A DNA stretch of 64,000 nt, from assembly GCA_013368445.1 (NCBI GenBank), contig JAACJO010000011.1, positions 1,648,369-1,712,368 of the forward strand, written 5' to 3'. The stretch comes from Leucocoprinus leucothites. Its lineage: Eukaryota > Basidiomycota > Agaricomycetes > Agaricales > Agaricaceae. This document shows positions 1 through 64,000 of the stretch, one piece after another (the stretch's first letter is position 1; every line of letters starts with the position of its first letter). The notes under the pieces are model-generated. The model did no database searches, was not told where the DNA came from, and saw nothing but the letters and a program-made list of their open reading frames with translations. The translations under genes were made by a program, and so were the position numbers.

Positions 1-2916
1 CTTGATATTGGTACCGAACATCCTCGTTGATCTCTACGGGGGCGGAGGGGCCTCCAAGGTGTTCTGACACAGAGGGAGAATGATTACGTTCGACTATCGC
101 ACGTCCTGGAGTATGAACGGTAGGATCACACACATCTGGAGTCTCCGACCCAAAATCGGGTCTAGTAATATCACTGGGAGGTAACGTAGACTGTCCCTGA
201 TTTCCGCTGTCGTTCATGGCTTCACCAGAATCAGAGATCGCGGCGACTCCTCCATCCCGTGATCCTTCGACTGCTGGGGAAGTCGACTCATATGATGGAT
301 AAACAAGTTTCGGCCCTGTGCTGGTCAAGATAGTTGGTGGTCCAACAGCTGCTCGGGGTTCAAGAGAAGCGATTTTGGTCATCGGAGGCACAGGCGCCTC
401 CGTGTAGTTCACCACCTCCACTCCGTCTTCCCTTAGCTCTCCACCATCCTCCTTCGGTATTTCACTTAGCGCCTCCTCGCTGGTCTCAACTGTGGTGGTG
501 CTTTCTGGTTCTGTGGCTGGCATCTCGCCCTTGTGTTTTTGAGTGATGGGGATAGGCTGCAGAGAAGTGGGCATCTCCGATCCAATAGCCGGTTGGGGTA
601 CGGGAGAAGCGATTGTGTCCATTGGAAGTGATGGCGACTCAGTGTCGTTCAGCACTCGTATTTCACCTTCCCTTAGTTCCCCATCCTCCTCCTTCGACAT
701 TTCACCTAGCACCTCATCACTGGCCCCAACTGTGATAGCGTATTCTGGTTCGGTAATTGGTGCCTCGCCGTTGTGTTTTTGAGCGACGAGGGTAGACTGC
801 GGAGGAGAGGTGGGCATCTCCGATCCAACAGCCGCTTGGGGTACGAAAGAAGCGATTGTGTCCATTGGAAGTGATGGCGACTCAGTGTCGTTCAGCACTC
901 GTATTTCATCTTCCCTTGGTTCCCCATCCTCCTCCTTCGACGTTTCACCTGGCGCCTCATCACTGGCCCCAACTGTGATAGCGTATTCTGGTTTGGTAGT
1001 TGGTGCCTCGCCGTTGTGTTTTTGAGTGACGAGGGCAGACTGCGGAGGAGAGGTGGGCATCTCCGATCCAACAGCCACTTGAGGTACGAAAGAAGTGATT
1101 GTGTCCATCGGAAGCGATGGCGACTCAGTGTCGTTCAGCGCTCGTATTTCACCTTCCCTTAGTTCCCCATCCTCCTCCTTCGACATTTCACCTAGCGCCT
1201 CCTCCCCGGCCCCAACTGTGATAGCGTATTCTGGTTCGGTAGTCGGTGCCTCGCCGTTGTGTTTTTGAGTGATGAGGGTAGATTGTAGAGGAGAGGTGGG
1301 TATCTCTAATCCAACGGCCACTTGGGGTGCGGGAGAAGCTGTTATATTTATCGGAAGCGATGGCGCCTCGGTGTGGTACAGCACTCGCACTCCATCTTTA
1401 CTTAGTTCCCCACCCTCGTCTTTCGATGTTTCGCCTGGCGCCTCCTCACTGGCCTCAACTGTGATAGCGTATTCTGGTTCGGTGGCTGGTGTCTCGCCGC
1501 TGTACTTTTGAGTGGTGTCAGTGGGCTACGAAGGAGAGGTGAGGTTAGTATGGTGCCATGGAATAGGTGGTATAGATTCATACCCGTAGCTCCGAGCCAC
1601 TGAAATGTGAGTTCGTTAATGCTATTGATGATGGGATAGGTGACGATCGGCGGCGTTTTTCCCCCCCTATTATAAAAAATGGTGGCGTCCCTGGGTAAGT
1701 CGGCGGATATGGATAAATACGGAACGGATTGGCCCTGGTCAAGGTAGTTGCAGATCCAACAGCTGCTTGGGGTGCAGGGGAAGCGATTGTGTTCATCGGA
1801 AGCGATGACACCTGGGTGTGATCCGGCACCCAGACTCCATCTTCTCTCAATTCTCCATCATCCTCCTTCGACATTTCGCCTAGCTCCTCACCGACTCCAG
1901 CTGTGATAGCGTATTCTCGTTCAGTGGTTGGCATACTATCATTATGCTGTTGAGCGGCAAGGGTAGGCTGAGGAGGAGGATAGGTGGACATCCCACCGCC
2001 ATTCTGGATCGGAGCTTGTGATGGATGAAAGTTGGGAGATGATGAAAAATTCATATTCATAGGAGGGAATGAGCCTGGGGGTCCATTTGGCATCATGGAA
2101 AAGGGCGGAAAAGGTCCAGGCCCACCAATCGGGGCCAATTGGTGGAAATTTGTATTAGAGGGATCAAAATTGGGTGGAGGGCCTTGAAGCTGAGGAGGGA
2201 GAGTGGGGCGGAATCTGGAAGGTCCTTTCCTTGGAAGAGTAGCTTGTGTAGACAACAGAGACCACTGTCCTTGATTTCTGGGGCTGTTTACAATTTCGCT
2301 GGGTGCAGTAATGGCAGCCAATCCTCCATCCTGTGACCTCCAAACGGGATGACGTTGATCTGGAGTTTGGGATTTGCGTCCGAAATGGCCTTCCCCATTG
2401 GTGATCTTTTGTTCTTTCCGTGCTTTTCGATCGTCCAGTTGTCTTCGCATTTCTGTCACTCGGGCTTTCCTCTTGGTTTTCTCCTCTGCGCCTATACCTG
2501 TGAAGGTTGCCCCAAACGCTGTTGTAAAGGGAATGATCTACTTAGTTGAGAAATAAAAGTCGAGCGACTCCAAAGACTTACCACCCCCGGCGTTAGGCGC
2601 CAGGCTCTGGTTGTCAAAGCCGAGGGCTCTACGTATATCCATTGCATTTCCACCTGCGCTGACCACTGATTCCGCTTATTAGATTGGGAGCATAGTATTG
2701 GTACTTACGGGAAGATGATGGTGGCGCTGGTATCGCAGGACCAGATGCCCCTGGAATGCCCGCCCTGGTCGAGCGTTGGGGTTTTGCAACATTATCAAGT
2801 GCGAGCCGAGCTGTCTCCATTGCCTGGTTGACTGCATCCTGGTGGTTATCTTGTCCATCTTGTGGTCCATCGAGGTCATCGAGAATGAAGCTATGAATGC
2901 CATTGAAGAGACTCAT
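1..2916 (-). CDS. Partial Pro/Gly-rich protein with acidic 81-residue tandem repeats
   Basis: I do not recognise this family. The start is the ATG at 2916 (MSLFNGIHSF), and the frame stays open to the left edge, so the C-terminus lies outside the window. Introns I place at 2654-2708, 2519-2581 and 1526-1583, all GT-AG; the last is phase 0 and has a clean CTAAC branch site. Order: a short acidic N-terminus, a basic stretch (KTKRKARV..RRQLDDRKARK), a Pro/Gly/Met-rich linker, one acidic repeat module, a spacer of about 50 residues, the intron, five contiguous copies of the same module, then a unique acidic/polar segment. Each module carries the landmarks EYAIT, GEMSKE and GELRE. No signal peptide or membrane segment is visible. 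Low complexity suggests a disordered scaffold or nuclear protein, but that is inference. Confident that it is coding, not confident of function. Confidence 0.7.
334..1525 (-). repeat. Tandem array of five 243-bp (81-codon) repeats inside a coding exon
   Basis: The anchor motif tgtgatagcg (or its variant) recurs at 491, 731, 974, 1217 and 1460, giving spacings of 240, 243, 243 and 243 bp; a sixth diverged copy sits at 1902 on the other side of the intron at 1526-1583. All spacings are multiples of three, so copy-number change keeps the minus-strand frame. The central copies (731, 974, 1217) are nearly identical while the outer ones are diverged, as expected for homogenisation by unequal exchange. 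Confidence 0.9.
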
Positions 2917-3333
2917 GTTGTCCGAGTGGGAATTCTCGAAGTCGTGCTTTTGACGATTACATGTGGCTTCAAGCTGGTTGATTTATATGATTATTGGGCT
3001 GTGCAGTATTAACACGAGGCGCATATTACTCAATCACCATTCAGAGTAAGAACGAACTTGGGGCGATGCATGTACTGCTTTCAGCGTTAAATTCTTTTCA
3101 GATAATAAGAAAAGCACGAGGGAGACGGTGAACATTGCTATATTCAAATACCTAATTCTGGCCGGATTTCTCCTTCTTGGACCTAAATAATGCGCTAATC
3201 TCAGTTTTGGCAAGACGTCATCGCCAAAGAGTCTGACAGTCGCTGCTGCGCTCGTAAAGGGGCTGTGCAATACCGACTAGCAAGGTTCCTCAGCTGTTAT
3301 ACACGCGGTAGGACAACATTATCCACAACAACC

Positions 3334-4649
3334 TTATTCCTTCTTGCTGCGTTGCTCCCGGGAGATGTAGTGTTGGCGTTTCTCAAGATCTGTTAAGGCA
3401 AGACTAAATGTGGGCGACCTTGGTCATAGGCGGGGGACGTACCATGAGCCCACATAGCTGCTCCAACGCGATTCGAAACCATAAAAACCAATCCGAAAAT
3501 TGGTATCCCTTCCAACAGAGCTGCTGTGAACCCGAATGCTGTGATCGAAGTAAGCTTGAAAAGGATTCGTTTAACGAGTCTATTTCTGGCTTACCCCAAT
3601 AATCCCACTTTCGTTCTTCCATGAATATAGCCACCTGTGGAGGTGTCATCTTTTTTGCCTCGAAGTACTTCATGTGACGTGAGTGGCGCGTTTAGCGGGG
3701 GTGTCTTGCAAGATCGGGTATAATGAAAGCACTTACACGTCGATGAAGGTGGCGTGCAGTGCTTAGAGCCTTCAGCCACGCCGAGAGCATGAGACCAATG
3801 ATCGGATAGAAACTGAAGGGTAGGAGGAGAACTGGTGCGCTGGAACTTCAGCAGAGAGTAGATGAAAAGGGAGCGTGGAGTGGGTGTCCTTACTTCGCTT
3901 GACAACATGTCGACCGAAAAATGTGCTCAACAACTGGTCCACCAGCGACTTCTTTATATCAGGTTGAGGAGGGTGATCCCATTCTTCTACGTATGGTTGC
4001 CAGAAGTCGGGTCCCTTTCCTCGTGACTCGACTGTATATGCCCATGCGCGGTCTCGAGCGATTGCTAAGTTTCGCCGGAGGAAGAAATCCATCATTGTTG
4101 TTACTTGAGAGCCGACAAGAAGAACCGCAGCATCTAGGTGGCGTGCGTATGTGACCGCAGTGAAGTACTAATCAAGGGGCCGGGACGTACAAGTATGAAC
4201 ATTGAAGGGTACTTGGTAGCCAAAGATGGTGTCATGAGAGAGCCCAGTTATTTTTGGGGAGCTGAGGGTAGACATTAAATCATTCCGTCGCATTGAGTAG
4301 ATTCACCCACGCACTTGCGCAGAAAGAGCTCAATAAACTTCCTCTGGATACCAAACGTCAAGAGTGCCTATGATAATCTGATATGAGAGACAGTATTGTC
4401 CAAAAAGTGAATATCCCGAACCCATATTCCACCGACAATGGCACCACGCCTTGCTGCATGTCTACACTTGTCCCAGGCCGGTCTCAAAAGCTTTTGGTCC
4501 GTCAAAAGGCGATACGCGCCAACGACAACATACGAAGGGGGAAACTCTAGTCTGGTTGTAGCTCTGGCCAACTCGGGTGGGACTGGCCTAGCATCGTGGT
4601 TCTCAAAGAGCGCGTTTTGGCCTTCAAAGTCAGAAGGAGAGGGTGTCAT
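3334..4649 (-). CDS. EI24/Rrt8 (Lds)-like polytopic membrane protein
   Basis: The start is the ATG at 4649 (MTPSPSDFEG) and the TAA is at 3334. About nine exons join into one frame. Exon 1 (4422-4649) ends in GAIVGGIW at an unusual donor GTTCGG; the next exons give ALLTFGIQRKF, then SPKITGLSHDTIFGYQVPF, AAVLLVGSQV, RARD-type RNLAIARDRAW, RGKGPDFWQPYVEEW, LLLPFSFYPIIG, WLKALSTARHLHRR, YFEAKKMTPPQVAIFMEERKWDYW, and a last hydrophobic stretch ending in SNRVGAAMWAHDLEKRQ. Alternating hydrophobic stretches and the RDRAW..RGKGPDFW motif fit the fungal family that includes yeast Rrt8/Lds proteins (lipid droplets and outer spore wall) and EI24-type membrane proteins. Length about 330 residues is normal for the family. 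It is divergently transcribed from the peroxiredoxin-like gene. Exact biochemical role in basidiomycetes is unknown to me. Confidence 0.7.
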
Positions 4650-5013
4650 TGGAAGCTGGAAGTGAACGTGATGATTACGGTTTCACATGCTGGCCGGTAA
4701 CTCAACCGCCCGGGGCAATGTGACAACTTATTTACTTTTGTTTGTGCTCCATACCACTCTTATACAACTCACTTCCCCCCCATCCATGTCATCAAATATC
4801 ATGATTCTTAGCGAGTTTGTCCAGAGAGTCATATAATATTTATATGTATTTCTTGTAGCTATTTTACGGTAAAAATTCGTGACAATGTTTAACTGTTAAC
4901 TTGACTTCGCCCTCATGACGTATTCTATTTTTGGATTTCTCCTCTCAGGATGATGGGAGCCAATTCCAAGTTGAGCGTCTATTGTCAGCACATTCTCGTT
5001 GGCTCATACCACG
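4650..5013. promoter_or_regulatory. Shared divergent promoter region
   Basis: These 364 bp separate the start codons of the EI24/Rrt8-like gene (left, minus) and the PRXL2-like gene (right, plus), so both promoters must lie here. The centre is AT-rich (about 4840-4900). No single motif can be assigned confidently. Confidence 0.5.
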
Positions 5014-5975
5014 ATGACCGATCCCCACAGGATACCTACTGATGACGAGCTGAAGGTAGCCAGCACACTCAATGTGCTAGATATTGAAGGGAAAGAGATC
5101 CCGTTCTCTTCTCTCTTTGCAAACCAGAAGACAATCGTTGTGTTTATACGTGAGCCGCCAGTTCACCAGGACTAGGATGATATAACTGAAGTGCACCGAG
5201 ATTAGGCCACTTCTTCTGCGGCGTAAGTCCTATTTTGCTTTATGATGAACCGACTCTAACACCAATATTAGAGGTGCCAGGTTCGAAGCATTGACTTTCC
5301 TTGACCGTCGAGGGCTCTTATTTTTGCAAAAGGAATATGTTGAAGCTCTAGCTCAAGTCCCTCGTTCAAAGCTTGAGGACTTGGGAACAAGTATCGTTGT
5401 CATTGGCTGTGGAGAGTGGCAGCCGATCAAAGGCTATCTTGGTGCGGACCCTGCCAGTCAGGTGATGTAAACAGGACTGACTTAGGTTTAGAGAAGACGG
5501 GGTTCAAGGGTGCTATCTACGCTGACCCTACTCGTAAGGTCTACCATGCCCTGGGGATGGATATCGAAAAACTGGCCACGACTCCCGCTGGCGAGAAGAA
5601 ACGTAGCTACATCCGTAGCAGCATACTCAGCGTAACGTTATCGAGCACCTGGGTACGCTCAACTCGCAGTATCTCTACCACTTCTAACCTGTTCTATGAT
5701 GTAGAGCGGCCCATTGACAAATCCGAGGCTAATTGGTAAACAAGGGAATATATCTCAGCTGGGAGGAGAGTTCATTCTAGGGCCTGGTAAGGACCTCGTC
5801 CTCTGCATGCCCATTTTTCTAACTGCCAGTTACTCTAGGCAACACATGCTCATTTGCATCGAGAATGCAGCACACAGAAGACCGTATGTCCTCTAGCATT
5901 CTAGATTCAGGTTTATTAGCTCACGATTTCTCAGATGTGGAGGTTGACGATTTGCTCAAGGCTCTCGAAGAATGA
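5014..5975 (+). CDS. PRXL2/AAED1-type AhpC-TSA peroxiredoxin-like protein
   Basis: A thioredoxin-fold protein of the AhpC/TSA (PRXL2) group, probably a cytosolic thiol-disulfide antioxidant enzyme. Exons: 5014-5149, 5206-5222, 5272-5280, 5333-5441, 5486-5652, 5705-5786, 5830-5883, 5935-5975. They sum to 615 nt, exactly 204 codons plus stop. The N-terminal part gives FSSLFANQKTIVVFIR, followed by the active-site segment HFFCGRCQEYVEAL, which is assembled from three exons including a 9-nt microexon encoding RCQ. Later family landmarks are IVVIGCGEW, GFKGAIYADP, LIGKQGNISQLGGEFILGPG and CSFASRMQHTEDH. The C-x-x-C pair is present, so a functional redox centre is expected. It ends about 150 bp before the next predicted start on the same strand. 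Confidence 0.85.
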
Positions 5976-6125
5976 AATAGAGGGCAGTACGAATCTTTAT
6001 GGGTACCTATTTTTAGTATGATCAAATGTGACATATGCGACAAACTTCGTTCATCAATTTGAATTGTCCCCCTCAGGCCCTCACTCAGTTACACGCCTTG
6101 CACAGTCCCCTCACCGTTATATCCG

Positions 6126-6942
6126 ATGCACAGCAACTATTTATCAATATCTACTGCAACAATCCCATGGACCCACCGCCTTGCGAACATTCTACGAGTG
6201 CCATCTTTATCCAACACACCACGCTCGGTCCAACATTTCACTGGCGAAATTTGGAAGCATATATTCAGCATCTGCGTTTATTCCGACCTGGAGCATGTCG
6301 ACACGATGTCAATTTCAAGTAGGAACAGGCGTTTTGCTCGACTAGAACAATCCGGCCTTAGCGGGGTAATTTTATACGAGATCCCTGTCAAACACAGGTC
6401 TGATGGTCGCACGTGTCCTGGGGTTACTCTGGAGGAGGTTTTCGGAAGTAAGGAAGGGAACTATGAAGATGGGATGAATATGAAGGAACTCTTGGGCTCT
6501 ACGGACGCGAGACTGGTCTACTTCCCAGCGTACGCTTGTACTTCATTTTTCGTGCGTGGCATTCGCATACCTCACGGGCTCGTTCAGCTAACACCAAGCT
6601 CTTAAGATTGGCCAAGTGATGCACACCTTCCTTGCTGGCGACTGTCACCTTCAACTGCGACCAGCACTCAACGGGTTCTTTGTCTTTACTGACAGTTCAG
6701 ATCAGGACGGGTATCAAAGTGCGGAATCTATTGTCGACGAATCTGCGGTAGCGGCCCAGATATGCGGTGTCGAAGACTCGGAGGGCTCAGCGGCGAGCAA
6801 CTCTGATGAAGACGAGCGCCTATCTGAAAAGTTTGATAGCTCTGTGGATTCTCTCGGACCCCCGACGCCTCCTCGACTCGATTCACCCCCGATACACGAT
6901 TTCAACACGGTGCTTCTTGACATCCTTGCCCCTGAAAAATGA
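6126..6942 (+). CDS. Uncharacterised protein with acidic Ser-rich C-terminus
   Basis: I do not recognise the protein. One frame is open from the ATG at 6126 through a donor GTGCGT (about 6551) and resumes after an acceptor TTAAG at about 6606, preceded by a good GCTAAC branch site; the junction is phase 0 (ACTSFF|IGQVMHTF). The N-terminal segment HFTGEIWKHIFSICVY has the flavour of an F-box (EIW..I), but this is weak. The C-terminal 80 residues are acidic and rich in Ser and Asp, then PPTPPRLDSPP. The start is uncertain: an in-frame ATG at 6306 is an alternative, and the 150-bp gap to the upstream gene is short for a promoter. Confidence 0.45.
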
Positions 6943-7619
6943 ACCGAAACAAACACTACACACTATCGACAGACTATTTGATACCTTCACCATCATTATA
7001 CAAGTATCATTGTCTCCAAGCACTGACTGGGATATGCTTAAAGTAATTGAAACGGTTTCTTTACTATTTCGTTTTCAACCTCTCGGTATTTGAGGTGCAT
7101 ATACGTAGTCAGGTCGCAGGGGGCCCGCGTATACCGGAGGCTCGTCGACCGACAAACTGGAAACAGAACAACACGAATATCAATGATACTTCCATTGCAA
7201 GTAATATAAGGCCCGGGACCGTTCTCTCGGCATGGACTCTCAGCATGACTCCAGGCACCTCAAAGCTATAGTTTGACTACAGTAAGTAATTGCGATTACT
7301 TGCTGCAGCTATACCAGGGTTGTCTTGGCTTTTGCAACCGATATCAGGGAACTCAAAATCTGACCATGACTATAGCCGGTAATTTAGACGCCGGATAGTC
7401 CCAGTAAAGATTATCCGGGATATTTTGGCCGATACCGAAATAGTAAAGAAAAATGTGTAGTATCAACGTCTTCTCAAAGTTGCGTTGCAAATCATTGTAA
7501 TTGATGTATAATGAATCAGCCATAGCCTTATGCGCTAACCGTTAAACAAGAAGGGGTATACAATTGCTAGAGGAAAAATACATATTTAAAATTATCATCT
7601 CCTTTATCCCAACCACAAT
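6943..7619. other. Convergent intergenic region
   Basis: This stretch lies between two genes that converge on it, so it should hold both 3' untranslated regions. I see AT-rich stretches with possible polyadenylation signals and no credible coding frame. Confidence 0.5.
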
Positions 7620-9319
7620 TTAAGCGTTGTGAGCGAGATCATTGACGGTGCCCGAAGCTATACGTAAAGCGAATGTCAGCAATTGGATCGGGGGAGTTGA
7701 GTTGAGGGGAAGACTTACGGATACCGCTTATGACACCCTTGAGCGAGAGAGATTGGATCTTGGAGCTCATAGCGGCGGGCGAAACGTTTCCTTGAAGTCC
7801 AATAAGGTACGCAATCAATCCCGCGATATGGGGAGTGGCCTATTTAGGCAATCAACATTTGCTGCTCGGGATGTGAGATCAGGGTTAATACGTACCATGG
7901 AGGTTCCGGAAATGTTATTGGTAGCAGTGGTGCTTCCGATCCAAGAACTGATGATGTTCTGTCCAGGAGCGAAGACATCGACGACGGATCCAAAGTTGGA
8001 GAAGGAGGCACGAGCGTCGGCGATGGTGCTTGCTCCGACTGTGACTGCGGAGGTAGCACGTGCGGGGGAGGTTGTGCCTGCGTCGGTGTTGGAGTTGCCT
8101 GCTGCGACGGCTACGTGAACTCCGGCGCTTGTGAGCTTATTGGGGGGATGGATGTAAGTGGGAGTGTGAGAAGGGAGAGGGGAAGGGACACGTACGGATG
8201 TAACGGCGTTATCGAGAGAGGTGGATGCGCTACCGCCAAGTGACATTGAGACGATGCTTGGACGGCCGGTTGAAGAAGCTCGGTTTGCGACAAAGTTCAG
8301 TCCTGAGACACTATGAATAGTATCGTAAGTTGAGTAAGAATATATGAGAGGTTGGGGTACGTACATGTCGGAAACGGCACCGGAACCTTGATCGCTAAGA
8401 ACTTTGACGGCGATGATGTTGGCGGATTTGGCTACTCCGAATTGACTACCGGCGGCTGTGCCACTGTGTGTATGGAAGAAGAAGGGAGTGAGTAAAAAGG
8501 AATCATGTCGGATCAATAAGAAGGGTGTGATGGTAGGTTCAACCGAAGAAAGTGAGATGAAGTGAGAGTTGAGCTTTGTACTTACGCGCAGTGTGTTCCG
8601 TGGCCATTGCCATCAGCATCACTGGTTTTATCATTAGTATTGATGTCATGATAAGTGAATAGCACATGGATTAGGTTTACTCACGCGTATCCACCGAATG
8701 TCGCACCCCAAGAAGCACGACCACCGAATTGGGACTATATTTATCAAAGAAGGTTGTTGTTAGTAAATACAGAACAAGTGTGGTTGCTGCAAGTAAATAC
8801 TGACGTGGGAGGTGAAAACACCGGTATCAACGATGTAGATGTCGACACCTGCACCGGCGGAGGAGTCGTAGGTGTATGAGTATGTCAGAGCGCTGGTATC
8901 TTGGTTGCTGAGCTTTGAGCTGGAACTGAGTCGGGAGAGACCCCATGGTGCGTTAGTTCTATAATTAGGAGGTGTCAATAACGAATGTTGTAATAATACA
9001 AGATGAGCAACACGAACTCAGTAACAAAGGTGTGCATAACGCCATCCTCAGTGATAGTCTCAACATCTGGGTTGGCTCTCAATTTCTCAACGGTCGCATC
9101 GTCAAAATGACCTGCGAAACCGTTGATAGCGCCGTCCCAGGTATGAGTGACACCGGAATCGGGTTTAGCAGACGATTTATCGGCGTCGACTTTGAAAGTG
9201 ACGATGTAGCGACCGGTGGTTTCACCAGAGTATTTCTCGACGGTGTGCAGAGTCGCTGAGGGAGCGGCTAGGGCAAATGAGGAGGCGAGGAGGATAAAGA
9301 AGGTGGATGTGAAACGCAT
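7620..9319 (-). CDS. Secreted subtilisin-like serine protease, proteinase K type (S8A)
   Basis: Extracellular endopeptidase. The start ATG at 9319 opens a hydrophobic signal peptide (MRFTSTFFILLASSFALAAP), followed by an inhibitor I9-type propeptide (RYIVTFK, then HTWDGAINGFAGHF). The catalytic domain carries the Asp in VDIYIVDTG, the His in GNGHGTHCAGT, the oxyanion-region VAVAAGN and the Ser in NISGTSMATPH. Exons are short and all junctions restore frame: the first exon is 9018-9319 with a GTTCGT donor, and the GTSM/ATPH junction lies across an intron near 7890. The end is LAHNA and TAA at 7620-7622. About 390 residues, normal for a fungal proteinase K homologue. A TATA box lies 81 nt upstream. 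Expected role: nutrient acquisition or wall/protein turnover outside the cell. Confidence 0.92.
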
Positions 9320-9399
9320 TGTTATCTAGAGAGCTGTGAGGGAGAGAAGGGTCGAGAGAGGGCTCGATAGAGAGACTCTTGTGTTACATTTTTTGAGGA

Positions 9400-9406
9400 T
9401 TTTATA
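9400..9406 (-). promoter_or_regulatory. TATA box of the subtilisin gene
   Basis: TATAAAA on the minus strand, 81 nt upstream of the ATG at 9319, inside a small palindrome. The spacing is right for a strongly expressed secreted enzyme. Confidence 0.5.
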
Positions 9407-10446
9407 CCTCGAGAGAGAGCGATAGAGCTAGAGCTGTAAAGACGACATATTCATGGAGCACATGGAACGTAAGAGGTGAGTTGAGTGTACGATTATCATG
9501 CTTGATGCCATTCATGTATATCCATGCGCTAAGAGGAGTCATGATACGCCCAGAAGTGAATGTGTGAGAACAGAATATTGCGAGGCGATAGCGCACTTTC
9601 AGAGAGAAGGACTAAAACGCATGTGGCTTCTATTAGATAGACTCGCATGAGCTATGAGGTGGTGTATCACGGATAGCGTGGACCGGAAGCCAAAGAAGCT
9701 CGGAGACGCAGGTTATTTTCTCAGGTAGATCATATGTAGTCCGAAAAAAGCCAAGAGAAATCAATTCGTCAGTGCTAGTTGTCAGAGATAAAAGTATGTC
9801 CGTGAAATGATGAGAGTGTTGCTATAGTCGATAAGGGGTTATCATAGGTGCGGCGGGGTCTGACTAAAAATAAGAAGAAAAGACGCCGATGGTTCGAATG
9901 ACGTGACTTGGTACCATACGAGTGCAATTACGCGTTGGCGGCGAGCGCGAGAGTCCAGGACGAAAGAGGGGTTCACGAACGAGAGAGGGGGGGTTGCAGA
10001 ACAGGTGATATGAGGCCGAAGGAGCAAGGTGGGAAATGATGGGGGGGCCACATGATATGTGTTGATGCTTGGATTAGTGGTTGTCAGGGAAGAGGAGACT
10101 TGATATGGGAAATTGGAATAGCTGGCGCGGAATAATCCCATTGTGCTCTTGTTGTACTATAACCTCAAGGAGTACTAGGAGATGCAGCGAGTCTGGTCGA
10201 CATACCTCGATGCGAATGGGGGACGAGTAGTGCAGCAGCCCCAGTATGATGTGCGTAAATGATTTCCACTTAAATTCAATCAGTCCGATCGCCATGGGAA
10301 AACGTTGCTTACTCAACCATTTTTACCCTCCCTCTTGCCTCTGCTGCGGACTTGTGGTTGTGCCCTGCAACAAAAAAACGCCGCTTTTCCAGATGGACAA
10401 CGGTTCTCCGTGAGTTCTCACTTTCCTTCTTACCTCCAACACCATC
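9407..10446. other. Intergenic region between divergent genes
   Basis: About 1 kb between the subtilisin (minus) and tetraspanin (plus) starts. It holds both upstream regions; CT-rich stretches just before 10447 resemble a fungal core promoter/5' leader. No further gene seen. Confidence 0.5.
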
Positions 10447-11861
10447 ATGCCTCTGACAAAAAATCCGGTGCTCAACAGCCAATCCTCCCGACCAGCTTCT
10501 GTCGCCTCGCACGCCAATTCTGCTTACTCTCAGGCGGGTTCGACTCGCCATATCCTCTCCGACATGGCAGGCACGCACAGTTCTTCGGATTATGGCAATT
10601 CAAGAAACGTTGGCGGCCTTGCGCCGGGTCTGCGCAACGATGCGGATGCCAGCAGCGTCTCCCTCTCGGTCAACTACATCCCGCATAAATTTTCAGATGC
10701 CATGCTGTCAGGCGGCGAGGCCTTCCGTCGCCGTAAAGGCGGAAAGGGGGATCCCTTTGGACCGAATTTTCCAAAGATGGGAGGGGGTGTAGAGGCATTT
10801 AGGAGTGGAGAGGCGAGGATGCCAGGCGCTAATGATGAGGACTATGACGGAGTGCAGAGCGGATGGTTTGGCAGCAAGAGCAGGACGACGGGTAGACGGA
10901 TGAGGTGGACCAGATTCAAGTGGATTCTCCTCTTTGCCAACCTTTGTGTATGTGCATTTCGTTCTTGGAGGTGTTTCGTCTCTCATGGACTTACAGCTGA
11001 GCGCCTACGCCCTCGTTGCGCTCATCTTCTGCCTTCTCACCTGGTTCAACATCTGGACACGCGCCGACATCGTCCGAGTCGGAAACCGTCCAGAACTTGT
11101 CCTCTCTACCATCGCCGCCTCTCTTGGCGTCTTCACGTCACTCCTCGGCTGGGCAGGCATCCTCCTTAACAACCGAGCCTTTCTCGCTTGGTACACTTTC
11201 CTTCTCTGGATCACATTCGCTTTCCTCGTCGCACCAGGCTATATCTCGTACAGAAACTACTCCTTCAATCTTGAAGGTAAAATCAACGCTCAGTGGTCAC
11301 GCGCTCTTGGTGCCGCGGGTCGCTTGAGGATCCAGGATCAACTTCAGTGCTGTGGCTACTTTAGTCCCTTTGTGGAGGCGACCGTCAGCGGGACTTGTTA
11401 TGCGAGGAGTATCCTCCCCGGCTGTAAATTGCCGTACATCAAGTTTGAGAGGGTGGTGTTGGTTAGGTGGTATACGGTTGTGTTCTCGATTGTCCCGCTT
11501 CATGTGGGAATTATGGTTGCGGCGCTCTTATGCTCGAACCATGTTACGTATAGGTTTGGAAAGGGTATGATGCCCAAGGCGTATCGTTTGAGCATGAACA
11601 GTATGGCTGTTATCATGGATAGTTATGCCCAGTGCGTTCCTTTGTTTTTACCTCCCTTTTCTCTCACTGACTGTTCTCTCTAGGCAACTGGCGGAACAGT
11701 ATGGAACTGATGTCGCTGGTGATATTCTCTCTCGCTCTCGTTCGAATCTCAATCTCTCCGCATCGGCATCACCACTTTCGACTCAAGGAGGAAAATCACA
11801 GCTAGCCACGACCGTCCATGCCCACAACAAATACGAGTCGCTCAGCAGTCGACCAAACTAG
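10447..11861 (+). CDS. Fungal tetraspanin (Tsp2-like)
   Basis: Four-pass membrane organiser. Exons 10447-10947, 10997-11631 and 11684-11861, giving 437 residues. An N-terminal cytosolic region of about 165 residues is Ser/Gly-rich and ends in RRMRWTRFKW before TM1 (WILLFANLC, split by intron 1). TM2 and TM3 follow (ALVALIFCLLTWF; ELVLSTIAASLGVFTSLLGW; WYTFLLWITFAFLVAPG). The large extracellular loop carries the diagnostic CCG (QDQLQCCGYFSPF) and two further cysteines (GTCYARSILPGC). TM4 is WYTVVFSIVPLHVGIMVAALL, then a cytosolic tail. The long N-terminal extension and CCG loop match basidiomycete Tsp2 proteins. Both introns are GT-AG; intron 2 splits a Gln codon. Confident. Confidence 0.88.
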
Positions 11862-13535
11862 TTTCTCACTATCATCGTCATCAACCAATCATTTTCACCC
11901 ATCGCATGTCTGTTTAGTTATAAATGGAACATTGCTTGTTTCCATGGAAATTTTCACTCCCCCATCCGGACCCTACGGCCCGTTATACCGGAACTTCGCA
12001 GAGGCGAGTTCTCGTGTTGTCCACTCTTTTTTTTTGTCATGTACGCTTTTTCAGTGTTCCTTAGATTGATTCTTGGATACTTATTATTACTACTGATACC
12101 TTGAGTTTATTTGCCCTTCCTTTTTTTGGTTATCCTCGCACATCCACTCTTCCGGTCGTTCATTGTCATGCTTTTTGTTGGATAGTTGGGTGTGTATATA
12201 GGTTTTGCTGAATAGATATAATATACCCTTATATTAGACGGCCCTCGAATACTTGTTTTCGTGATCCTCATCAGCAACAAAACGAGGAACCACACAGGTT
12301 GATCATGGATCACGTGAGGATGTGGCAGGAGGTAAACGCACCTCGGCTTAGTCGGTCAACCTTTCATACTTGCTTCGACTGCGTTCAGCTGACTGTCGGT
12401 AGGTATTAGGCTATGAAAGCTCCCAAGATGCCTTAGAACGCTGGCATATGTCCCATGGAAACTTCCTATTGCTACCAGCGTCTGAGTTTCCGGATGTATG
12501 GATGACCGCTTCTTCAATATTATCGGGGCATTGTGTACTGGCTGGCTAAAAGAAGAGCGGTGGTTCGTTTTGTATATGCGCTAAGACGGGCCCAAGTGAG
12601 TGGACCATTGTTGATGATGAATAATTCAAGCTGATCAGGTGGCGTTACAAGACCTGAAGCGCTTGTATATTCCATTACAGGCCCAAACTACTCACGAGTG
12701 GCGAATCTCTACTATCGAACTAGAACAATAAAAGGTTAAATGGGTACAGAGGGACGGCTCCATGGCGCTAATTGTGGTCCATAGGGCGCCTGATGAACAC
12801 ATGGTTTTCCTCGCGTTCGGCATGCGTCTGGACTTCTTCTTCTTTTCCTCAAAAAGAACAATCTGCTGGATTAACTCCTCATGTCACGAATCTATGGCCG
12901 TGCATTTATCACAGCCAATGCTAGGTGGCGTTGTCCATCCTTGTTCCATGAGGATCCAATTCAAGTGAATTCCAAACTCAGAATGCGAATTGTGGATGAT
13001 ATGTCATTGGGCGTTCGGTGTGTGCCTCACTGGCTCCGCCTGCTGGGACAACGCTTATTTGGGCAAGTTAGGTCATGGGAGGAAGTCCTAGTTCCCTCTT
13101 AGCCCTCTATGCGTCATTATGCAGGCGAATTTTACATGTTGTGGACCTACTCAATTGCCATGTTCCGGGTCCAACGAAAGCTATCAAACAGATTCGATAT
13201 ACGTTTTGACTCCATCGTCATTCAGCGTAATGACTCTATATTCTGTTCTACGCTGACTCGGAAACTGTAGAACCCGTACTGACAAAAAGAACCGGAATCT
13301 CTAGATCAAGCAACGTGCATGCCGTGAGGTACCTGGAACCTGTCAGACATGGCATCACTCCCTCTCCGACGAAAGCGATCAATGCTGTCAGAGGCGCGCA
13401 TACATTTGACGCCAACCGTCCTACGTGGAGTTATAACCTCGACGGAAATCGTCCTTCCCGAGTTAACCCACCGCCAGGGTACTCGCACCCTGTTCTCTCC
13501 AACCGTAAAACGCCTTAAACTCAACTTTCTTCCTC
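11862..13535. other. Intergenic region, no gene seen
   Basis: About 1.7 kb with only short frames lacking conserved motifs. It contains the tetraspanin 3' region (T-rich, to about 12250) and the upstream region of the first Ser/Pro-rich paralogue. Confidence 0.5.
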
Positions 13536-15195
13536 ATGCCGTTTTTTGAAGGCTCAACCGATGTAAAGATTAATGGAGGCACCTTTCACGATCATGGGCA
13601 TCATAACCAGACGACTAATAATCGACAAACATATAGTGAGTCGTTATTTCATTTCTTTGTTACCATTGCCGACCAAACACAGACAGTTATGCCCATGGAT
13701 CTACTCTCAATAACGGAAATGGTGGGTGTCAAACTAAGAGATAATAGTTCAGGGCGTATTATTCACGTACTGGAACCTGATGCTACTAGGTTCAGTTTCT
13801 AACGAAGAGTTGCAAAGATTCTTGGCGTGGCAGCAGCAAGTGTCATCCTCCACACCAACCGCTTCCCAGCAAGGCATCGGTGCTCAAGCCCATCCGCAAA
13901 TCGCTTATACGCAGCCCAGCACCCCCGGCAACGCTGAGAGAGGTCGAGCTCATGAGCAACGCGGTTATACCCGCAACCAATCATACTTGCCGATGGATAC
14001 TCAGCAGGACGTTGTGTCGAACGACCAATATGAGCACATATCTCGCAGTCCGCCCATGTCACGCTCACGGTCGCCTCAGTGTGCACCACCGCTAACAAAT
14101 TCCGTTCACACCCCGCCATCGTCCCGCACCTTATCCCCGCCACCCATCGGTAGGGGCACTACGGGGCCCTCAGTACGCCATCGAGAGAATTCTTGGAAAC
14201 AGATCCTGGAAGAGCCTGATTATCTATCCGAGGAGCCCTCTGCATATGATGACTTATCCACCACCCAGGGAGGATACCCACTGGGAGATCAGGGTATACC
14301 ACGACCTCATTCAACACCGGCTGGCCTTTCTCAGTTGTCGGTACCAGCCGCTCACACATCTTTTTCGCGACGCCATATCGACATCCCAGCTGGTGAATAC
14401 CAGGCATACCCACAGAACACTTTCGACACACAAGGGTTATCCCCACCTCGTTCCCATTTACCGTTCTCCCCTCCATCACAAAGCCTTCGATCCGACTGGG
14501 GTAATGCACACTCAGCTGTTTCTCAGTCATCATCGAACGCGACTTATATACATCCACTTGATACATCTTTGTCTGGGCCTGTGTATCCTAGGCACGGTGT
14601 ACCTGTCCAGATTCCTGTCCAGGACAGACGAACCACTCAAACGAGGCCGTCCGCATCACATGCTTCCCCGACCACGCCACCACAACACTATCAGTCGCAA
14701 CTGGCTTCCTCTCATCCCGCTGTAAACGCGGCTGCACTACCTACAAATAATCCCAATCATATATCGCAAGCTTCACCATCAGATTCATCCAATGGCTCGA
14801 GTATTTACACGAATACCAGTAAGATAAAACAGATTGAATCATTTTCGGAGCTAATGCCGACTTTTTCAGCTCCTTCGACGGCTGTTACAACTCCTATTAT
14901 TGAACCATCACCAGCGAAACCTTTCGAGGACATAACGGATCCCAGACTCGCTCACCTTCCTAGCGAGTTGGTGGCACCGACTACTGGTCCTGTCACACCC
15001 ACGCCTGTTCCAACTCCGAATCCCGTTGTTTATCTCCCTCCAACTCCTCTCGATGTTTTTGCCGCTCTCAAACCGCTAAGTGATCACTACATGACCCCTG
15101 TTGTGGAAAAGGAGAGAATTCGGAAGAGGGATATGGTCAAAAACTTTCTCGGAATCAAGCCGTCACCTAGTAGGGCGGAGCCAGCGCAGAATTAA
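13536..15195 (+). CDS. Ser/Pro-rich protein with N-terminal INGG motif (paralogue A)
   Basis: First of three related genes on this strand. Exons 13536-13635, 13683-13721 and 13790-15195 give 514 residues; both introns are phase 1. The N-terminus reads MPFFEGSTDVKINGGTFHD, then a His/Asn-rich stretch. Exon 3 begins GSVSNEELQRFLAWQQQ, matched in paralogue C by a similar segment ending QQFLAWRQR. The body is rich in Ser, Pro, Thr and Gln with no predicted fold. The C-terminus has PLDVFAALKPL followed by a basic tail, again shared with paralogue C. No signal peptide or membrane segment. The short Gly/Asn motif after MPFF resembles N-terminal motifs I know from Agaricomycete NACHT/STAND proteins; a role in homotypic interaction is speculation. 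Family function unknown to me. Confidence 0.8.
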
Positions 15196-16773
15196 TCTCG
15201 CAGAGGTAGCGGGCTCGTCTTTGATGCTCATTCATGTTTAACTATCTGCTTTGGTTGTGACAGTTGAAATGGTAGCTACTTATTTGTACGATTTGTTCGT
15301 TTGTTCCTTATGTGGTGCACTCGTGACGGGTACTACAGGGTAGCACATTTTGTTCAAACAGCAGGCTGAGATAAATTCGATTAATTATACTGGCACCACG
15401 CCTAGAGGACATGCGTTAGTCTGAGAACAATCGCACGCATGAAATTCAGCTGAGTTCAGAGTTTTATGTACACAGGTGAATATCACGATTTGGCACGTGT
15501 GGGCTCGCTACTCGCTCAGTGGCGCATCAGCCACAGCTATATCCATGATGAGTCCTGCGGCATAGTTATTTTGCGTTCATTCACTGATGAGCGCATGTCC
15601 ATTATCAGGAAGTAGCAAGCGGGGTGTAGTGCATACTATTCGGGTGCGTCCTCCGTAGTCATTAGCCCCGCAAATTTTAAGCGCGCTTATGACACCATCG
15701 TTCGTTTTCGTCGGAGCTTCTCCAGCTACCTCGCGGCATCCGCAATACTGGATTTAAAGGTTCCGCCAGTGAGCTGCAGAGCCGTCGTCTGACATTCACG
15801 AAACCTATATTAATCCGAATGATCAGCTGTCCAGTGCACTTGAAATCAGGTGGATAACTTTGGCTGGACAGGATGCATGGTGATTGATCGAGTTCACTTT
15901 AGGGTTAAAGATATCGGGTGGCAAAGAGGAACGGCCTGGACCAGAAGGAAAAGAAAGTCGCGGAACCGAATAAGCAAGGGCCCAGCAAAAAACCTTTATT
16001 AGAAATGAGCTAGGGACGTGAGTCGGTGCAAGGCCGGTGTCGGGAGTAATTTCGGAAGGAGGGTGCTGAAGTTGGGAGCTCAGGCGCATCAACTTGGTGC
16101 AATCATCCCGCTCCAGGATATGTATGGGATTCTCATTTGATGCGTATTCATTGTTTAGGGTAGTAAGGACAGAACGTAGCCCATAAGCTGTCCGTCAAGT
16201 CGTACTAATGAGAGTAGTCATGTACTGTTTATATAATTTAAATCTGTGGCATATCACTGAATATAAAATCACCAAAAATATCACTGTCGAAAATGTTATC
16301 TACATCACAGCGGCCCAATAGTACTGGCCAGTACCCACTGCAACAATGGAAAAAACGGCTTATATTTTGGATTTGCGTGACTCACTGCCATCAATCATAG
16401 TATCACTACAGCTCAGGTTGGCCTTGACTCCGGCGCACAGTGCTACATGGGATATTTGCTGTATCCCTTCGACCGTGACGGAGTCTTTTAATTTCTGATA
16501 CGTATCATAATAATGCATCTTCCTGATGTTGCTCATTATCGGTGTACATTTTGCTTATCTCTCACATTATTATCGTAATGCATACATACTAATAAATCAA
16601 TACCCGACGTCGGTATGCGCACATCAGGGTCAGAGGGCGCAGTCTCCGGCGCATGCCATGAGGTGTCTCCGGGAATGCTATGGGGTGACGGAATGCCGAG
16701 TCCGACCGGGTGATGTACCTGACGGACGTTGCTCGATTCCGGGGTTTTTCTTTCCTTCTGGTATATACCCGAT
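15196..16773. other. Intergenic region, no gene seen
   Basis: Short frames on both strands (for example 15823-16092 minus) lack splice-consistent continuation or family motifs. Likely the 3' region of paralogue A and distal upstream sequence of paralogue B. Confidence 0.45.
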
Positions 16774-16864
16774 TTAGAGGAAATATCGAGAACTCACTGA
16801 ACGAAACAACAGCTCTCCCGTTTGTGTGGGGCTTTGTTCAGTGAGTTCTTGATATTTCCTCTAA
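16774..16864. repeat. 29-bp inverted repeat (hairpin)
   Basis: Arms 16774-16802 and 16836-16864 are 29 nt each, complementary at 28 of 29 positions, separated by a 33-nt loop. The structure sits 153 bp upstream of the start codon of paralogue B and just before its TATA box. Confidence 0.85.
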
Positions 16865-16936
16865 GTCTTGATCTAAATTGAGAACTTCTGTCGACAAGAA
16901 TTATATTTCATGAACGTGCGAATTTGTTATACCAGC

Positions 16937-16944
16937 TATAAAAG
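16937..16944 (+). promoter_or_regulatory. TATA box of paralogue B
   Basis: TATAAAAG, 73 nt before the ATG at 17017, with a CT-rich leader following. Neither neighbour paralogue has so clear a TATA box. Confidence 0.55.
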
Positions 16945-17016
16945 CAGAGGCTGTCCTGATTTCGTCCATTCCTTCGCTAGTTTAATCTCCTCCCTCAACC
17001 ATTATTACCGTTCGAC

Positions 17017-17954
17017 ATGGAGCGCCTTCCTAATATCCATGTCGAAGGGAGGAATAATCGGATGAACTACACACCAAACCACTCCCAAGTTGACAATCGA
17101 GTGATCAGTAAGTCGCCTGAAGTGAAATGTCATCTCCTGTGCTGAGCAAAATACAGATATTTCCGGAGGTCACTCCCAGAGTAAGGTGTATGGAGAGAGA
17201 CGAAGGACTCATTACTAAAACACTACTAGGTCCGGTGTTAGACACTGTCGAACGGCTGTCTTCACTTCCGCCGTCATGGGATAGTCGACTCCAATCACAA
17301 CAAGGAAGTGACCTCGGGACATATGGAATTCCTGCAATGCAAGGCTCTCACCCTACTGGATATCCACCGATTGGATCACCTCCAATTCCCCCGCCTCTTG
17401 GCCGTTATCCATTTCCCCCAAACATCCACCTGGGCCAAAGAGGCATGTCTTGGCCGCCTTCCGGACCAGTGCCATACCCATACTATCAGCCTTTCGGAGC
17501 CTACCATCAGGGAGTATTCGTTCCCGCGCCGCCGCATACTGCCGCTTCTGTGAGTTTTGCTCAGCTTTCCCCTCTGACTCTCGGAAGTTGGAACTAATGT
17601 TAACGTTCGTCTCATCTCGATTACGATTATGTGATGGGATCACTACAGGCGTCAGTCCCAACTTCACCCATCCCACCAATGACGCCCGGCTGGCCACTGA
17701 GTGACTACCATCAAACGCCAACGGTACACCCTGACCACTCGACGCTCAGTGTACCAGTCGCGACCACGAACCCGTCGTCTTCTCCTGGGTCGGTTTCTAC
17801 TACAACATCCATGGATTTGACTGTCGTCACTAGCTTGTCAGGCCAGCATAGCGAGAGTTCAAACACTAGCAATGGTGCAGATTCTCGAAAAAAAAAGGCC
17901 AGGATCAGATGGAAGTGGTTAATAAAGCTTATCCAGATGCTGAAGCCGTCCTAG
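17017..17954 (+). CDS. Pro/Ser-rich protein, paralogue B of the three-gene family
   Basis: Exons 17017-17107, 17157-17180, 17230-17549 and 17649-17954 total 741 nt (246 residues). The first two introns are phase 1, as in paralogues A and C. Exon 1 (RNNRMNYTPNHSQVDNRVI) matches the second half of exon 1 of paralogue C (RNN...PN.S..DNRVY) but lacks the MPFF..INGG segment. The middle is rich in Pro, Gly and Tyr (PPIPPPLGRYPFPP). The C-terminus is basic and tryptophan-rich (RKKKARIRWKWLIKLIQML), which could form an amphipathic membrane- or partner-binding helix. Shorter than its neighbours; function unknown. Confidence 0.72.
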
Positions 17955-18682
17955 TAGTAGATTTTTCGAACGACAGATTAGACCTAGACTTTCCCCATGC
18001 TATACTTTTAAGTTTCACTACTTGGGTAAGCGCGTCAATACGGCATAGTAGACTTCTTTGTCCTTGGACAATGCACGATGTATGGTGTAATGTTGTGTTA
18101 GCCGGAGTTGTATTGACCCGGTAGTGGTCATAAATTAGTTGCCGAGTAACATTTGTTGTATTCTTCTGAGAATAACGATTCAACAGATCACCAAAAGGTC
18201 ATTGCGCGGATGGAGGCCCTGCTCGGCTACCGGACTACGCACCAGTCGAGGAACAATACACGCCTCGTATTTTGTAGAGCGGTTCCTAGGATACATTCAC
18301 AGGTCTCGAGCTCGAAGGACTGGTAGCTGTGTTAACTAAGTTTGGAACAATTATGTCGGCAGCCGCCGAACGCGTCTCCTGTTCTCGAAAACAATTATCT
18401 TCTGACTCCTCCGGTGCAAGATAAAACTAATCACGTAGCATTTGCTTTGGCTACAGTCCCTCACGGATGGCCAGATATTTGTTACGTCCATGAATGGTAC
18501 AAAAGTAACAATGCCCCATGTGGTCTGGCGCTTGTTCGCTTAGTGGACATAGCCTTTGCGGACCCTGGATGAGATCATTTATAACCACCAATCCCTGAGA
18601 GCCTCCCACACTCGAGCCACGCCCTAGCGCTTAACAACTTGTCCAGTCTCCCTAACTGGCTTTTACCTAGTACTCTCCGAAT
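17955..18682. other. Intergenic region, no gene seen
   Basis: About 730 bp between paralogues B and C. The small frames here have no supportable exon structure. Confidence 0.45.
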
Positions 18683-20370
18683 ATGCCGTTCTTCCAAGGA
18701 GCTAGAGATTTTGACATCAATGGAGGGGCGTTTTACGATGTGGCAGGAAACCAGACGAACCACAAGCACGACCACTCTATTCAAGTATCGGGGAGGAATA
18801 ATACCACAACTTTCTCCCCAAACCTGTCGAGGTCGGATAATCGAGTTTATAGTAGGTCTATCCTCCTTCCGATCTGATATTATGACTGATCCGGGTAGAT
18901 TTAGGTCAGAGCAGCGCAAATATCTGGGGGTACAACCCGGGACAGTACAACCATGGTCAGTGTCTTTCGATATCATGATGGGTGATATAGACTTTTGATA
19001 ATAGCAGGTGGATTACCGCAAGGCAACGCTTTTCCATCCGTGGACTATCAAGAATACCAACAATTTCTAGCATGGCGACAGCGAGGATCGCCAACTGCTC
19101 CAACCTCCTTTCAGCCGCCGCATATCACTAGTGCCGTTCCTCAACATCCGCAAATCGCCAATAAGGGGGTGTATGACGGGTATACTAGAGGGAGTGCTCC
19201 TCCAATCCCTTCTCAGGCTTATACTAGCGCCCACCCCGGTAGTCCCAGTAGTCGTCCTTCACATCGAGCAACGAATCCTCTGTACGAACAAGGGTCATCG
19301 GCATATCCTATCTCTCCATCATCTTATCATCAACCTCCGCTCTCTCAACCTGGATGGCAAAACTCGCAAAGTGCACCTCCCGCTCCGTCTCCTCGTCCAG
19401 CTCCACAGCATCAACGGGCCTATAGCCAACCGGCGCTTCACAATGCCAATTTTCTGTCGGAGGAGTCAGAAGTGCTTGCTGGTGCTCCTGAGGCTCGATT
19501 TCCAGGGGAAGGCGCCCTTGCACAGCTGGCGGAGCGACTCGATCAACAAGCCAAAGCTTCGAACCCTTCGAATGCACCTGAACCTCGACCGCATTCCACG
19601 CCCGCAACTGTATCCCAGTCATCACCTCGAACGAGTACTACATCAATACCAGTTCCCACACAGAATACATCTACCACTCACGCACCATCATCGCCGCCCC
19701 CCCTCCAAATAATGCAACTAAGCCTCAACCGTCGCAATCTGCACCCTCTATTCCTGTTGCGAACGCTGTCCCACCACCTGTCCATATCCCCAATCTCCCC
19801 TCACAAGCACTGCCTCACCCTTCGAGTCAGTATCATCGGCCGTCGTCTGCGCACTCCACTAGCAGTTCTTCAGGCGATTCTACTATTCCCGCAAAGAAGA
19901 AAAATAAAACGAAGCACGACTCTGCAACGAATACCAATCTTCCCGTTCAGCCGACTATTCCGGCTCCCTCCAACCCTCATGCAGGAGTTTCATCATCGTC
20001 TTCGAATATACCTGGACCTACGAACGGGACGCCGGTACCGGCCGGATCATCATCAAATATTGCAGCTTCTCCGTTCCGCCTAGAAAATCCGGGCCCGTTA
20101 TCTCCACAGACGACTACCGGATCTGCACCAAATATTCCCGCTCCTTCCACCGCTTCAGCGCCGTTGGCGCCATCTCCTGGGGTCAACGCTCCCTCTACCT
20201 CTGATCCCGGACATACTTCTCTTCCGTCTCCTCTCGACGTTTTCGCTGGCCTCAAACCATTACACAGCGGTGCCCCAGATATGACTCCAGGAAAGACGAA
20301 GAAGAATTGGATGCAAAAAATTGGTCTGAAGAAGTCGAAAAAGTCTAAGCTGACGTCCGGTAGTCCGTAA
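18683..20370 (+). pseudogene. Ser/Pro-rich protein with INGG motif, paralogue C, one-base frameshift
   Basis: Exons 18683-18851, 18899-18955 and 19008-20370, same plan and same intron phases as paralogue A. The N-terminus is MPFFQGARDFDINGGAFYD. Exon 3 opens with a segment containing YQEYQQFLAWRQR. The spliced length is 1,589 nt, one base short of a multiple of three. The frame before the seven-C run at 19697-19703 continues into an implausible Leu/Arg-rich tail, while the frame after it reads as typical Ser/Pro/Thr sequence and ends PSPLDVFAGLKPL plus a Lys-rich tail (KKNWMQKIGLKKSKKSK), exactly as in paralogue A. So either the C run lost one base in this genome or the assembly is wrong by one base. 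With the intact frame it would be 529 residues. Function unknown. Confidence 0.72.
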
Positions 20371-21694
20371 GGTTCAATTACTGCTCATGTTCAAATTATG
20401 TATTCTCCTGTGTTACATTGGTTGGATATGTAGTGGACGGTTTCGACTGTGATTACATTTGATTTTACAACCCTGTTTTCCAGCTCTAAACCACCCTCTC
20501 ATCAGGATCTGCGATTTATCTCACCCACCTCACGCACTCAAGTTAATAAGCAAGTTGATATGCAATCGATCATCCTCGACTCTCATCTTGTGCCAACTGC
20601 TCTCAAGCAGACTGTCAATCTTTATATCTGACCACTATCCGGCGTTCCTGGGCCATATCGTCGGGTTCCTAGCCTTCCATACAGCTAAAACCAGCTCCTA
20701 GTTCACTTTTCCTTCTCTTGAGCACGCCATGAAGCACATAACTATTTTGCTCTGTAGGAAGAATGAACAGGGATTTCGATACGAAACTATGGTATGCATG
20801 CCCACATCACCCAAGGATAATGCTGAACCGTTGGAGGTTCGTTACTTAGACAAGGCGCCAGCTATTCGTGGTATTGGGGCGGGCTCGAAATTGGTATTGT
20901 CATCTGTATGTCTCATCCATTCTGTATGTGAATCCTGGCTTGGTTACGATAAAGCCAAACTACCTTGTCACAAAATTGGACTGTAGTCAATTCGTACCCC
21001 TTATTGTACCGGCATACATCAAGTAACCTGAAGCCTCCATTCTACGTATAATGGAGCTCGGGTCGTTCTCGTCAACCGTTTACATTTTTTCCGAGCATTT
21101 ACGCCGATTATCGAACCAACTGATGAGAGGATGGAGATGGATGAGCTTTTTGTATACCTTAAAGAGTTGGAAAAAAGCGCTAGAGCTCACTGTCCGAATG
21201 GCTGGGAAAACGCCGCTATGAATGTGAGGTAAACGAGATGGTCGTTCGCGATAGAAGAACACCCGATTGTGTACTCCGTCGGAGGTGCCATGTCAACATT
21301 GAATATGTATGCCCGAGCATTAGGTTTGGCGTTTCCAAGCTCAGGTCGCCGAGTTGCTTAGCCAGCATAACAGGCTGCGTCGGGTATTTTGATTGCCGAC
21401 TGACCATGACAGATCATTCCACTTCACAGGGTGTGGAAAGTGTGGGGATCATCAATACTCCGTCCGGAAGGATTAGTCGAGATTAGGATTTGTACTCAGA
21501 TACCGATCATGGCCGAGCATATATAAATGGACGGGGGAAGCGACTAAAAGGATAGTAGGGCACTGCCTGCCTGGCTGTTTCCTTTATTTCGTGACGTGCA
21601 GCCTCATGGCCTAGATGCGATTGCCACATTCTGATTCTTCTCTTCCCCTATTCCTCTTTCCTTAGTCACTTCCATCGCGCCCGCTACGCCCGCC
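20371..21694. other. Intergenic region with a possible TATA box
   Basis: About 1.3 kb without a supported gene. TATATAAA at 21520-21527 lies about 170 bp before the BTB start codon. A plus-strand frame at 20729-20986 begins with a true ATG but shows no family motif and no continuation. Confidence 0.45.
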
Positions 21695-22823
21695 ATGTCT
21701 CCCACCTCGCCGAAAGATGAGAGTTTTGACGGCTCTGTGCCAGATACAACCACCTGCTGCTCTCTCCGTTCTTCATCAACACCGACGGATTGGAAGCTCA
21801 TGGCGACGCAGCATCCCGACTTTTGGTTCCGCGATGGCTCTATTGTACTCTGTGTCGACAAAACACTTTTCAGAGTACACCAAACTATCCTTGGAAAGCA
21901 TTCGGAGGTGTTTGAAGATATGTTCTCACTACCGCAACCTACGGCAGAGGAGGAAGATACGGTAGAGGGCTGTCGTGTGGTGATGCTCCATGATTCGAGG
22001 GATGACTTTGTGGACCTCCTCAGTGCTATATATGACCCTTCGTACGCACAAATTGACCTTTACTTCGTCAGGAACACCACTTACCGCTCCGTGTAGATAT
22101 TTTGACGATCTCCCATCAGATGCCGACTTGGGCCAGGTGCTCACGTTTGTTAGTGGCATCCTGAAGCTCAGTACAAAATATCTCATCCGCTCATTTCGCC
22201 AACGATGCATTGCTCTACTCACATCAAAATTCCCCACGACTTTCGTCGACTATGTCGCAAAATCAAACAGGGATCCCCCTGAGAAATACGACTCGGATTC
22301 CGTCATGCGTGTTGCTGTTCTCGCTCAAGAGAATAACGTTCCGGAAATCCTTCCCTATGCTTATTACTGCATCGCCCGTATGAGTCCGAGGAGGATTCTT
22401 CAACAACGCCCTCACGATGTCTCCTGGAAGGAAAAGACGCTCTGTCTTATCGGGAGGGAAAGGTTGCGGATGGCTGAGATGACCCTCTCCTACACCTTCC
22501 TCCTCATTTTCCAACGCTCCGCAACGTGCGAATCGTACCTGTGCGCCGACGCTCGAGGTCCCCACGCCGAATGGCACGTCGTTGATGCCGCCAAGTCGCC
22601 GAATCCATTACGAAAATACACGACGTGGAGTCGACTCAATGTCTGCAATGCGTGTGTAGCGCATTGCCAAACTCAGCATCAGAAAGGTCGTGAAGAGGTT
22701 TGGGAGAGGCTGCCGGAAATGTTCGAGTTGGGAACTTGGGAGCAGTTGAAGAAGCAGCAAGGAATGAGTGATGGGAGTCCGAGGCTGAAGACGAAACCGA
22801 GTAGACATTCGTTTCCTTTATGA
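21695..22823 (+). CDS. BTB/POZ domain protein
   Basis: Exons 21695-22041 and 22097-22823; the 55-nt intron is phase 2, giving 357 residues. After an acidic/Ser-rich leader, the BTB core starts at about residue 44: FWFRDGSIVLCVDKTLFRVHQTIL, then HSEVFEDMFSLPQ, VVMLHDSRDDFVDLLSAIYDP, and after the intron FVSGILKLSTKYLIRSFRQRCI. This is the layout of the large Agaricomycete BTB family (about 300-370 residues), whose C-terminal part is poorly characterised. Such proteins may act as dimerising adaptors, sometimes for Cullin-3, but no BACK or MATH domain is evident here. The Cys/His content near the C-terminus (CNACVAHC) is typical of this fungal subfamily. Confidence 0.85.
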
Positions 22824-23366
22824 TGACCCTATTTCGATGATACACGATTTGTACGAGGATATATTGGATGTAAGTAATTATTTCTGCTCTGGACCTGACG
22901 CTGTGCGTGCCATACTGCGCAGAGGAGCCTTTGGAGTACATTCTTCCGGGCGCGAGAATACTGAGGCCAGCTGTAGCCGTTGTTCTCAAAGGAGCCTATT
23001 TGTTCTAGCACTCTATATTAATAAAGAACGTTTCATGTCGTCCAGTCCACTGAGGGTTTCCGAGCCTGTCTCACCACGTACCTGGAGGAGGGAAGAACAG
23101 TATTTAATAAGTTGTATGTAGAAGACTATCCATCTGCTGGTAAGTTCAAGCGACTGCGATAAAGCAAGAATGTCCTACGATAGGGTTATGAAGCCAATAT
23201 CTAATCTCTCACTGCTCAGTCCGATGATAACACCCTTGGATCATCGAGGAAGGATCTGGAAGAATGATCTGATCGGGCAATTGACGGTGATCACATGTGC
23301 ACATTACGTGAGATGCTATCATCACTAAGTAGTTCGGTCATCGCTTCCACTGCCTCTTCCACCACA
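22824..23366. other. Intergenic region, no gene seen
   Basis: About 540 bp between the BTB and DSK2 genes; it should contain the BTB 3' region and the DSK2 promoter. No coding frame supported. Confidence 0.5.
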
Positions 23367-24858
23367 ATGTCTACCGACAGCGAGATTCAAGTCAATATCA
23401 AAGGTATGTATTTTCCAATGAATAAACCACAAGAACTCATCATGGTAATCCAGGTCCGAGTGAGCTCAAGCTCCAGATTTCCATAGCCACGGACAAGACA
23501 GTCGTCGATCTCAAGCGTGCCATCGCTGAAAAGTCCGATGTCGAGGCAGATCGTCAACGACTCATCTACTCTGGTACGCTTTTCGGGTTACATTCCTTTC
23601 AGTGAATCTTAAAATTCTTGTGTCAATAGGTCGCGTGCTCAAGGCAGGCTTTTTCTCAAACTCGATCGGTCTATCACTCATACGCAGCGATTTAGGATGA
23701 TGACCAGCTCTCGGTGTACAAGATACAGTCAGGTCACACGATACATATGGTCAAGGGACAAGCTCGCCAACAAGAGCAGCCCACGTCATCCACTGTCCCT
23801 CAGATTCCGAGCATGCAGGCCGGTCAGAACATACACGATCCCCTCACCCAGCTCAATAGCCACCTGGGTTTCGGAGCTATGGCCGGCCTCAACCCGTTTG
23901 CCGACCTCGGAGTGAATCCCAACGACCCGAATATGGCACGTATACTCATCTTGATCATTTATTATTTTGATGTTTCTGATCCCTTTGGCACATAGATGGC
24001 TTCCATGATGAACGACCCCCGTGTCCTCGAACAGATGGCTCAGACGATGTCGAACCCCGCAGTCGTCGATCAGGTTATTGCCATGAACCCACAGCTTCAG
24101 GCGATGGGACCTCGAATCAGGGAGATGTTCCAGAGCGAGGAATTTAGGCGAATACTGTAAGCAAATCTCTCTTTGGATTATACCTCTTATACTTACTTTC
24201 GCCAAGGTCGAACCCTCAGCAACTTCAAGGGATGATGCGTATGGCTTCCATGATGCGCGGCCTTCAAGAAGGAGAAGGAGGCGGGAGCGGTGGTGGTTTC
24301 GGTGGTGGTTTCGGAGGTGGGGGTGGAGCTGGAACGTTCAATCCGTTTGCTCCTCCGCCTTCTTTTCCTCCCCCTGGAGTCCCTGGGCAAACATCCCCAA
24401 CCCCATCTGCTACAAACCTCGCCAACCCTACTTCGCCGACATCATCAACTGCCAATCCGACCTCCCCTCGGGCTGGCGCCGGTGGTGCGAACCCAACGTC
24501 CACACCCATGAATCCATTCGGCCTCGATCCTGCGTTGATGCAACAACTCTTGTTCGGTGGTGGATTAGGAGGAGGACTGGGCGGTATGGGTGGCATGGGT
24601 GGCATGGGCGGTATGGGCGGTATGGGATCTCCGCCTCCCCCTACGGATACTCGGCCATCTGAGGAACGATTCCAGACCCAGCTACAGGTATGTCTTCCCC
24701 TTCCGTCATCAGCCGCTTCCGCTGACTGATTTACACTTGTACAGCAACTTCAGGATATGGGTTTCACGAATGCGTCGCAAAATGTGAGAGCATTACTCGC
24801 TACGGGAGGGAACGTACATTCGGCGATCGAGTACATACTCAGCGGTGGTGGATTGTAA
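23367..24858 (+). CDS. DSK2: Ubiquilin orthologue Dsk2 (UBL-STI1-UBA proteasome shuttle)
   Basis: Shuttle factor that carries ubiquitinated proteins to the 26S proteasome. Exons 23367-23403, 23454-23573, 23630-23643, 23696-23935, 23996-24156, 24207-24687 and 24745-24858 sum to 388 codons plus stop. The N-terminal ubiquitin-like domain (IQVNIKGPSELKLQI, then LIYSGRVLKDDDQLSVYKIQ) is followed by a Gln/Pro linker, an STI1 region (MSNPAVVDQVIAMNPQL, NPQQLQGMMRMASMM), a Gly-rich and Ser/Pro/Thr linker with a (GGM)n run, and a C-terminal UBA (DMGFTNASQNVRALLATGGNVHSAIEYIL). Domain order and length are standard. Two of the six introns (23644-23695 and 23936-23995) have GC instead of GT at the 5' end; in both cases only the GC-AG choice keeps the conserved sequence in frame. 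Confidence 0.95.
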
Positions 24859-25534
24859 TATTGCTGTGACTCACTACATATGTATTTTCTTGTTCACTTG
24901 TTTATAGTCGACTGCGAATTCTAATGTCATATACCTCACCCTGTAAGCCGCACCCGCTGTGAAGACTTTACTCCGAATTTTGTGGCCTTTAATGGCCAGC
25001 TGTGTAAATGCGAACGGCCCTTGACTGACTTTACATGCTTCCACGGGACCATGGACAAGCCAGCATTCTAGCACAAAACGTAGAGTAAGTTAGACAATTT
25101 AAATGAGAAGCTCAGCCTTTTGGTTAAAGAAGATTCGCAGTTCAGGACGAAATCATTGAAGACTGGCGCATAGCCAGCGCGGATAGGGTGGTCAAAGCAG
25201 TAGAATTTAGTCAAAAGAGTATGACCAGCTAAGCAGTAGAGAAGAGCGTTCGAGCGATTGCATCTTAGTGGTTTTAGGGGGATGGAGATATAGAAATGGA
25301 GGGATTTATAGACGACATTCGCAACTTACACTACTGGACTCAAGTGGAACCGGAGTTGTAGTACTGCGAGGAGTCTTGTAGATTAAAATCTATAGGGAAT
25401 AAATGGAGAACCGAAACAAAATGTACTTGAAATGTCTAGTACTGAATGCTTCTGCCAACAGGTCACGGTATTCGCTTGTGAGTAACTCAGGTTCCGTTGT
25501 GATGTTGTAGTGAGTACTGTATTAAATGACGGCG
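24859..25534. other. Intergenic region, no gene seen
   Basis: DSK2 3' region and sequence before the tRNA. Only short frames without motifs. Confidence 0.5.
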
Positions 25535-25611
25535 GGTTTGGTGGTGTAATGGTCACTTCCCTGGTTTCTCTTATGAACCAGTGGCTCTGGGTTCGAATCT
25601 CAGCCGACTCA
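25535..25611 (+). tRNA. tRNA-Lys (anticodon CUU), possibly imperfect
   Basis: An A-box-like TGGTGTAATGG and a perfect B box GGTTCGAATCT are at the right spacing. The anticodon arm GGTTT/GAACC closes a seven-base loop CTCTTAT with CTT at positions 34-36 and a purine at 37. The T-arm stem CTGGG/CTCAG pairs. The acceptor stem GGTTTGG/CCGACTC has one mismatch at pair 3-70, and the D stem is weak, so it may be a slightly decayed copy. No intron is needed. Confidence 0.65.
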
Positions 25612-26416
25612 CACTCCAAGCTCATTTTTATTAAACTTTAGAAGGCCTTGAGCGGAGGTTGTGGTTGGTAAACTCAGCCAGATGACGGAGGCCGGCCATC
25701 GAATATGTGAGCACGTGACTTGAAGTCGCGCCGGATCACACATTGAATATCCTTGCTCACTGAACCACCACCTCCAAACCCACTCGTTTTTATAGCGAAG
25801 GACAAGAACTTTGGGACACTCTACTTCTCGCTCTCCTTGGACTAACTACACTTCTGCAGCTACTTGGGTGCAATTTGCAGATGTGCATAGAATGAATCCT
25901 GGTATCAATCTATGGCAGCTAAGTGGGACTTGCTCGCTACAGAACTCAAATGTGGTGCGTACCTTCGATCATGGTGCTATATAATATTCCCAAGATGAAT
26001 CAGACCTACACAGCCCTTTACCCACACTAGGAGGCCCGATTATCACAAGCCCAAACGACACGGGTAGAACTTGGACAAAAATACGACCAAGGGAGCTGAC
26101 TGTCGAGTATTCAGAGCGTTTCGGATGTCGCTAAGTAAAAGAGCCTGGTGCAGAGGGGGTGGCGCACAGTGGGTGTCGTATCCGGTTTAGGTGGGTGGTG
26201 GAATGCGTAGAGGTGTTTGAGAGCTTTCAGAATCCGCTTGTATCCCCTCGTATCCCCCATCCTTTGATTTATAACAGAGTTTTCTTTCTTTTACACTGTC
26301 GTGAATACAAACCCTAGCATGGATCAATCCTACCGTAAGGCGCTTCTACAAACCCTGGCACGGATCAATCAAGTTCAAGTATGCAAATCGTGCCACCTTG
26401 CCTATTCATCATCATC
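25612..26416. other. Upstream region of the recombinase/peptidase fusion gene
   Basis: No gene. A 23-bp direct repeat (26307-26329 and 26348-26370, two mismatches) lies just before the start codon at 26417. A T-rich leader precedes it. Confidence 0.5.
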
Positions 26417-29400
26417 ATGGCTCCATGCTCAGAGTGTGGTGTTTCCGTTACGGACATGAAAACTCATATTCTGAAAGTTCATCGGTACATCCAGGTCTAT
26501 ATGGGCCGGTTCACTGATGGTGAGCTTACTGAAAACACTGACCAAACACCTCCTGAAGCCATGCTCTAGCCCAGATACAAAAGACTTCCATAGGGTACTC
26601 TCACAGGAACGCAGAGGGACGCTGGCCATGCCCCTTCCACTGCGGAAAAGCCCCAATGGGATTGAGCTCCTTGAGGCACCATGTCACAAGAACGCCTGGC
26701 ACTAAAGAGTCGGGTCGAGTCTGTGAGAAAGCAGCGAAAAATAGATATTATCACATCGTTTACCACAAGTTGAGTGACCCACACGAAGAAACACCCACTG
26801 TGGCCAATGAGGAAATGCCTGATGAAGACAAAGGCGCTGGGCAGTCCCTCAATGAAGCTGGGGTGAGCAATAAGTTGGGAGAGAGCGATGATTTGGGAAC
26901 GAGCAGTAATCTGGGAAAGAGCGTTAATTTGGGAGGGGATGATGGATTTTCAGCAGGAAACAACATTCTGGAAGGAGAAATCCATGATGGAACGCCAATA
27001 GCAGAGCAGGAAGGAGAAGAGAGGACGGAAATATCCCGGCCTTATGTACGGCCTCAGCGTAACAGGAGAAAACCAGGAGGAAGTTTCGTAGCCAACCAGT
27101 GAGCTAAAATTCGTTACCTCCTCCTCCTCCCCCCAACAGCTTCCCTCTGACTGTATCATGTCAGGGAACCAAACGCGGCTGCACATGTTCCAAAACGGTC
27201 TTTTGTGACAGACTCAGTTTCGCATTCTCTGGACCCAAAAGACCCTGAGGTCAGAGCAATAATTGATGCTCTCCATCATATCGGCCTTCGAACATATCAC
27301 CCGAGCTGGTTGAAGCATCAAGAAGAGGATGCGATCCTCATTACCTGCCCACGGTGCACAGACAGCGGTGGCATTCCCCTCAAAAAGGCGAGGGCACATG
27401 TGACCGGGGATTCACACCGGCTGCAAGTCGATTCCAACCTCTGGCCAGATGACTTGTGTCACAAACATGCGGGCTCTTTCATCGACATGGAGCGCTATTT
27501 ACCTGACTTTGCCAAAGCACGCAGCAAAAGTGCTCCCAACATGCCTGCGACAACTGGACTCCCACTCCCTCTTAAAGCAGTCGCTCCAGTCCCATTCATC
27601 CCATATGTGATGGGTTTCAAATGCAGCTTTTGCTCAGGTTATTTTGGTTCAAAACGATCTATCCAGGAACACTGGAAATCCACCCAGCAATGTCGAGACA
27701 AGAAAGACAGGGAAGCAGCTGATGGTTATGCTGAGAACTCGTACAAGAGGGTTTATGTCCAAAGTCTTTTCACAACAAATTGCGTCCGATATTTCCCCAT
27801 CAAACCGGTCCTTTCAAAAGAAGCCACACAGGACACTCCATTGGCGCTTTTCCTGGAGCACCTCATGCCGAAGATGGAGGCCCTTAGAGGGTCGGTAATC
27901 AGCACCTCCTCTATTAATGAAGTATCACCGTTGGATCGGTTCACCTGCTTCAGACAGCACACCGACCCATACACAATGATAGATGAAGATGAGGAGATCA
28001 ATGGACATTGTAGTCAGATTGCTGGTGGAGGCTTTGGGCTTGAGGACGGCTACGATGAAGAAGACAGAAAAGATTACGACGATGACGAAGAAAGCAAAGG
28101 GAGCTATGGCGAAAGCGACAGTGATGGCGACATAGACATAGATATGGAAGCGAGTAGCTCAGAAGACAGCTTCTACCAAGACTCTGAGGACGAAGAATAC
28201 AGGACTGACCACGACGATGACTTTGAAGATGAAGAGAGCGAGAATGGAGATGCACACAGCTCCACAGAGCAGGATTCTCCTGGATCGGACTCAGAGTCGA
28301 CCCATAGGTTAAAGAAAATCAGCCTGCACAAAGTTCGACTTCTCCGATCCGTTATCAGTATCCCACACGGGAGTGCAGCAAAAAGGTTATGGACAGGGGA
28401 AAAGCTTGGGCAGACGATAGAGGCATGGATGCAGGCGGTGGTAAAGGGAGTGAAGGGCCTGGATCACATATCAAAGAAACTTCTGGAATGTGGGAACCCA
28501 GAGTAAGGCTCGCTCATTTATGGTCTCTGCCTCGAATCTCACACCTCCAATATAGGTCATTGGGCTATTTCGTTCCAGTTGAAGGAAAGACCTTGGCTAT
28601 ATACTGTGCTACGCTCCACCGATATACAATTGGCATCATCAACTCGCTCAAAGATGGTGGAGGACCTCTCGGCTACAAGTTCCCTGGGCTGACAGCCGAC
28701 GACAAACAGAGAGTGGAGGCCCTCAAGTCCATCCTCACCACCATCTCTCTTTCTGGAAAAAAACGCAGCCTCCAAACATCTATTGTTGAGGCGGCCGTCC
28801 CCGCATTTCATAGCCTCATCAAGCGGTTTTTGTACCCAATGAATCCTGAGGTCGGCTCGCTCTCCACTGCATCAAAATGGGATGATCCACTGGAATGCTA
28901 CCTCGCCATATACTGTTTGGAAAAGGACGGCTCGTTCAAGAGCGCCAAGAATTCTACCCAGGTCTTTGCCCACCTGAAATCTCACATCCGCTCTGCTGTC
29001 TATTATGAATCTCTTATGGAGTTCAAAAGTCCAGGAAACCTGAAGACGCTGGAGATGTAGGTCCAACCGATTTCCCAGCATCAAATCAAGGCCAAATTTT
29101 AACCCGACTTCTTTTCTTCCCAGAATTATTTTTGAGCAGTCCAAAACCCTTCGACGCGTGGGTGTTCCGGGCTCAAGGTTCTCTAAAGTCTGCGATTACA
29201 CCACTTGGATTTCATCCCTTGTCAAAAACACCTCAGGCCCGCCCTCCATTCGTGTATCCAATGATGGAATGCAGGTCACATACAAAGAGAGCACGCTGGA
29301 TATCCACCAGTGGAGACAGGGCCTCCGGAAGCTGCATAACGAGGTGGAGGATGATATGAAACAGCTCTTCCTTGGACACAGTGTTGCTCTGACGCTCCCA

Positions 29401-32144
29401 GAGAGAGTCAGAGATGATTGGGACTGTCCCAATGGCTCTTATGGCTGGACAGGCCAGGTTTGCAAATCAACGCCGATGGTTATCAGCACCAACGCACCAG
29501 GAATGGACCATCTATCCGAAACCGATCAGTTCCTCCCCACCTTGCATTTCACGCCAGAATCACGCTGTTTTACAGAGGCAGCGAAAGGTCAAAATATTAA
29601 CATTGACTATTTTCATCTCCAGCCCCTCCGTGAAATTTGCCAAAGAATATCCCACAATCTGGCTGTCCTTTCTTTTCTTATACCTGGGCCACCATGCAGG
29701 GCCTCCGAATTTGCAGAGTTCCGATACACCAATGGGGCTAGGGAAAGAAACATGTTTCATGACAACGAGGGAATATGGCTTGCGGCACGTCGATTGAAGA
29801 CCGAGACTCAGACTAGGCGCGAATCCTTCATTCCACGGAAATGTCCTCCAACACTTTCAAGGCTGCTGGAGATATATTGTCTAGTCATCAAACCGTTTTA
29901 TGCTTCCTTGGACTTTGCACTTGGAGGAAAATCAGGACAAGATGCCTATATGCTTCACAGTGAATACCTCTGGGTATGGGACTGTATGCCCGCAACTGGT
30001 GTGGCCATTGGACAACGAATTGAGAAGTTTTTCCGTGTATATTGTGGCATCGATGATAAAATCGGCATCCGCATCCACCGCCAAGTATGCGTTGAGGTGA
30101 TCAGAACACTTTTGGGGACACAGCGCGAGGAAGAATACGAGAGCATGAATTTTGCCCACCAACAAATGGGACATTCAGCAAAGACTTCACGCACAAAGTA
30201 TGGGCTCGAGGCAGACCACATGCGTGGGACGAGCAGTGAACTTATGCATATATACGAAGGAAACTCGATGGAATGGTGGAAGGTCTTAGATTGGCATCCT
30301 CATGGTTTGCAGCCAGTTCCTAGATGGCAACAGAAAGCGACGACGACGACGAATCCCAGTTGCCATCGCTGCAGTGCTGTTGACTTGGAGCCACAATCAG
30401 CGTCATTGGGTGTATCCGAACCGCCACTTGGAACTCCGCAGAATGCTTCCTGTGATAACTTGTTCCCAACCCTTGTTCAGGACGAAAACCAGTTGGCTCC
30501 CTTAAATGCACGAGAGCTTTCCCAGACCTCCAACATTGGGGCCTCAAGCTCCAAAATTGTCCTGTCGTCTGAAGATGTTGACGTCAATAACATCAACGAC
30601 AAGGTACATATTGATGAGCGTTCCGGAAAACTTAGCTGCGATGCAGTCTCCTCAGATGAGGCTACAGTGTCCCAAGTCCCATTTGGACCAGCCTCAATTT
30701 CTCAGCTGCATGGTCCTGATTTATCAGATCCTGAACCCTCCGAACCAGCCAAGCCTGGCCAAATTCCCCTGGAAGATCCCGCTCGCGGCTTTGATAAGCC
30801 AACTGCCCCTCTTCGACAAGGCTATAAACTCAGCAAAAACTCGTGCTGGTTGGATTCCAGCCTGCAGCTTCTTCTTGCTGCTTTTTCTCATGCTGGAGAT
30901 GAGGAGCTTGGCAGCTTAGCTTTTGCATTACACCCGCAATCAGCGATGGGACAAGTTCTTTGTCATTTGCAAGATCGGCTAGCACCTTTAGGGATTGGGA
31001 CCAAAACGGAAGATTCTCTGAACAAATGGCTAGATGACAAACGAGCATGTATACGACGGGCTCTTTATGATGGCGGTGTAATAGCAACCATGGAGGCACC
31101 AGATGCACTGTTTGTGAGTTTTATGCACTTGGGGTCTATTGCACCACCCTCAACAAATACTTATAACCCCTCTTTCTTTCTTTCTTTCAACAGGGGTGGT
31201 TAGACGATCTGTTGAAGAGCCCAGATACCCCGGTGTCGATTTCTTCATACCTCCGTTCTCTGTCAATTGACCTATCGGAGTGCTCCTCATCTCAGGATGC
31301 TGATGCCAGACCAGACCATATCGCAATTTCAACTCATCCCCAGGTCGACGATGGGCGTCTTATCATGAGCATGGAATCAGAAGTGGACAGCAGGGATATC
31401 ACTGATTGGTTCGCAAAATGGATACAAATGAAAGTCCCAGAACCGACTTCTGCGCAGTGTGTCCAGGGAGGACACGGTTGGAAAACACGGAAAATATGTC
31501 GGAGCCTTGTGCTTTCTATCCCTGTTCTGCTTATTGTGGAATTATCTCAACCAGAGCAAACAGATATCTCGATCGTGCACGGAAAGCTTTGGAACTTGCC
31601 AACTCAACTGACTGCTGCTTTGGATTCCAACCAAGGCATCGTTTATCAGTTGGTTGGAGTGGGACATTTGTCACGACTTGGTGATGAATCTCACTTTACA
31701 GCTTCTTACAACACACCCGAAGGTGTGTGCACATATGACGATAACAAACATGGGGGGCAAGCCCAGATCCAAGCCCAATTGCTCGACCAGCCCATCCCAA
31801 ATGCATTACAGACACACGCAGTCTATTACCTAGAAGGAGGAAGGGAGTCACAGCTGTTATTCTTCCAGGCTCGACTTGGTTTGTGCCGGGATCTCTTGAG
31901 CATTGGCGCCTCTTTTGCTTGTATTGATGGAGGCACCCTTCCGAACATGCACTGTGCACGACCCGGTTACTGGGCCGTTTCCACCACCGCCACTGATGAC
32001 GGCGCGAATGAAGGTGTCTTGGCCCATTATTACAAGGAAGCAGCTAATGAGAGGTGCGGGGGTCTTGTTGCTAACAAGCGCAAGTTAGAGGGACCAGAGG
32101 CTGAAGAGGAAATGAGGGAGATTAAACGGGGTAAAAGCATTTGA
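26417..32144 (+). CDS. OrsD-like zinc-finger / tyrosine recombinase / USP-like peptidase fusion
   Basis: One open frame of about 1,779 residues with introns 26485-26606, 27099-27164, 28503-28555, 29057-29123 and 31114-31193, all GT-AG. N-terminal C2H2-type fingers (CSECGVSVTDMKTHILKVHR; CPFHCGK...LRHHVTR) are followed by two more Cys/His clusters (CPRC...H....H; FKCSFCSGYF...HW) in the style of fungal OrsD domains, then a long Asp/Glu/Ser-rich linker. The middle third has tyrosine-recombinase signatures in order: Arg in GPPCRASEF (about 29690), IRIHRQVCVEVIR, QQMGHSAKTS and the candidate nucleophile in RTKYGLE (about 30196). The C-terminal third resembles a USP/USPL1 cysteine peptidase: KNSCWLDSSLQ (Cys box, about 30840), SHFTASY (His, about 31690) and a following YDD, then HAVYYLEGG. 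No inactivating change seen. The recombinase part resembles those linked to RecQ helicases in subtelomeric fungal proteins; here no helicase is present. It may be a mobile element gene or a domesticated one. Confidence 0.8.
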
Positions 32145-32629
32145 TTTTGCACATTGGAATGGCTGGAATAGTAGATGGATAATCAACTGTGTTATTGATA
32201 AGGGCCTGTCAAACATTTGTCAGGATTAAACGCCAATGAGGCATCTGAACGTGTTCTAGGCATGTGTATATTGCACTGAATGGAAAAACACGGTTAAGCT
32301 CATTCCAGATGTTCATAGTCAGACAATCCCCATACCAAACACTTTCTCCAAATGCCTGGTTCTCAATGGTGCCCATGAATAAGGCCGCACTCAAGCAGAG
32401 GACTCGCATTGCAATCAACATCAAATACAGACTGTGCATGCATTTTACGTCAATAAATGCCGGGGTTTATTTCGGGAAATAACACCCCCAAGTGATTACC
32501 TCAAATGCCATCTGAACACCCTCCTGGTCGCCAAACTCCTGCCCTACATTTACCTTTTCTGTGCACAAACCAGGCATGTATAACCATGCCATGCACAAGG
32601 CCTAGCCAAATAACACCACTCTTATTCCC
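32145..32629. other. Intergenic region, no gene seen
   Basis: 3' region of the fusion gene and upstream region of the DUF6533 gene. No terminal repeat marking an element end could be found by eye. Confidence 0.5.
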
Positions 32630-33851
32630 ATGATGAACCAGACTCTCGAAGGACAGTACATGAACGGTGCGCCCCTCCTGGTTAGATATGGCTTTTGTTC
32701 CAGTTGCATTAACATCAACCAATGTGTTTTCCAGTAGCAGGCCTAGCTTTACTCCTGTACGATCATGTCATCACATTGCAAGACGAGATTCAGTACATTT
32801 GGGGGTATTATACTTGGTCATCAAATGATGGTTTGATTATTCTGAATAAGAGCGGTCTAGACACTCAATTTGGACGGTCAAAGCGTCATTTCTTATCAGC
32901 AGATATCTCGCTCTCATGGGCCAATTGTGAGTACAAAGCAACTTTTGATTATGCCTTTCTTACATAATCACACAGTATAGCCGTCATGTGTTCGCCATCC
33001 CAATCACAAACTGAAGCTCATCATAGGTGGTTAAAGCTTCACTTGGGGATATCCATGGTATTGTTGTTCAATCTTGAGCTCATTATGATGATGCGAGGTG
33101 AGCACTAGCTTATGTCAATTAACCCCTAATGTGCTCACTTTGTTGGAAGTATACGCACTATACAATCGAAAAATGACAATCGGCATTGTCCTGTTAATCT
33201 GGTACTCACTTTGCCGAGTGTATAATATATGGAGCTTTCCCACTGCAATAGCCGAGATTGAAACAGGTAATTACATCGTTCCCAGGAAATCACTGGAAAA
33301 TACTAGATGGCTATGGTATGTAGGCAGATACTGGTGATCTAGTTTCTTGGGCTGAATACCTGCCTATAGTCTCATCATTGTTGTTAACCAAGGAATATTC
33401 TGGTGTATAGGTTATTGGAAACATTGGAGTATTATCAGAGGAGGATTGTCGGACCATCCTCTCACCATAATAATAACTCGAGATAACTCATGGGCTTTGT
33501 TGCTGTCAGCAGGTTTGTTTACTCTGCTTCTCCTTGGGTGAAAAACAAGCTGACTCTATTTAATTGAAGGAGCTCTATTACCACTGGCTTTGGGTGAGCA
33601 GCAGGGACGGGTCATTTTCTGGTTTGGCTTCCTGGTTCACTCAGAGTTTTCATCACTCACGGATATTCTCCAGTGTTGTTGTTGTTTTGTCATCTATAAT
33701 CGTGAGTCATTATTTTTCCATAAAACATCTCACTTTAATTATGATCCAGTCATGCAGGCTAGTTCTCAACACACGAAGCCTCCAAAATAATACCAGTTTC
33801 AATGCAGAACAAGTTGAATTATCAACCATGATAACCACAGGAGAAATCTAG
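32630..33851 (+). CDS. DUF6533 multi-pass membrane protein
   Basis: Agaricomycete-specific family of seven-pass-like membrane proteins of unknown role. The start at 32630 (MMNQTLEGQYMN) joins across a phase 1 intron (32667-32734) to the DUF6533 signature VAGLALLLYDHVITLQDEIQYIW. Further segments that fit the family are LHLGISMVLLFNLELIMMM followed by RVYALYNRK (joined across an intron near 33098-33150), SLIIVVNQGIFWCIGYW, ITRDNSWALLLSAG, VVVVLSSII and the terminal CRLVLNTRSL block, ending at a TAG (33849-33851). The exons between 32800 and 33030, where the second membrane segment should be, are hard to place and look worn, so this copy may be partly decayed. Confidence 0.6.
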
Positions 33852-34635
33852 TGGCATTAGACAAAGTATATGGGTTTATGTTAATATACTGGGCATTAAA
33901 ATCATTTAATACTATTCATGGAAAAAAGTTTATTGAAGAGCTCAGCTGCTGTTTTAGAGAAGATCCTAATGCCACAAGTCTTTGGGTAGCCCATCCGCTT
34001 TGACTATCATAGCACTGATGCCAAACCTTCCCTTGTTGTGACTCAGCATCTTGGTGCACTGAGGAAAGCTATGCTACAGCTCCAAGGTTATTAAGCCTCC
34101 AGTGTCTTTTATTTTGGACCCACAGCCACACTGTCATGTTGGAATACATGCTTCCACAGGCTGGCTGTTGATCATTGGACATGGGCTTGAGAATTCTTGA
34201 TTATTTTGCTAATGTATCATATCTAGTTTCTATAGTTATCAGGTCTGCTGTATACCACCCATGTTTATTGGCCTCTTTGTCATTGTTAGGTATACATGCA
34301 TTCCAGTATTGACAATTTTTGATATAAGAGCCCAGAAGCTGATTCAGCTCTGCAATATACTATTCCAGCTTCATTGCTGGATATCACTGGTGGCAAAGAG
34401 GAAGGATAATTTCCACTACCGGGGGTATTGTGGATATGAGTGGATAAGGCGGGTGATGTTTGTGATAGATGCTGGGGAAGCATTGGATCCTTGCACTTCA
34501 AGTGGTATATAATATGCATGAAATGTGTGTTGAACATAGGGGTAATGAGCGTCATTGGGTCCGTGTCCACAGTTTGTACAAATGCAACGAGTGGGGTTAG
34601 GGCTTTCCATCAAGCCTGGCCATCAAATAAGCCAA

Positions 34636-34738
34636 GACAGGTCATTGTCTGGTAAGGTGGTGACTGAGGTGAGCACCTCACTGCATCAGTCACACCTTAG
34701 ACCGAACTAATGAAGTGCGTTAGCCGGACAGTGACCTG
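34636..34738. repeat. Short foldback element (MITE-like)
   Basis: About 100 bp. It begins CAGGTCATTGTCTGG and ends with the near complement CCGGACAGTGACCTG; inside, GGTGGTGACTGA pairs with TCAGTCACACC around a palindrome GAGGTGAGCACCTC. No obvious target-site duplication. Confidence 0.6.
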
Positions 34739-36099
34739 AGGTGCAGAGGTCTGTAAAGTCGTGAGTTTGAGATGGAGATAATGGCATCAAACTGTCAAAC
34801 GTACCTCACTACGCAACAGGATCCATTAGAACTCGGGACAAATGTGGTACGGCATGGGAGCCAGTGTACAGTATCAGCGTAGCACAAGCTCTCTGGTCAA
34901 GGTGAGTGGCAGGACGTTGACGAGAGAAATTCGCGCACTCTTGGCCAATTGACAGTGTTTGTCACTGTAGACAGTTGCTGGAGCCTGTGGTGGGCTTCAG
35001 GAAAGGAACACTGTCAGCCATGGGAGTCTGCGATAAGCAGTCTGTGCGTTCCTGTAACAGAATATTAATATCTATACCATGCTACAAAGAGACAAACTCA
35101 CCCCTCAGCGCTGTGTAGCACCTGGGGCCACAGCATCCCCATCCCACAGGTCGAGGTGTTGCACAAACGCTATACTGAGATCATGGTTAGGGAAATCGTT
35201 GCAGTGGACAGGAACGAAGTTTCCTCAGATGATGTCACATGCCAGATTTTCGCACGGCATGCTCGTGACATTCATCTTGTCGCAATCCTACATCTGGAAA
35301 TGTTGAAGAGGGTACCTACCTCCTCCTGCATTAACGGCATGGTGCTTGTTCAGAACTGAATGTTCCAACGTTATCATACATATATACCAACAGACAGGAC
35401 CTGACTCAGCTGCCGCCCAATTCTTCTGGCCTTGCATCAGAAAGAAGGCAAAAGGTAGAGGAAAGTAAAGAGCTAATCGAGTCAGGGAGGTGCATGGGTT
35501 GAAGTGGGTGTGAGGTAGTTACTGCTATGCTAATTAAATTAGTTCAAGGGGTGGAGAGAATGGATAAAGCTTACCGGATAACCCTGCTCTTGTTGAAGCC
35601 TGATTGAGGGATAATAGAGATGGTAGTTGGGGCTGCCACGCTATGTATCGGTGGAGATCATTGGTAGCTTAACGGATGCTTTAGAAGGGTTATACTTGTC
35701 GGTTGCATGGCTTCGGCTGGGCTTCGAACGGTGCGGTTCAAATCGCATGTGAGTAGGATAACTATTTGCCATCATTTTGATTGTGTGCATAGCGGGGAGA
35801 GGTACGGGGGAGAGGTACGAGAGAACGTATTACATGCCTATGCTGCCCAAGTACAAAATAGTCCAATCCAAAATCAGCCTGGTTCAAATCTGCGCTTAGA
35901 CCTCTATAACGTCTATAGCATCTCTAGTGTGTATTATTTGTCACTCCATCCTCTCCAACATCCCCATCTCCTCCTTTCCTTTCGCGTTCCTGTTCTCACT
36001 CAAGATTGGGGTCGCATTGCACTACATAGTACATGGAAACGGTAAATTTTTACACAAAGGCATGTAAATTACGGCCTCTTGTGATTGAGCATAGATAAG

Positions 36100-36320
36100 T
36101 TAGAGCTCGCCATCCCGTGACTCGATCATGTGATTGAATTGATATCCCTGAAATTGGAGGGGCACCTCGATTTCTGTACCTCTCGATAAAGCTCCATTCT
36201 GATGTTGTAGAAACTCACTAAATGCCCCATTACTGTCAGCCAATTTGTTCAAATAGTATGGGACGGCAGCATTGCCCCGCCATGTTATCTCTATCTTATC
36301 TTTTCCGGGTGGCATGTGAT
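36100..36320 (-). repeat. Diverged dispersed repeat, copy 1
   Basis: The minus strand reads MPPGKDKIEITWRGN...LSRGTEIEV, closely resembling the plus-strand reading at 46366-46590 (MPSGRDKMEIAKRSN...LSGGAEIEV). Similarity is visible both at DNA and protein level. The family is not recognised. Since the other copy lies next to Ty3/gypsy integrase debris, a retroelement origin is possible. Confidence 0.6.
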
Positions 36321-36343
36321 AGGTAACTAGTGACACAGGTGTG

Positions 36344-36479
36344 ACCAGACTCTACTCTTTTTTTTTTTTTTAAAAAAATTCGAGTACTAGATTTAAAGCA
36401 CAACGGGTGCGCAATAGCAGTCCCTCGAGGTAGGCTACACCTAAAGAACCCTCTCAACAGTCCAAACCAGACTCTACTC
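36344..36479 (-). mobile_element. Small poly(A) retroposon with target-site duplication
   Basis: The 14-bp direct repeat ACCAGACTCTACTC occurs at 36344-36357 and 36466-36479. Between them is a 108-bp segment that, on the minus strand, ends in seven T followed by fourteen A. A T run like a polymerase III terminator plus a poly(A) tail and flanking duplication are hallmarks of a reverse-transcribed short RNA. The parent RNA is not identified. Confidence 0.65.
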
Positions 36480-39400
36480 GTCGCAGGTTTCTGCGCCTTC
36501 CAAATCCAACTTCTCTGACAGTTGGTCCTGAATGCCTGAAAGATAACATCGTGCTTGACTATACCCATAAGATCTATGGACAACAAATTTGAACCTAAAT
36601 ATAGACCATGTATGAATACGAATAAGAATGAGAATGAGCGTCACTCATCTCTCCCTTCCATGCCGTCCACCGTGATGGCCAGGCATCCTTCTCTCCCCCA
36701 GCTGCTACCACTGCCCCCTTGAAGTCAGTCCCCTTCACCATACCGCCAAATCACCCTCCGACACGCAGCCCCCTGCCCTGCGGAATACGTAGATGGGCCA
36801 AGACAATCGTGGATCATTGTGGGAAGATGATATAGCCGGAACGTCTGGTGACAATGTGGGCATGTTCTTTGTATACGCACTGGAACCATCTGATTGACAG
36901 TGGGATATAGCAAATCATGATAGACCCGTTAGCTGAGACATCTGCACGCCGACTTTATTGGGGTACCTAACAAATGAATGCAGTCAAGGGCTTTAACACC
37001 CATTGATTTGTTGTCACCAATAGCGCCTTGTCTCGTGAGTTCTTCCCCTTCCACAGTTTCCTGAATGCGCGACTATATTCATGATGGTTCTAGGATGGAG
37101 TGACAGACGTTTGGCCAAGCCCCGGTTCTAAAGATAGGAGGTTTTTGCTCATCAGATTTACTACATCACCACCGCCAGTAAATCATTCTTCCTCAATCCT
37201 CCCGCCGCACACCCTGACCTCCGCAACATCTGCACTGACTTCTCAGGCCGGAATTAGGTAGTGTACTAATGGTAAGCAGATGGCTCTTGTTCGCGTGCGT
37301 GGTCTGTCGCTTACATCCGTTACATTCCTAGTAGGCATGAATACTGCGCCCGCTCATTCAATATACTCCCCTTGCCAACCGCCTCGCTCACCATTGCTCT
37401 CTTGCATCGCTCATCAGTACTCCAAAGGAGCATCAGAGTGGAGTAAATGACTCTGGTTCTGGTGCAGCACAACGGACGTGGATGATAAGGGATACCACAA
37501 TCACAGCGACTGTCACGGACATCGTGGTTGTGATCAGGTTGACTGCGACCGACCAAGAGGATGGGGCTGTGGGATTGGGGAGTGTCGGGATCGGTGGGAA
37601 AGAGAGCGTGAACATGACAGGAGAAGAGAGATGTGAAGGAAATGTATGACTGCCGCTATAGCTGCAACAACATCACGCCGACGATAGTGACCACCTCAGA
37701 CATGAGGAGGGCCATCCACATCAGTGCAGTGGGTGAACCTCTCATTGCCATCATCGCGCATGCTTAGCAGCGGAATGGGCAGCCCACAGTCCAGTTGAAG
37801 GTACACTTGGAAGGATCAGAGCTAGGACTGCTACTGGTGCTGGAAGTGGTCTGAAGCCAGGTGGTGACGTGGGTGGTAATGACATGGTCCCTGGTTAAGT
37901 AGGCTAACGTCTACACCGTAAATTTGATTTTCTTTTTTCTCAATCTTCCCTTGCTATCCCTCTTTTGATCAACTAAGCCGCCACATCTGTTAATGACTCT
38001 TTCCTTATTGCCTCGACAATTCTTTTGTTTGTTTGGTCGCTCTCACTCGCTTTGATATAGCACAAGATTCAATGTCCACCTACGCGCAGAAAAGATTGTA
38101 AACTACTTTTGCACTCCATTGGGATGGATCCATGGCAAAGGTGAAGAAATAATAAGCTCAGCCTTTCGATGCCAATGCACAAGAACTGAGGGACTCAAAA
38201 TCACTTGTGTGGCACTTGAGCTACCTACAGAGCCCACAAAACACAAGGGGACAATGGAGCAGAGATTAAACTACAGAAAACATATCTAGATTCTTTGACA
38301 TGTCAGTGCGCAACCCACACATTCTTGGACCCGCTGCGTGTTTGCACTCGATGCTTCCAGCTAGTGACGTCCGACGACTTGGATGATGCTATATACGAGA
38401 CCGCCGGACCCTGCCCCACCTGTCCACATACAGAGCATAATTAGGGAGTACAAGGAAGAGCCAATTTTTGAGGGCAAGAGACCGCAGGCATTGGTACACA
38501 TGTATTCAAACTGTTCTGCAACCTTTGCCCACTCACGCCTTTATTATAGTTGAGCCATTTTCCAGATGAGTTATGTACATGATGCATTAAGCACAAAGCA
38601 AATTGTATCCAGTGTCCCATGACATTGAGGGCGAGCTGGGGTTAGGGTCTCCTGTCGAGCCCGGCCATCAAACCTTACATAATGATCACTCCTAAGCATT
38701 CGCTGCTAACCTGCCTGGTCCTCATCATTCACTCAGCGCCTCCCTCACTTGGCTCGTTGCACTGGCTCTCAGCCCTACGATCCGATCATAAAGCGGCATC
38801 TGTGCCGGACACCTTGGTTAATGCTAATAAGAATTTACTTGGATGTTCTTACTCAACTTCACATGACGACCCATGAGCTTAAAGAGGGCAAGGAAGGCAG
38901 GGGCAACACAAGTTGAGAAGAATGGCGGCCCAGAAGGAGTTAGCCTCTTGAAGCCAATAAGAACAAAGATTTTAACACGGCATGGAATAGGCCCATGGAA
39001 GACCAATTATTTGGCAGGCGATTGCTTAGAGCCCAGGGGTCAAGCACTGCACAGCCTGCTATTGTTCACAGTTCAACACGCCGCGTCAAGGCTGGACCAT
39101 GGCCAAATTTTGACATGGGATAGTTCTCGGTAGGCGGCACAATGACATGAAGGGGAGGTCTGATGAGGCGGACACAGCCGCAGCACCACCACAAACTTAC
39201 CCCAGTTAGCAAGGCATTGACTCAGCTTCTAGATCCTTATCGACTGCGTATCGTCACCCATCTTTCGACGTTACATTGCCCGACTACCCTCGTCGCCCAT
39301 TGCTGTAGGATCCTTAATTCAAAAAGCAAGTCACGTCACGAAAAGCCGTTTTGGCGTTCGGTCATCTCGGAGTCACGCCCAAAATTCGTCCTGCTTTTCG

Positions 39401-39534
39401 TGCAATTGTCACTCACGAGTTTGTGGCTATTGGTGGCAACAACCATGTTGACCTAGCTGGGGTTGGGTCAGTTGCATCGAGGAGGCGTTGGGATCGAGGA
39501 AGATGAAGGTCACCTTACATTATATCCCTCCCGA

Positions 39535-41028
39535 AGCCTGGAGCAAACTTGATCAGCCTCGGGACGTGCAGCATGAGTTCGAATAAGCGATGGAATTACC
39601 TGGGAGTCGTATGGTGCTGAAGCATTAAGATCAAGGCACGAATTGTGGCAAAGGGATTTTCGCAAATCCACAGAGGGACTTTGGAGAAACATTCCCGCCA
39701 GTGGTGAAGTTCACCACGCTTCAGCTTTTCCTGGTTCTCGCAGCCCGCCTGGATTTTGAGCTCCATCAACTCGATGCCGTAGCTGCATACCCTCAGCATG
39801 AACTCGACGAGGAAATACATATGGAAGTACCGGATGGTGTGTGGGAACTTGAGCCAGAGCTGAAGGGGCGATGTTGGAAGCTGCAGAAGATGTAGTATGG
39901 TTCGAAGCAGACAGTGGAAGGCGAAATTGGATGGGGTATTATTGGAGTCTGGATTTGAGAAGTTGCTGGCTGATGACTGCCGATATCCAGTGAGAGAATG
40001 GTTAAATCGATTTGCTGGTGTTAGCTTATGTGGATAGCATGGCGACTCGGATTACAGACCAAAACTAGAGAAGATCAACAAACTCAAGAGTTATCTGTCT
40101 CAAAAATTCGAAATCACTGACCCCGGAGAGCTGCGGTATATCCTTGATATCCAGGGATGCCGAAATAGATCCGCTCACAGCATCACGATGAACCAAACTG
40201 CCGATACCAACTAAGTTCTCGCCAGATTCAACGACTGTCGTCCTGTATCCACCTCGCTGCCAACGAAACCTGCACTGTAGAACGCTCAGTCACCATGAAA
40301 GAGGAGGAATGAAAGCACTATGACCAGTATGCTACTGGCATCCACTATGTCGCACTTGTCGGCTCGCTCCTATATGCTACGCAAACTCAACCTGACATCC
40401 AATTTGCTGTTAGTTTAATTTCGCAATTTGGTGGGAATCCGGGTATTGCTCACCTCGAATCCGTGAAATGTGTCTTGCGTTACCTCAAGGGAACGGCTGG
40501 GTTTGGTGCTGGGTCGCAGTGGGAGTGAATCTGTTGATCTCATTGGTTGGACAGACCCGGATTGGGCCCAAGATCCAGATAATCGGCGTTCAGTGGGAGG
40601 TTTCGTGTTTGGTATTGCTGGGAGTTCAGTCTCTTGGGCATATAAGAAGAAATCAACGGTCGCTTTGACGTCCGTAGAGGCTGAGTACATGGCGTTGTAC
40701 AAGGGAAGTGATGTTGCAGACATTGCGGCGTGACGTAGGTTTCCCACAGAGTATAGCCATGATCATTCACTCCGACAATCAGGGCTATATCACGCTTATT
40801 CGTAGCCCTGTCTCCTTTATTATCGGCCAAACACATCGACATACGGCATCACTTCATTCGAGAATGTGTGCGGGATGGTGAAATTCAGCTTGAATAGTGT
40901 CCACGAAAGACAAGCTCGCTGATGTACTCACAAAAGCTCTTCCACGCGAGTCTTTTGAGAAGCTTCGGTTGCGTTTGGGTATGTTGAAAACTGTGGGTTA
41001 ACAGATTGGTATCCTCACAGAGCGGGAG
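39535..41028 (+). mobile_element. Decayed Ty1/copia retrotransposon (RT-RNase H part)
   Basis: Fragments of a copia polyprotein in all three frames with many stops. Readable pieces: RDFGETFPPVVKFTTLQLFL and ELHQLDAVAAYPQHELDEEI (reverse transcriptase, 39670-39820), a YVDS remnant of the YVDD box (about 40028), and RNase H with WTDPDWAQDPDNRRSVGGF and SVEAEYMAL (40540-40700). The end KLRLRLGML region is followed by the purine-rich AGCGGGAG at 41021-41028 and TGTTGAAG at 41029, which looks like the polypurine tract and the first bases of a 3' LTR. Gag, protease, integrase and the 5' LTR are not visible. Inactive. Confidence 0.8.
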
Positions 41029-41744
41029 TGTTGAAGGGTTCAGGGTTCAGCTCGGATATTAGCGCCGACAAGGATCAAGTATTGTTGACTTGCATTTGAT
41101 TTAGATAGCTGCTGGTTCTTTATATGCCTGTAACTGACACCTGGGAGTTCTTTCTAAGTTCTTCTCTGAACTACAGCCGCATGTATCTCTCCCCAGCTGC
41201 CGTTGAGCAGCACTCAAATAACCCTTTGGGCTGAGCCATCCCCAACAAGAACCGGAAACTCAGGACAAAATAGCTTAGAAGTCAGAAACATGCATTAAAG
41301 GTTGTCACATCCTCTTCAAGATTTAAATGACGTGCGACATTTCGCTTGGACATCACCTTGCTCGTTGAGCCTCCCTTGGCATTTGACTGCTGCTTGCGTG
41401 CATGGAAAATACCATTAGACCGAGGTTGTTCCCCAAATCTATTTATGATCCTGTGACTTTTGCTTCAAACGAAGCCCGATAAATATCTCCTAGTTCCCAT
41501 GGCGACAAAGCAGCCTGATTAGAGCCCCAGTCAGCTGTGCATTCTTCAAGTCCTCTTCCCCCCTTGAGTCACACCGCGTGACAACAGACCAATCCTGGGA
41601 CCGCCATCGTTAGGTTTGTGCGCTTGAGGGCTCATTCACGCACCTGCTCAACGCTTGACCCAAGAATACGAAATCCTATCCTGGACCCGTGTCACAGAAT
41701 TGGGTTGCATACCGCCGCTTGCACCTTCGGTTTTACTGATAGAA
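41029..41744. other. Probable copia 3' LTR remnant and spacer
   Basis: The sequence begins TGTTGAAGGG directly after a polypurine tract, as a 3' LTR should, but its right end cannot be set without the partner LTR. No gene up to the next start at 41745. Confidence 0.4.
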
Positions 41745-43512
41745 ATGAGAGGAGCGTATCGAACACGGGGAAAGGTAAGCCACTATTCATGAAGCCAGGT
41801 CCCGTCGTTATTTCTTGCTGGATAACCGCTGCTGTTAGAACCCTGTAAAGCTTTCCGTGGACCCAATCCATGCACTGTCTGATTCACTTCTGAATGACTT
41901 GATCAAACTTGCAGTCAAAGCTGAGAACGTGGTTGATGAGGATGACGGAGCTGTTGGGTTTGGTGCCGTTGAGCCCCTCATAGTAGCCAGCGACGAGGAC
42001 TCGCAGGTGTGTGAGAATGCGAAACCGGCTGCTGGTTCTTCGAATGACGTTAGAAAATGCGACAGGAATGCCCTTGCTGATGCAGGTAGGTTAAATCAAC
42101 TGTTTGCTTCGAATTTACCACACTAATGCTATGAATTACGCCTTCCCTTTATCCAGGACAAATTTCTGGAAAGAAGCGCCTGCATTCGTTGATATCAGAT
42201 GACAAAACTATAAAAGCATCAATAGAGGAGCTGGGTGTTGAAATACATGAAGCGAGTCGGTCAAAGAAAAAGAAGCGAAGCCCTTCCAAAGAGAGGAGAT
42301 ACAAAGCAAGACAAGCACAAAAACTCCTGGAGGGGCATCTCGTTAGCAGAGGTGTGAGAGAAAAACTGATAGCCCAAGATGCGCCCATTACCACAAGCCT
42401 CAGGACTGAATCGTTGCCCTCCGCCTCTGGCGCATACCAAGCCCTCAAGTTTGTGCCCCACCCGAGTGATAATAATGCGCCTACTTTGAAGGAGCTCAAG
42501 GACAAGGGTTACAAATATGTTCTGTGGAATGGTGAGACTTTTCTTTTCTTCCTGCAGCGGTTGATTCACTCATGAAACTCCGTGTCTGGTGCAGGTCAGG
42601 ACTCCCGTCCACTTCTTGATAGTCAGCTACGGGTATTCGGGGTGCTTGCTGGTCGTCCTAACACAGACGATTGGGATGACGTGTGCAAGTGTATGTATGA
42701 CGTAATGCAGGCAGAAGCCTTGGATATCAAATTCAAGGACAAAGATGTCAACCATCCACGCGGTGAATATCCTGCTGTCAACGTTGGTACAAGTCCTGGT
42801 CAGGGTTCTGACCATCCCGTGGATCTTGACCTTGGAGATTATGCAGACATGATGAAGCGTTTGCTCCTCCTCAAAGACATCCTTCGAGTCGCAAACTACC
42901 AGTGCTGTACATAAAGCCAGCATATCTAAGTTAACAAGATCCTAACGGCTTGGACTGCCTACAGTTTCCCTGTGTGTCTGGTCACCCAATCTTTATGACC
43001 ACCTCAAGACTCGTCTCGATCAGTTGTTCGCGCACCCAACATTCGGGCTCAACCTTCGACGCATCACACCAGCTGGCGTCTATCCAACTGCAGCATTCAA
43101 CTTTGGACCCAACGTCTGGACCCGTCGACACCGTGATGCCAAAAACTGTGCCTTTGGTTGGTGCGCCATCACAGCGCTGGGGGAATTCAACCCAAAGTTT
43201 GGTGGACATTTGATCCTTGAAGACTTGAAGCTTGTTATTGAATTCCCACCTGGGTCAACCATCTTAATTCCTTCGGCAACACTGACACATGCCAACATTC
43301 CCATCCAGCATGGCGAAACCAGGGCTTCATTCACGTAGTATTTCCCTGGTGGGCTTCTTCGATTTGTAGACAACGGTTTCCAAACGCTGGAGAAGATCAA
43401 AACAAAGAGCAAGAAGGAATACAAGGCGCTGCTTGAGGCTAGGACTGCAAACTGGCCAGAAGGAGTAGGAATGTATTGTACCATAGGGGATCTCCTTGAG
43501 AAAGTAGACTAG
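41745..43512 (+). pseudogene. TET/JBP-like 2-oxoglutarate/Fe(II) dioxygenase, one nonsense codon
   Basis: Five exons join cleanly: 41745-41774, 41839-42085, 42157-42531, 42595-42906 and 42965-43512. The N-terminus is MRGAYRTRGKNPVKLSVDPI; a Lys-rich segment (SRSKKKKRSPSKERR) follows. The C-terminal half is a double-stranded beta-helix: SPNLYDHL, AAFNFGPNVWTRRHRDAKN with the metal-binding H-x-D, GWCAITALGEFNPKFGGHLILEDLKLVIEFPPGS, then SATLTHANIPI with the distal His and ETRASFT with the 2-oxoglutarate-binding Arg. At 43336-43338 a TAG stands where the family has Gln before YFPGG; beyond it the frame continues normally for 57 codons to the natural stop. Known fungal relatives oxidise 5-methylcytosine or are predicted to. 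The assignment to TET/JBP rather than another dioxygenase clade is from motif memory. Confidence 0.72.
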
Positions 43513-45904
43513 GTGCACGCAAGCGCTTACTCAGTGTTTTGTGAACACAATTTTAATTGAATAGATACAGACAGGACAATGCAGTGGTTGATGGTGGTCA
43601 AAAAGGCCAACTGCGCCATGCTAGGCGAGGCGACAGCTTCATTAATACCGCCAGTTTATTGGCAGCATCGTGCTAAGTCACAACCACACATTCATGGGTA
43701 TTAAGTCCAGTTATTTCCCGAACTAGCTGGTTGCTTACATCCTCTGCAGTCAGTGCGTCAGCCCACCCACTAATGCATATTTCCAAAAGACAGTGCACTG
43801 AAGTAATTCAAGGCGCTGAAGACGCGGAAGATATCATCAAGACCAATCTCAACCACTTTCCTGGAGAAGTCATAGATGGCGTATTCACTGGACCGGATTC
43901 AGACATGCCACCGTATTATGGGAAATGATGTCACTTATGGATAAGAAGTCGAGCCGATACCTTTAGCGCTGCGGAAGAATGTTGGGGACAAGCTTCCCAA
44001 GAGCATACTGCACACGAAAACACACCCAGCCTCCAGGCCAGGCGCTCCCAAGGGACGTTGTGCAAGAATCGGATAGTGATGCTGGAAACAACATCCCATA
44101 TCTCTAAGCTATAGGCGCCTGTAAGCGTGTAGCTTGTCTCCTTAGCAGTAGCAATTATGTCCATAGTGCGCAGACGGGTAACGAGCAAAGACTGGTAGTT
44201 ATCACGCCAATTTTTGTCCACCTGAACAGCCTTGGCGAGAGCTTGGGATCATGCTCATTAATAATATCAAGCCAACTGTGGGGCAGAGCTTAAGGTGAGA
44301 GCATCCACCCATGAGGAACGGTTCGTAGGTCATTTTCAAATGGCCAGACAGCACTTATATTTGGAGTAGGTGTACGCGGTGCATTGTATGATGTTTTACA
44401 GGTATTGGAATGATTTGACACAGGACAAGTCAGAGAGAGGTAGAGAAGAGTCGGTCATGAAATGCCCCCATCTAAAGGCTACCCTGAACCACATTCTTCT
44501 CTCCTTTTGTATGTTTCAGATACACCAACAGCAGTCGCATTGTTGAAGGATAAGTACTAGGTTGTGTTGAATCGAACCAAGACCTGACAAGCAAAGAGAC
44601 TGACTAGACCCCCATGTGCCGCTGCGATCGTTCAGATCCCGGGTCTGTGTGATGCGCGGTACCAGGTCACGAATGGTAGGATGAGAGATCTTGCGGAATG
44701 CCAAAGATGAGAGCGTGCTGAGAAAATCCTGCGAGCTTAAATTCATCATTTCAACGACCATTCAGAGTGCATGACGCAGGGAGCACTGGTATCAAAGAGT
44801 GAAGATATGAGGCGCACGATGTACTTAAACCGGGTGCAAGAATAAGAAGTGAGTGCGCAGCTCAAGTGCCCAGGCTCCGAGACTGTAGAGGATAACTTGG
44901 AATGAGAATAACACAGCGAACAGGGTATTTTGTAGAACATACTTTAGCCGCCTCGCCCAAGGTTCTCCAAACGAGTATGACATGATACCTTTCTTTCCAC
45001 ATCATTAAGTATGCCGTCGTCTATCTTAGGCTCGCCATTCCGTCCGATGAAACCGCAGGTGTGAGTGGTTGAGGACGCAAGCTAAGAGAGAGAGACGTGA
45101 CAGTTCGCGTTTTGTTTGAAGCCACTGCAGTCCACGGGCTCTGTGGCGTGCTTGACGCTTGAGAGCAACGTTAATAGCATCGAACAGAGGGGTGACGAAG
45201 GCAAAGTTGAAATTTATTGGAATTCTGAACCAATGTAAGATTCAGAATGAGCGGGATTAAAGAAGACGTAGTGCGTGGGTTGGCACAAGCAACGCGAGCG
45301 CTGCAGAGGTAAGGTGAGAGCAGTTCGGGGGACAAAAGGCTTCGCATACATACTCCAGCCACGACCAGTAGCCCGCCATTGTAGCAGGAGTACCATCCTT
45401 CCTCTATCGATTGACATCCAGGCCTATGAATGGGTGAGATCAACACAACGAATATGACTTTTTAAAGTTGCACACACCCAGTCGTGTTACCAGGATCTTC
45501 CCAGCACGCATGATGGAGCGCCTTCCTTTTCATGATGTGAAAATTGGATATGATAATATTGGATGCGCCGTTGGCCTATCTTGTTTATGCTCGACATAGA
45601 GGCGCTTGTTTGCGAATTGGATTCACTTTCCTAGACGTTTGACCTACTCACTTACGGAATATTAAGAGCTCGCCGTTGAAGATGGAAGATTAGACAGGCC
45701 TTTTCGAGAATGACAGATGTTAATGCCTCAGGCAAAGACGGTACCATAACCAGTGTGCACACTAGGGCGAAACGTCATGAAAGTAGGCTAAGATTGTCCT
45801 TGTGTTACAACCACAACACATGGGAGGAAGGATGAAGAAGTATTCTAAGGTAAAACATAAGCCGGTAAGTAGTCGAAGAAAGCAAACGGTTGGACTTACT
45901 ACAA
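43513..45904. other. Region without a supported gene
   Basis: About 2.4 kb with many short frames in all six readings and no family motif or splice-consistent chain. Probably decayed transposon sequence. Confidence 0.45.
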
Positions 45905-46320
45905 CGAGCACACTATGAGCTCGGCCACAAGGGCATCCTCACAGCTCGCGAACACATCCTCGAACGCTTAGGTGTTCGTATCTTGGCGACTATATGCGTC
46001 TGAAGACCTGTCATGAATGTCAAGCGCGAAATGGCGTATGCTCCCACACGAAAATGGGCGCGCCTTGGGGTCATTCCATCTTCTAGGTATCTTGTCACCG
46101 ATAATGGACCTGCATCCATCGCTGCTGTTGAGTACCTCTAAAAGCAATATCATATTAACCACATCAAGATCTCACCTGATAACTCTCAAGCAAATGGCCC
46201 AGTCGAACGTCGTCATTGTGATGCAAGGGAGTCATTGGTTAAGGCTGTAGAAGGTCAGGAATATGGGTGGACAACCGTCGCACCATCAGTATTATGCCTC
46301 TGCCCTCAGACCGCGAAGAG
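45905..46320 (+). mobile_element. Ty3/gypsy integrase fragment, decayed
   Basis: Out-of-frame pieces of an integrase: a zinc-binding HHCC remnant (AHYELGHKGILTAREHILER, then LKTCHECQARNG), and the core VTDNGPASIAAVEYL with a stop, HINHIKISPDNSQANGPVERRH (catalytic Asp and Glu regions). Frameshifts and stops show that it is dead. Confidence 0.75.
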
Positions 46321-46365
46321 GGAAAGGAGAGTAGGTTGGTAATCTACCCCTAAGCCTTGCTGCTT

Positions 46366-46590
46366 CAGGATATGTCACGTGCCGTCGGGAAGAGATAAGA
46401 TGGAGATAGCAAAGCGAAGCAACACTGCCACTCTGCTCATTTTTAACAAATTACCTGAAAGAACAGCTGCTTTTAGTGTGACTATACAGAATCAGAAGAG
46501 AGGTTTATCGGGAGGTGCAGAAATCGAGGTGCACTCTCCAATTCCAGAGATATCAATATAATCACGTGCACGAGTCGACGCAACAGTAGG
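46366..46590 (+). repeat. Diverged dispersed repeat, copy 2
   Basis: Partner of the minus-strand copy at 36100-36320, about 10 kb away and in opposite orientation. It follows the gypsy integrase debris directly. Confidence 0.6.
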
Positions 46591-48628
46591 GTTGCGTAAA
46601 ACCTCCCTCGACCTTTTTACTGGTACTCCCTGAGTAAGCACTCAGCTGTCTCATGTGAAGAATTCGAGTGTACGCCAGACATTCCAGGGCAACCATGCCG
46701 CGGCGATCGACTACTACCTTTGGCCAAACCCATTGCGAATGGAGGAAAATCTGCTACATTATGCTTGGTAAGTGATCCGCCTAAGCCCTAAATTTACCCA
46801 GTCCCAAGCATCTCAAACATACATTTGATGCCAGCATTGAATGAGTTGAGCAGACGAAATCCACAAATCGGCAATTAGAAGGTGTGCTTGTGCTCTCGTG
46901 CCCTTGGGTCTCTTCTCACCCTGTCGGTTGACCAGCTTTGGTGGTTTGATTTAATAGCCATCTCTGGACCGCCAAATGGGGCCAAATGGGGTCCATCATG
47001 CGATGCTGCTCAAACAGTCGACCTCACCCAGTCTTTAGGCTCCAAATGAAAAACCAACAAGGAGGCTGGGCTGTCATATTACCCTACCGTGGGTCGCTTT
47101 CAAAGACGATCGCAGGTGGCTAACAACAGCGCCTAGCATTGTAGGGATCGGACGCCTGCTCTGAATTTACCATCCTTCCCCATCCCCGCTGCGACTACGT
47201 CGCTTCAACCTTTCGCATCCAATAAGGATAACCGTCGCTTGCGTCCACAATCTCTCCCTCAGCTTCCTTTCCTTTCTCATTTTCAAATTTCGTCTCTCAT
47301 TTCTCCGTTATCATTTTCCTTTTTCCTTTTAACCCACTCTTAATACTCGCCTTTGCTGGCTTCAACGCCGCTGAGTAAAGACTTGTCATTCAACTGACAG
47401 AAGTCCACCCCTTGTTCCTTTGTTTTATCCAATCTTTTCATCCTACCCTGTGCCTTGCTCTAAAGATCGCCATAAACTCCACTCGCCATCCGCGCCTCAA
47501 CTTGCCCTCTCTTTACCTCAATTCATCGCTTTGTCTAATAGTGTGGATCCTGGTGAGCACGTGGTTTCCTTCTACATCAGTTTCCACCACCAATATTCCT
47601 TTAATATATATCTCTAATTTCGAAATTTCCGAAAATCGTTTCTACCATCCATAGGTACTCGTAGCAGGTTTTGTATGAACACTATGATGTATCTATTTAT
47701 TTCTCCAGTGAAATCTACCCCACTTTCCATATCTATCCTTTTGAGCGGTACGCTGACTTCGCTACCCGAAGGGTTATCAGGGTGGAATTTTGAAAAGCAG
47801 GGTAGGGTTTTATGCTAGGGACAGGCCAGGGACAGGTAGGGACAGGTAGGGACAGGTAGGGACAGGTAGGGACAGGCCAGGGATAGGCAAGGGACAGGCT
47901 AGAGACAGGTAGGGACAGGCCAGGGTTAAGCAAGGGACAGGCTAGAGACAGGTAGGGACAGACCAGGGACAGACTAGGGACAGGAGGAGGACAGGAAGAG
48001 GACAGGAAGAGGACAGGCAGAGGACATGTAGAGGACAGGCATGGACAGGAAAAAGCACAGAGCAGAATATTTTTGTGCGCATAGTACATTATTTGAGTAC
48101 AAAGTGAATAGTTTATTTTTTTGTCTACGACATTGATCTATAAGAGCAGACTGGACATGTATGGAATGAGAACTGTGTGGGTTTATGGCCTGATGGCATT
48201 CTCGTGAAACGAGGATGCCACTTTTCTTACTTTATGTACACATTAAAGAGATATGACATTGAAGTATGGGCATCATAACTCATGAGGGATGTATTCGAAC
48301 TCAATTACTTACCCAATATTTTCATCTGCGATATCAAGGAAACACTGATCTCCAGATACTCAATGTGTGGAAGTGGTTTATTGCTCTGCGATGGTACAAG
48401 AAAATGAACAGGGAAATACAACTAGGACAGAGAAAAACATCTACCAAATTGAGGGCACAAACATAAAGTACTGTATATACAAGAAACAAATACAGAGGCA
48501 AAGGAATATCATCTGCGATGTGAAGGAGTTTGGGTGAGCAAGAAGCCAGTATAAATTGAAGAACATACCAATTATGGGTACAAACATCATCTTCGGCGAC
48601 GAAGCCGTTCCAGTCCAATAAGTCAATG
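46591..48628. other. Gene-free region with CT-rich sequence and a minisatellite
   Basis: Pyrimidine-rich sequence at 47260-47450 resembles a fungal promoter/leader, but the ATG-led frames after it are short and hydrophobic without motifs. The minisatellite at 47816-48057 and the 3' region of the next gene follow. Confidence 0.45.
47816..48057. repeat. Minisatellite, about 10-bp unit
   Basis: Around twenty units of the type GTAGGGACAG with variants (GCCAGGGACAG, GCTAGAGACAG), changing toward the right to GAAGAGGACAG. There is a higher-order repeat of about 55 bp (CAAGGGACAGGCTAGAGACAG twice). The open minus-strand frame across it is a by-product. Confidence 0.9.
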
Positions 48629-51600
48629 TCACATGCCTTCCTCTTCCTCCTCTTCCTCCTCTTGCGCAAGTGGATGTCGAGCAGCCATGGAGGTACGGCG
48701 AATTGTGAAGATGGGAACAGCGCCGGTTTTGAGGAGAATTAATGGTGCAGGTGATTTTTTTTCACAGAGTGGCCAGCGGACGAAAGAGCGACACGAAGGC
48801 TTCTTGACAGAAGTCGACCACATCTTATCACCTTGTGCATAGGGCATCCAGCTCCACTCTCGGACCCGATTAAAAAACTGAGTCCGAATATTCTCAATAA
48901 GCTGGGGCTGGTCTTTGAGACGTTCCATGATCTTGCCCCACTCGTCGTAATACTTCACAGTTGTGTAGTTCTGCGTGCTACTCGAGATCTTCTTGCCTGA
49001 GGAGCCAAATATCAGAACTGTCGCATACTGAGTCATCACTACTTACCGAAAGGAGGGAAGTACCAATCAAAACACCTCTTCCAGACGTCGGCTGGAGCTT
49101 GCTTGTAGTGCACAGCAGTGAAGATTTCGGCAAGGTGAAGGGTTTGGTAGGGCCTCTCATCATACCGCCGGCGTGATGGCTCATCGATCCTGAGATACGA
49201 TCCCTTCGTCTGGCCGTGAGGATTGGGGGACTTGCAGGTGAGATCAGTGACGAACTGTCTCCATAATAAAGAGAGCTCCTCATCGATGGAGAGTGGCTGC
49301 TCTGCTGCACTGGGAGGTTCTCGATCTTCAATGTCAGAACCATCGTCAACAGCAGGTGGGGGAATAGAGTGACCGTCGGTAGCAAGGTTGAACAGGTTAT
49401 TCTCGATTTCGTTTGGAGCCCGATATCGCTCCACTGTCCGCGTCTTGTTGGTAGTGACTCGGGTAGTAGCGATAACCTCTCTATCCACAACCCCTGTCTT
49501 ACGGTACTTTGCCTCCAGGCGTTGCTGGCTCATCTTAAACCAGAACTCGAAACCAGAGTCGGAAAGAGTTACACCACCAACTCGCAGGCGTGGTGCGTCG
49601 GCCATTACAATTCGACGAAGGAATATGCATCCATACGGAGCATGGGGAACGTATGTTGGGGAAAGGAGCTCTTCTACCTCAACTTCATCTTCATCAGAGT
49701 CGGACACGCCACCATTCTCCCCTCTGTGGTTTTGGGCTTCCTCGCCATTTTCGTCTCTGTCACTGTTCTCGTCGCGTTCATCATCTTCGCCGTTGTTCAT
49801 ATGCCGTGTCCTACTCCGAGTGGACGCCCGAAATAGCAAGATATCAAGGCTTGCCCCCTCCGCGTCAGTAAGGGGGAGTGCAGCCTGCATTAGCTGCCTA
49901 GCAGCGGGGCCGTCCTCTGGGCGGGAGTGGAGACTATTGATGAGCCATATACATGCAGCAGTAAGTGTGAGGGTCTCAGGTTGGAAGCGAGAGAGGGACG
50001 AGGCGGTAGCTTGGAGCGTGAGTAGTTGGCTGAAAGCAAGAAGTCGAATAACCCGAAAGTTCCTGAAAATAGACCTTAGTCAGACATAAAACAGCCAGCT
50101 CGAACAACTATTTACATACCACCAGTCTTCCCTTGAGAAGGTGCATAAACAACTTCGCATTATAGTAGGATCGAATTCCAGAAGGGCATCGGTAGCAAAC
50201 CTCAGAGGGACGCGAACCTCCAGACGAGCTTTGGAGGGATTTGCGGTCTTCGCCGCTGAGTAGATTTTGTGGATTGATTGCACCGCTGGTGAAGGGAGTT
50301 TCGACCCCATGACGTCCTGGGCAGTGACAAACTTCGAATGGTGCCCTGCGTCAAGGTTGTATACGACAGCCTTGTCTGTTGTGTACGCTTGAAGATACAG
50401 CGCCTTAAAGGGGCCTTCGGCTTGAGGACCTGGCTCAAGGCGAAATCCCGAAATGGCTGGGAGGTGACTGGCGATATCTCTCTCATACTTGGAAGAGGTG
50501 ATCTTCGTAACCCGGATAGCATGGTTTGTCGAGACTCGAAGGGCCTGTTCGACAACGTCTTTATGCGTAGAGGTGATCCATTGTACACAGTCCCCGCCTG
50601 GACTAGAAATTTCAATGCCAACATCGATGAACCAGTCACCGAAGTCAGTATTATCGACGATATCGAGAGGGAGGTGGGCAGAATCCAAGAAATCCATGAG
50701 GTAGGTGAGAGAAGAGATGCGATCAAGATGGTGAAGTGTTCCGTGCTTGACACCGCGTATTGTATGGAGGACGAAGAAGTCTTGAGCCCAGCCGAAACTC
50801 TCGTCGGTCTCGAACACATAGTCCGCTAGGTAGCGACGTACGGTAGGCATGAGTTGTGCGGCAACAGCACCTGGAATGATCTTCTTCGACCACGAGAAGC
50901 TCCCGTTGTGGTTTTTGGCCCTTTCCTTCTCGGCTGCGTATGTAGCAGGCCATTCACTGGCAACGTCCTCCCCCATTAACTCCTGGATCGCTGGGCGCAA
51001 TCCATTTTCGTACCAGAAGGCCCGTTGCCCTTCGGCGAGGTGGTGTGGTCGGGCAAATTTCGCGTGATCAGGAGTCCAGAGACGGGGAAAAAAGATATTG
51101 ATGTGATGCCGCTCGTCCCAAGCCCCAAATTCAAAGTTAGGGATGTGGTGGAAGGGGACTTTTCGCATCCTCTAAGACCACGTTAACTGGATACTTCAAA
51201 CAGAATGGACTGGAATGACTCACGCCATTATATTCAAGTTCATATTTGATGTGAATGGACGAAGTGAGAGCATACGATGGGTGAGGGACCGTGAATACGT
51301 TGAGCTGGCAAAGAACGAGAATAGTTGTCGCTACGCCAAGTAGAGAGTCATAATCGCGTCGAATGGACAATGGAGGAGCGGCAGGACGGTCGCGAAGAGC
51401 GTCCAAAAAGACTTGGAGTACTCGATGGGGCTCATTGGGATCAGAGTATTCACCGACCACGCATAGTCGACAAAATTCATCAAAAAGGTCCTGGTGGTAC
51501 AACTGGGAGGCAAATCGACTGAATTCGGGTAGCGTGAAAGATACACGAGGGTTCTCGCTGGTATAAAGGTCGCGCATACTGAGAGGTACGAAAGAGATGA

Positions 51601-52017
51601 GTGTGAATTTGGGGTTCAACCAATACATATATTGAGATACTCGGTTACTACTGCAAATACACGCAGTGATTATTTGATAATAGCGTGATCGATGACCTAC
51701 ACGCAAAAGGTGAATTCGGGCCGTGAGTTTAGAAAAATCACTCAAAACGTTTCGTGGAGAGTACCGTAGCGAGCAGTCGTTAACCAATAACAGGGAATCA
51801 TCCTTACGCAATGACGCCCGTCAAGTGGGTCAAGGACACGGGCATCAAGCAATCTGCAATGAATCTCGTCGGCGGCGACGAAGGGCGGAGATGAAACGAA
51901 GTAGTCTCGACAAGTTTGACATGCGCGAAGCGGATCTACGATAAGAGAATGAGTATAACAAGCAATACAGAGTCCAAGGCAAGGAGACGCACCAAGAGAG
52001 TAAGAAGAGTCGTCCAT
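48629..52017 (-). CDS. Large multi-exon protein of unknown function
   Basis: I do not recognise the family. The well-supported part has exons at about 51220-51650, 50120-51167, 49047-50062 and 48629-48996 with introns that keep frame: GTGAGT..TTAG near 51168-51217, 50063-50119 and 48997-49046. Landmarks are MRDLYTSENPRVSFTLPEF, HHINIFFPRLWTPDHAKFARPHH, FSWSKKIIPGAVAAQL, EDWWNFRVIRLLAFSQLL, a long acidic Asp/Glu/Asn linker, SDSGFEFWFKMSQQRLEAKY, LSIDEELSLLWRQFVTDLT, CFDWYFPPFGKKISSSTQNY, EWSWMPYAQGDKMW, and a C-terminal poly-Glu run. The 5' end is uncertain: a plausible first exon opens at the ATG at 52017, but its phase does not join cleanly to the next. About 900 residues. No enzyme motif or membrane segment was identified. 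The gene lies in the subtelomeric block between repeats. Confidence 0.65.
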
Positions 52018-52090
52018 ACACACGCGACTCTTGAGTACGCAAAAGGACCGGCGCTCAAAGACCGAACAGTGAGAGGAGTGCGTTTCAGAA

Positions 52091-52524
52091 CACCGACCAT
52101 CGGGTCAGGTGGGAGCTAGCGTGGCTCTGCCGACAATTGTGTCAGGAAGAGCCTACGCATTTGTGCTTGCCGACGAGTGTCAGGCACAACACGAGTAGAT
52201 GAAGAATGTGAGTGGAGAAGCATAGGTAGAGGCACAGGTAGAGGCTGCTAGAGAGAGGTCGCGAGTCGGGACCAAGGTGGCAGCGCAACGAGTCACATGT
52301 GCGCTACTGGTCCCTGATTCTCGAACAACATAAACAAACAAAAACGTCATTATTGATGACGAGCTTCCCGCTTCCCGTTACCTCAACCATTCCAAGTTCC
52401 TGTTTACGCTCTTCGTCGGATCGTACTCTGCCTGACACTCGTCGGCAAGAATACAGTCACAATGTCCCCCTGACACTACTGTCGGCAGAAGCGCATTATA
52501 TCCCACCTGACCAGATGGTCGGTG
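52091..52524. mobile_element. MITE-like element with 96-bp terminal inverted repeats
   Basis: Left arm 52091-52186 and right arm 52429-52524 align without gaps over 96 nt as inverted repeats. The outer 24 nt differ once (ends CACCGACC/GGTCGGTG), the inner 21 nt are identical, and the middle is more diverged. Each arm holds two copies of the subrepeat TGCCGAC..GTGTCAGG. The 242-bp interior has no coding capacity. No clear target-site duplication. Confidence 0.75.
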
Positions 52525-52826
52525 CCAAAGTTGATTTGACGCTTTGACGTCACATACTCTCTTGCAGTTTTTTTTGGAAGGAATCCCATTACTTCGACAA
52601 CTGTCACCGAGCTTTCAAACGTATACTCTCTCCTTCTAAATAACGTGGATATCCGCGCCTCTTCCTAGCTCAGGGTATGTGATATTCTACTTCGGTTCCC
52701 GAAAGCGAGCCAAAAAGCGTTGGGTGCTGATTCAATCGAAAACATCGTTATAACAATAGAACTGCAGGTCCAAAACAAGAGAGCTCGTGTTTATGAAAGT
52801 ACAACGCAATATACAGTGTCCAAGGT

Positions 52827-53622
52827 CTACTCGCCGTTCTCTGTAAGCTTGGCGGCGGCGGCTTTAATCCAACCCGGTCTGTGAGCAAATTCGATAATCG
52901 AGTTCATGGATGCCAAATCTGGTACTCGGTGCGTTAATTTATCACTACTGTGAGATAAAGACCTACCACCACCGTCTATGTTCTGTAGCTGTCGCATTTC
53001 GAGGGCGAACCCTTTTGCAATCACTTTTCCCCAGAAGATTTTATACTCCCCGCGCTTTACGAGGGACTGCGGTAATATGAGAAGATACGAACTAGCTAGT
53101 GTCAATAAAGACTCACAGAAGGATAGCCCTCTCCTGTTCTGTCCAAGCTTAGAATGACTTGGACTTGGTAGTTATCCGTTGTCAAGATTGTCGCACTGAA
53201 CTCATTTCTCTAGGAGTTTCGATCGACTACGTGAGTCATCAGCGTTTACGAAAAATCGTTTTACTCACGTTGAGTACTTGTCCAGGGAGGCGGACGATAT
53301 AGTTGTCCCAGTAGTGCATGAGTCGCCTGTTTACGAAAGGGTAGGTGATGTAAACATCAAGTGCGTCAAAGACTTCAGCTTCCTCTTCCTCTTCCTCTAC
53401 ATCGTTGAAATTGGTGTAGGCAATATCGCGGTTAAAACCGTTGTCTGGGACCACCGCAGCGCTTTTCTCCAGGCTATCGCCGTCGTCGTCTTCCGTGGGG
53501 ATCACGTTATGGGTTCCCGCGATACTCTTGAGTATACTGGAGCTATTAGAGGGAGGTGGGGAGCTGGTTGAACTAGCTGGGATCTCAACAATGGTGATCG
53601 CGTAGTTGCATGAGCTAGCCAT
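52827..53622 (-). CDS. Small acidic-N-terminus protein, tandem paralogue 1
   Basis: Not a family I can name. The ATG at 53622 (MASSCNYAITIVEIP) starts four exons: about 53271-53622, then two internal exons and a last one ending at a TAG (52827). About 209 residues. An N-terminal region rich in Ser, Pro and acidic residues is followed by a conserved core: YPFVNRRLMHYWDNYIVRLPGQVLN, ATILTTDNYQVQV, DRTGEGYPS, KRGEYKIFWGKV, and DLASMNSIIEFAH near the C-terminus. All of these have counterparts in the gene at 54426-55249, with the introns at the same points. The GTGAGT donor after QVLN and the phase 1 GTAGGT donor after NIDGG match its neighbour's. No signal peptide. Unknown role. Confidence 0.65.
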
Positions 53623-54425
53623 GAATTCTGTGGGGTGTGATGTATCTTGGTGGGATACGGAGGTAAGTGCCTTTTTGTATCTAGTGGAGACGGGCTGATT
53701 GCTCACGTTATATAATTAAGGTACACAGTCGAGCTGTCGTAGTAAACTGTACAGCTAGAAGAAATACTCTGTGGTCGAATTATCTGACGGGATGTTCTAT
53801 AACCAAAAATGCGTTTACAAGATACTTTCGGCGTGGCTTCTCTGATCCCGAGTCTTTGGCTTAACAAGCGTTTCCTTTCCTCCACGTGCTTGGAAGAATT
53901 TGCAAACCGTAAAATATACTTCAAGTTGATGAATCGTCTGTCTCACATCGCAGCGGGTCGACATTTCTGTGTTCGTCCGTCACAGAATGGCAATCCGGAC
54001 GTATTCGACGCAAGCTTTTATGATGCATGATTGCTCGACCGAAAACATGATTCCCCACGGTACTCCACCTGAATTCCCAATATGATGCGAAGACTTCTCT
54101 GCTTTCGACGTGAATGTGGCTTACCTGGTGTGGGTTTCTACCGCATGTCGTGTGAGCACTTGATTTACGTTCTATCTAATGTGAGCGCCTAGTAACCTGT
54201 TTACTCAGATATCGGGTCGAAGATTGCGTGTCAAGAAATCAGTATTTCTATCATTCGAGGCGACTTAACAAACACGAGCATCACGATACGTAATGAATTG
54301 ATACAAAAATAAACCGTTTGCGTTATGTATAACGCAAGCGAACAAATTCGAAGTCGTACTGAACGTCCATTGAAGCTTCACCAGCGATACATCCAAACCC
54401 GCAGTGAACTCAGTGGTCGAATTCA
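53623..54425. other. Intergenic region between tandem paralogues
   Basis: About 800 bp; promoter of paralogue 1 and 3' region of paralogue 2. No gene supported. Confidence 0.45.
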
Positions 54426-55249
54426 TCAAGGGGTCTTCAGCAAATCTTGAAGGGCCTTCAAATTGAACCAGGTGAAGTTGTGAGCAAACTCGATCATCGA
54501 ATTCATGGCCGTTAAATCTGATCAGGGTTAGTACGTCGCTACAATGAAGAGAGTGACAGCTTACCGCTGCTTTCAATACTCATATGCTCGGACATATCTA
54601 GGGTATTTTCTCCCGCGTTTACCTTTCCCCAGAAAATCTTGAACTCTCCAGGCCGCACGAGGAACTGTGTCGTAACAAGTGAGTACTAATTCGCGACTAC
54701 TGAGACGTATGACTCACAGACGAGTAGCCTTCCCCGGTCCTAGCTGAGACCAAGCTCACCTCAACTTCCTCGTAGTCCGTCGTCAGCAGTTTAGCTGTGT
54801 ACTTCGTCCTCTGGGAAAAGGGTTGGGAGCCGTCTTCGGTGAGTTTTTCAACTGCTCGTTAAAGATCTTGTACTTACTGAAAGGATTTTGCCAGCTAGGC
54901 GAACGTCGATCCCGTCCCATTTCTTCATCATTCCCTTATTGATGAACGGATGGAGGGAACCAAAATCCATGGACTGAAGGACTTCGCCGCTGTCATCGCT
55001 GTCGTCGTCATCATCGATATCGATGGTGATGGGATTACTGATGCTATCACCAATAGATGGTACCTGGCTACTCTCGGCTACAATATCGTCGTCCTCGATG
55101 TCGATGATGGGGATGCTGTTTTCTGTGGCGTAGCCATCGGACATGATCTCGTCGTCCATGATGGCAAAGTCCCTGGAGGGTGAAGGGGGAGTGGGAGAGC
55201 TCGCAAACATTGCGAAGTTGGGAGCAGTGTCACTGTCGCTATCAGTCAT
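54426..55249 (-). CDS. Small acidic-N-terminus protein, tandem paralogue 2
   Basis: Counterpart of the gene at 52827-53622. The ATG at 55249 (MTDSDSDTAPNF) begins a first exon with long Asp-rich stretches (IDIEDDDIV, IDIDDDDDSDDSGE), then HPFINKGMMKKWDGIDVRLAGKILS. Later exons give RTKYTAKLLTTDYEEVEV, ARTGEGYSS, LVRPGEFKIFWGKVNAGENTLDM and DLTAMNSMIEFAHNFTWFN, ending at a TGA (54426). The splice positions are the same as in paralogue 1. The core FIN..MM..W...VRL.G.IL and EFKIFWGKV are the most conserved parts. About 215 residues, cytosolic or nuclear by appearance; function unknown. Confidence 0.65.
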
Positions 55250-56865
55250 GGTGTTGTTGTTGGTGACGGCTGGGGTAAGGAGTGGGCCCTTTAAATATGC
55301 AACGACAACCAGCCCCTCGAACAAGTCTTCTCAGGTACGTGGTTGAGCTGTCGTGGATGCTCTAACTCTGAAATTAACACAAAAATTCCAAGTCTTAACG
55401 TGTCTCGACGGATTACCATCCCCTTCAGCGGGTGTAGTAACGTATGTGAACCTCGTCGAAAGTGCTCACCGCGGATCTATGAGGACATAATCCGTGACGC
55501 GAATTATTTAATGCGTGCAGAAGGCCCACCGTACCTCCACTCAACCAACACACTTCTCAATTCGAGATCCAGTACCCTGCTTCGCATGAAAGCTGGAATC
55601 CACCGGTATATTGAAGTATATAGGTTTATTTTTTTGTACATTATGTACCTCTCTTAGATATCACATTCGTATTTCCATTAATTGTTCCATATTCCAAGCG
55701 TCATCGAATAAGGTCGGGGCCTGACAGCGGGTCACGAATTGACGATATCCGACAGTGAATTAGATAAATTTATTTGTTCTTATTTGGTAGGACCCTTTTT
55801 GTCGTGACGTGTAATAGATAATATTGAGCTCTTCTCTCCAAATTCTCCCCAGGCCTTCGACATCTATGTCCTATATTCGCATCTACACCCCATGCTTGCA
55901 CGCTCTTCCACCTCGTGTGATACCTGACGCACGTCGGTGAGCACACTCCATCGTCTGCTGTCCCCCAGCAGCGTGATTCCCATTGACGCCTGACCGGATG
56001 GTCGGCGGTTGGGCATCTAGAACAGACACAGAGGTCAACCTGACGCAAAGTCGGTTAAGGAACACGTCTTTCTGTCGCCGTGGCTTTTTTCCTGACAATC
56101 CTCGGACTTGTCGAGTCCTCCATCTACGCGGTACGGACTGTATGCCGACTTGTGCTCATTCTGGCTCAAAACTCATGTATCCGCTTTTCGCGCATCGGAC
56201 CCACTTCACTTGTTGCGTCTGCATCCTTCTTCGCCGACGAAGTCCTACGCTCTCTCCACCCTGAGCAAGTCTGGAGTACAAATTTCCATTTCAATGAGTC
56301 AGTGTTCTCCTCGTACCTTGCGCGATTCATCTCCGCTTCGACGTCGATGACAACATCTGTCCCTGTGTTTCCTCCATGGAGCACACCCCGTAGGACGTAG
56401 AGCCCGTCGTTAAAAATTTCAAGTACGTCATGATCTTTTCATTCGAGAACAAGTAAAATAATACTTCTTGTAGCCGTTGGGTGGGTTGGAATCTCGATAT
56501 CAGTTTCTGCTATGGATTCTCTACTTGCACCTCTTGTATCGATCCACGGGGTTCTTTTTTTTTTTTACGAACACCTGAATCATCCTGCACGTCCTGTCTC
56601 ATCCACTTGTACTCCGTCTCTTTCACGTTTTTCCTCGTTTAGGGAGCTATGTACCTGAATCTTACGCGTTCTTCTTGTCTGAATTTACGTTTACACTCCT
56701 CACCGCAGTCTGTTCACGCGCGTACGCTGCTTCAAGTTATTCTGGAGTGACAGTTCCCCATTTCAGCCATCATCTCGCTCACTCTCCACGATCCATCGTC
56801 AATCTCATATACTACTGAGACCAAAGTCCGTCCACCCCAATCCTCCCCTCCCTCCGCTCACACAC
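55250..56865. other. Intergenic region with a solitary MITE end
   Basis: About 1.6 kb. At 55989-56007 the sequence matches 17 of 19 bases of the outer end of the MITE at 52091-52524 but no partner arm was found. A frame at 56080-56400 has hydrophobic stretches without motifs. The rest is upstream sequence of the SNF2 gene, including a T12 run near 56555. Confidence 0.45.
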
Positions 56866-59800
56866 ATGCCTAGTCACACTGCGGCAAGCGCCCTAATTAA
56901 GTTCTACTACCTTGAAGGCCACCCTCCTTGGTGTTGGTCGAAGTGGCAGGATCGAACTGGTATTCGACATGGGTTATTTCCCGAAGACGACGCAAAACTT
57001 CCGGAAGGATGGTCTCGCCAGGACGCTAACGACGTCTTTTCCTACTTCGAGGCTTATAACCGTCTCCCCACCGAGGACGCCAAAATCAAGTTTGCCACCC
57101 GGACTCAAGGGAATACCCACCACCCTGGTCGTGAAATCTGGCTTGACTTCGTCAAGGAACAGTGGGCTGGTTGGCGTGTTCATGATGCCGTTATTACCGA
57201 GCTTCGGGAGTGGGGCTGTCATCCAAAGTCCATCGTCCGTCGAGATAGGATCCCCCCCGGCTCGTGGCCTGACGCTACTGCCTATATATCCAAGATCTTG
57301 GATACTTTGGCAATGAGATTGTTCGGAGACGAGGCGTTTGTTGACGGTTCTGAGATTTTTGCTTTTGAGCCCCGTAAAGCCCTCACTATTTTCGCTCAGA
57401 GGTCCTGGAACAACGTTCGCAGTCAGGTTGGGTACATGAGGAATCAAGAGTCCGCTAAGGAACAGGCAGCAGTGACTGCCTTTCAAGGTGAGCTTTCAGT
57501 TAGCTTTGTGTTTGACTCGTGCTCAACAGTTTTTAGCCCTCGAAATCGAGCCACTCACTAAAGCAAAAGTTTCTCACGCCATTCAAACCGTTGCTACATG
57601 GCGCGAACACGCTGAGATATCCCATATCGACGAGCACGTCAAAAAGGCCAAAGACATGCTGGCCAATTTAGAGACGGTGATGGAGGGCCTCGGAGCAAAG
57701 ATCGTGAAACGGAAGGCCGTTAAACCTCGGAAAGGTCAGTCAGGAGTTATGTTGAAAGCTGTCCGTTGATCCAACAAGTCTGCAGTTCATTGTAAGGTTT
57801 CTCGCCGAGCACTTCAAACGCTTGCCACCCAAGAAGACGTCACCGACCTTCTCAACATCTACCACGATTACTTTCAACTGCATGTGGACGACGACGACGA
57901 TGAAATTTCCATCCTCTATCCTGAACAAGACGACAGGGTAATAGATGATTGCAGCACTGATCTCGGAACCGAGGTTGAGGCCACCATGCCACCTGCGGTC
58001 CTTCTTTTTGAACTTGGATTTCGAAACTCCCTCCCGTCTCAATTCAACGCCTATCGACACCGTCACGGACTCACTCCCTGGGAGTACCCCAACCTATTTA
58101 CGACTACCCCTATTTCTCCTGACATTTCCAAACTAGAGCTGCATTGGCATCAGCTCGCTGGTGTTCATTCGATTGTCAGGAGTGTATTTAGCGAGAAAAA
58201 AGACATCTCACATACCGCCGGTGTCCTCATCTCAGACGGAGTTGGCCTCGGAAAAACAGGTCAATCCTGCGCTTTTATAGCTTTCTTGAATCAGACGATC
58301 ATGATGATGGAGGAGCAACACAAGCTTCCGAGAGTTTTCGGTGAGTCCTGTGTCTAACGCACCTGATCCATTTGACATTGACCTTCAAAGATGAACGTCC
58401 GTACCTGTGGGGACAGAAGAAGATCCCATCCCAGCCTCATCTCATCATATGCCCCGGCACCCTTATCAATCAATGGGTTAGCGAGTTGAAGACGTTTTTT
58501 CGCCCAAAGAGCGTCGACATCTTTATCTATGACAGCCAGACTGACGGCGCCGCATTCTGGGGCCCTGCAGGACCGTTCCAGAGCTCCCATCAGAGAATGC
58601 ATGATCGAATTATTGTCGCAAGTCACTCAGTGCGTCTCCTTTCACTGTCTCCTTTCTTCGCCGGTACTCAATCTATCACAGGTGGTCTTTAACGAGTTTT
58701 CTAGGACCCATAAACAGCTTGAACGCAGAAAGAGTCGACCCTGGATCATCCCTGATGCGAAGAAATCCCTCAATGAAACACTCTTTGCACAATACTTTCT
58801 TACCATCGTCGTCGACGAAGCCCACAGCATGCGCAACGCCGGAAATAAACACGTCGCGACTCTTCGTCTTCTTCAGCAAGCTAGAATTAGACTAATCATG
58901 ACTGCTACACCCCTCCACACATCGTTAAAGGTGAATATTAGTGATCTTCCTCAGCAAACACCGCTAATTCCTTTCAGGATATTGCAGCTATGGGGCGCCT
59001 TGTCGGAATTTCACATTTCTTCGAGGAAGAGTCGCATGAAGACGAGAGAGCCACTGATGCCGTTATTCGCCGAGCCAAAAAACTTGACGATCCAGCCCTA
59101 CTCCAGGCAGAGCAGCTGAAGGCAGTCAAACGCTTGCAGAAGCACCTATTTGGTCACTTCCTGCGTCGAACCTCAGATAGTGTTGACTGGAAAAATCGCA
59201 CTCTTCTTCCCCTTCCACCATATCATGAAATCAAAGGGGTTCTGGATCTCACAGACCGCGAACTCGCTATAATAGACGAACGTGCTGAGGATGCTAAAGC
59301 AGCGTAAGTCGCTCTTATCCTTAATTACTCTAACGCAGACTTATAAAGCAGTATCCTCTCGGCGAGCGACTCAACGCGTATTCACACGAAGGTAATATTT
59401 GCCAATATATCCGCCTCTCAAAAAGGTTTTGATAATCATTTCACAGAAATTCTACCTTGAGTACCGTACGGCAGTTGGATACGCTAAGGAAGACCTCGCG
59501 GAGCCATGGCCGATCTTCAAGTCGCTACAAGAATGGGAGCCGAAGAAATCTACCAAGATGGATGCGTGTGCTCGAATTTGCAAGCATTACCTCACACGCG
59601 ATGACGCCCCAGATATCAGCTTTACCGATGGAGCCGTACAGATTCCTGACCTTTCCCAGACACCTCTTCACGGGATTCAGCAGACTAGGCGCATTATTAT
59701 TTACTCGGAGTTTTCGTCCATGGCTCCACTTTTTCGGAGTGTACGTATTCGTGTTCCTCTATTTTATCTTCCGAGACATACATCCTTACATCTTCTACAG

Positions 59801-62065
59801 GTACTCGAATTATATGGTGTGAAAAGTCTAGCTATCAACGGTCACGTCTCTATGCGCGAGCGAGACAAACGTGTCAAGCGATTCTACGACAACAAATGTC
59901 CTGCCAGAGTCCTCCTTTTCTCGAGTGTCGGCTCGGCTGGTTTAAATCTCTCCATCGCCGACGTAGTCATATTCTTTGTAAGTTCTGTCCTTTCTATGCT
60001 GCGCTAGTTCTTAAATTGACTCGCAAACAGGATCAGCCTTGGTCCTCTCAGGACGAAATTCAGATTCGAGGTCGCGCACACCGCCAACCCCAGAAGAAAA
60101 ACGTCAAAGTGATCTACTTGCGTGCGAACGGGTCCGCTGATTTACTTGTTTCTGGAATGGCTGGAGGAAAGGCGAACATGTTCGATGCGTTCGTAAACAA
60201 GGAACTTGGACAAGGTTAATGGTCTCTCGTTAATCGCTTACGATATTGTTCTCACTTAATACTTCTCAAGAACTCGAGCAACTGATTCAAGGATCTATTC
60301 CAGACCTTGATGAAACACAGAGCGCTTTAGCGCAGGAGGTTTCTGAGCAAGAGGCAGGATCTACAAAGGCACGACCAAAGTCGAAGGGCAAGAAAAAATC
60401 AAAGAGCAAGGCGGCTGTCAAGCCTCAGGACCGCGTCGCTGCTGACAATTCTGATATTAACAAAGATCATGAACCAGTTGCGGAGGCGACAACGACGGCT
60501 CAGGTGAGGGACAAGCCGAAGGCAAAACTGCCCCGGAACGGCAAGAAGAAGTCTGGTAAAGGCCAACCCAAAGGAGACACCGATAACATCGGTAGCGTTG
60601 ATAATGTAGAACCAAAGGCCAGGAAGAAACATCAACGTCGCCGAGTCATTGTCGAGGACAAAGAAGAGCCTGAGAAAACCCCAGCAGCCATTGAAGAGCC
60701 AGTCTCTGTCATTGGCGATGCCTCGACTTCCACCATAGATACGCACCTCATCCCATCTTCCCGCTCGGTATCTGTCGCGTCGATTCATTCCTCAGTGGCG
60801 CCATCTTCCTCTCATGCTAGTACGGTATCACTTCTTTCATCGGTATAGTGCAATACTGATCAACCCCATTAGGTGTTCATTCAAGCTCTCACGACGAGCG
60901 AGATCCCGCTCCGATGGTTGACTATTCTAGCTCCTGTAAGTAAAACACTACAGTATCGCCCAGATCAGTGTGCCAACAAACACTCAGCTTCTGATAACGA
61001 TGCGGGGAAAACAAGTTTGATTGCAAACCACGATCTGCGTGAGTAGCTTACACCTGTTTTCTTGCCAGTAAATCTTACAGCACAACAAAACTACTATCAT
61101 AATTAGTTCCTCAGGTCGGCAACCACTCTTCCAGCCATGACGTGCGGCAAACCATGCGTGACGGTATGGCTTCGGTTCTGAACTACTTCGAATGGAGGTT
61201 GAATGGAGCCTCCCTCTAGATCGCCTATTGCCGTCAGCCCCACAGCCACCCAATATGTCTAAGCTGCCTCGTATGTCATCTAGATCTCCTGTCACTTACT
61301 TGGTTACTCACGATGCTCCATGTAGCCCAACTCAGTAACATAATTAATGCTCTTTCAAGTTCGAGCGACGAGGCTCCCCCTCTCAAGAAGGTCAGGCCTG
61401 ACGCCTACATCCTGGGCCGTTCTCCTTCGCCGATGGGTAGCTACTGCTTTGTAATCGGACGCCGTGTTTATTGATGGCTAATCATGTTATAGTTGTTGAG
61501 GAAACGCCCAGCCCTGTCCCAGCTATTGAAGTGACAACTGTTCCTGTTGTGGAAGTAGACATACAGGATTTCGACATAAGGTCTCCCTCTCCCTCGCCAA
61601 TGAGTGAGTTCTAACTACCTATATTCTCCTTGAAATTGACCACTTCGTGTTTGCAGTAGACGTTGCTTCGATTCCATCGCCTGTGAGACACGAGACATCA
61701 GGAATAGCAACCCGGGACCGCCATAGATGGTCTAGCCAGGGCGTTCTTAATGCCGCTACTACTGGTGAGTATTCCCGTATGAACCACTATCTCTAAATGC
61801 TTAATCGCGACACAGCTCCTCGCCCCTTCTTAGCTTCTCGCCCTTCCACGACTGGTACGTCGTTGACTATCAGCATATGCGCTCTTCCTGACACCATGTC
61901 ATAGCACCTCCCTCCGTCACCCAAGGATCCAGCCAGCACCGCGGATTCCGCCCCCCCACTATCGGTACACCCTCCAGGAATGCCGGGTCATTAGATGACG
62001 TTACTATTCCGGATGCCTCAGCATTGGTTGGTCACCGGAACAGGAAGAGAAAATCCAAAAAGTAG
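56866..62065 (+). CDS. SNF2-family DNA-dependent ATPase/helicase, most telomere-proximal clear gene
   Basis: Start ATG at 56866 (MPSHTAASALIKFYY), many small introns, stop TAG at 62063-62065. After a roughly 330-residue N-terminal region of no known type, the ATPase core begins with LELHWHQLAGVHSIV, Walker A GVLISDGVGLGKTGQS (about 58220-58265), HLIICPGTLINQW, Walker B TIVVDEAHSMRN (DEAH), LIMTATPLHT, and FLRRTSDSV. The C-terminal lobe has IIIYSEFSSMAPLF, LAINGHVSMRERDKRV, LLFSSVGSAGLNLSIADVVIFFDQPWS and the arginine-finger motif QIRGRAHRQPQKK. The last third, from 60270, is disordered: Lys/Ser-rich (KSKGKKKSKSK) and spread over a dozen short exons, ending in a basic NRKRKSKK that may be a nuclear signal. 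All helicase motifs look intact. Chromatin remodelling or recombination at chromosome ends is inference from position. Confidence 0.85.
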
Positions 62066-63864
62066 TAAACCGCTGTCACCGCCGGTTATCCCTTGTATTT
62101 CTTGATAGACTTCTCTCTGACACCACTCTCGCCTAAATATTACTGCTTTCTTGTTATCTTTCCGCACTCTGCTTGATGAACTGCTATATGTCTCCCCTCA
62201 CAATAGAATTTATTTTGTCAACACTCTCATCTACACCTGAGTCCGCCGTTAGTTATCATTAGTAGCACCGAGCTTTCAGTGGTGATTCCCTAATTACCTC
62301 ATCCTCACTTTTGCTTCCAGTTGATACATTATTCTTCGTCATCGATGAAAGGTCGGCCACGGTTACTGCAACACCCTGAGCTACATCGTCAAGCAGTCTG
62401 TAATCCTCGATGAAGGTCTTACTCAGTGCGTTTCAGTCCATGATTCAAATTCCGTACCGAATAAACGTGGCCGAAGTGTGTGTAGCGGTGTCGAACAGTG
62501 GAATTTTGCATACCCAGAGATCAGCACCGTAACAATAATTCGTAATAGAGACAAGAAAAAGATGATTATTGTTTTTGCTCCCGGTATAGTTACAGGTCGC
62601 AATTTGGATATCAACTTGAATGGCCTTGGATCGATACAGACAAGATTGTAATAAGTAATAAAATGTTGATTATTTACTCCTACTACTCGCTCAACGCACG
62701 ACGCGGTCAAAATCTGAGTGAGAATATATTGGCAAATGGGTACATGCAAACACGAGCTAGATTAACCTTGTACGTGCAAAACCGCGCCCCTACTTGTCTT
62801 GTGAGGTTTGAGAACACAAGTTGTACAGATATAGACAACTCACAATAGGGATCCGAAGCGTTATGCCAGAGTGTACTTCAGGAGGCGGGCTCAACCACAT
62901 CAAGGTCAAGATCAATGACGTGGGGTTCCAATATGGGACATTCTTCGCTGAGTTGTTGCCGGTAAGCATGACGCAAGCTCTCCTGTAGGACATTTGAATG
63001 ATAGCGTTCAAAAGAGTGTCATGCAAACAACTTACTACGGCCCGCTCCATAGCATGAATAACAAGCTGATAAGAGCGGCGAAGATCATAGTGAGGTGACT
63101 TGTTAAAGACGATTTGCTGAGTAGCGTCCCTAACCAGGAACTGGCGGGCGCGTTCAGCCATCTCTGTTTCATGTTCGGTCATCGTACGCCTATAGCTTGA
63201 CGCCGGCTGAGTCCGACATCGTTGAAGCGCGGAGGAGAAATCAGAGGCAGAGTTGACTGCGTTCAAGGGATCACGAGCCATGAGTGGTAATCAAGTACGC
63301 GGGTGCTTAGGTTTATAAAGTCGGAGTGCTGTTCAACGAGGCGGTTGAACCGATTGATGAACCTGTAGTTGGCTGCGATCGATGACATTCTATTCGTTGT
63401 AAAGTACAGTGAGGGTCCCATAATTGCATAGTGTTCATAGATCTGATCACAATCGTCTAAGGGAGTCTTATAGGTACTACTGGGATGGTGGTGCAGACCC
63501 TGACCATGAGGCACACGTAACAGGAAGGCAGGGCCACAACGACATGTCCGGGACCCTAATGTAAAATACAGCTTCAACGTCGAAACCCGTCGGAGACGAA
63601 TACAAACGTGTTCTTACCACCCATCCAAGAACTCCGACTCCTCTGAGTTTTTCGGGAGGGAGGAATGCGCAACTAGCCGTGAATTCCAGTCTGAATTTGG
63701 GTAATCTCGCGCAATAGTCATAACACCTTTAACACCTTTACATAAGAGCCGTTTCTCAAATTGTGTCCGATGGGAACTGTGAGCGAGCAGTGGTCTCGGA
63801 CAAAGCAAATACTAGCTTGGCTGGTATTGATACTAAATCGTAACTCAATACATGGTGAACAGGG
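62066..63864. other. Subtelomeric spacer
   Basis: About 1.8 kb between the SNF2 stop and the telomere repeats. Only the weak minus-strand frame at 62790-63281 and an overlapping one at 63263-63577 are noteworthy. No degenerate telomere repeats are interspersed. Confidence 0.5.
62790..63281 (-). CDS. Weak hypothetical ORF near the telomere
   Basis: Begins with a true ATG preceded by an in-frame stop (MARDPLNAVNSASDF) and has a balanced composition (TEHETEMAERARQFL, YQLVIHAMERAVVSC) for about 110 residues before becoming less protein-like, where an intron may begin. No family recognised. Could be chance. Confidence 0.25.
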   Translation of the reverse strand: MARDPLNAVNSASDFSSALQRCRTQPASSYRRTMTEHETEMAERARQFLVRDATQQIVFNKSPHYDLRRSYQLVIHAMERAVVSCLHDTLLNAIIQMSYRRACVMLTGNNSAKNVPYWNPTSLILTLMWLSPPPEVHSGITLRIPIVSCLYLYNLCSQTSQDK

Positions 63865-63990
63865 TTAGGGTTAGGGTTAGGGTTAGGGTTAGGGTTAGGG
63901 TTAGGGTTAGGGTTAGGGTTAGGGTTAGGGTTAGGGTTAGGGTTAGGGTTAGGGTTAGGGTTAGGGTTAGGGTTAGGGTTAGGGTTAGGG
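63865..63990 (+). repeat. Telomere repeat array (TTAGGG)21
   Basis: Twenty-one perfect tandem TTAGGG units in the orientation expected for the 3' end of a right chromosome arm. They are followed by ten bases, TTATCTCTCT, that are not telomeric. Confidence 0.97.
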
Positions 63991-64000
63991 TTATCTCTCT

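Follow-up and report, generated by a model that had tools for sequence, protein, structure and literature searches.

A predicted OrsD, tyrosine recombinase, and C19-like peptidase fusion gene just inside the left end of a large repeated element in Leucocoprinus leucothites

The gene and its place near the chromosome end

The window analyzed here is a stretch of 64,000 nt from Leucocoprinus leucothites (GCA_013368445.1, contig JAACJO010000011.1, positions 1,648,369-1,712,368, forward strand). Positions are given within the window, all features lie on its + strand, and C2, C10, C16, C21, C22, C51, C58, C68, C74, and C100 denote contigs of the same genome. Telomeric repeats, (AGGGTT)n, at 63861-63993 mark the chromosome end. 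The recombinase-peptidase gene (26417-32144) was found near this end, within a large repeated segment and close to where that segment starts. The left part of the segment, 21,640 bp at 26131-47770, holds the gene first; in the rest of it, decayed fragments were all that could be recognized. It is cut on the right at 47770 by a telomere-proximal element (47771-63860), which truncates it; this second element starts with GGGTTATCAGGG, and the same start with other flanks was located at C16:1597 and C74:33305.

The predicted gene model comprises exon 1 (26417-26519), exon 2 with N-terminal Cys/His clusters (26570-27098), exon 3 with the OrsD-like region and an acidic linker (27165-28502), exon 4 (28556-29056), exon 5 with the tyrosine recombinase (YR) domain and the peptidase Cys box in a single 663-codon open frame (29124-31113), and exon 6 with the His/Asp half of the peptidase and the C terminus (31194-32144). 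The exons, whose splice sites were chosen by us from the sequence, are separated by GT-AG introns of 50 to 80 nt and join into a frame of 1803 codons that ends in a stop and has none inside. The sequence-only reading had described a defect-free gene of six exons, and its seven motifs were all recovered in the order given: GPPCRASEF at residue 1012, IRIHRQ at 1139, QQMGHS at 1170, RTKYGLE at 1180, KNSCWLDSSLQ at 1395, SHFTA at 1653, and TYDD at 1667. Its description of one intact gene was also borne out: a single unbroken exon carries both the YR residues and the peptidase Cys box, a paralogue has both in one open frame, and the last intron lies at an equal place and phase in both genes, as judged from our reading of the splice sites. 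The paralogue is collinear with the window protein through OrsD, YR (39% identity), and the peptidase half (28%), keeps the Cys and His boxes, and is 35% and 28% identical to the window gene in the two last exons. Given the uninterrupted exon and this relative of equal layout in the same genome, the fusion is taken to be real and old.

The three parts of the protein

The OrsD-like Cys/His region (27265-27732, residues about 245-400) gave only a weak Pfam match of its own, with OrsD (PF12013) scoring 13.5 bits against a cutoff of 26.6. It aligns with the OrsD domain of the collinear paralogue, which exceeded the cutoff at 44.9 bits (4.9e-10).

Tyrosine recombinases carry R, K, R, H, and the Tyr nucleophile in order, with the Tyr 9 residues after the His. 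In the YR catalytic region (29650-30340), these were assigned to R1016 (29698), K1049 (29797), R1143 (30079), H1174 (30172), and Y1183 (30199). The window sequence was aligned with four others, 39, 19, 19, and 19% identical to it (alignment A3). R, K, R, GH, and Y were invariant in all five sequences, and the Tyr stood 9 residues after the His in each. Four of the five YR residues named beforehand were among the 30 invariant columns of the five sequences (P about 1e-4); the sole exception, the histidine of IHRQ, is a Tyr in 4/4 aligned relatives. The 420-residue segment, shuffled 200,000 times, gave a YR-like pattern (R..E, followed by GH[SAT] and by Y 9 or 10 residues past that H) 301 times, a figure that flatters since the pattern was set post hoc.

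The kinship of the middle part is indicated by an hhalign comparison of the YR parts of window-type and OrsD-YR-DEAD genes (probability 97.2%, E 3.8e-11, 344 columns). Profile comparison with six known YRs of Escherichia coli (XerC, XerD, FimB, FimE, IntS, and IntR) gave only 0.2 to 0.5% probability, and no Pfam YR match was obtained for the five members of the alignment. Since divergent YRs can escape profile comparison, these negatives lower the YR claim without settling it. A single-sequence fold model of the YR core (mean pLDDT 33.7) was too low for use. The alignments relate the middle part to the YR part of the OrsD-YR-helicase (telomere-linked helicase-like) genes. Such distant YR relatives occur in this genome at seven loci, on C22, C51, and C10 and as apparently close copies on C100, C58, C68, and C21. 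An OrsD match lies upstream of YR at four of them (C22, C10, C58, and C68), and the next exon downstream of YR encodes a DEAD-type helicase domain, which we take to be RecQ-type, in all three that were scanned. No helicase match was found by Pfam in the 1803-residue window protein. The proposal that a peptidase occupies the helicase position therefore agrees with both the homology of the YR parts and the domain order of these relatives.

In the C-terminal part, both C19-type peptidase signatures were present, in the window protein and in the paralogue. The Cys box GYKLSKNSCWLDSSLQ (30820-30867) places Cys1398 at 30844 with spacing equal to that in the paralogue. The second box, YQLVGV...SHFTASY...TYDD (31644-31742), places His1654 at 31692 and Asp1669/1670 at 31737-31742. 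The signatures were adapted from the usual C19 patterns; each occurred once, stop-free, among the six frames of the window, and neither the window's nor the paralogue's peptidase part yielded both in 200,000 shuffles each, figures that likewise flatter as the patterns were post hoc. No Pfam UCH (PF00443) or C98 match was obtained for the window peptidase part, and the 38 PF00443 matches listed for this genome do not include the gene. The fold model of the exon 6 half (single sequence, pLDDT 31.0) was again too low for use. From these signature motifs, the C-terminal part may edit ubiquitin or SUMO.

A degraded locus on C2, with stops, also contains a Cys box with the same spacing, which suggests that the same peptidase type exists in this genome outside the recombinase-peptidase gene family as well.

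Wider searches added no relatives. Protein database searches with region 640-1800 of the full protein and with alignments A1 and A3 returned none at thresholds of 0.001, 0.001, and 0.01, which is no measure of rarity among fungi. Of 37 stretches in a viral-contig scan, none was confirmed, and sequence searches of solved structures gave best E values of 0.61 and 1.9 or no match. Among PHROGs, the best hit of the window (E 0.0083) was a family of 63 positions without an assigned function, and it was set aside.

Copies, ends, and decay of the element

The left terminal sequence CTAAGTAAAAGAGCCTGG (26131-26148) is common to three copies, in the window, on C21, and on C22, and the gene starts 286 bp inside this sharp end. 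The left flanks of the three copies are unrelated to one another. Two direct 24-nt repeats, 92% alike, occupy the leader at 26306-26370 and may be recombinase-binding sites; additional units resembling them are found in the C21 leader. The C21 copy was aligned across the whole 21.6 kb with 42 substitutions and 6 indel events relative to the window. The last exon of its gene carries two 1-nt deletions. The C22 copy matches 26130-30562 at 99.5% up to its contig end, with 18 indel events within 4.4 kb. Of the 42 substitutions between window and C21, 41 were transitions and 36 fell at CpG, while bases in CpG make up 7.5%. The observed/expected CpG ratio was 0.63 to 0.68 in the element versus 0.90 to its left and 0.97 to its right. 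This decay pattern matches that of methylated mobile DNA.

The right junction of the window copy falls in a dispersed repeat that runs on unbroken in C21 and is therefore a truncation. Searches for a natural right end, a target-site duplication, and an empty site of the element found none. The right-end search with C21:174001-176474 gave short matches only and no second full copy, and the window left flank (25400-26130) has no second copy and so provides no empty site. One of the three left flanks lies inside a helicase gene whose C10 counterpart is uninterrupted at that point. However, the remainder of the helicase gene abutted by the C21 copy was found on C10, C58, and C68 only and not on C21, which weakens the case for a clean insertion. 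Among the listed frames of the stretch scanned for cargo (4/46), one copia-type reverse-transcriptase fragment exceeded the cutoff and a weak Tet_JBP-like piece fell under it. The earlier phrase "mobile or domesticated" is accordingly divided: three copies with one left end, different flanks, and CpG decay speak for mobility, although the searches gave no right end or empty site, and domestication is not favored.

Interpretation and comparison with known systems

We consider it likely that the gene encodes the recombinase of a large YR transposon, at least 21.6 kb in length; its C-terminal peptidase probably removes ubiquitin or SUMO. The gene lies first inside the left end and reads inward. 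For the N-terminal OrsD-type Cys/His clusters, DNA binding is the probable role, and the putative transposition route has the YR domain, which shares its origin with the recombinase part of OrsD-YR-helicase genes, cutting and joining the element ends via Tyr1183, a role deduced from the invariant residues. The target of the C19-like peptidase (Cys1398, His1654, and Asp1669 or 1670) is probably either the recombinase itself or its covalent phosphotyrosyl-DNA intermediate, which would be freed of ubiquitin or SUMO. The host then could not strip or degrade the recombinase before strand exchange finishes.

An unlikely alternative is that the gene belongs to a subtelomeric block that chromosome ends have exchanged through ectopic recombination or break-induced copying, which would make self-movement unnecessary. 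Such a block would accommodate a window copy that ends near a telomere and is cut short by a telomere-proximal element, the failure to find the rest of the abutted helicase gene on C21, and the failure to find a right end or target duplication. Three copies with one start and unrelated left flanks are, however, not predicted by block copying, and a YR gene 286 bp inside the end is the layout expected for YR elements. Rather less probable still is the loss of catalysis from one or both domains, the YR serving for DNA binding and the peptidase being a pseudo-enzyme or binding module. The nonconserved box II His, the lack of a Pfam family match for the peptidase part, and the two deletions in the C21 copy fit such a loss, whereas the invariance of R, K, R, H, and Y in five sequences and the retention of Cys, His, and the Asp pair between two paralogues at 28 to 35% identity argue for selection on catalysis. 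That two or three adjacent genes were merged by a wrong gene model is very improbable: the splice sites are indeed predicted from sequence, but the YR residues and Cys box lie within one 663-codon open exon, the paralogue too has them in a single open frame, and the following intron appears to be shared in place and phase.

Beyond the YR transposon reading, we tentatively propose, at somewhat less than even confidence, that the element founds a distinct group of large YR transposons in fungi, with a recombinase that unites an OrsD zinc region, a YR, and a ubiquitin/SUMO peptidase in a single chain. The group would be sister to the telomere-linked helicases (TLHs), which would then be YR mobile elements too, their C-terminal effector being exchangeable between a helicase and a deconjugase. 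The role of the deconjugase would be to protect the covalent complex of recombinase and DNA against SUMO- or ubiquitin-directed removal, and it would be the counterpart of the RAG1 ubiquitin ligase, as far as the available text of PMC10799480 describes it. Such an element would offer a natural test of whether eukaryotic site-specific recombination is limited by ubiquitin/SUMO marks on the covalent intermediate. New in this analysis is the placement of the gene 286 bp inside the sharp left end of a three-copy element, with that end fixed at CTAAGTAAAAG.

C19-type and USPL1-type peptidases are marked by the Cys box spacing, YxLxG...HFxAxY, and DD after the His; the Cys box usually has N three residues after the Cys and Asn five residues before it. 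The window protein resembles C19 USPs and USPL1-type (C98) SUMO peptidases in its canonical Cys box spacing, its YxLxG...HFxAxY box, and its DD after the His, and differs in having D three residues after the Cys and no Asn five residues before it. The TLH-like genes have a YR domain that is homologous and agrees in its catalytic residues, but in all three scanned the YR continues into a DEAD-type helicase where the window gene has the C19-like peptidase. This homology ties TLH-like genes to mobile YR elements, and the effector after the YR appears to be exchangeable between helicase and peptidase.

Starships are large elements in which the YR gene is first inside one end and reads inward, and the Pfam model of their captain YR is DUF3435. 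The window element is alike in size and in the position and direction of its YR gene. It is unlike them in that this gene carries OrsD and a peptidase. Starships have two defined ends with short target-site repeats; in the window element the left end is sharp in all three copies, and the right end was not reached. DUF3435 was not in the Pfam hits of the window protein up to E 5. Starships have been claimed in a basidiomycete, according to the accessible part of PMC13066641. Cryptons also combine a YR recombinase and a ubiquitin/SUMO-type peptidase within one element, a C48 (Ulp1) peptidase being present in CryptonF-2_PS and some CryptonS in the portion of PMC3212892 available. The window peptidase signatures are of C19 rather than C48 type, OrsD, YR, and peptidase are in one chain, and the element is at least 21.6 kb; GCR1_C, the CryptonF DNA-binding domain, was not in the Pfam hits of the window protein up to E 5.

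The sequence-only reading held the three parts not to have been described together. No description of the OrsD-YR-peptidase fusion was found in the literature covered (preprints and most subscription papers lay outside it), but related pairings are published, the Cryptons with C48 being one. Ginger1 and Mutator DDE transposases with Ulp1, OTU, or C19 domains, and a Trichomonas vaginalis transposase_11 with C19, appear in the available sections of PMC2836005. These likewise join a transposase to a ubiquitin/SUMO peptidase domain but are of DDE type, whereas the window gene encodes a tyrosine recombinase. As far as the available text of PMC2836005 and PMC3212892 goes, the window gene adds a C19-type YR case to a recurring pairing of transposition enzymes with ubiquitin/SUMO peptidases.

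The fused gene and its domains

The window covers positions 1648369 to 1712368 of contig C11 (total length 1712368; the assembly, probably of a basidiomycete, comprises 47 Mb in 110 contigs) and ends on the right in telomeric repeats, (AGGGTT)n, at 63861-63993. When the gene at 26417-32144 (plus strand) was spliced, its six exons gave one frame of 1803 residues with zero internal stops, in which all the motifs quoted in the sequence-only reading were found. Exon 5, open without interruption over 663 codons, carries both the residues of the tyrosine recombinase (YR) and the peptidase Cys box, the latter 215 residues C-terminal of the recombinase tyrosine. Exon 2 carries a tandem repeat at 26865-26934 (an 18-bp unit x3.9 or a 36-bp unit x1.9), encoding a Gly/Ser/Asn/Leu-rich linker.

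A collinear paralogue lies on contig C21 (about 251.5-256.8 kb, minus strand). Its OrsD region (the Cys/His region PF12013) scored 4.9e-10, above the Pfam cut-off, and is accompanied by an acidic linker, as in the window gene. The YR part and Cys box again share one open frame (35% identity to the window gene), the His/Asp half follows in the next exon (28%), and the last intron agrees in position and phase, with splice sites as read from the sequence. Since this layout was kept at 28-35% identity, it points to selection acting on a single protein. The earlier proposal of one fused gene is supported by both the shared open exon and the collinear paralogue, and the locus is very likely one gene.

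The YR part was compared within the genome using the paralogue's exon as query. Apart from the query locus, the copies of the element and a weakly matching C2 sequence (E 0.053), this search recovered seven distant loci (C22, C51, C100, C10, C58, C68 and C21) at 21-25% identity and E 2.6e-6 to 5.0e-5. Upstream OrsD matches were present at C22, C10, C58 and C68, four of the seven, and a DEAD-type helicase domain occupied the next exon at all three loci scanned for it (C22, C51 and C10). The order OrsD-YR-helicase is the layout of telomere-linked helicases (TLH); TLH and OrsD of Ustilago maydis are treated in PMC10532341. Alignment of the window gene and paralogue with the loci on C22, C51 and C10 gave 30 invariant columns, including R1016, E1019, K1049, R1143, Q1144, G1173, H1174 and Y1183, and the profile of the first two matched these three loci with an hhalign probability of 97.2% (E 3.8e-11). 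The YR part is thus very likely homologous to that of the OrsD-YR-helicase genes. Because profile comparison with six E. coli recombinases gave zero matches and none of the Pfam models matched this part, the YR label is taken from the catalytic pattern. The histidine of IHRQ, previously read as a recombinase residue, was not retained, as the other four aligned sequences have Tyr there.

The C-terminal part is likely a C19-like peptidase by descent. The window gene and paralogue alike contain a Cys box, G-Y-x6-C-W-[LI]-D-[ST]-x-L-Q, and a His box, Y-x-L-x-G-[VL]...H-F-x-A-x-Y, with YDD past the His; the two boxes fit the two C19 signatures. With one position of the search patterns broadened once the paralogue had been seen, both signatures together occurred in 0 of 200,000 shuffles of either protein. 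The UCH model (PF00443) gave no match to the window gene, and no match to the USPL1-type (C98) family was obtained either. A degraded locus at C2:2879105-2880206 has the same Cys box, broken by stops, and a YDLVGF...HYLAVY box; the link is modest by score (E 7.7e-4, 29%; E 2.9e-4, 30%) and depends on both peptidase halves standing in order. Its open piece found no further copy in the genome at E <=0.01 except the C11 and C21 genes, and the only neighbour recognised was a chromodomain frame 2 kb beyond. The locus suggests that this peptidase type may be present outside YR genes.

The element and its ends

The gene lies in a repeated segment, the element, which is likely mobile. The C21 copy matches window positions 26131-47770, differing over these 21.6 kb by 42 substitutions and 6 indel events, and a C22 copy matches 26130-30562 at 99.5% (7 substitutions, 18 indel events) as far as that contig's end. 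The segment common to all three opens with CTAAGTAAAAG, and the three left flanks are unrelated. In C21 the left flank (C21:198153 onward) is an OrsD-YR-helicase-type gene severed exactly at the element's left end and continuous across that point on C10; a search of C21 did not recover the missing first half of this gene. The window's left flank, about 0.5 kb past a tRNA-Lys, has no second copy anywhere in the genome. The C21 gene copy differs from the window gene by two single-base deletions in the last exon, which may be real or sequencing errors. Older relics with stops at C65:21647-22999 (80%) and C22:61395-61907 (76%) both start at exactly base 31922 of the window, covering the gene's last ~73 codons and up to 1.1 kb downstream.

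Between the window and C21 copies, transitions account for 41 of the 42 substitutions, and 36 fall within CpG, the mutated form being found 12 times in the window and 24 times in C21. CpG observed/expected is 0.63-0.68 in the element, 0.90 to its left (1-26130) and 0.97 to its right (47771-63860). CpG loss with transitions is a trace of cytosine methylation of mobile DNA, and the element's edges likely mark the boundary of past methylation.

At 47770/47771 the sequence changes over to a second element, B. Window positions 47208-47740, the first part of a dispersed repeat, match many contigs; at several of these sites the neighbouring bases are matched in turn by the C21 sequence just past the switch point. 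The changeover falls inside a repeat that continues in C21; the window copy is therefore truncated at 47770, short of its natural right end. From the gene to the truncation, 4 of the 46 listed frames were scanned, and nothing but decayed fragments could be recognised. Within the element, positions 39629-39892 hold a copia-type reverse-transcriptase fragment (RVT_2, 2e-11), and a fragment at 42946-43335 weakly resembles Tet_JBP (2OG oxygenase; E 0.0062, below cut-off).

Element B (47771-63860) begins GGGTTATCAGGG and runs up to the telomere. The same start recurs on C16 and C74, while the left flank differs among C11, C16 and C74, and the element may cap broken chromosome ends. It contains Helicase_C above cut-off (59396-60004), an SNF2-like match slightly below cut-off (58490-59116) and long minus-strand frames (49042-51820).

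Proposed role and precedents

We propose that the window gene would be a transposon recombinase in which the OrsD clusters bind DNA, the YR cuts and joins DNA via Tyr1183, and the peptidase shields the recombinase or its covalent intermediate against Ub/SUMO-directed removal. The putative substrate would be either ubiquitin or SUMO, between which the signatures do not discriminate; an active deubiquitinase or deSUMOylase in this role is plausible as a prediction. Flp of the 2-micron plasmid is a fungal YR under host control by SUMO. A C48 peptidase occurs in CryptonF-2_PS and some CryptonS, according to PMC3212892, and transposases that carry Ulp1, OTU and, in one case, C19 domains have been reported, with a suggested role in activating repair, in PMC2836005. 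Pairings of this sort are thus already known, and the new part, as far as the literature searched shows, is the C19-type fusion within an OrsD-YR chain.
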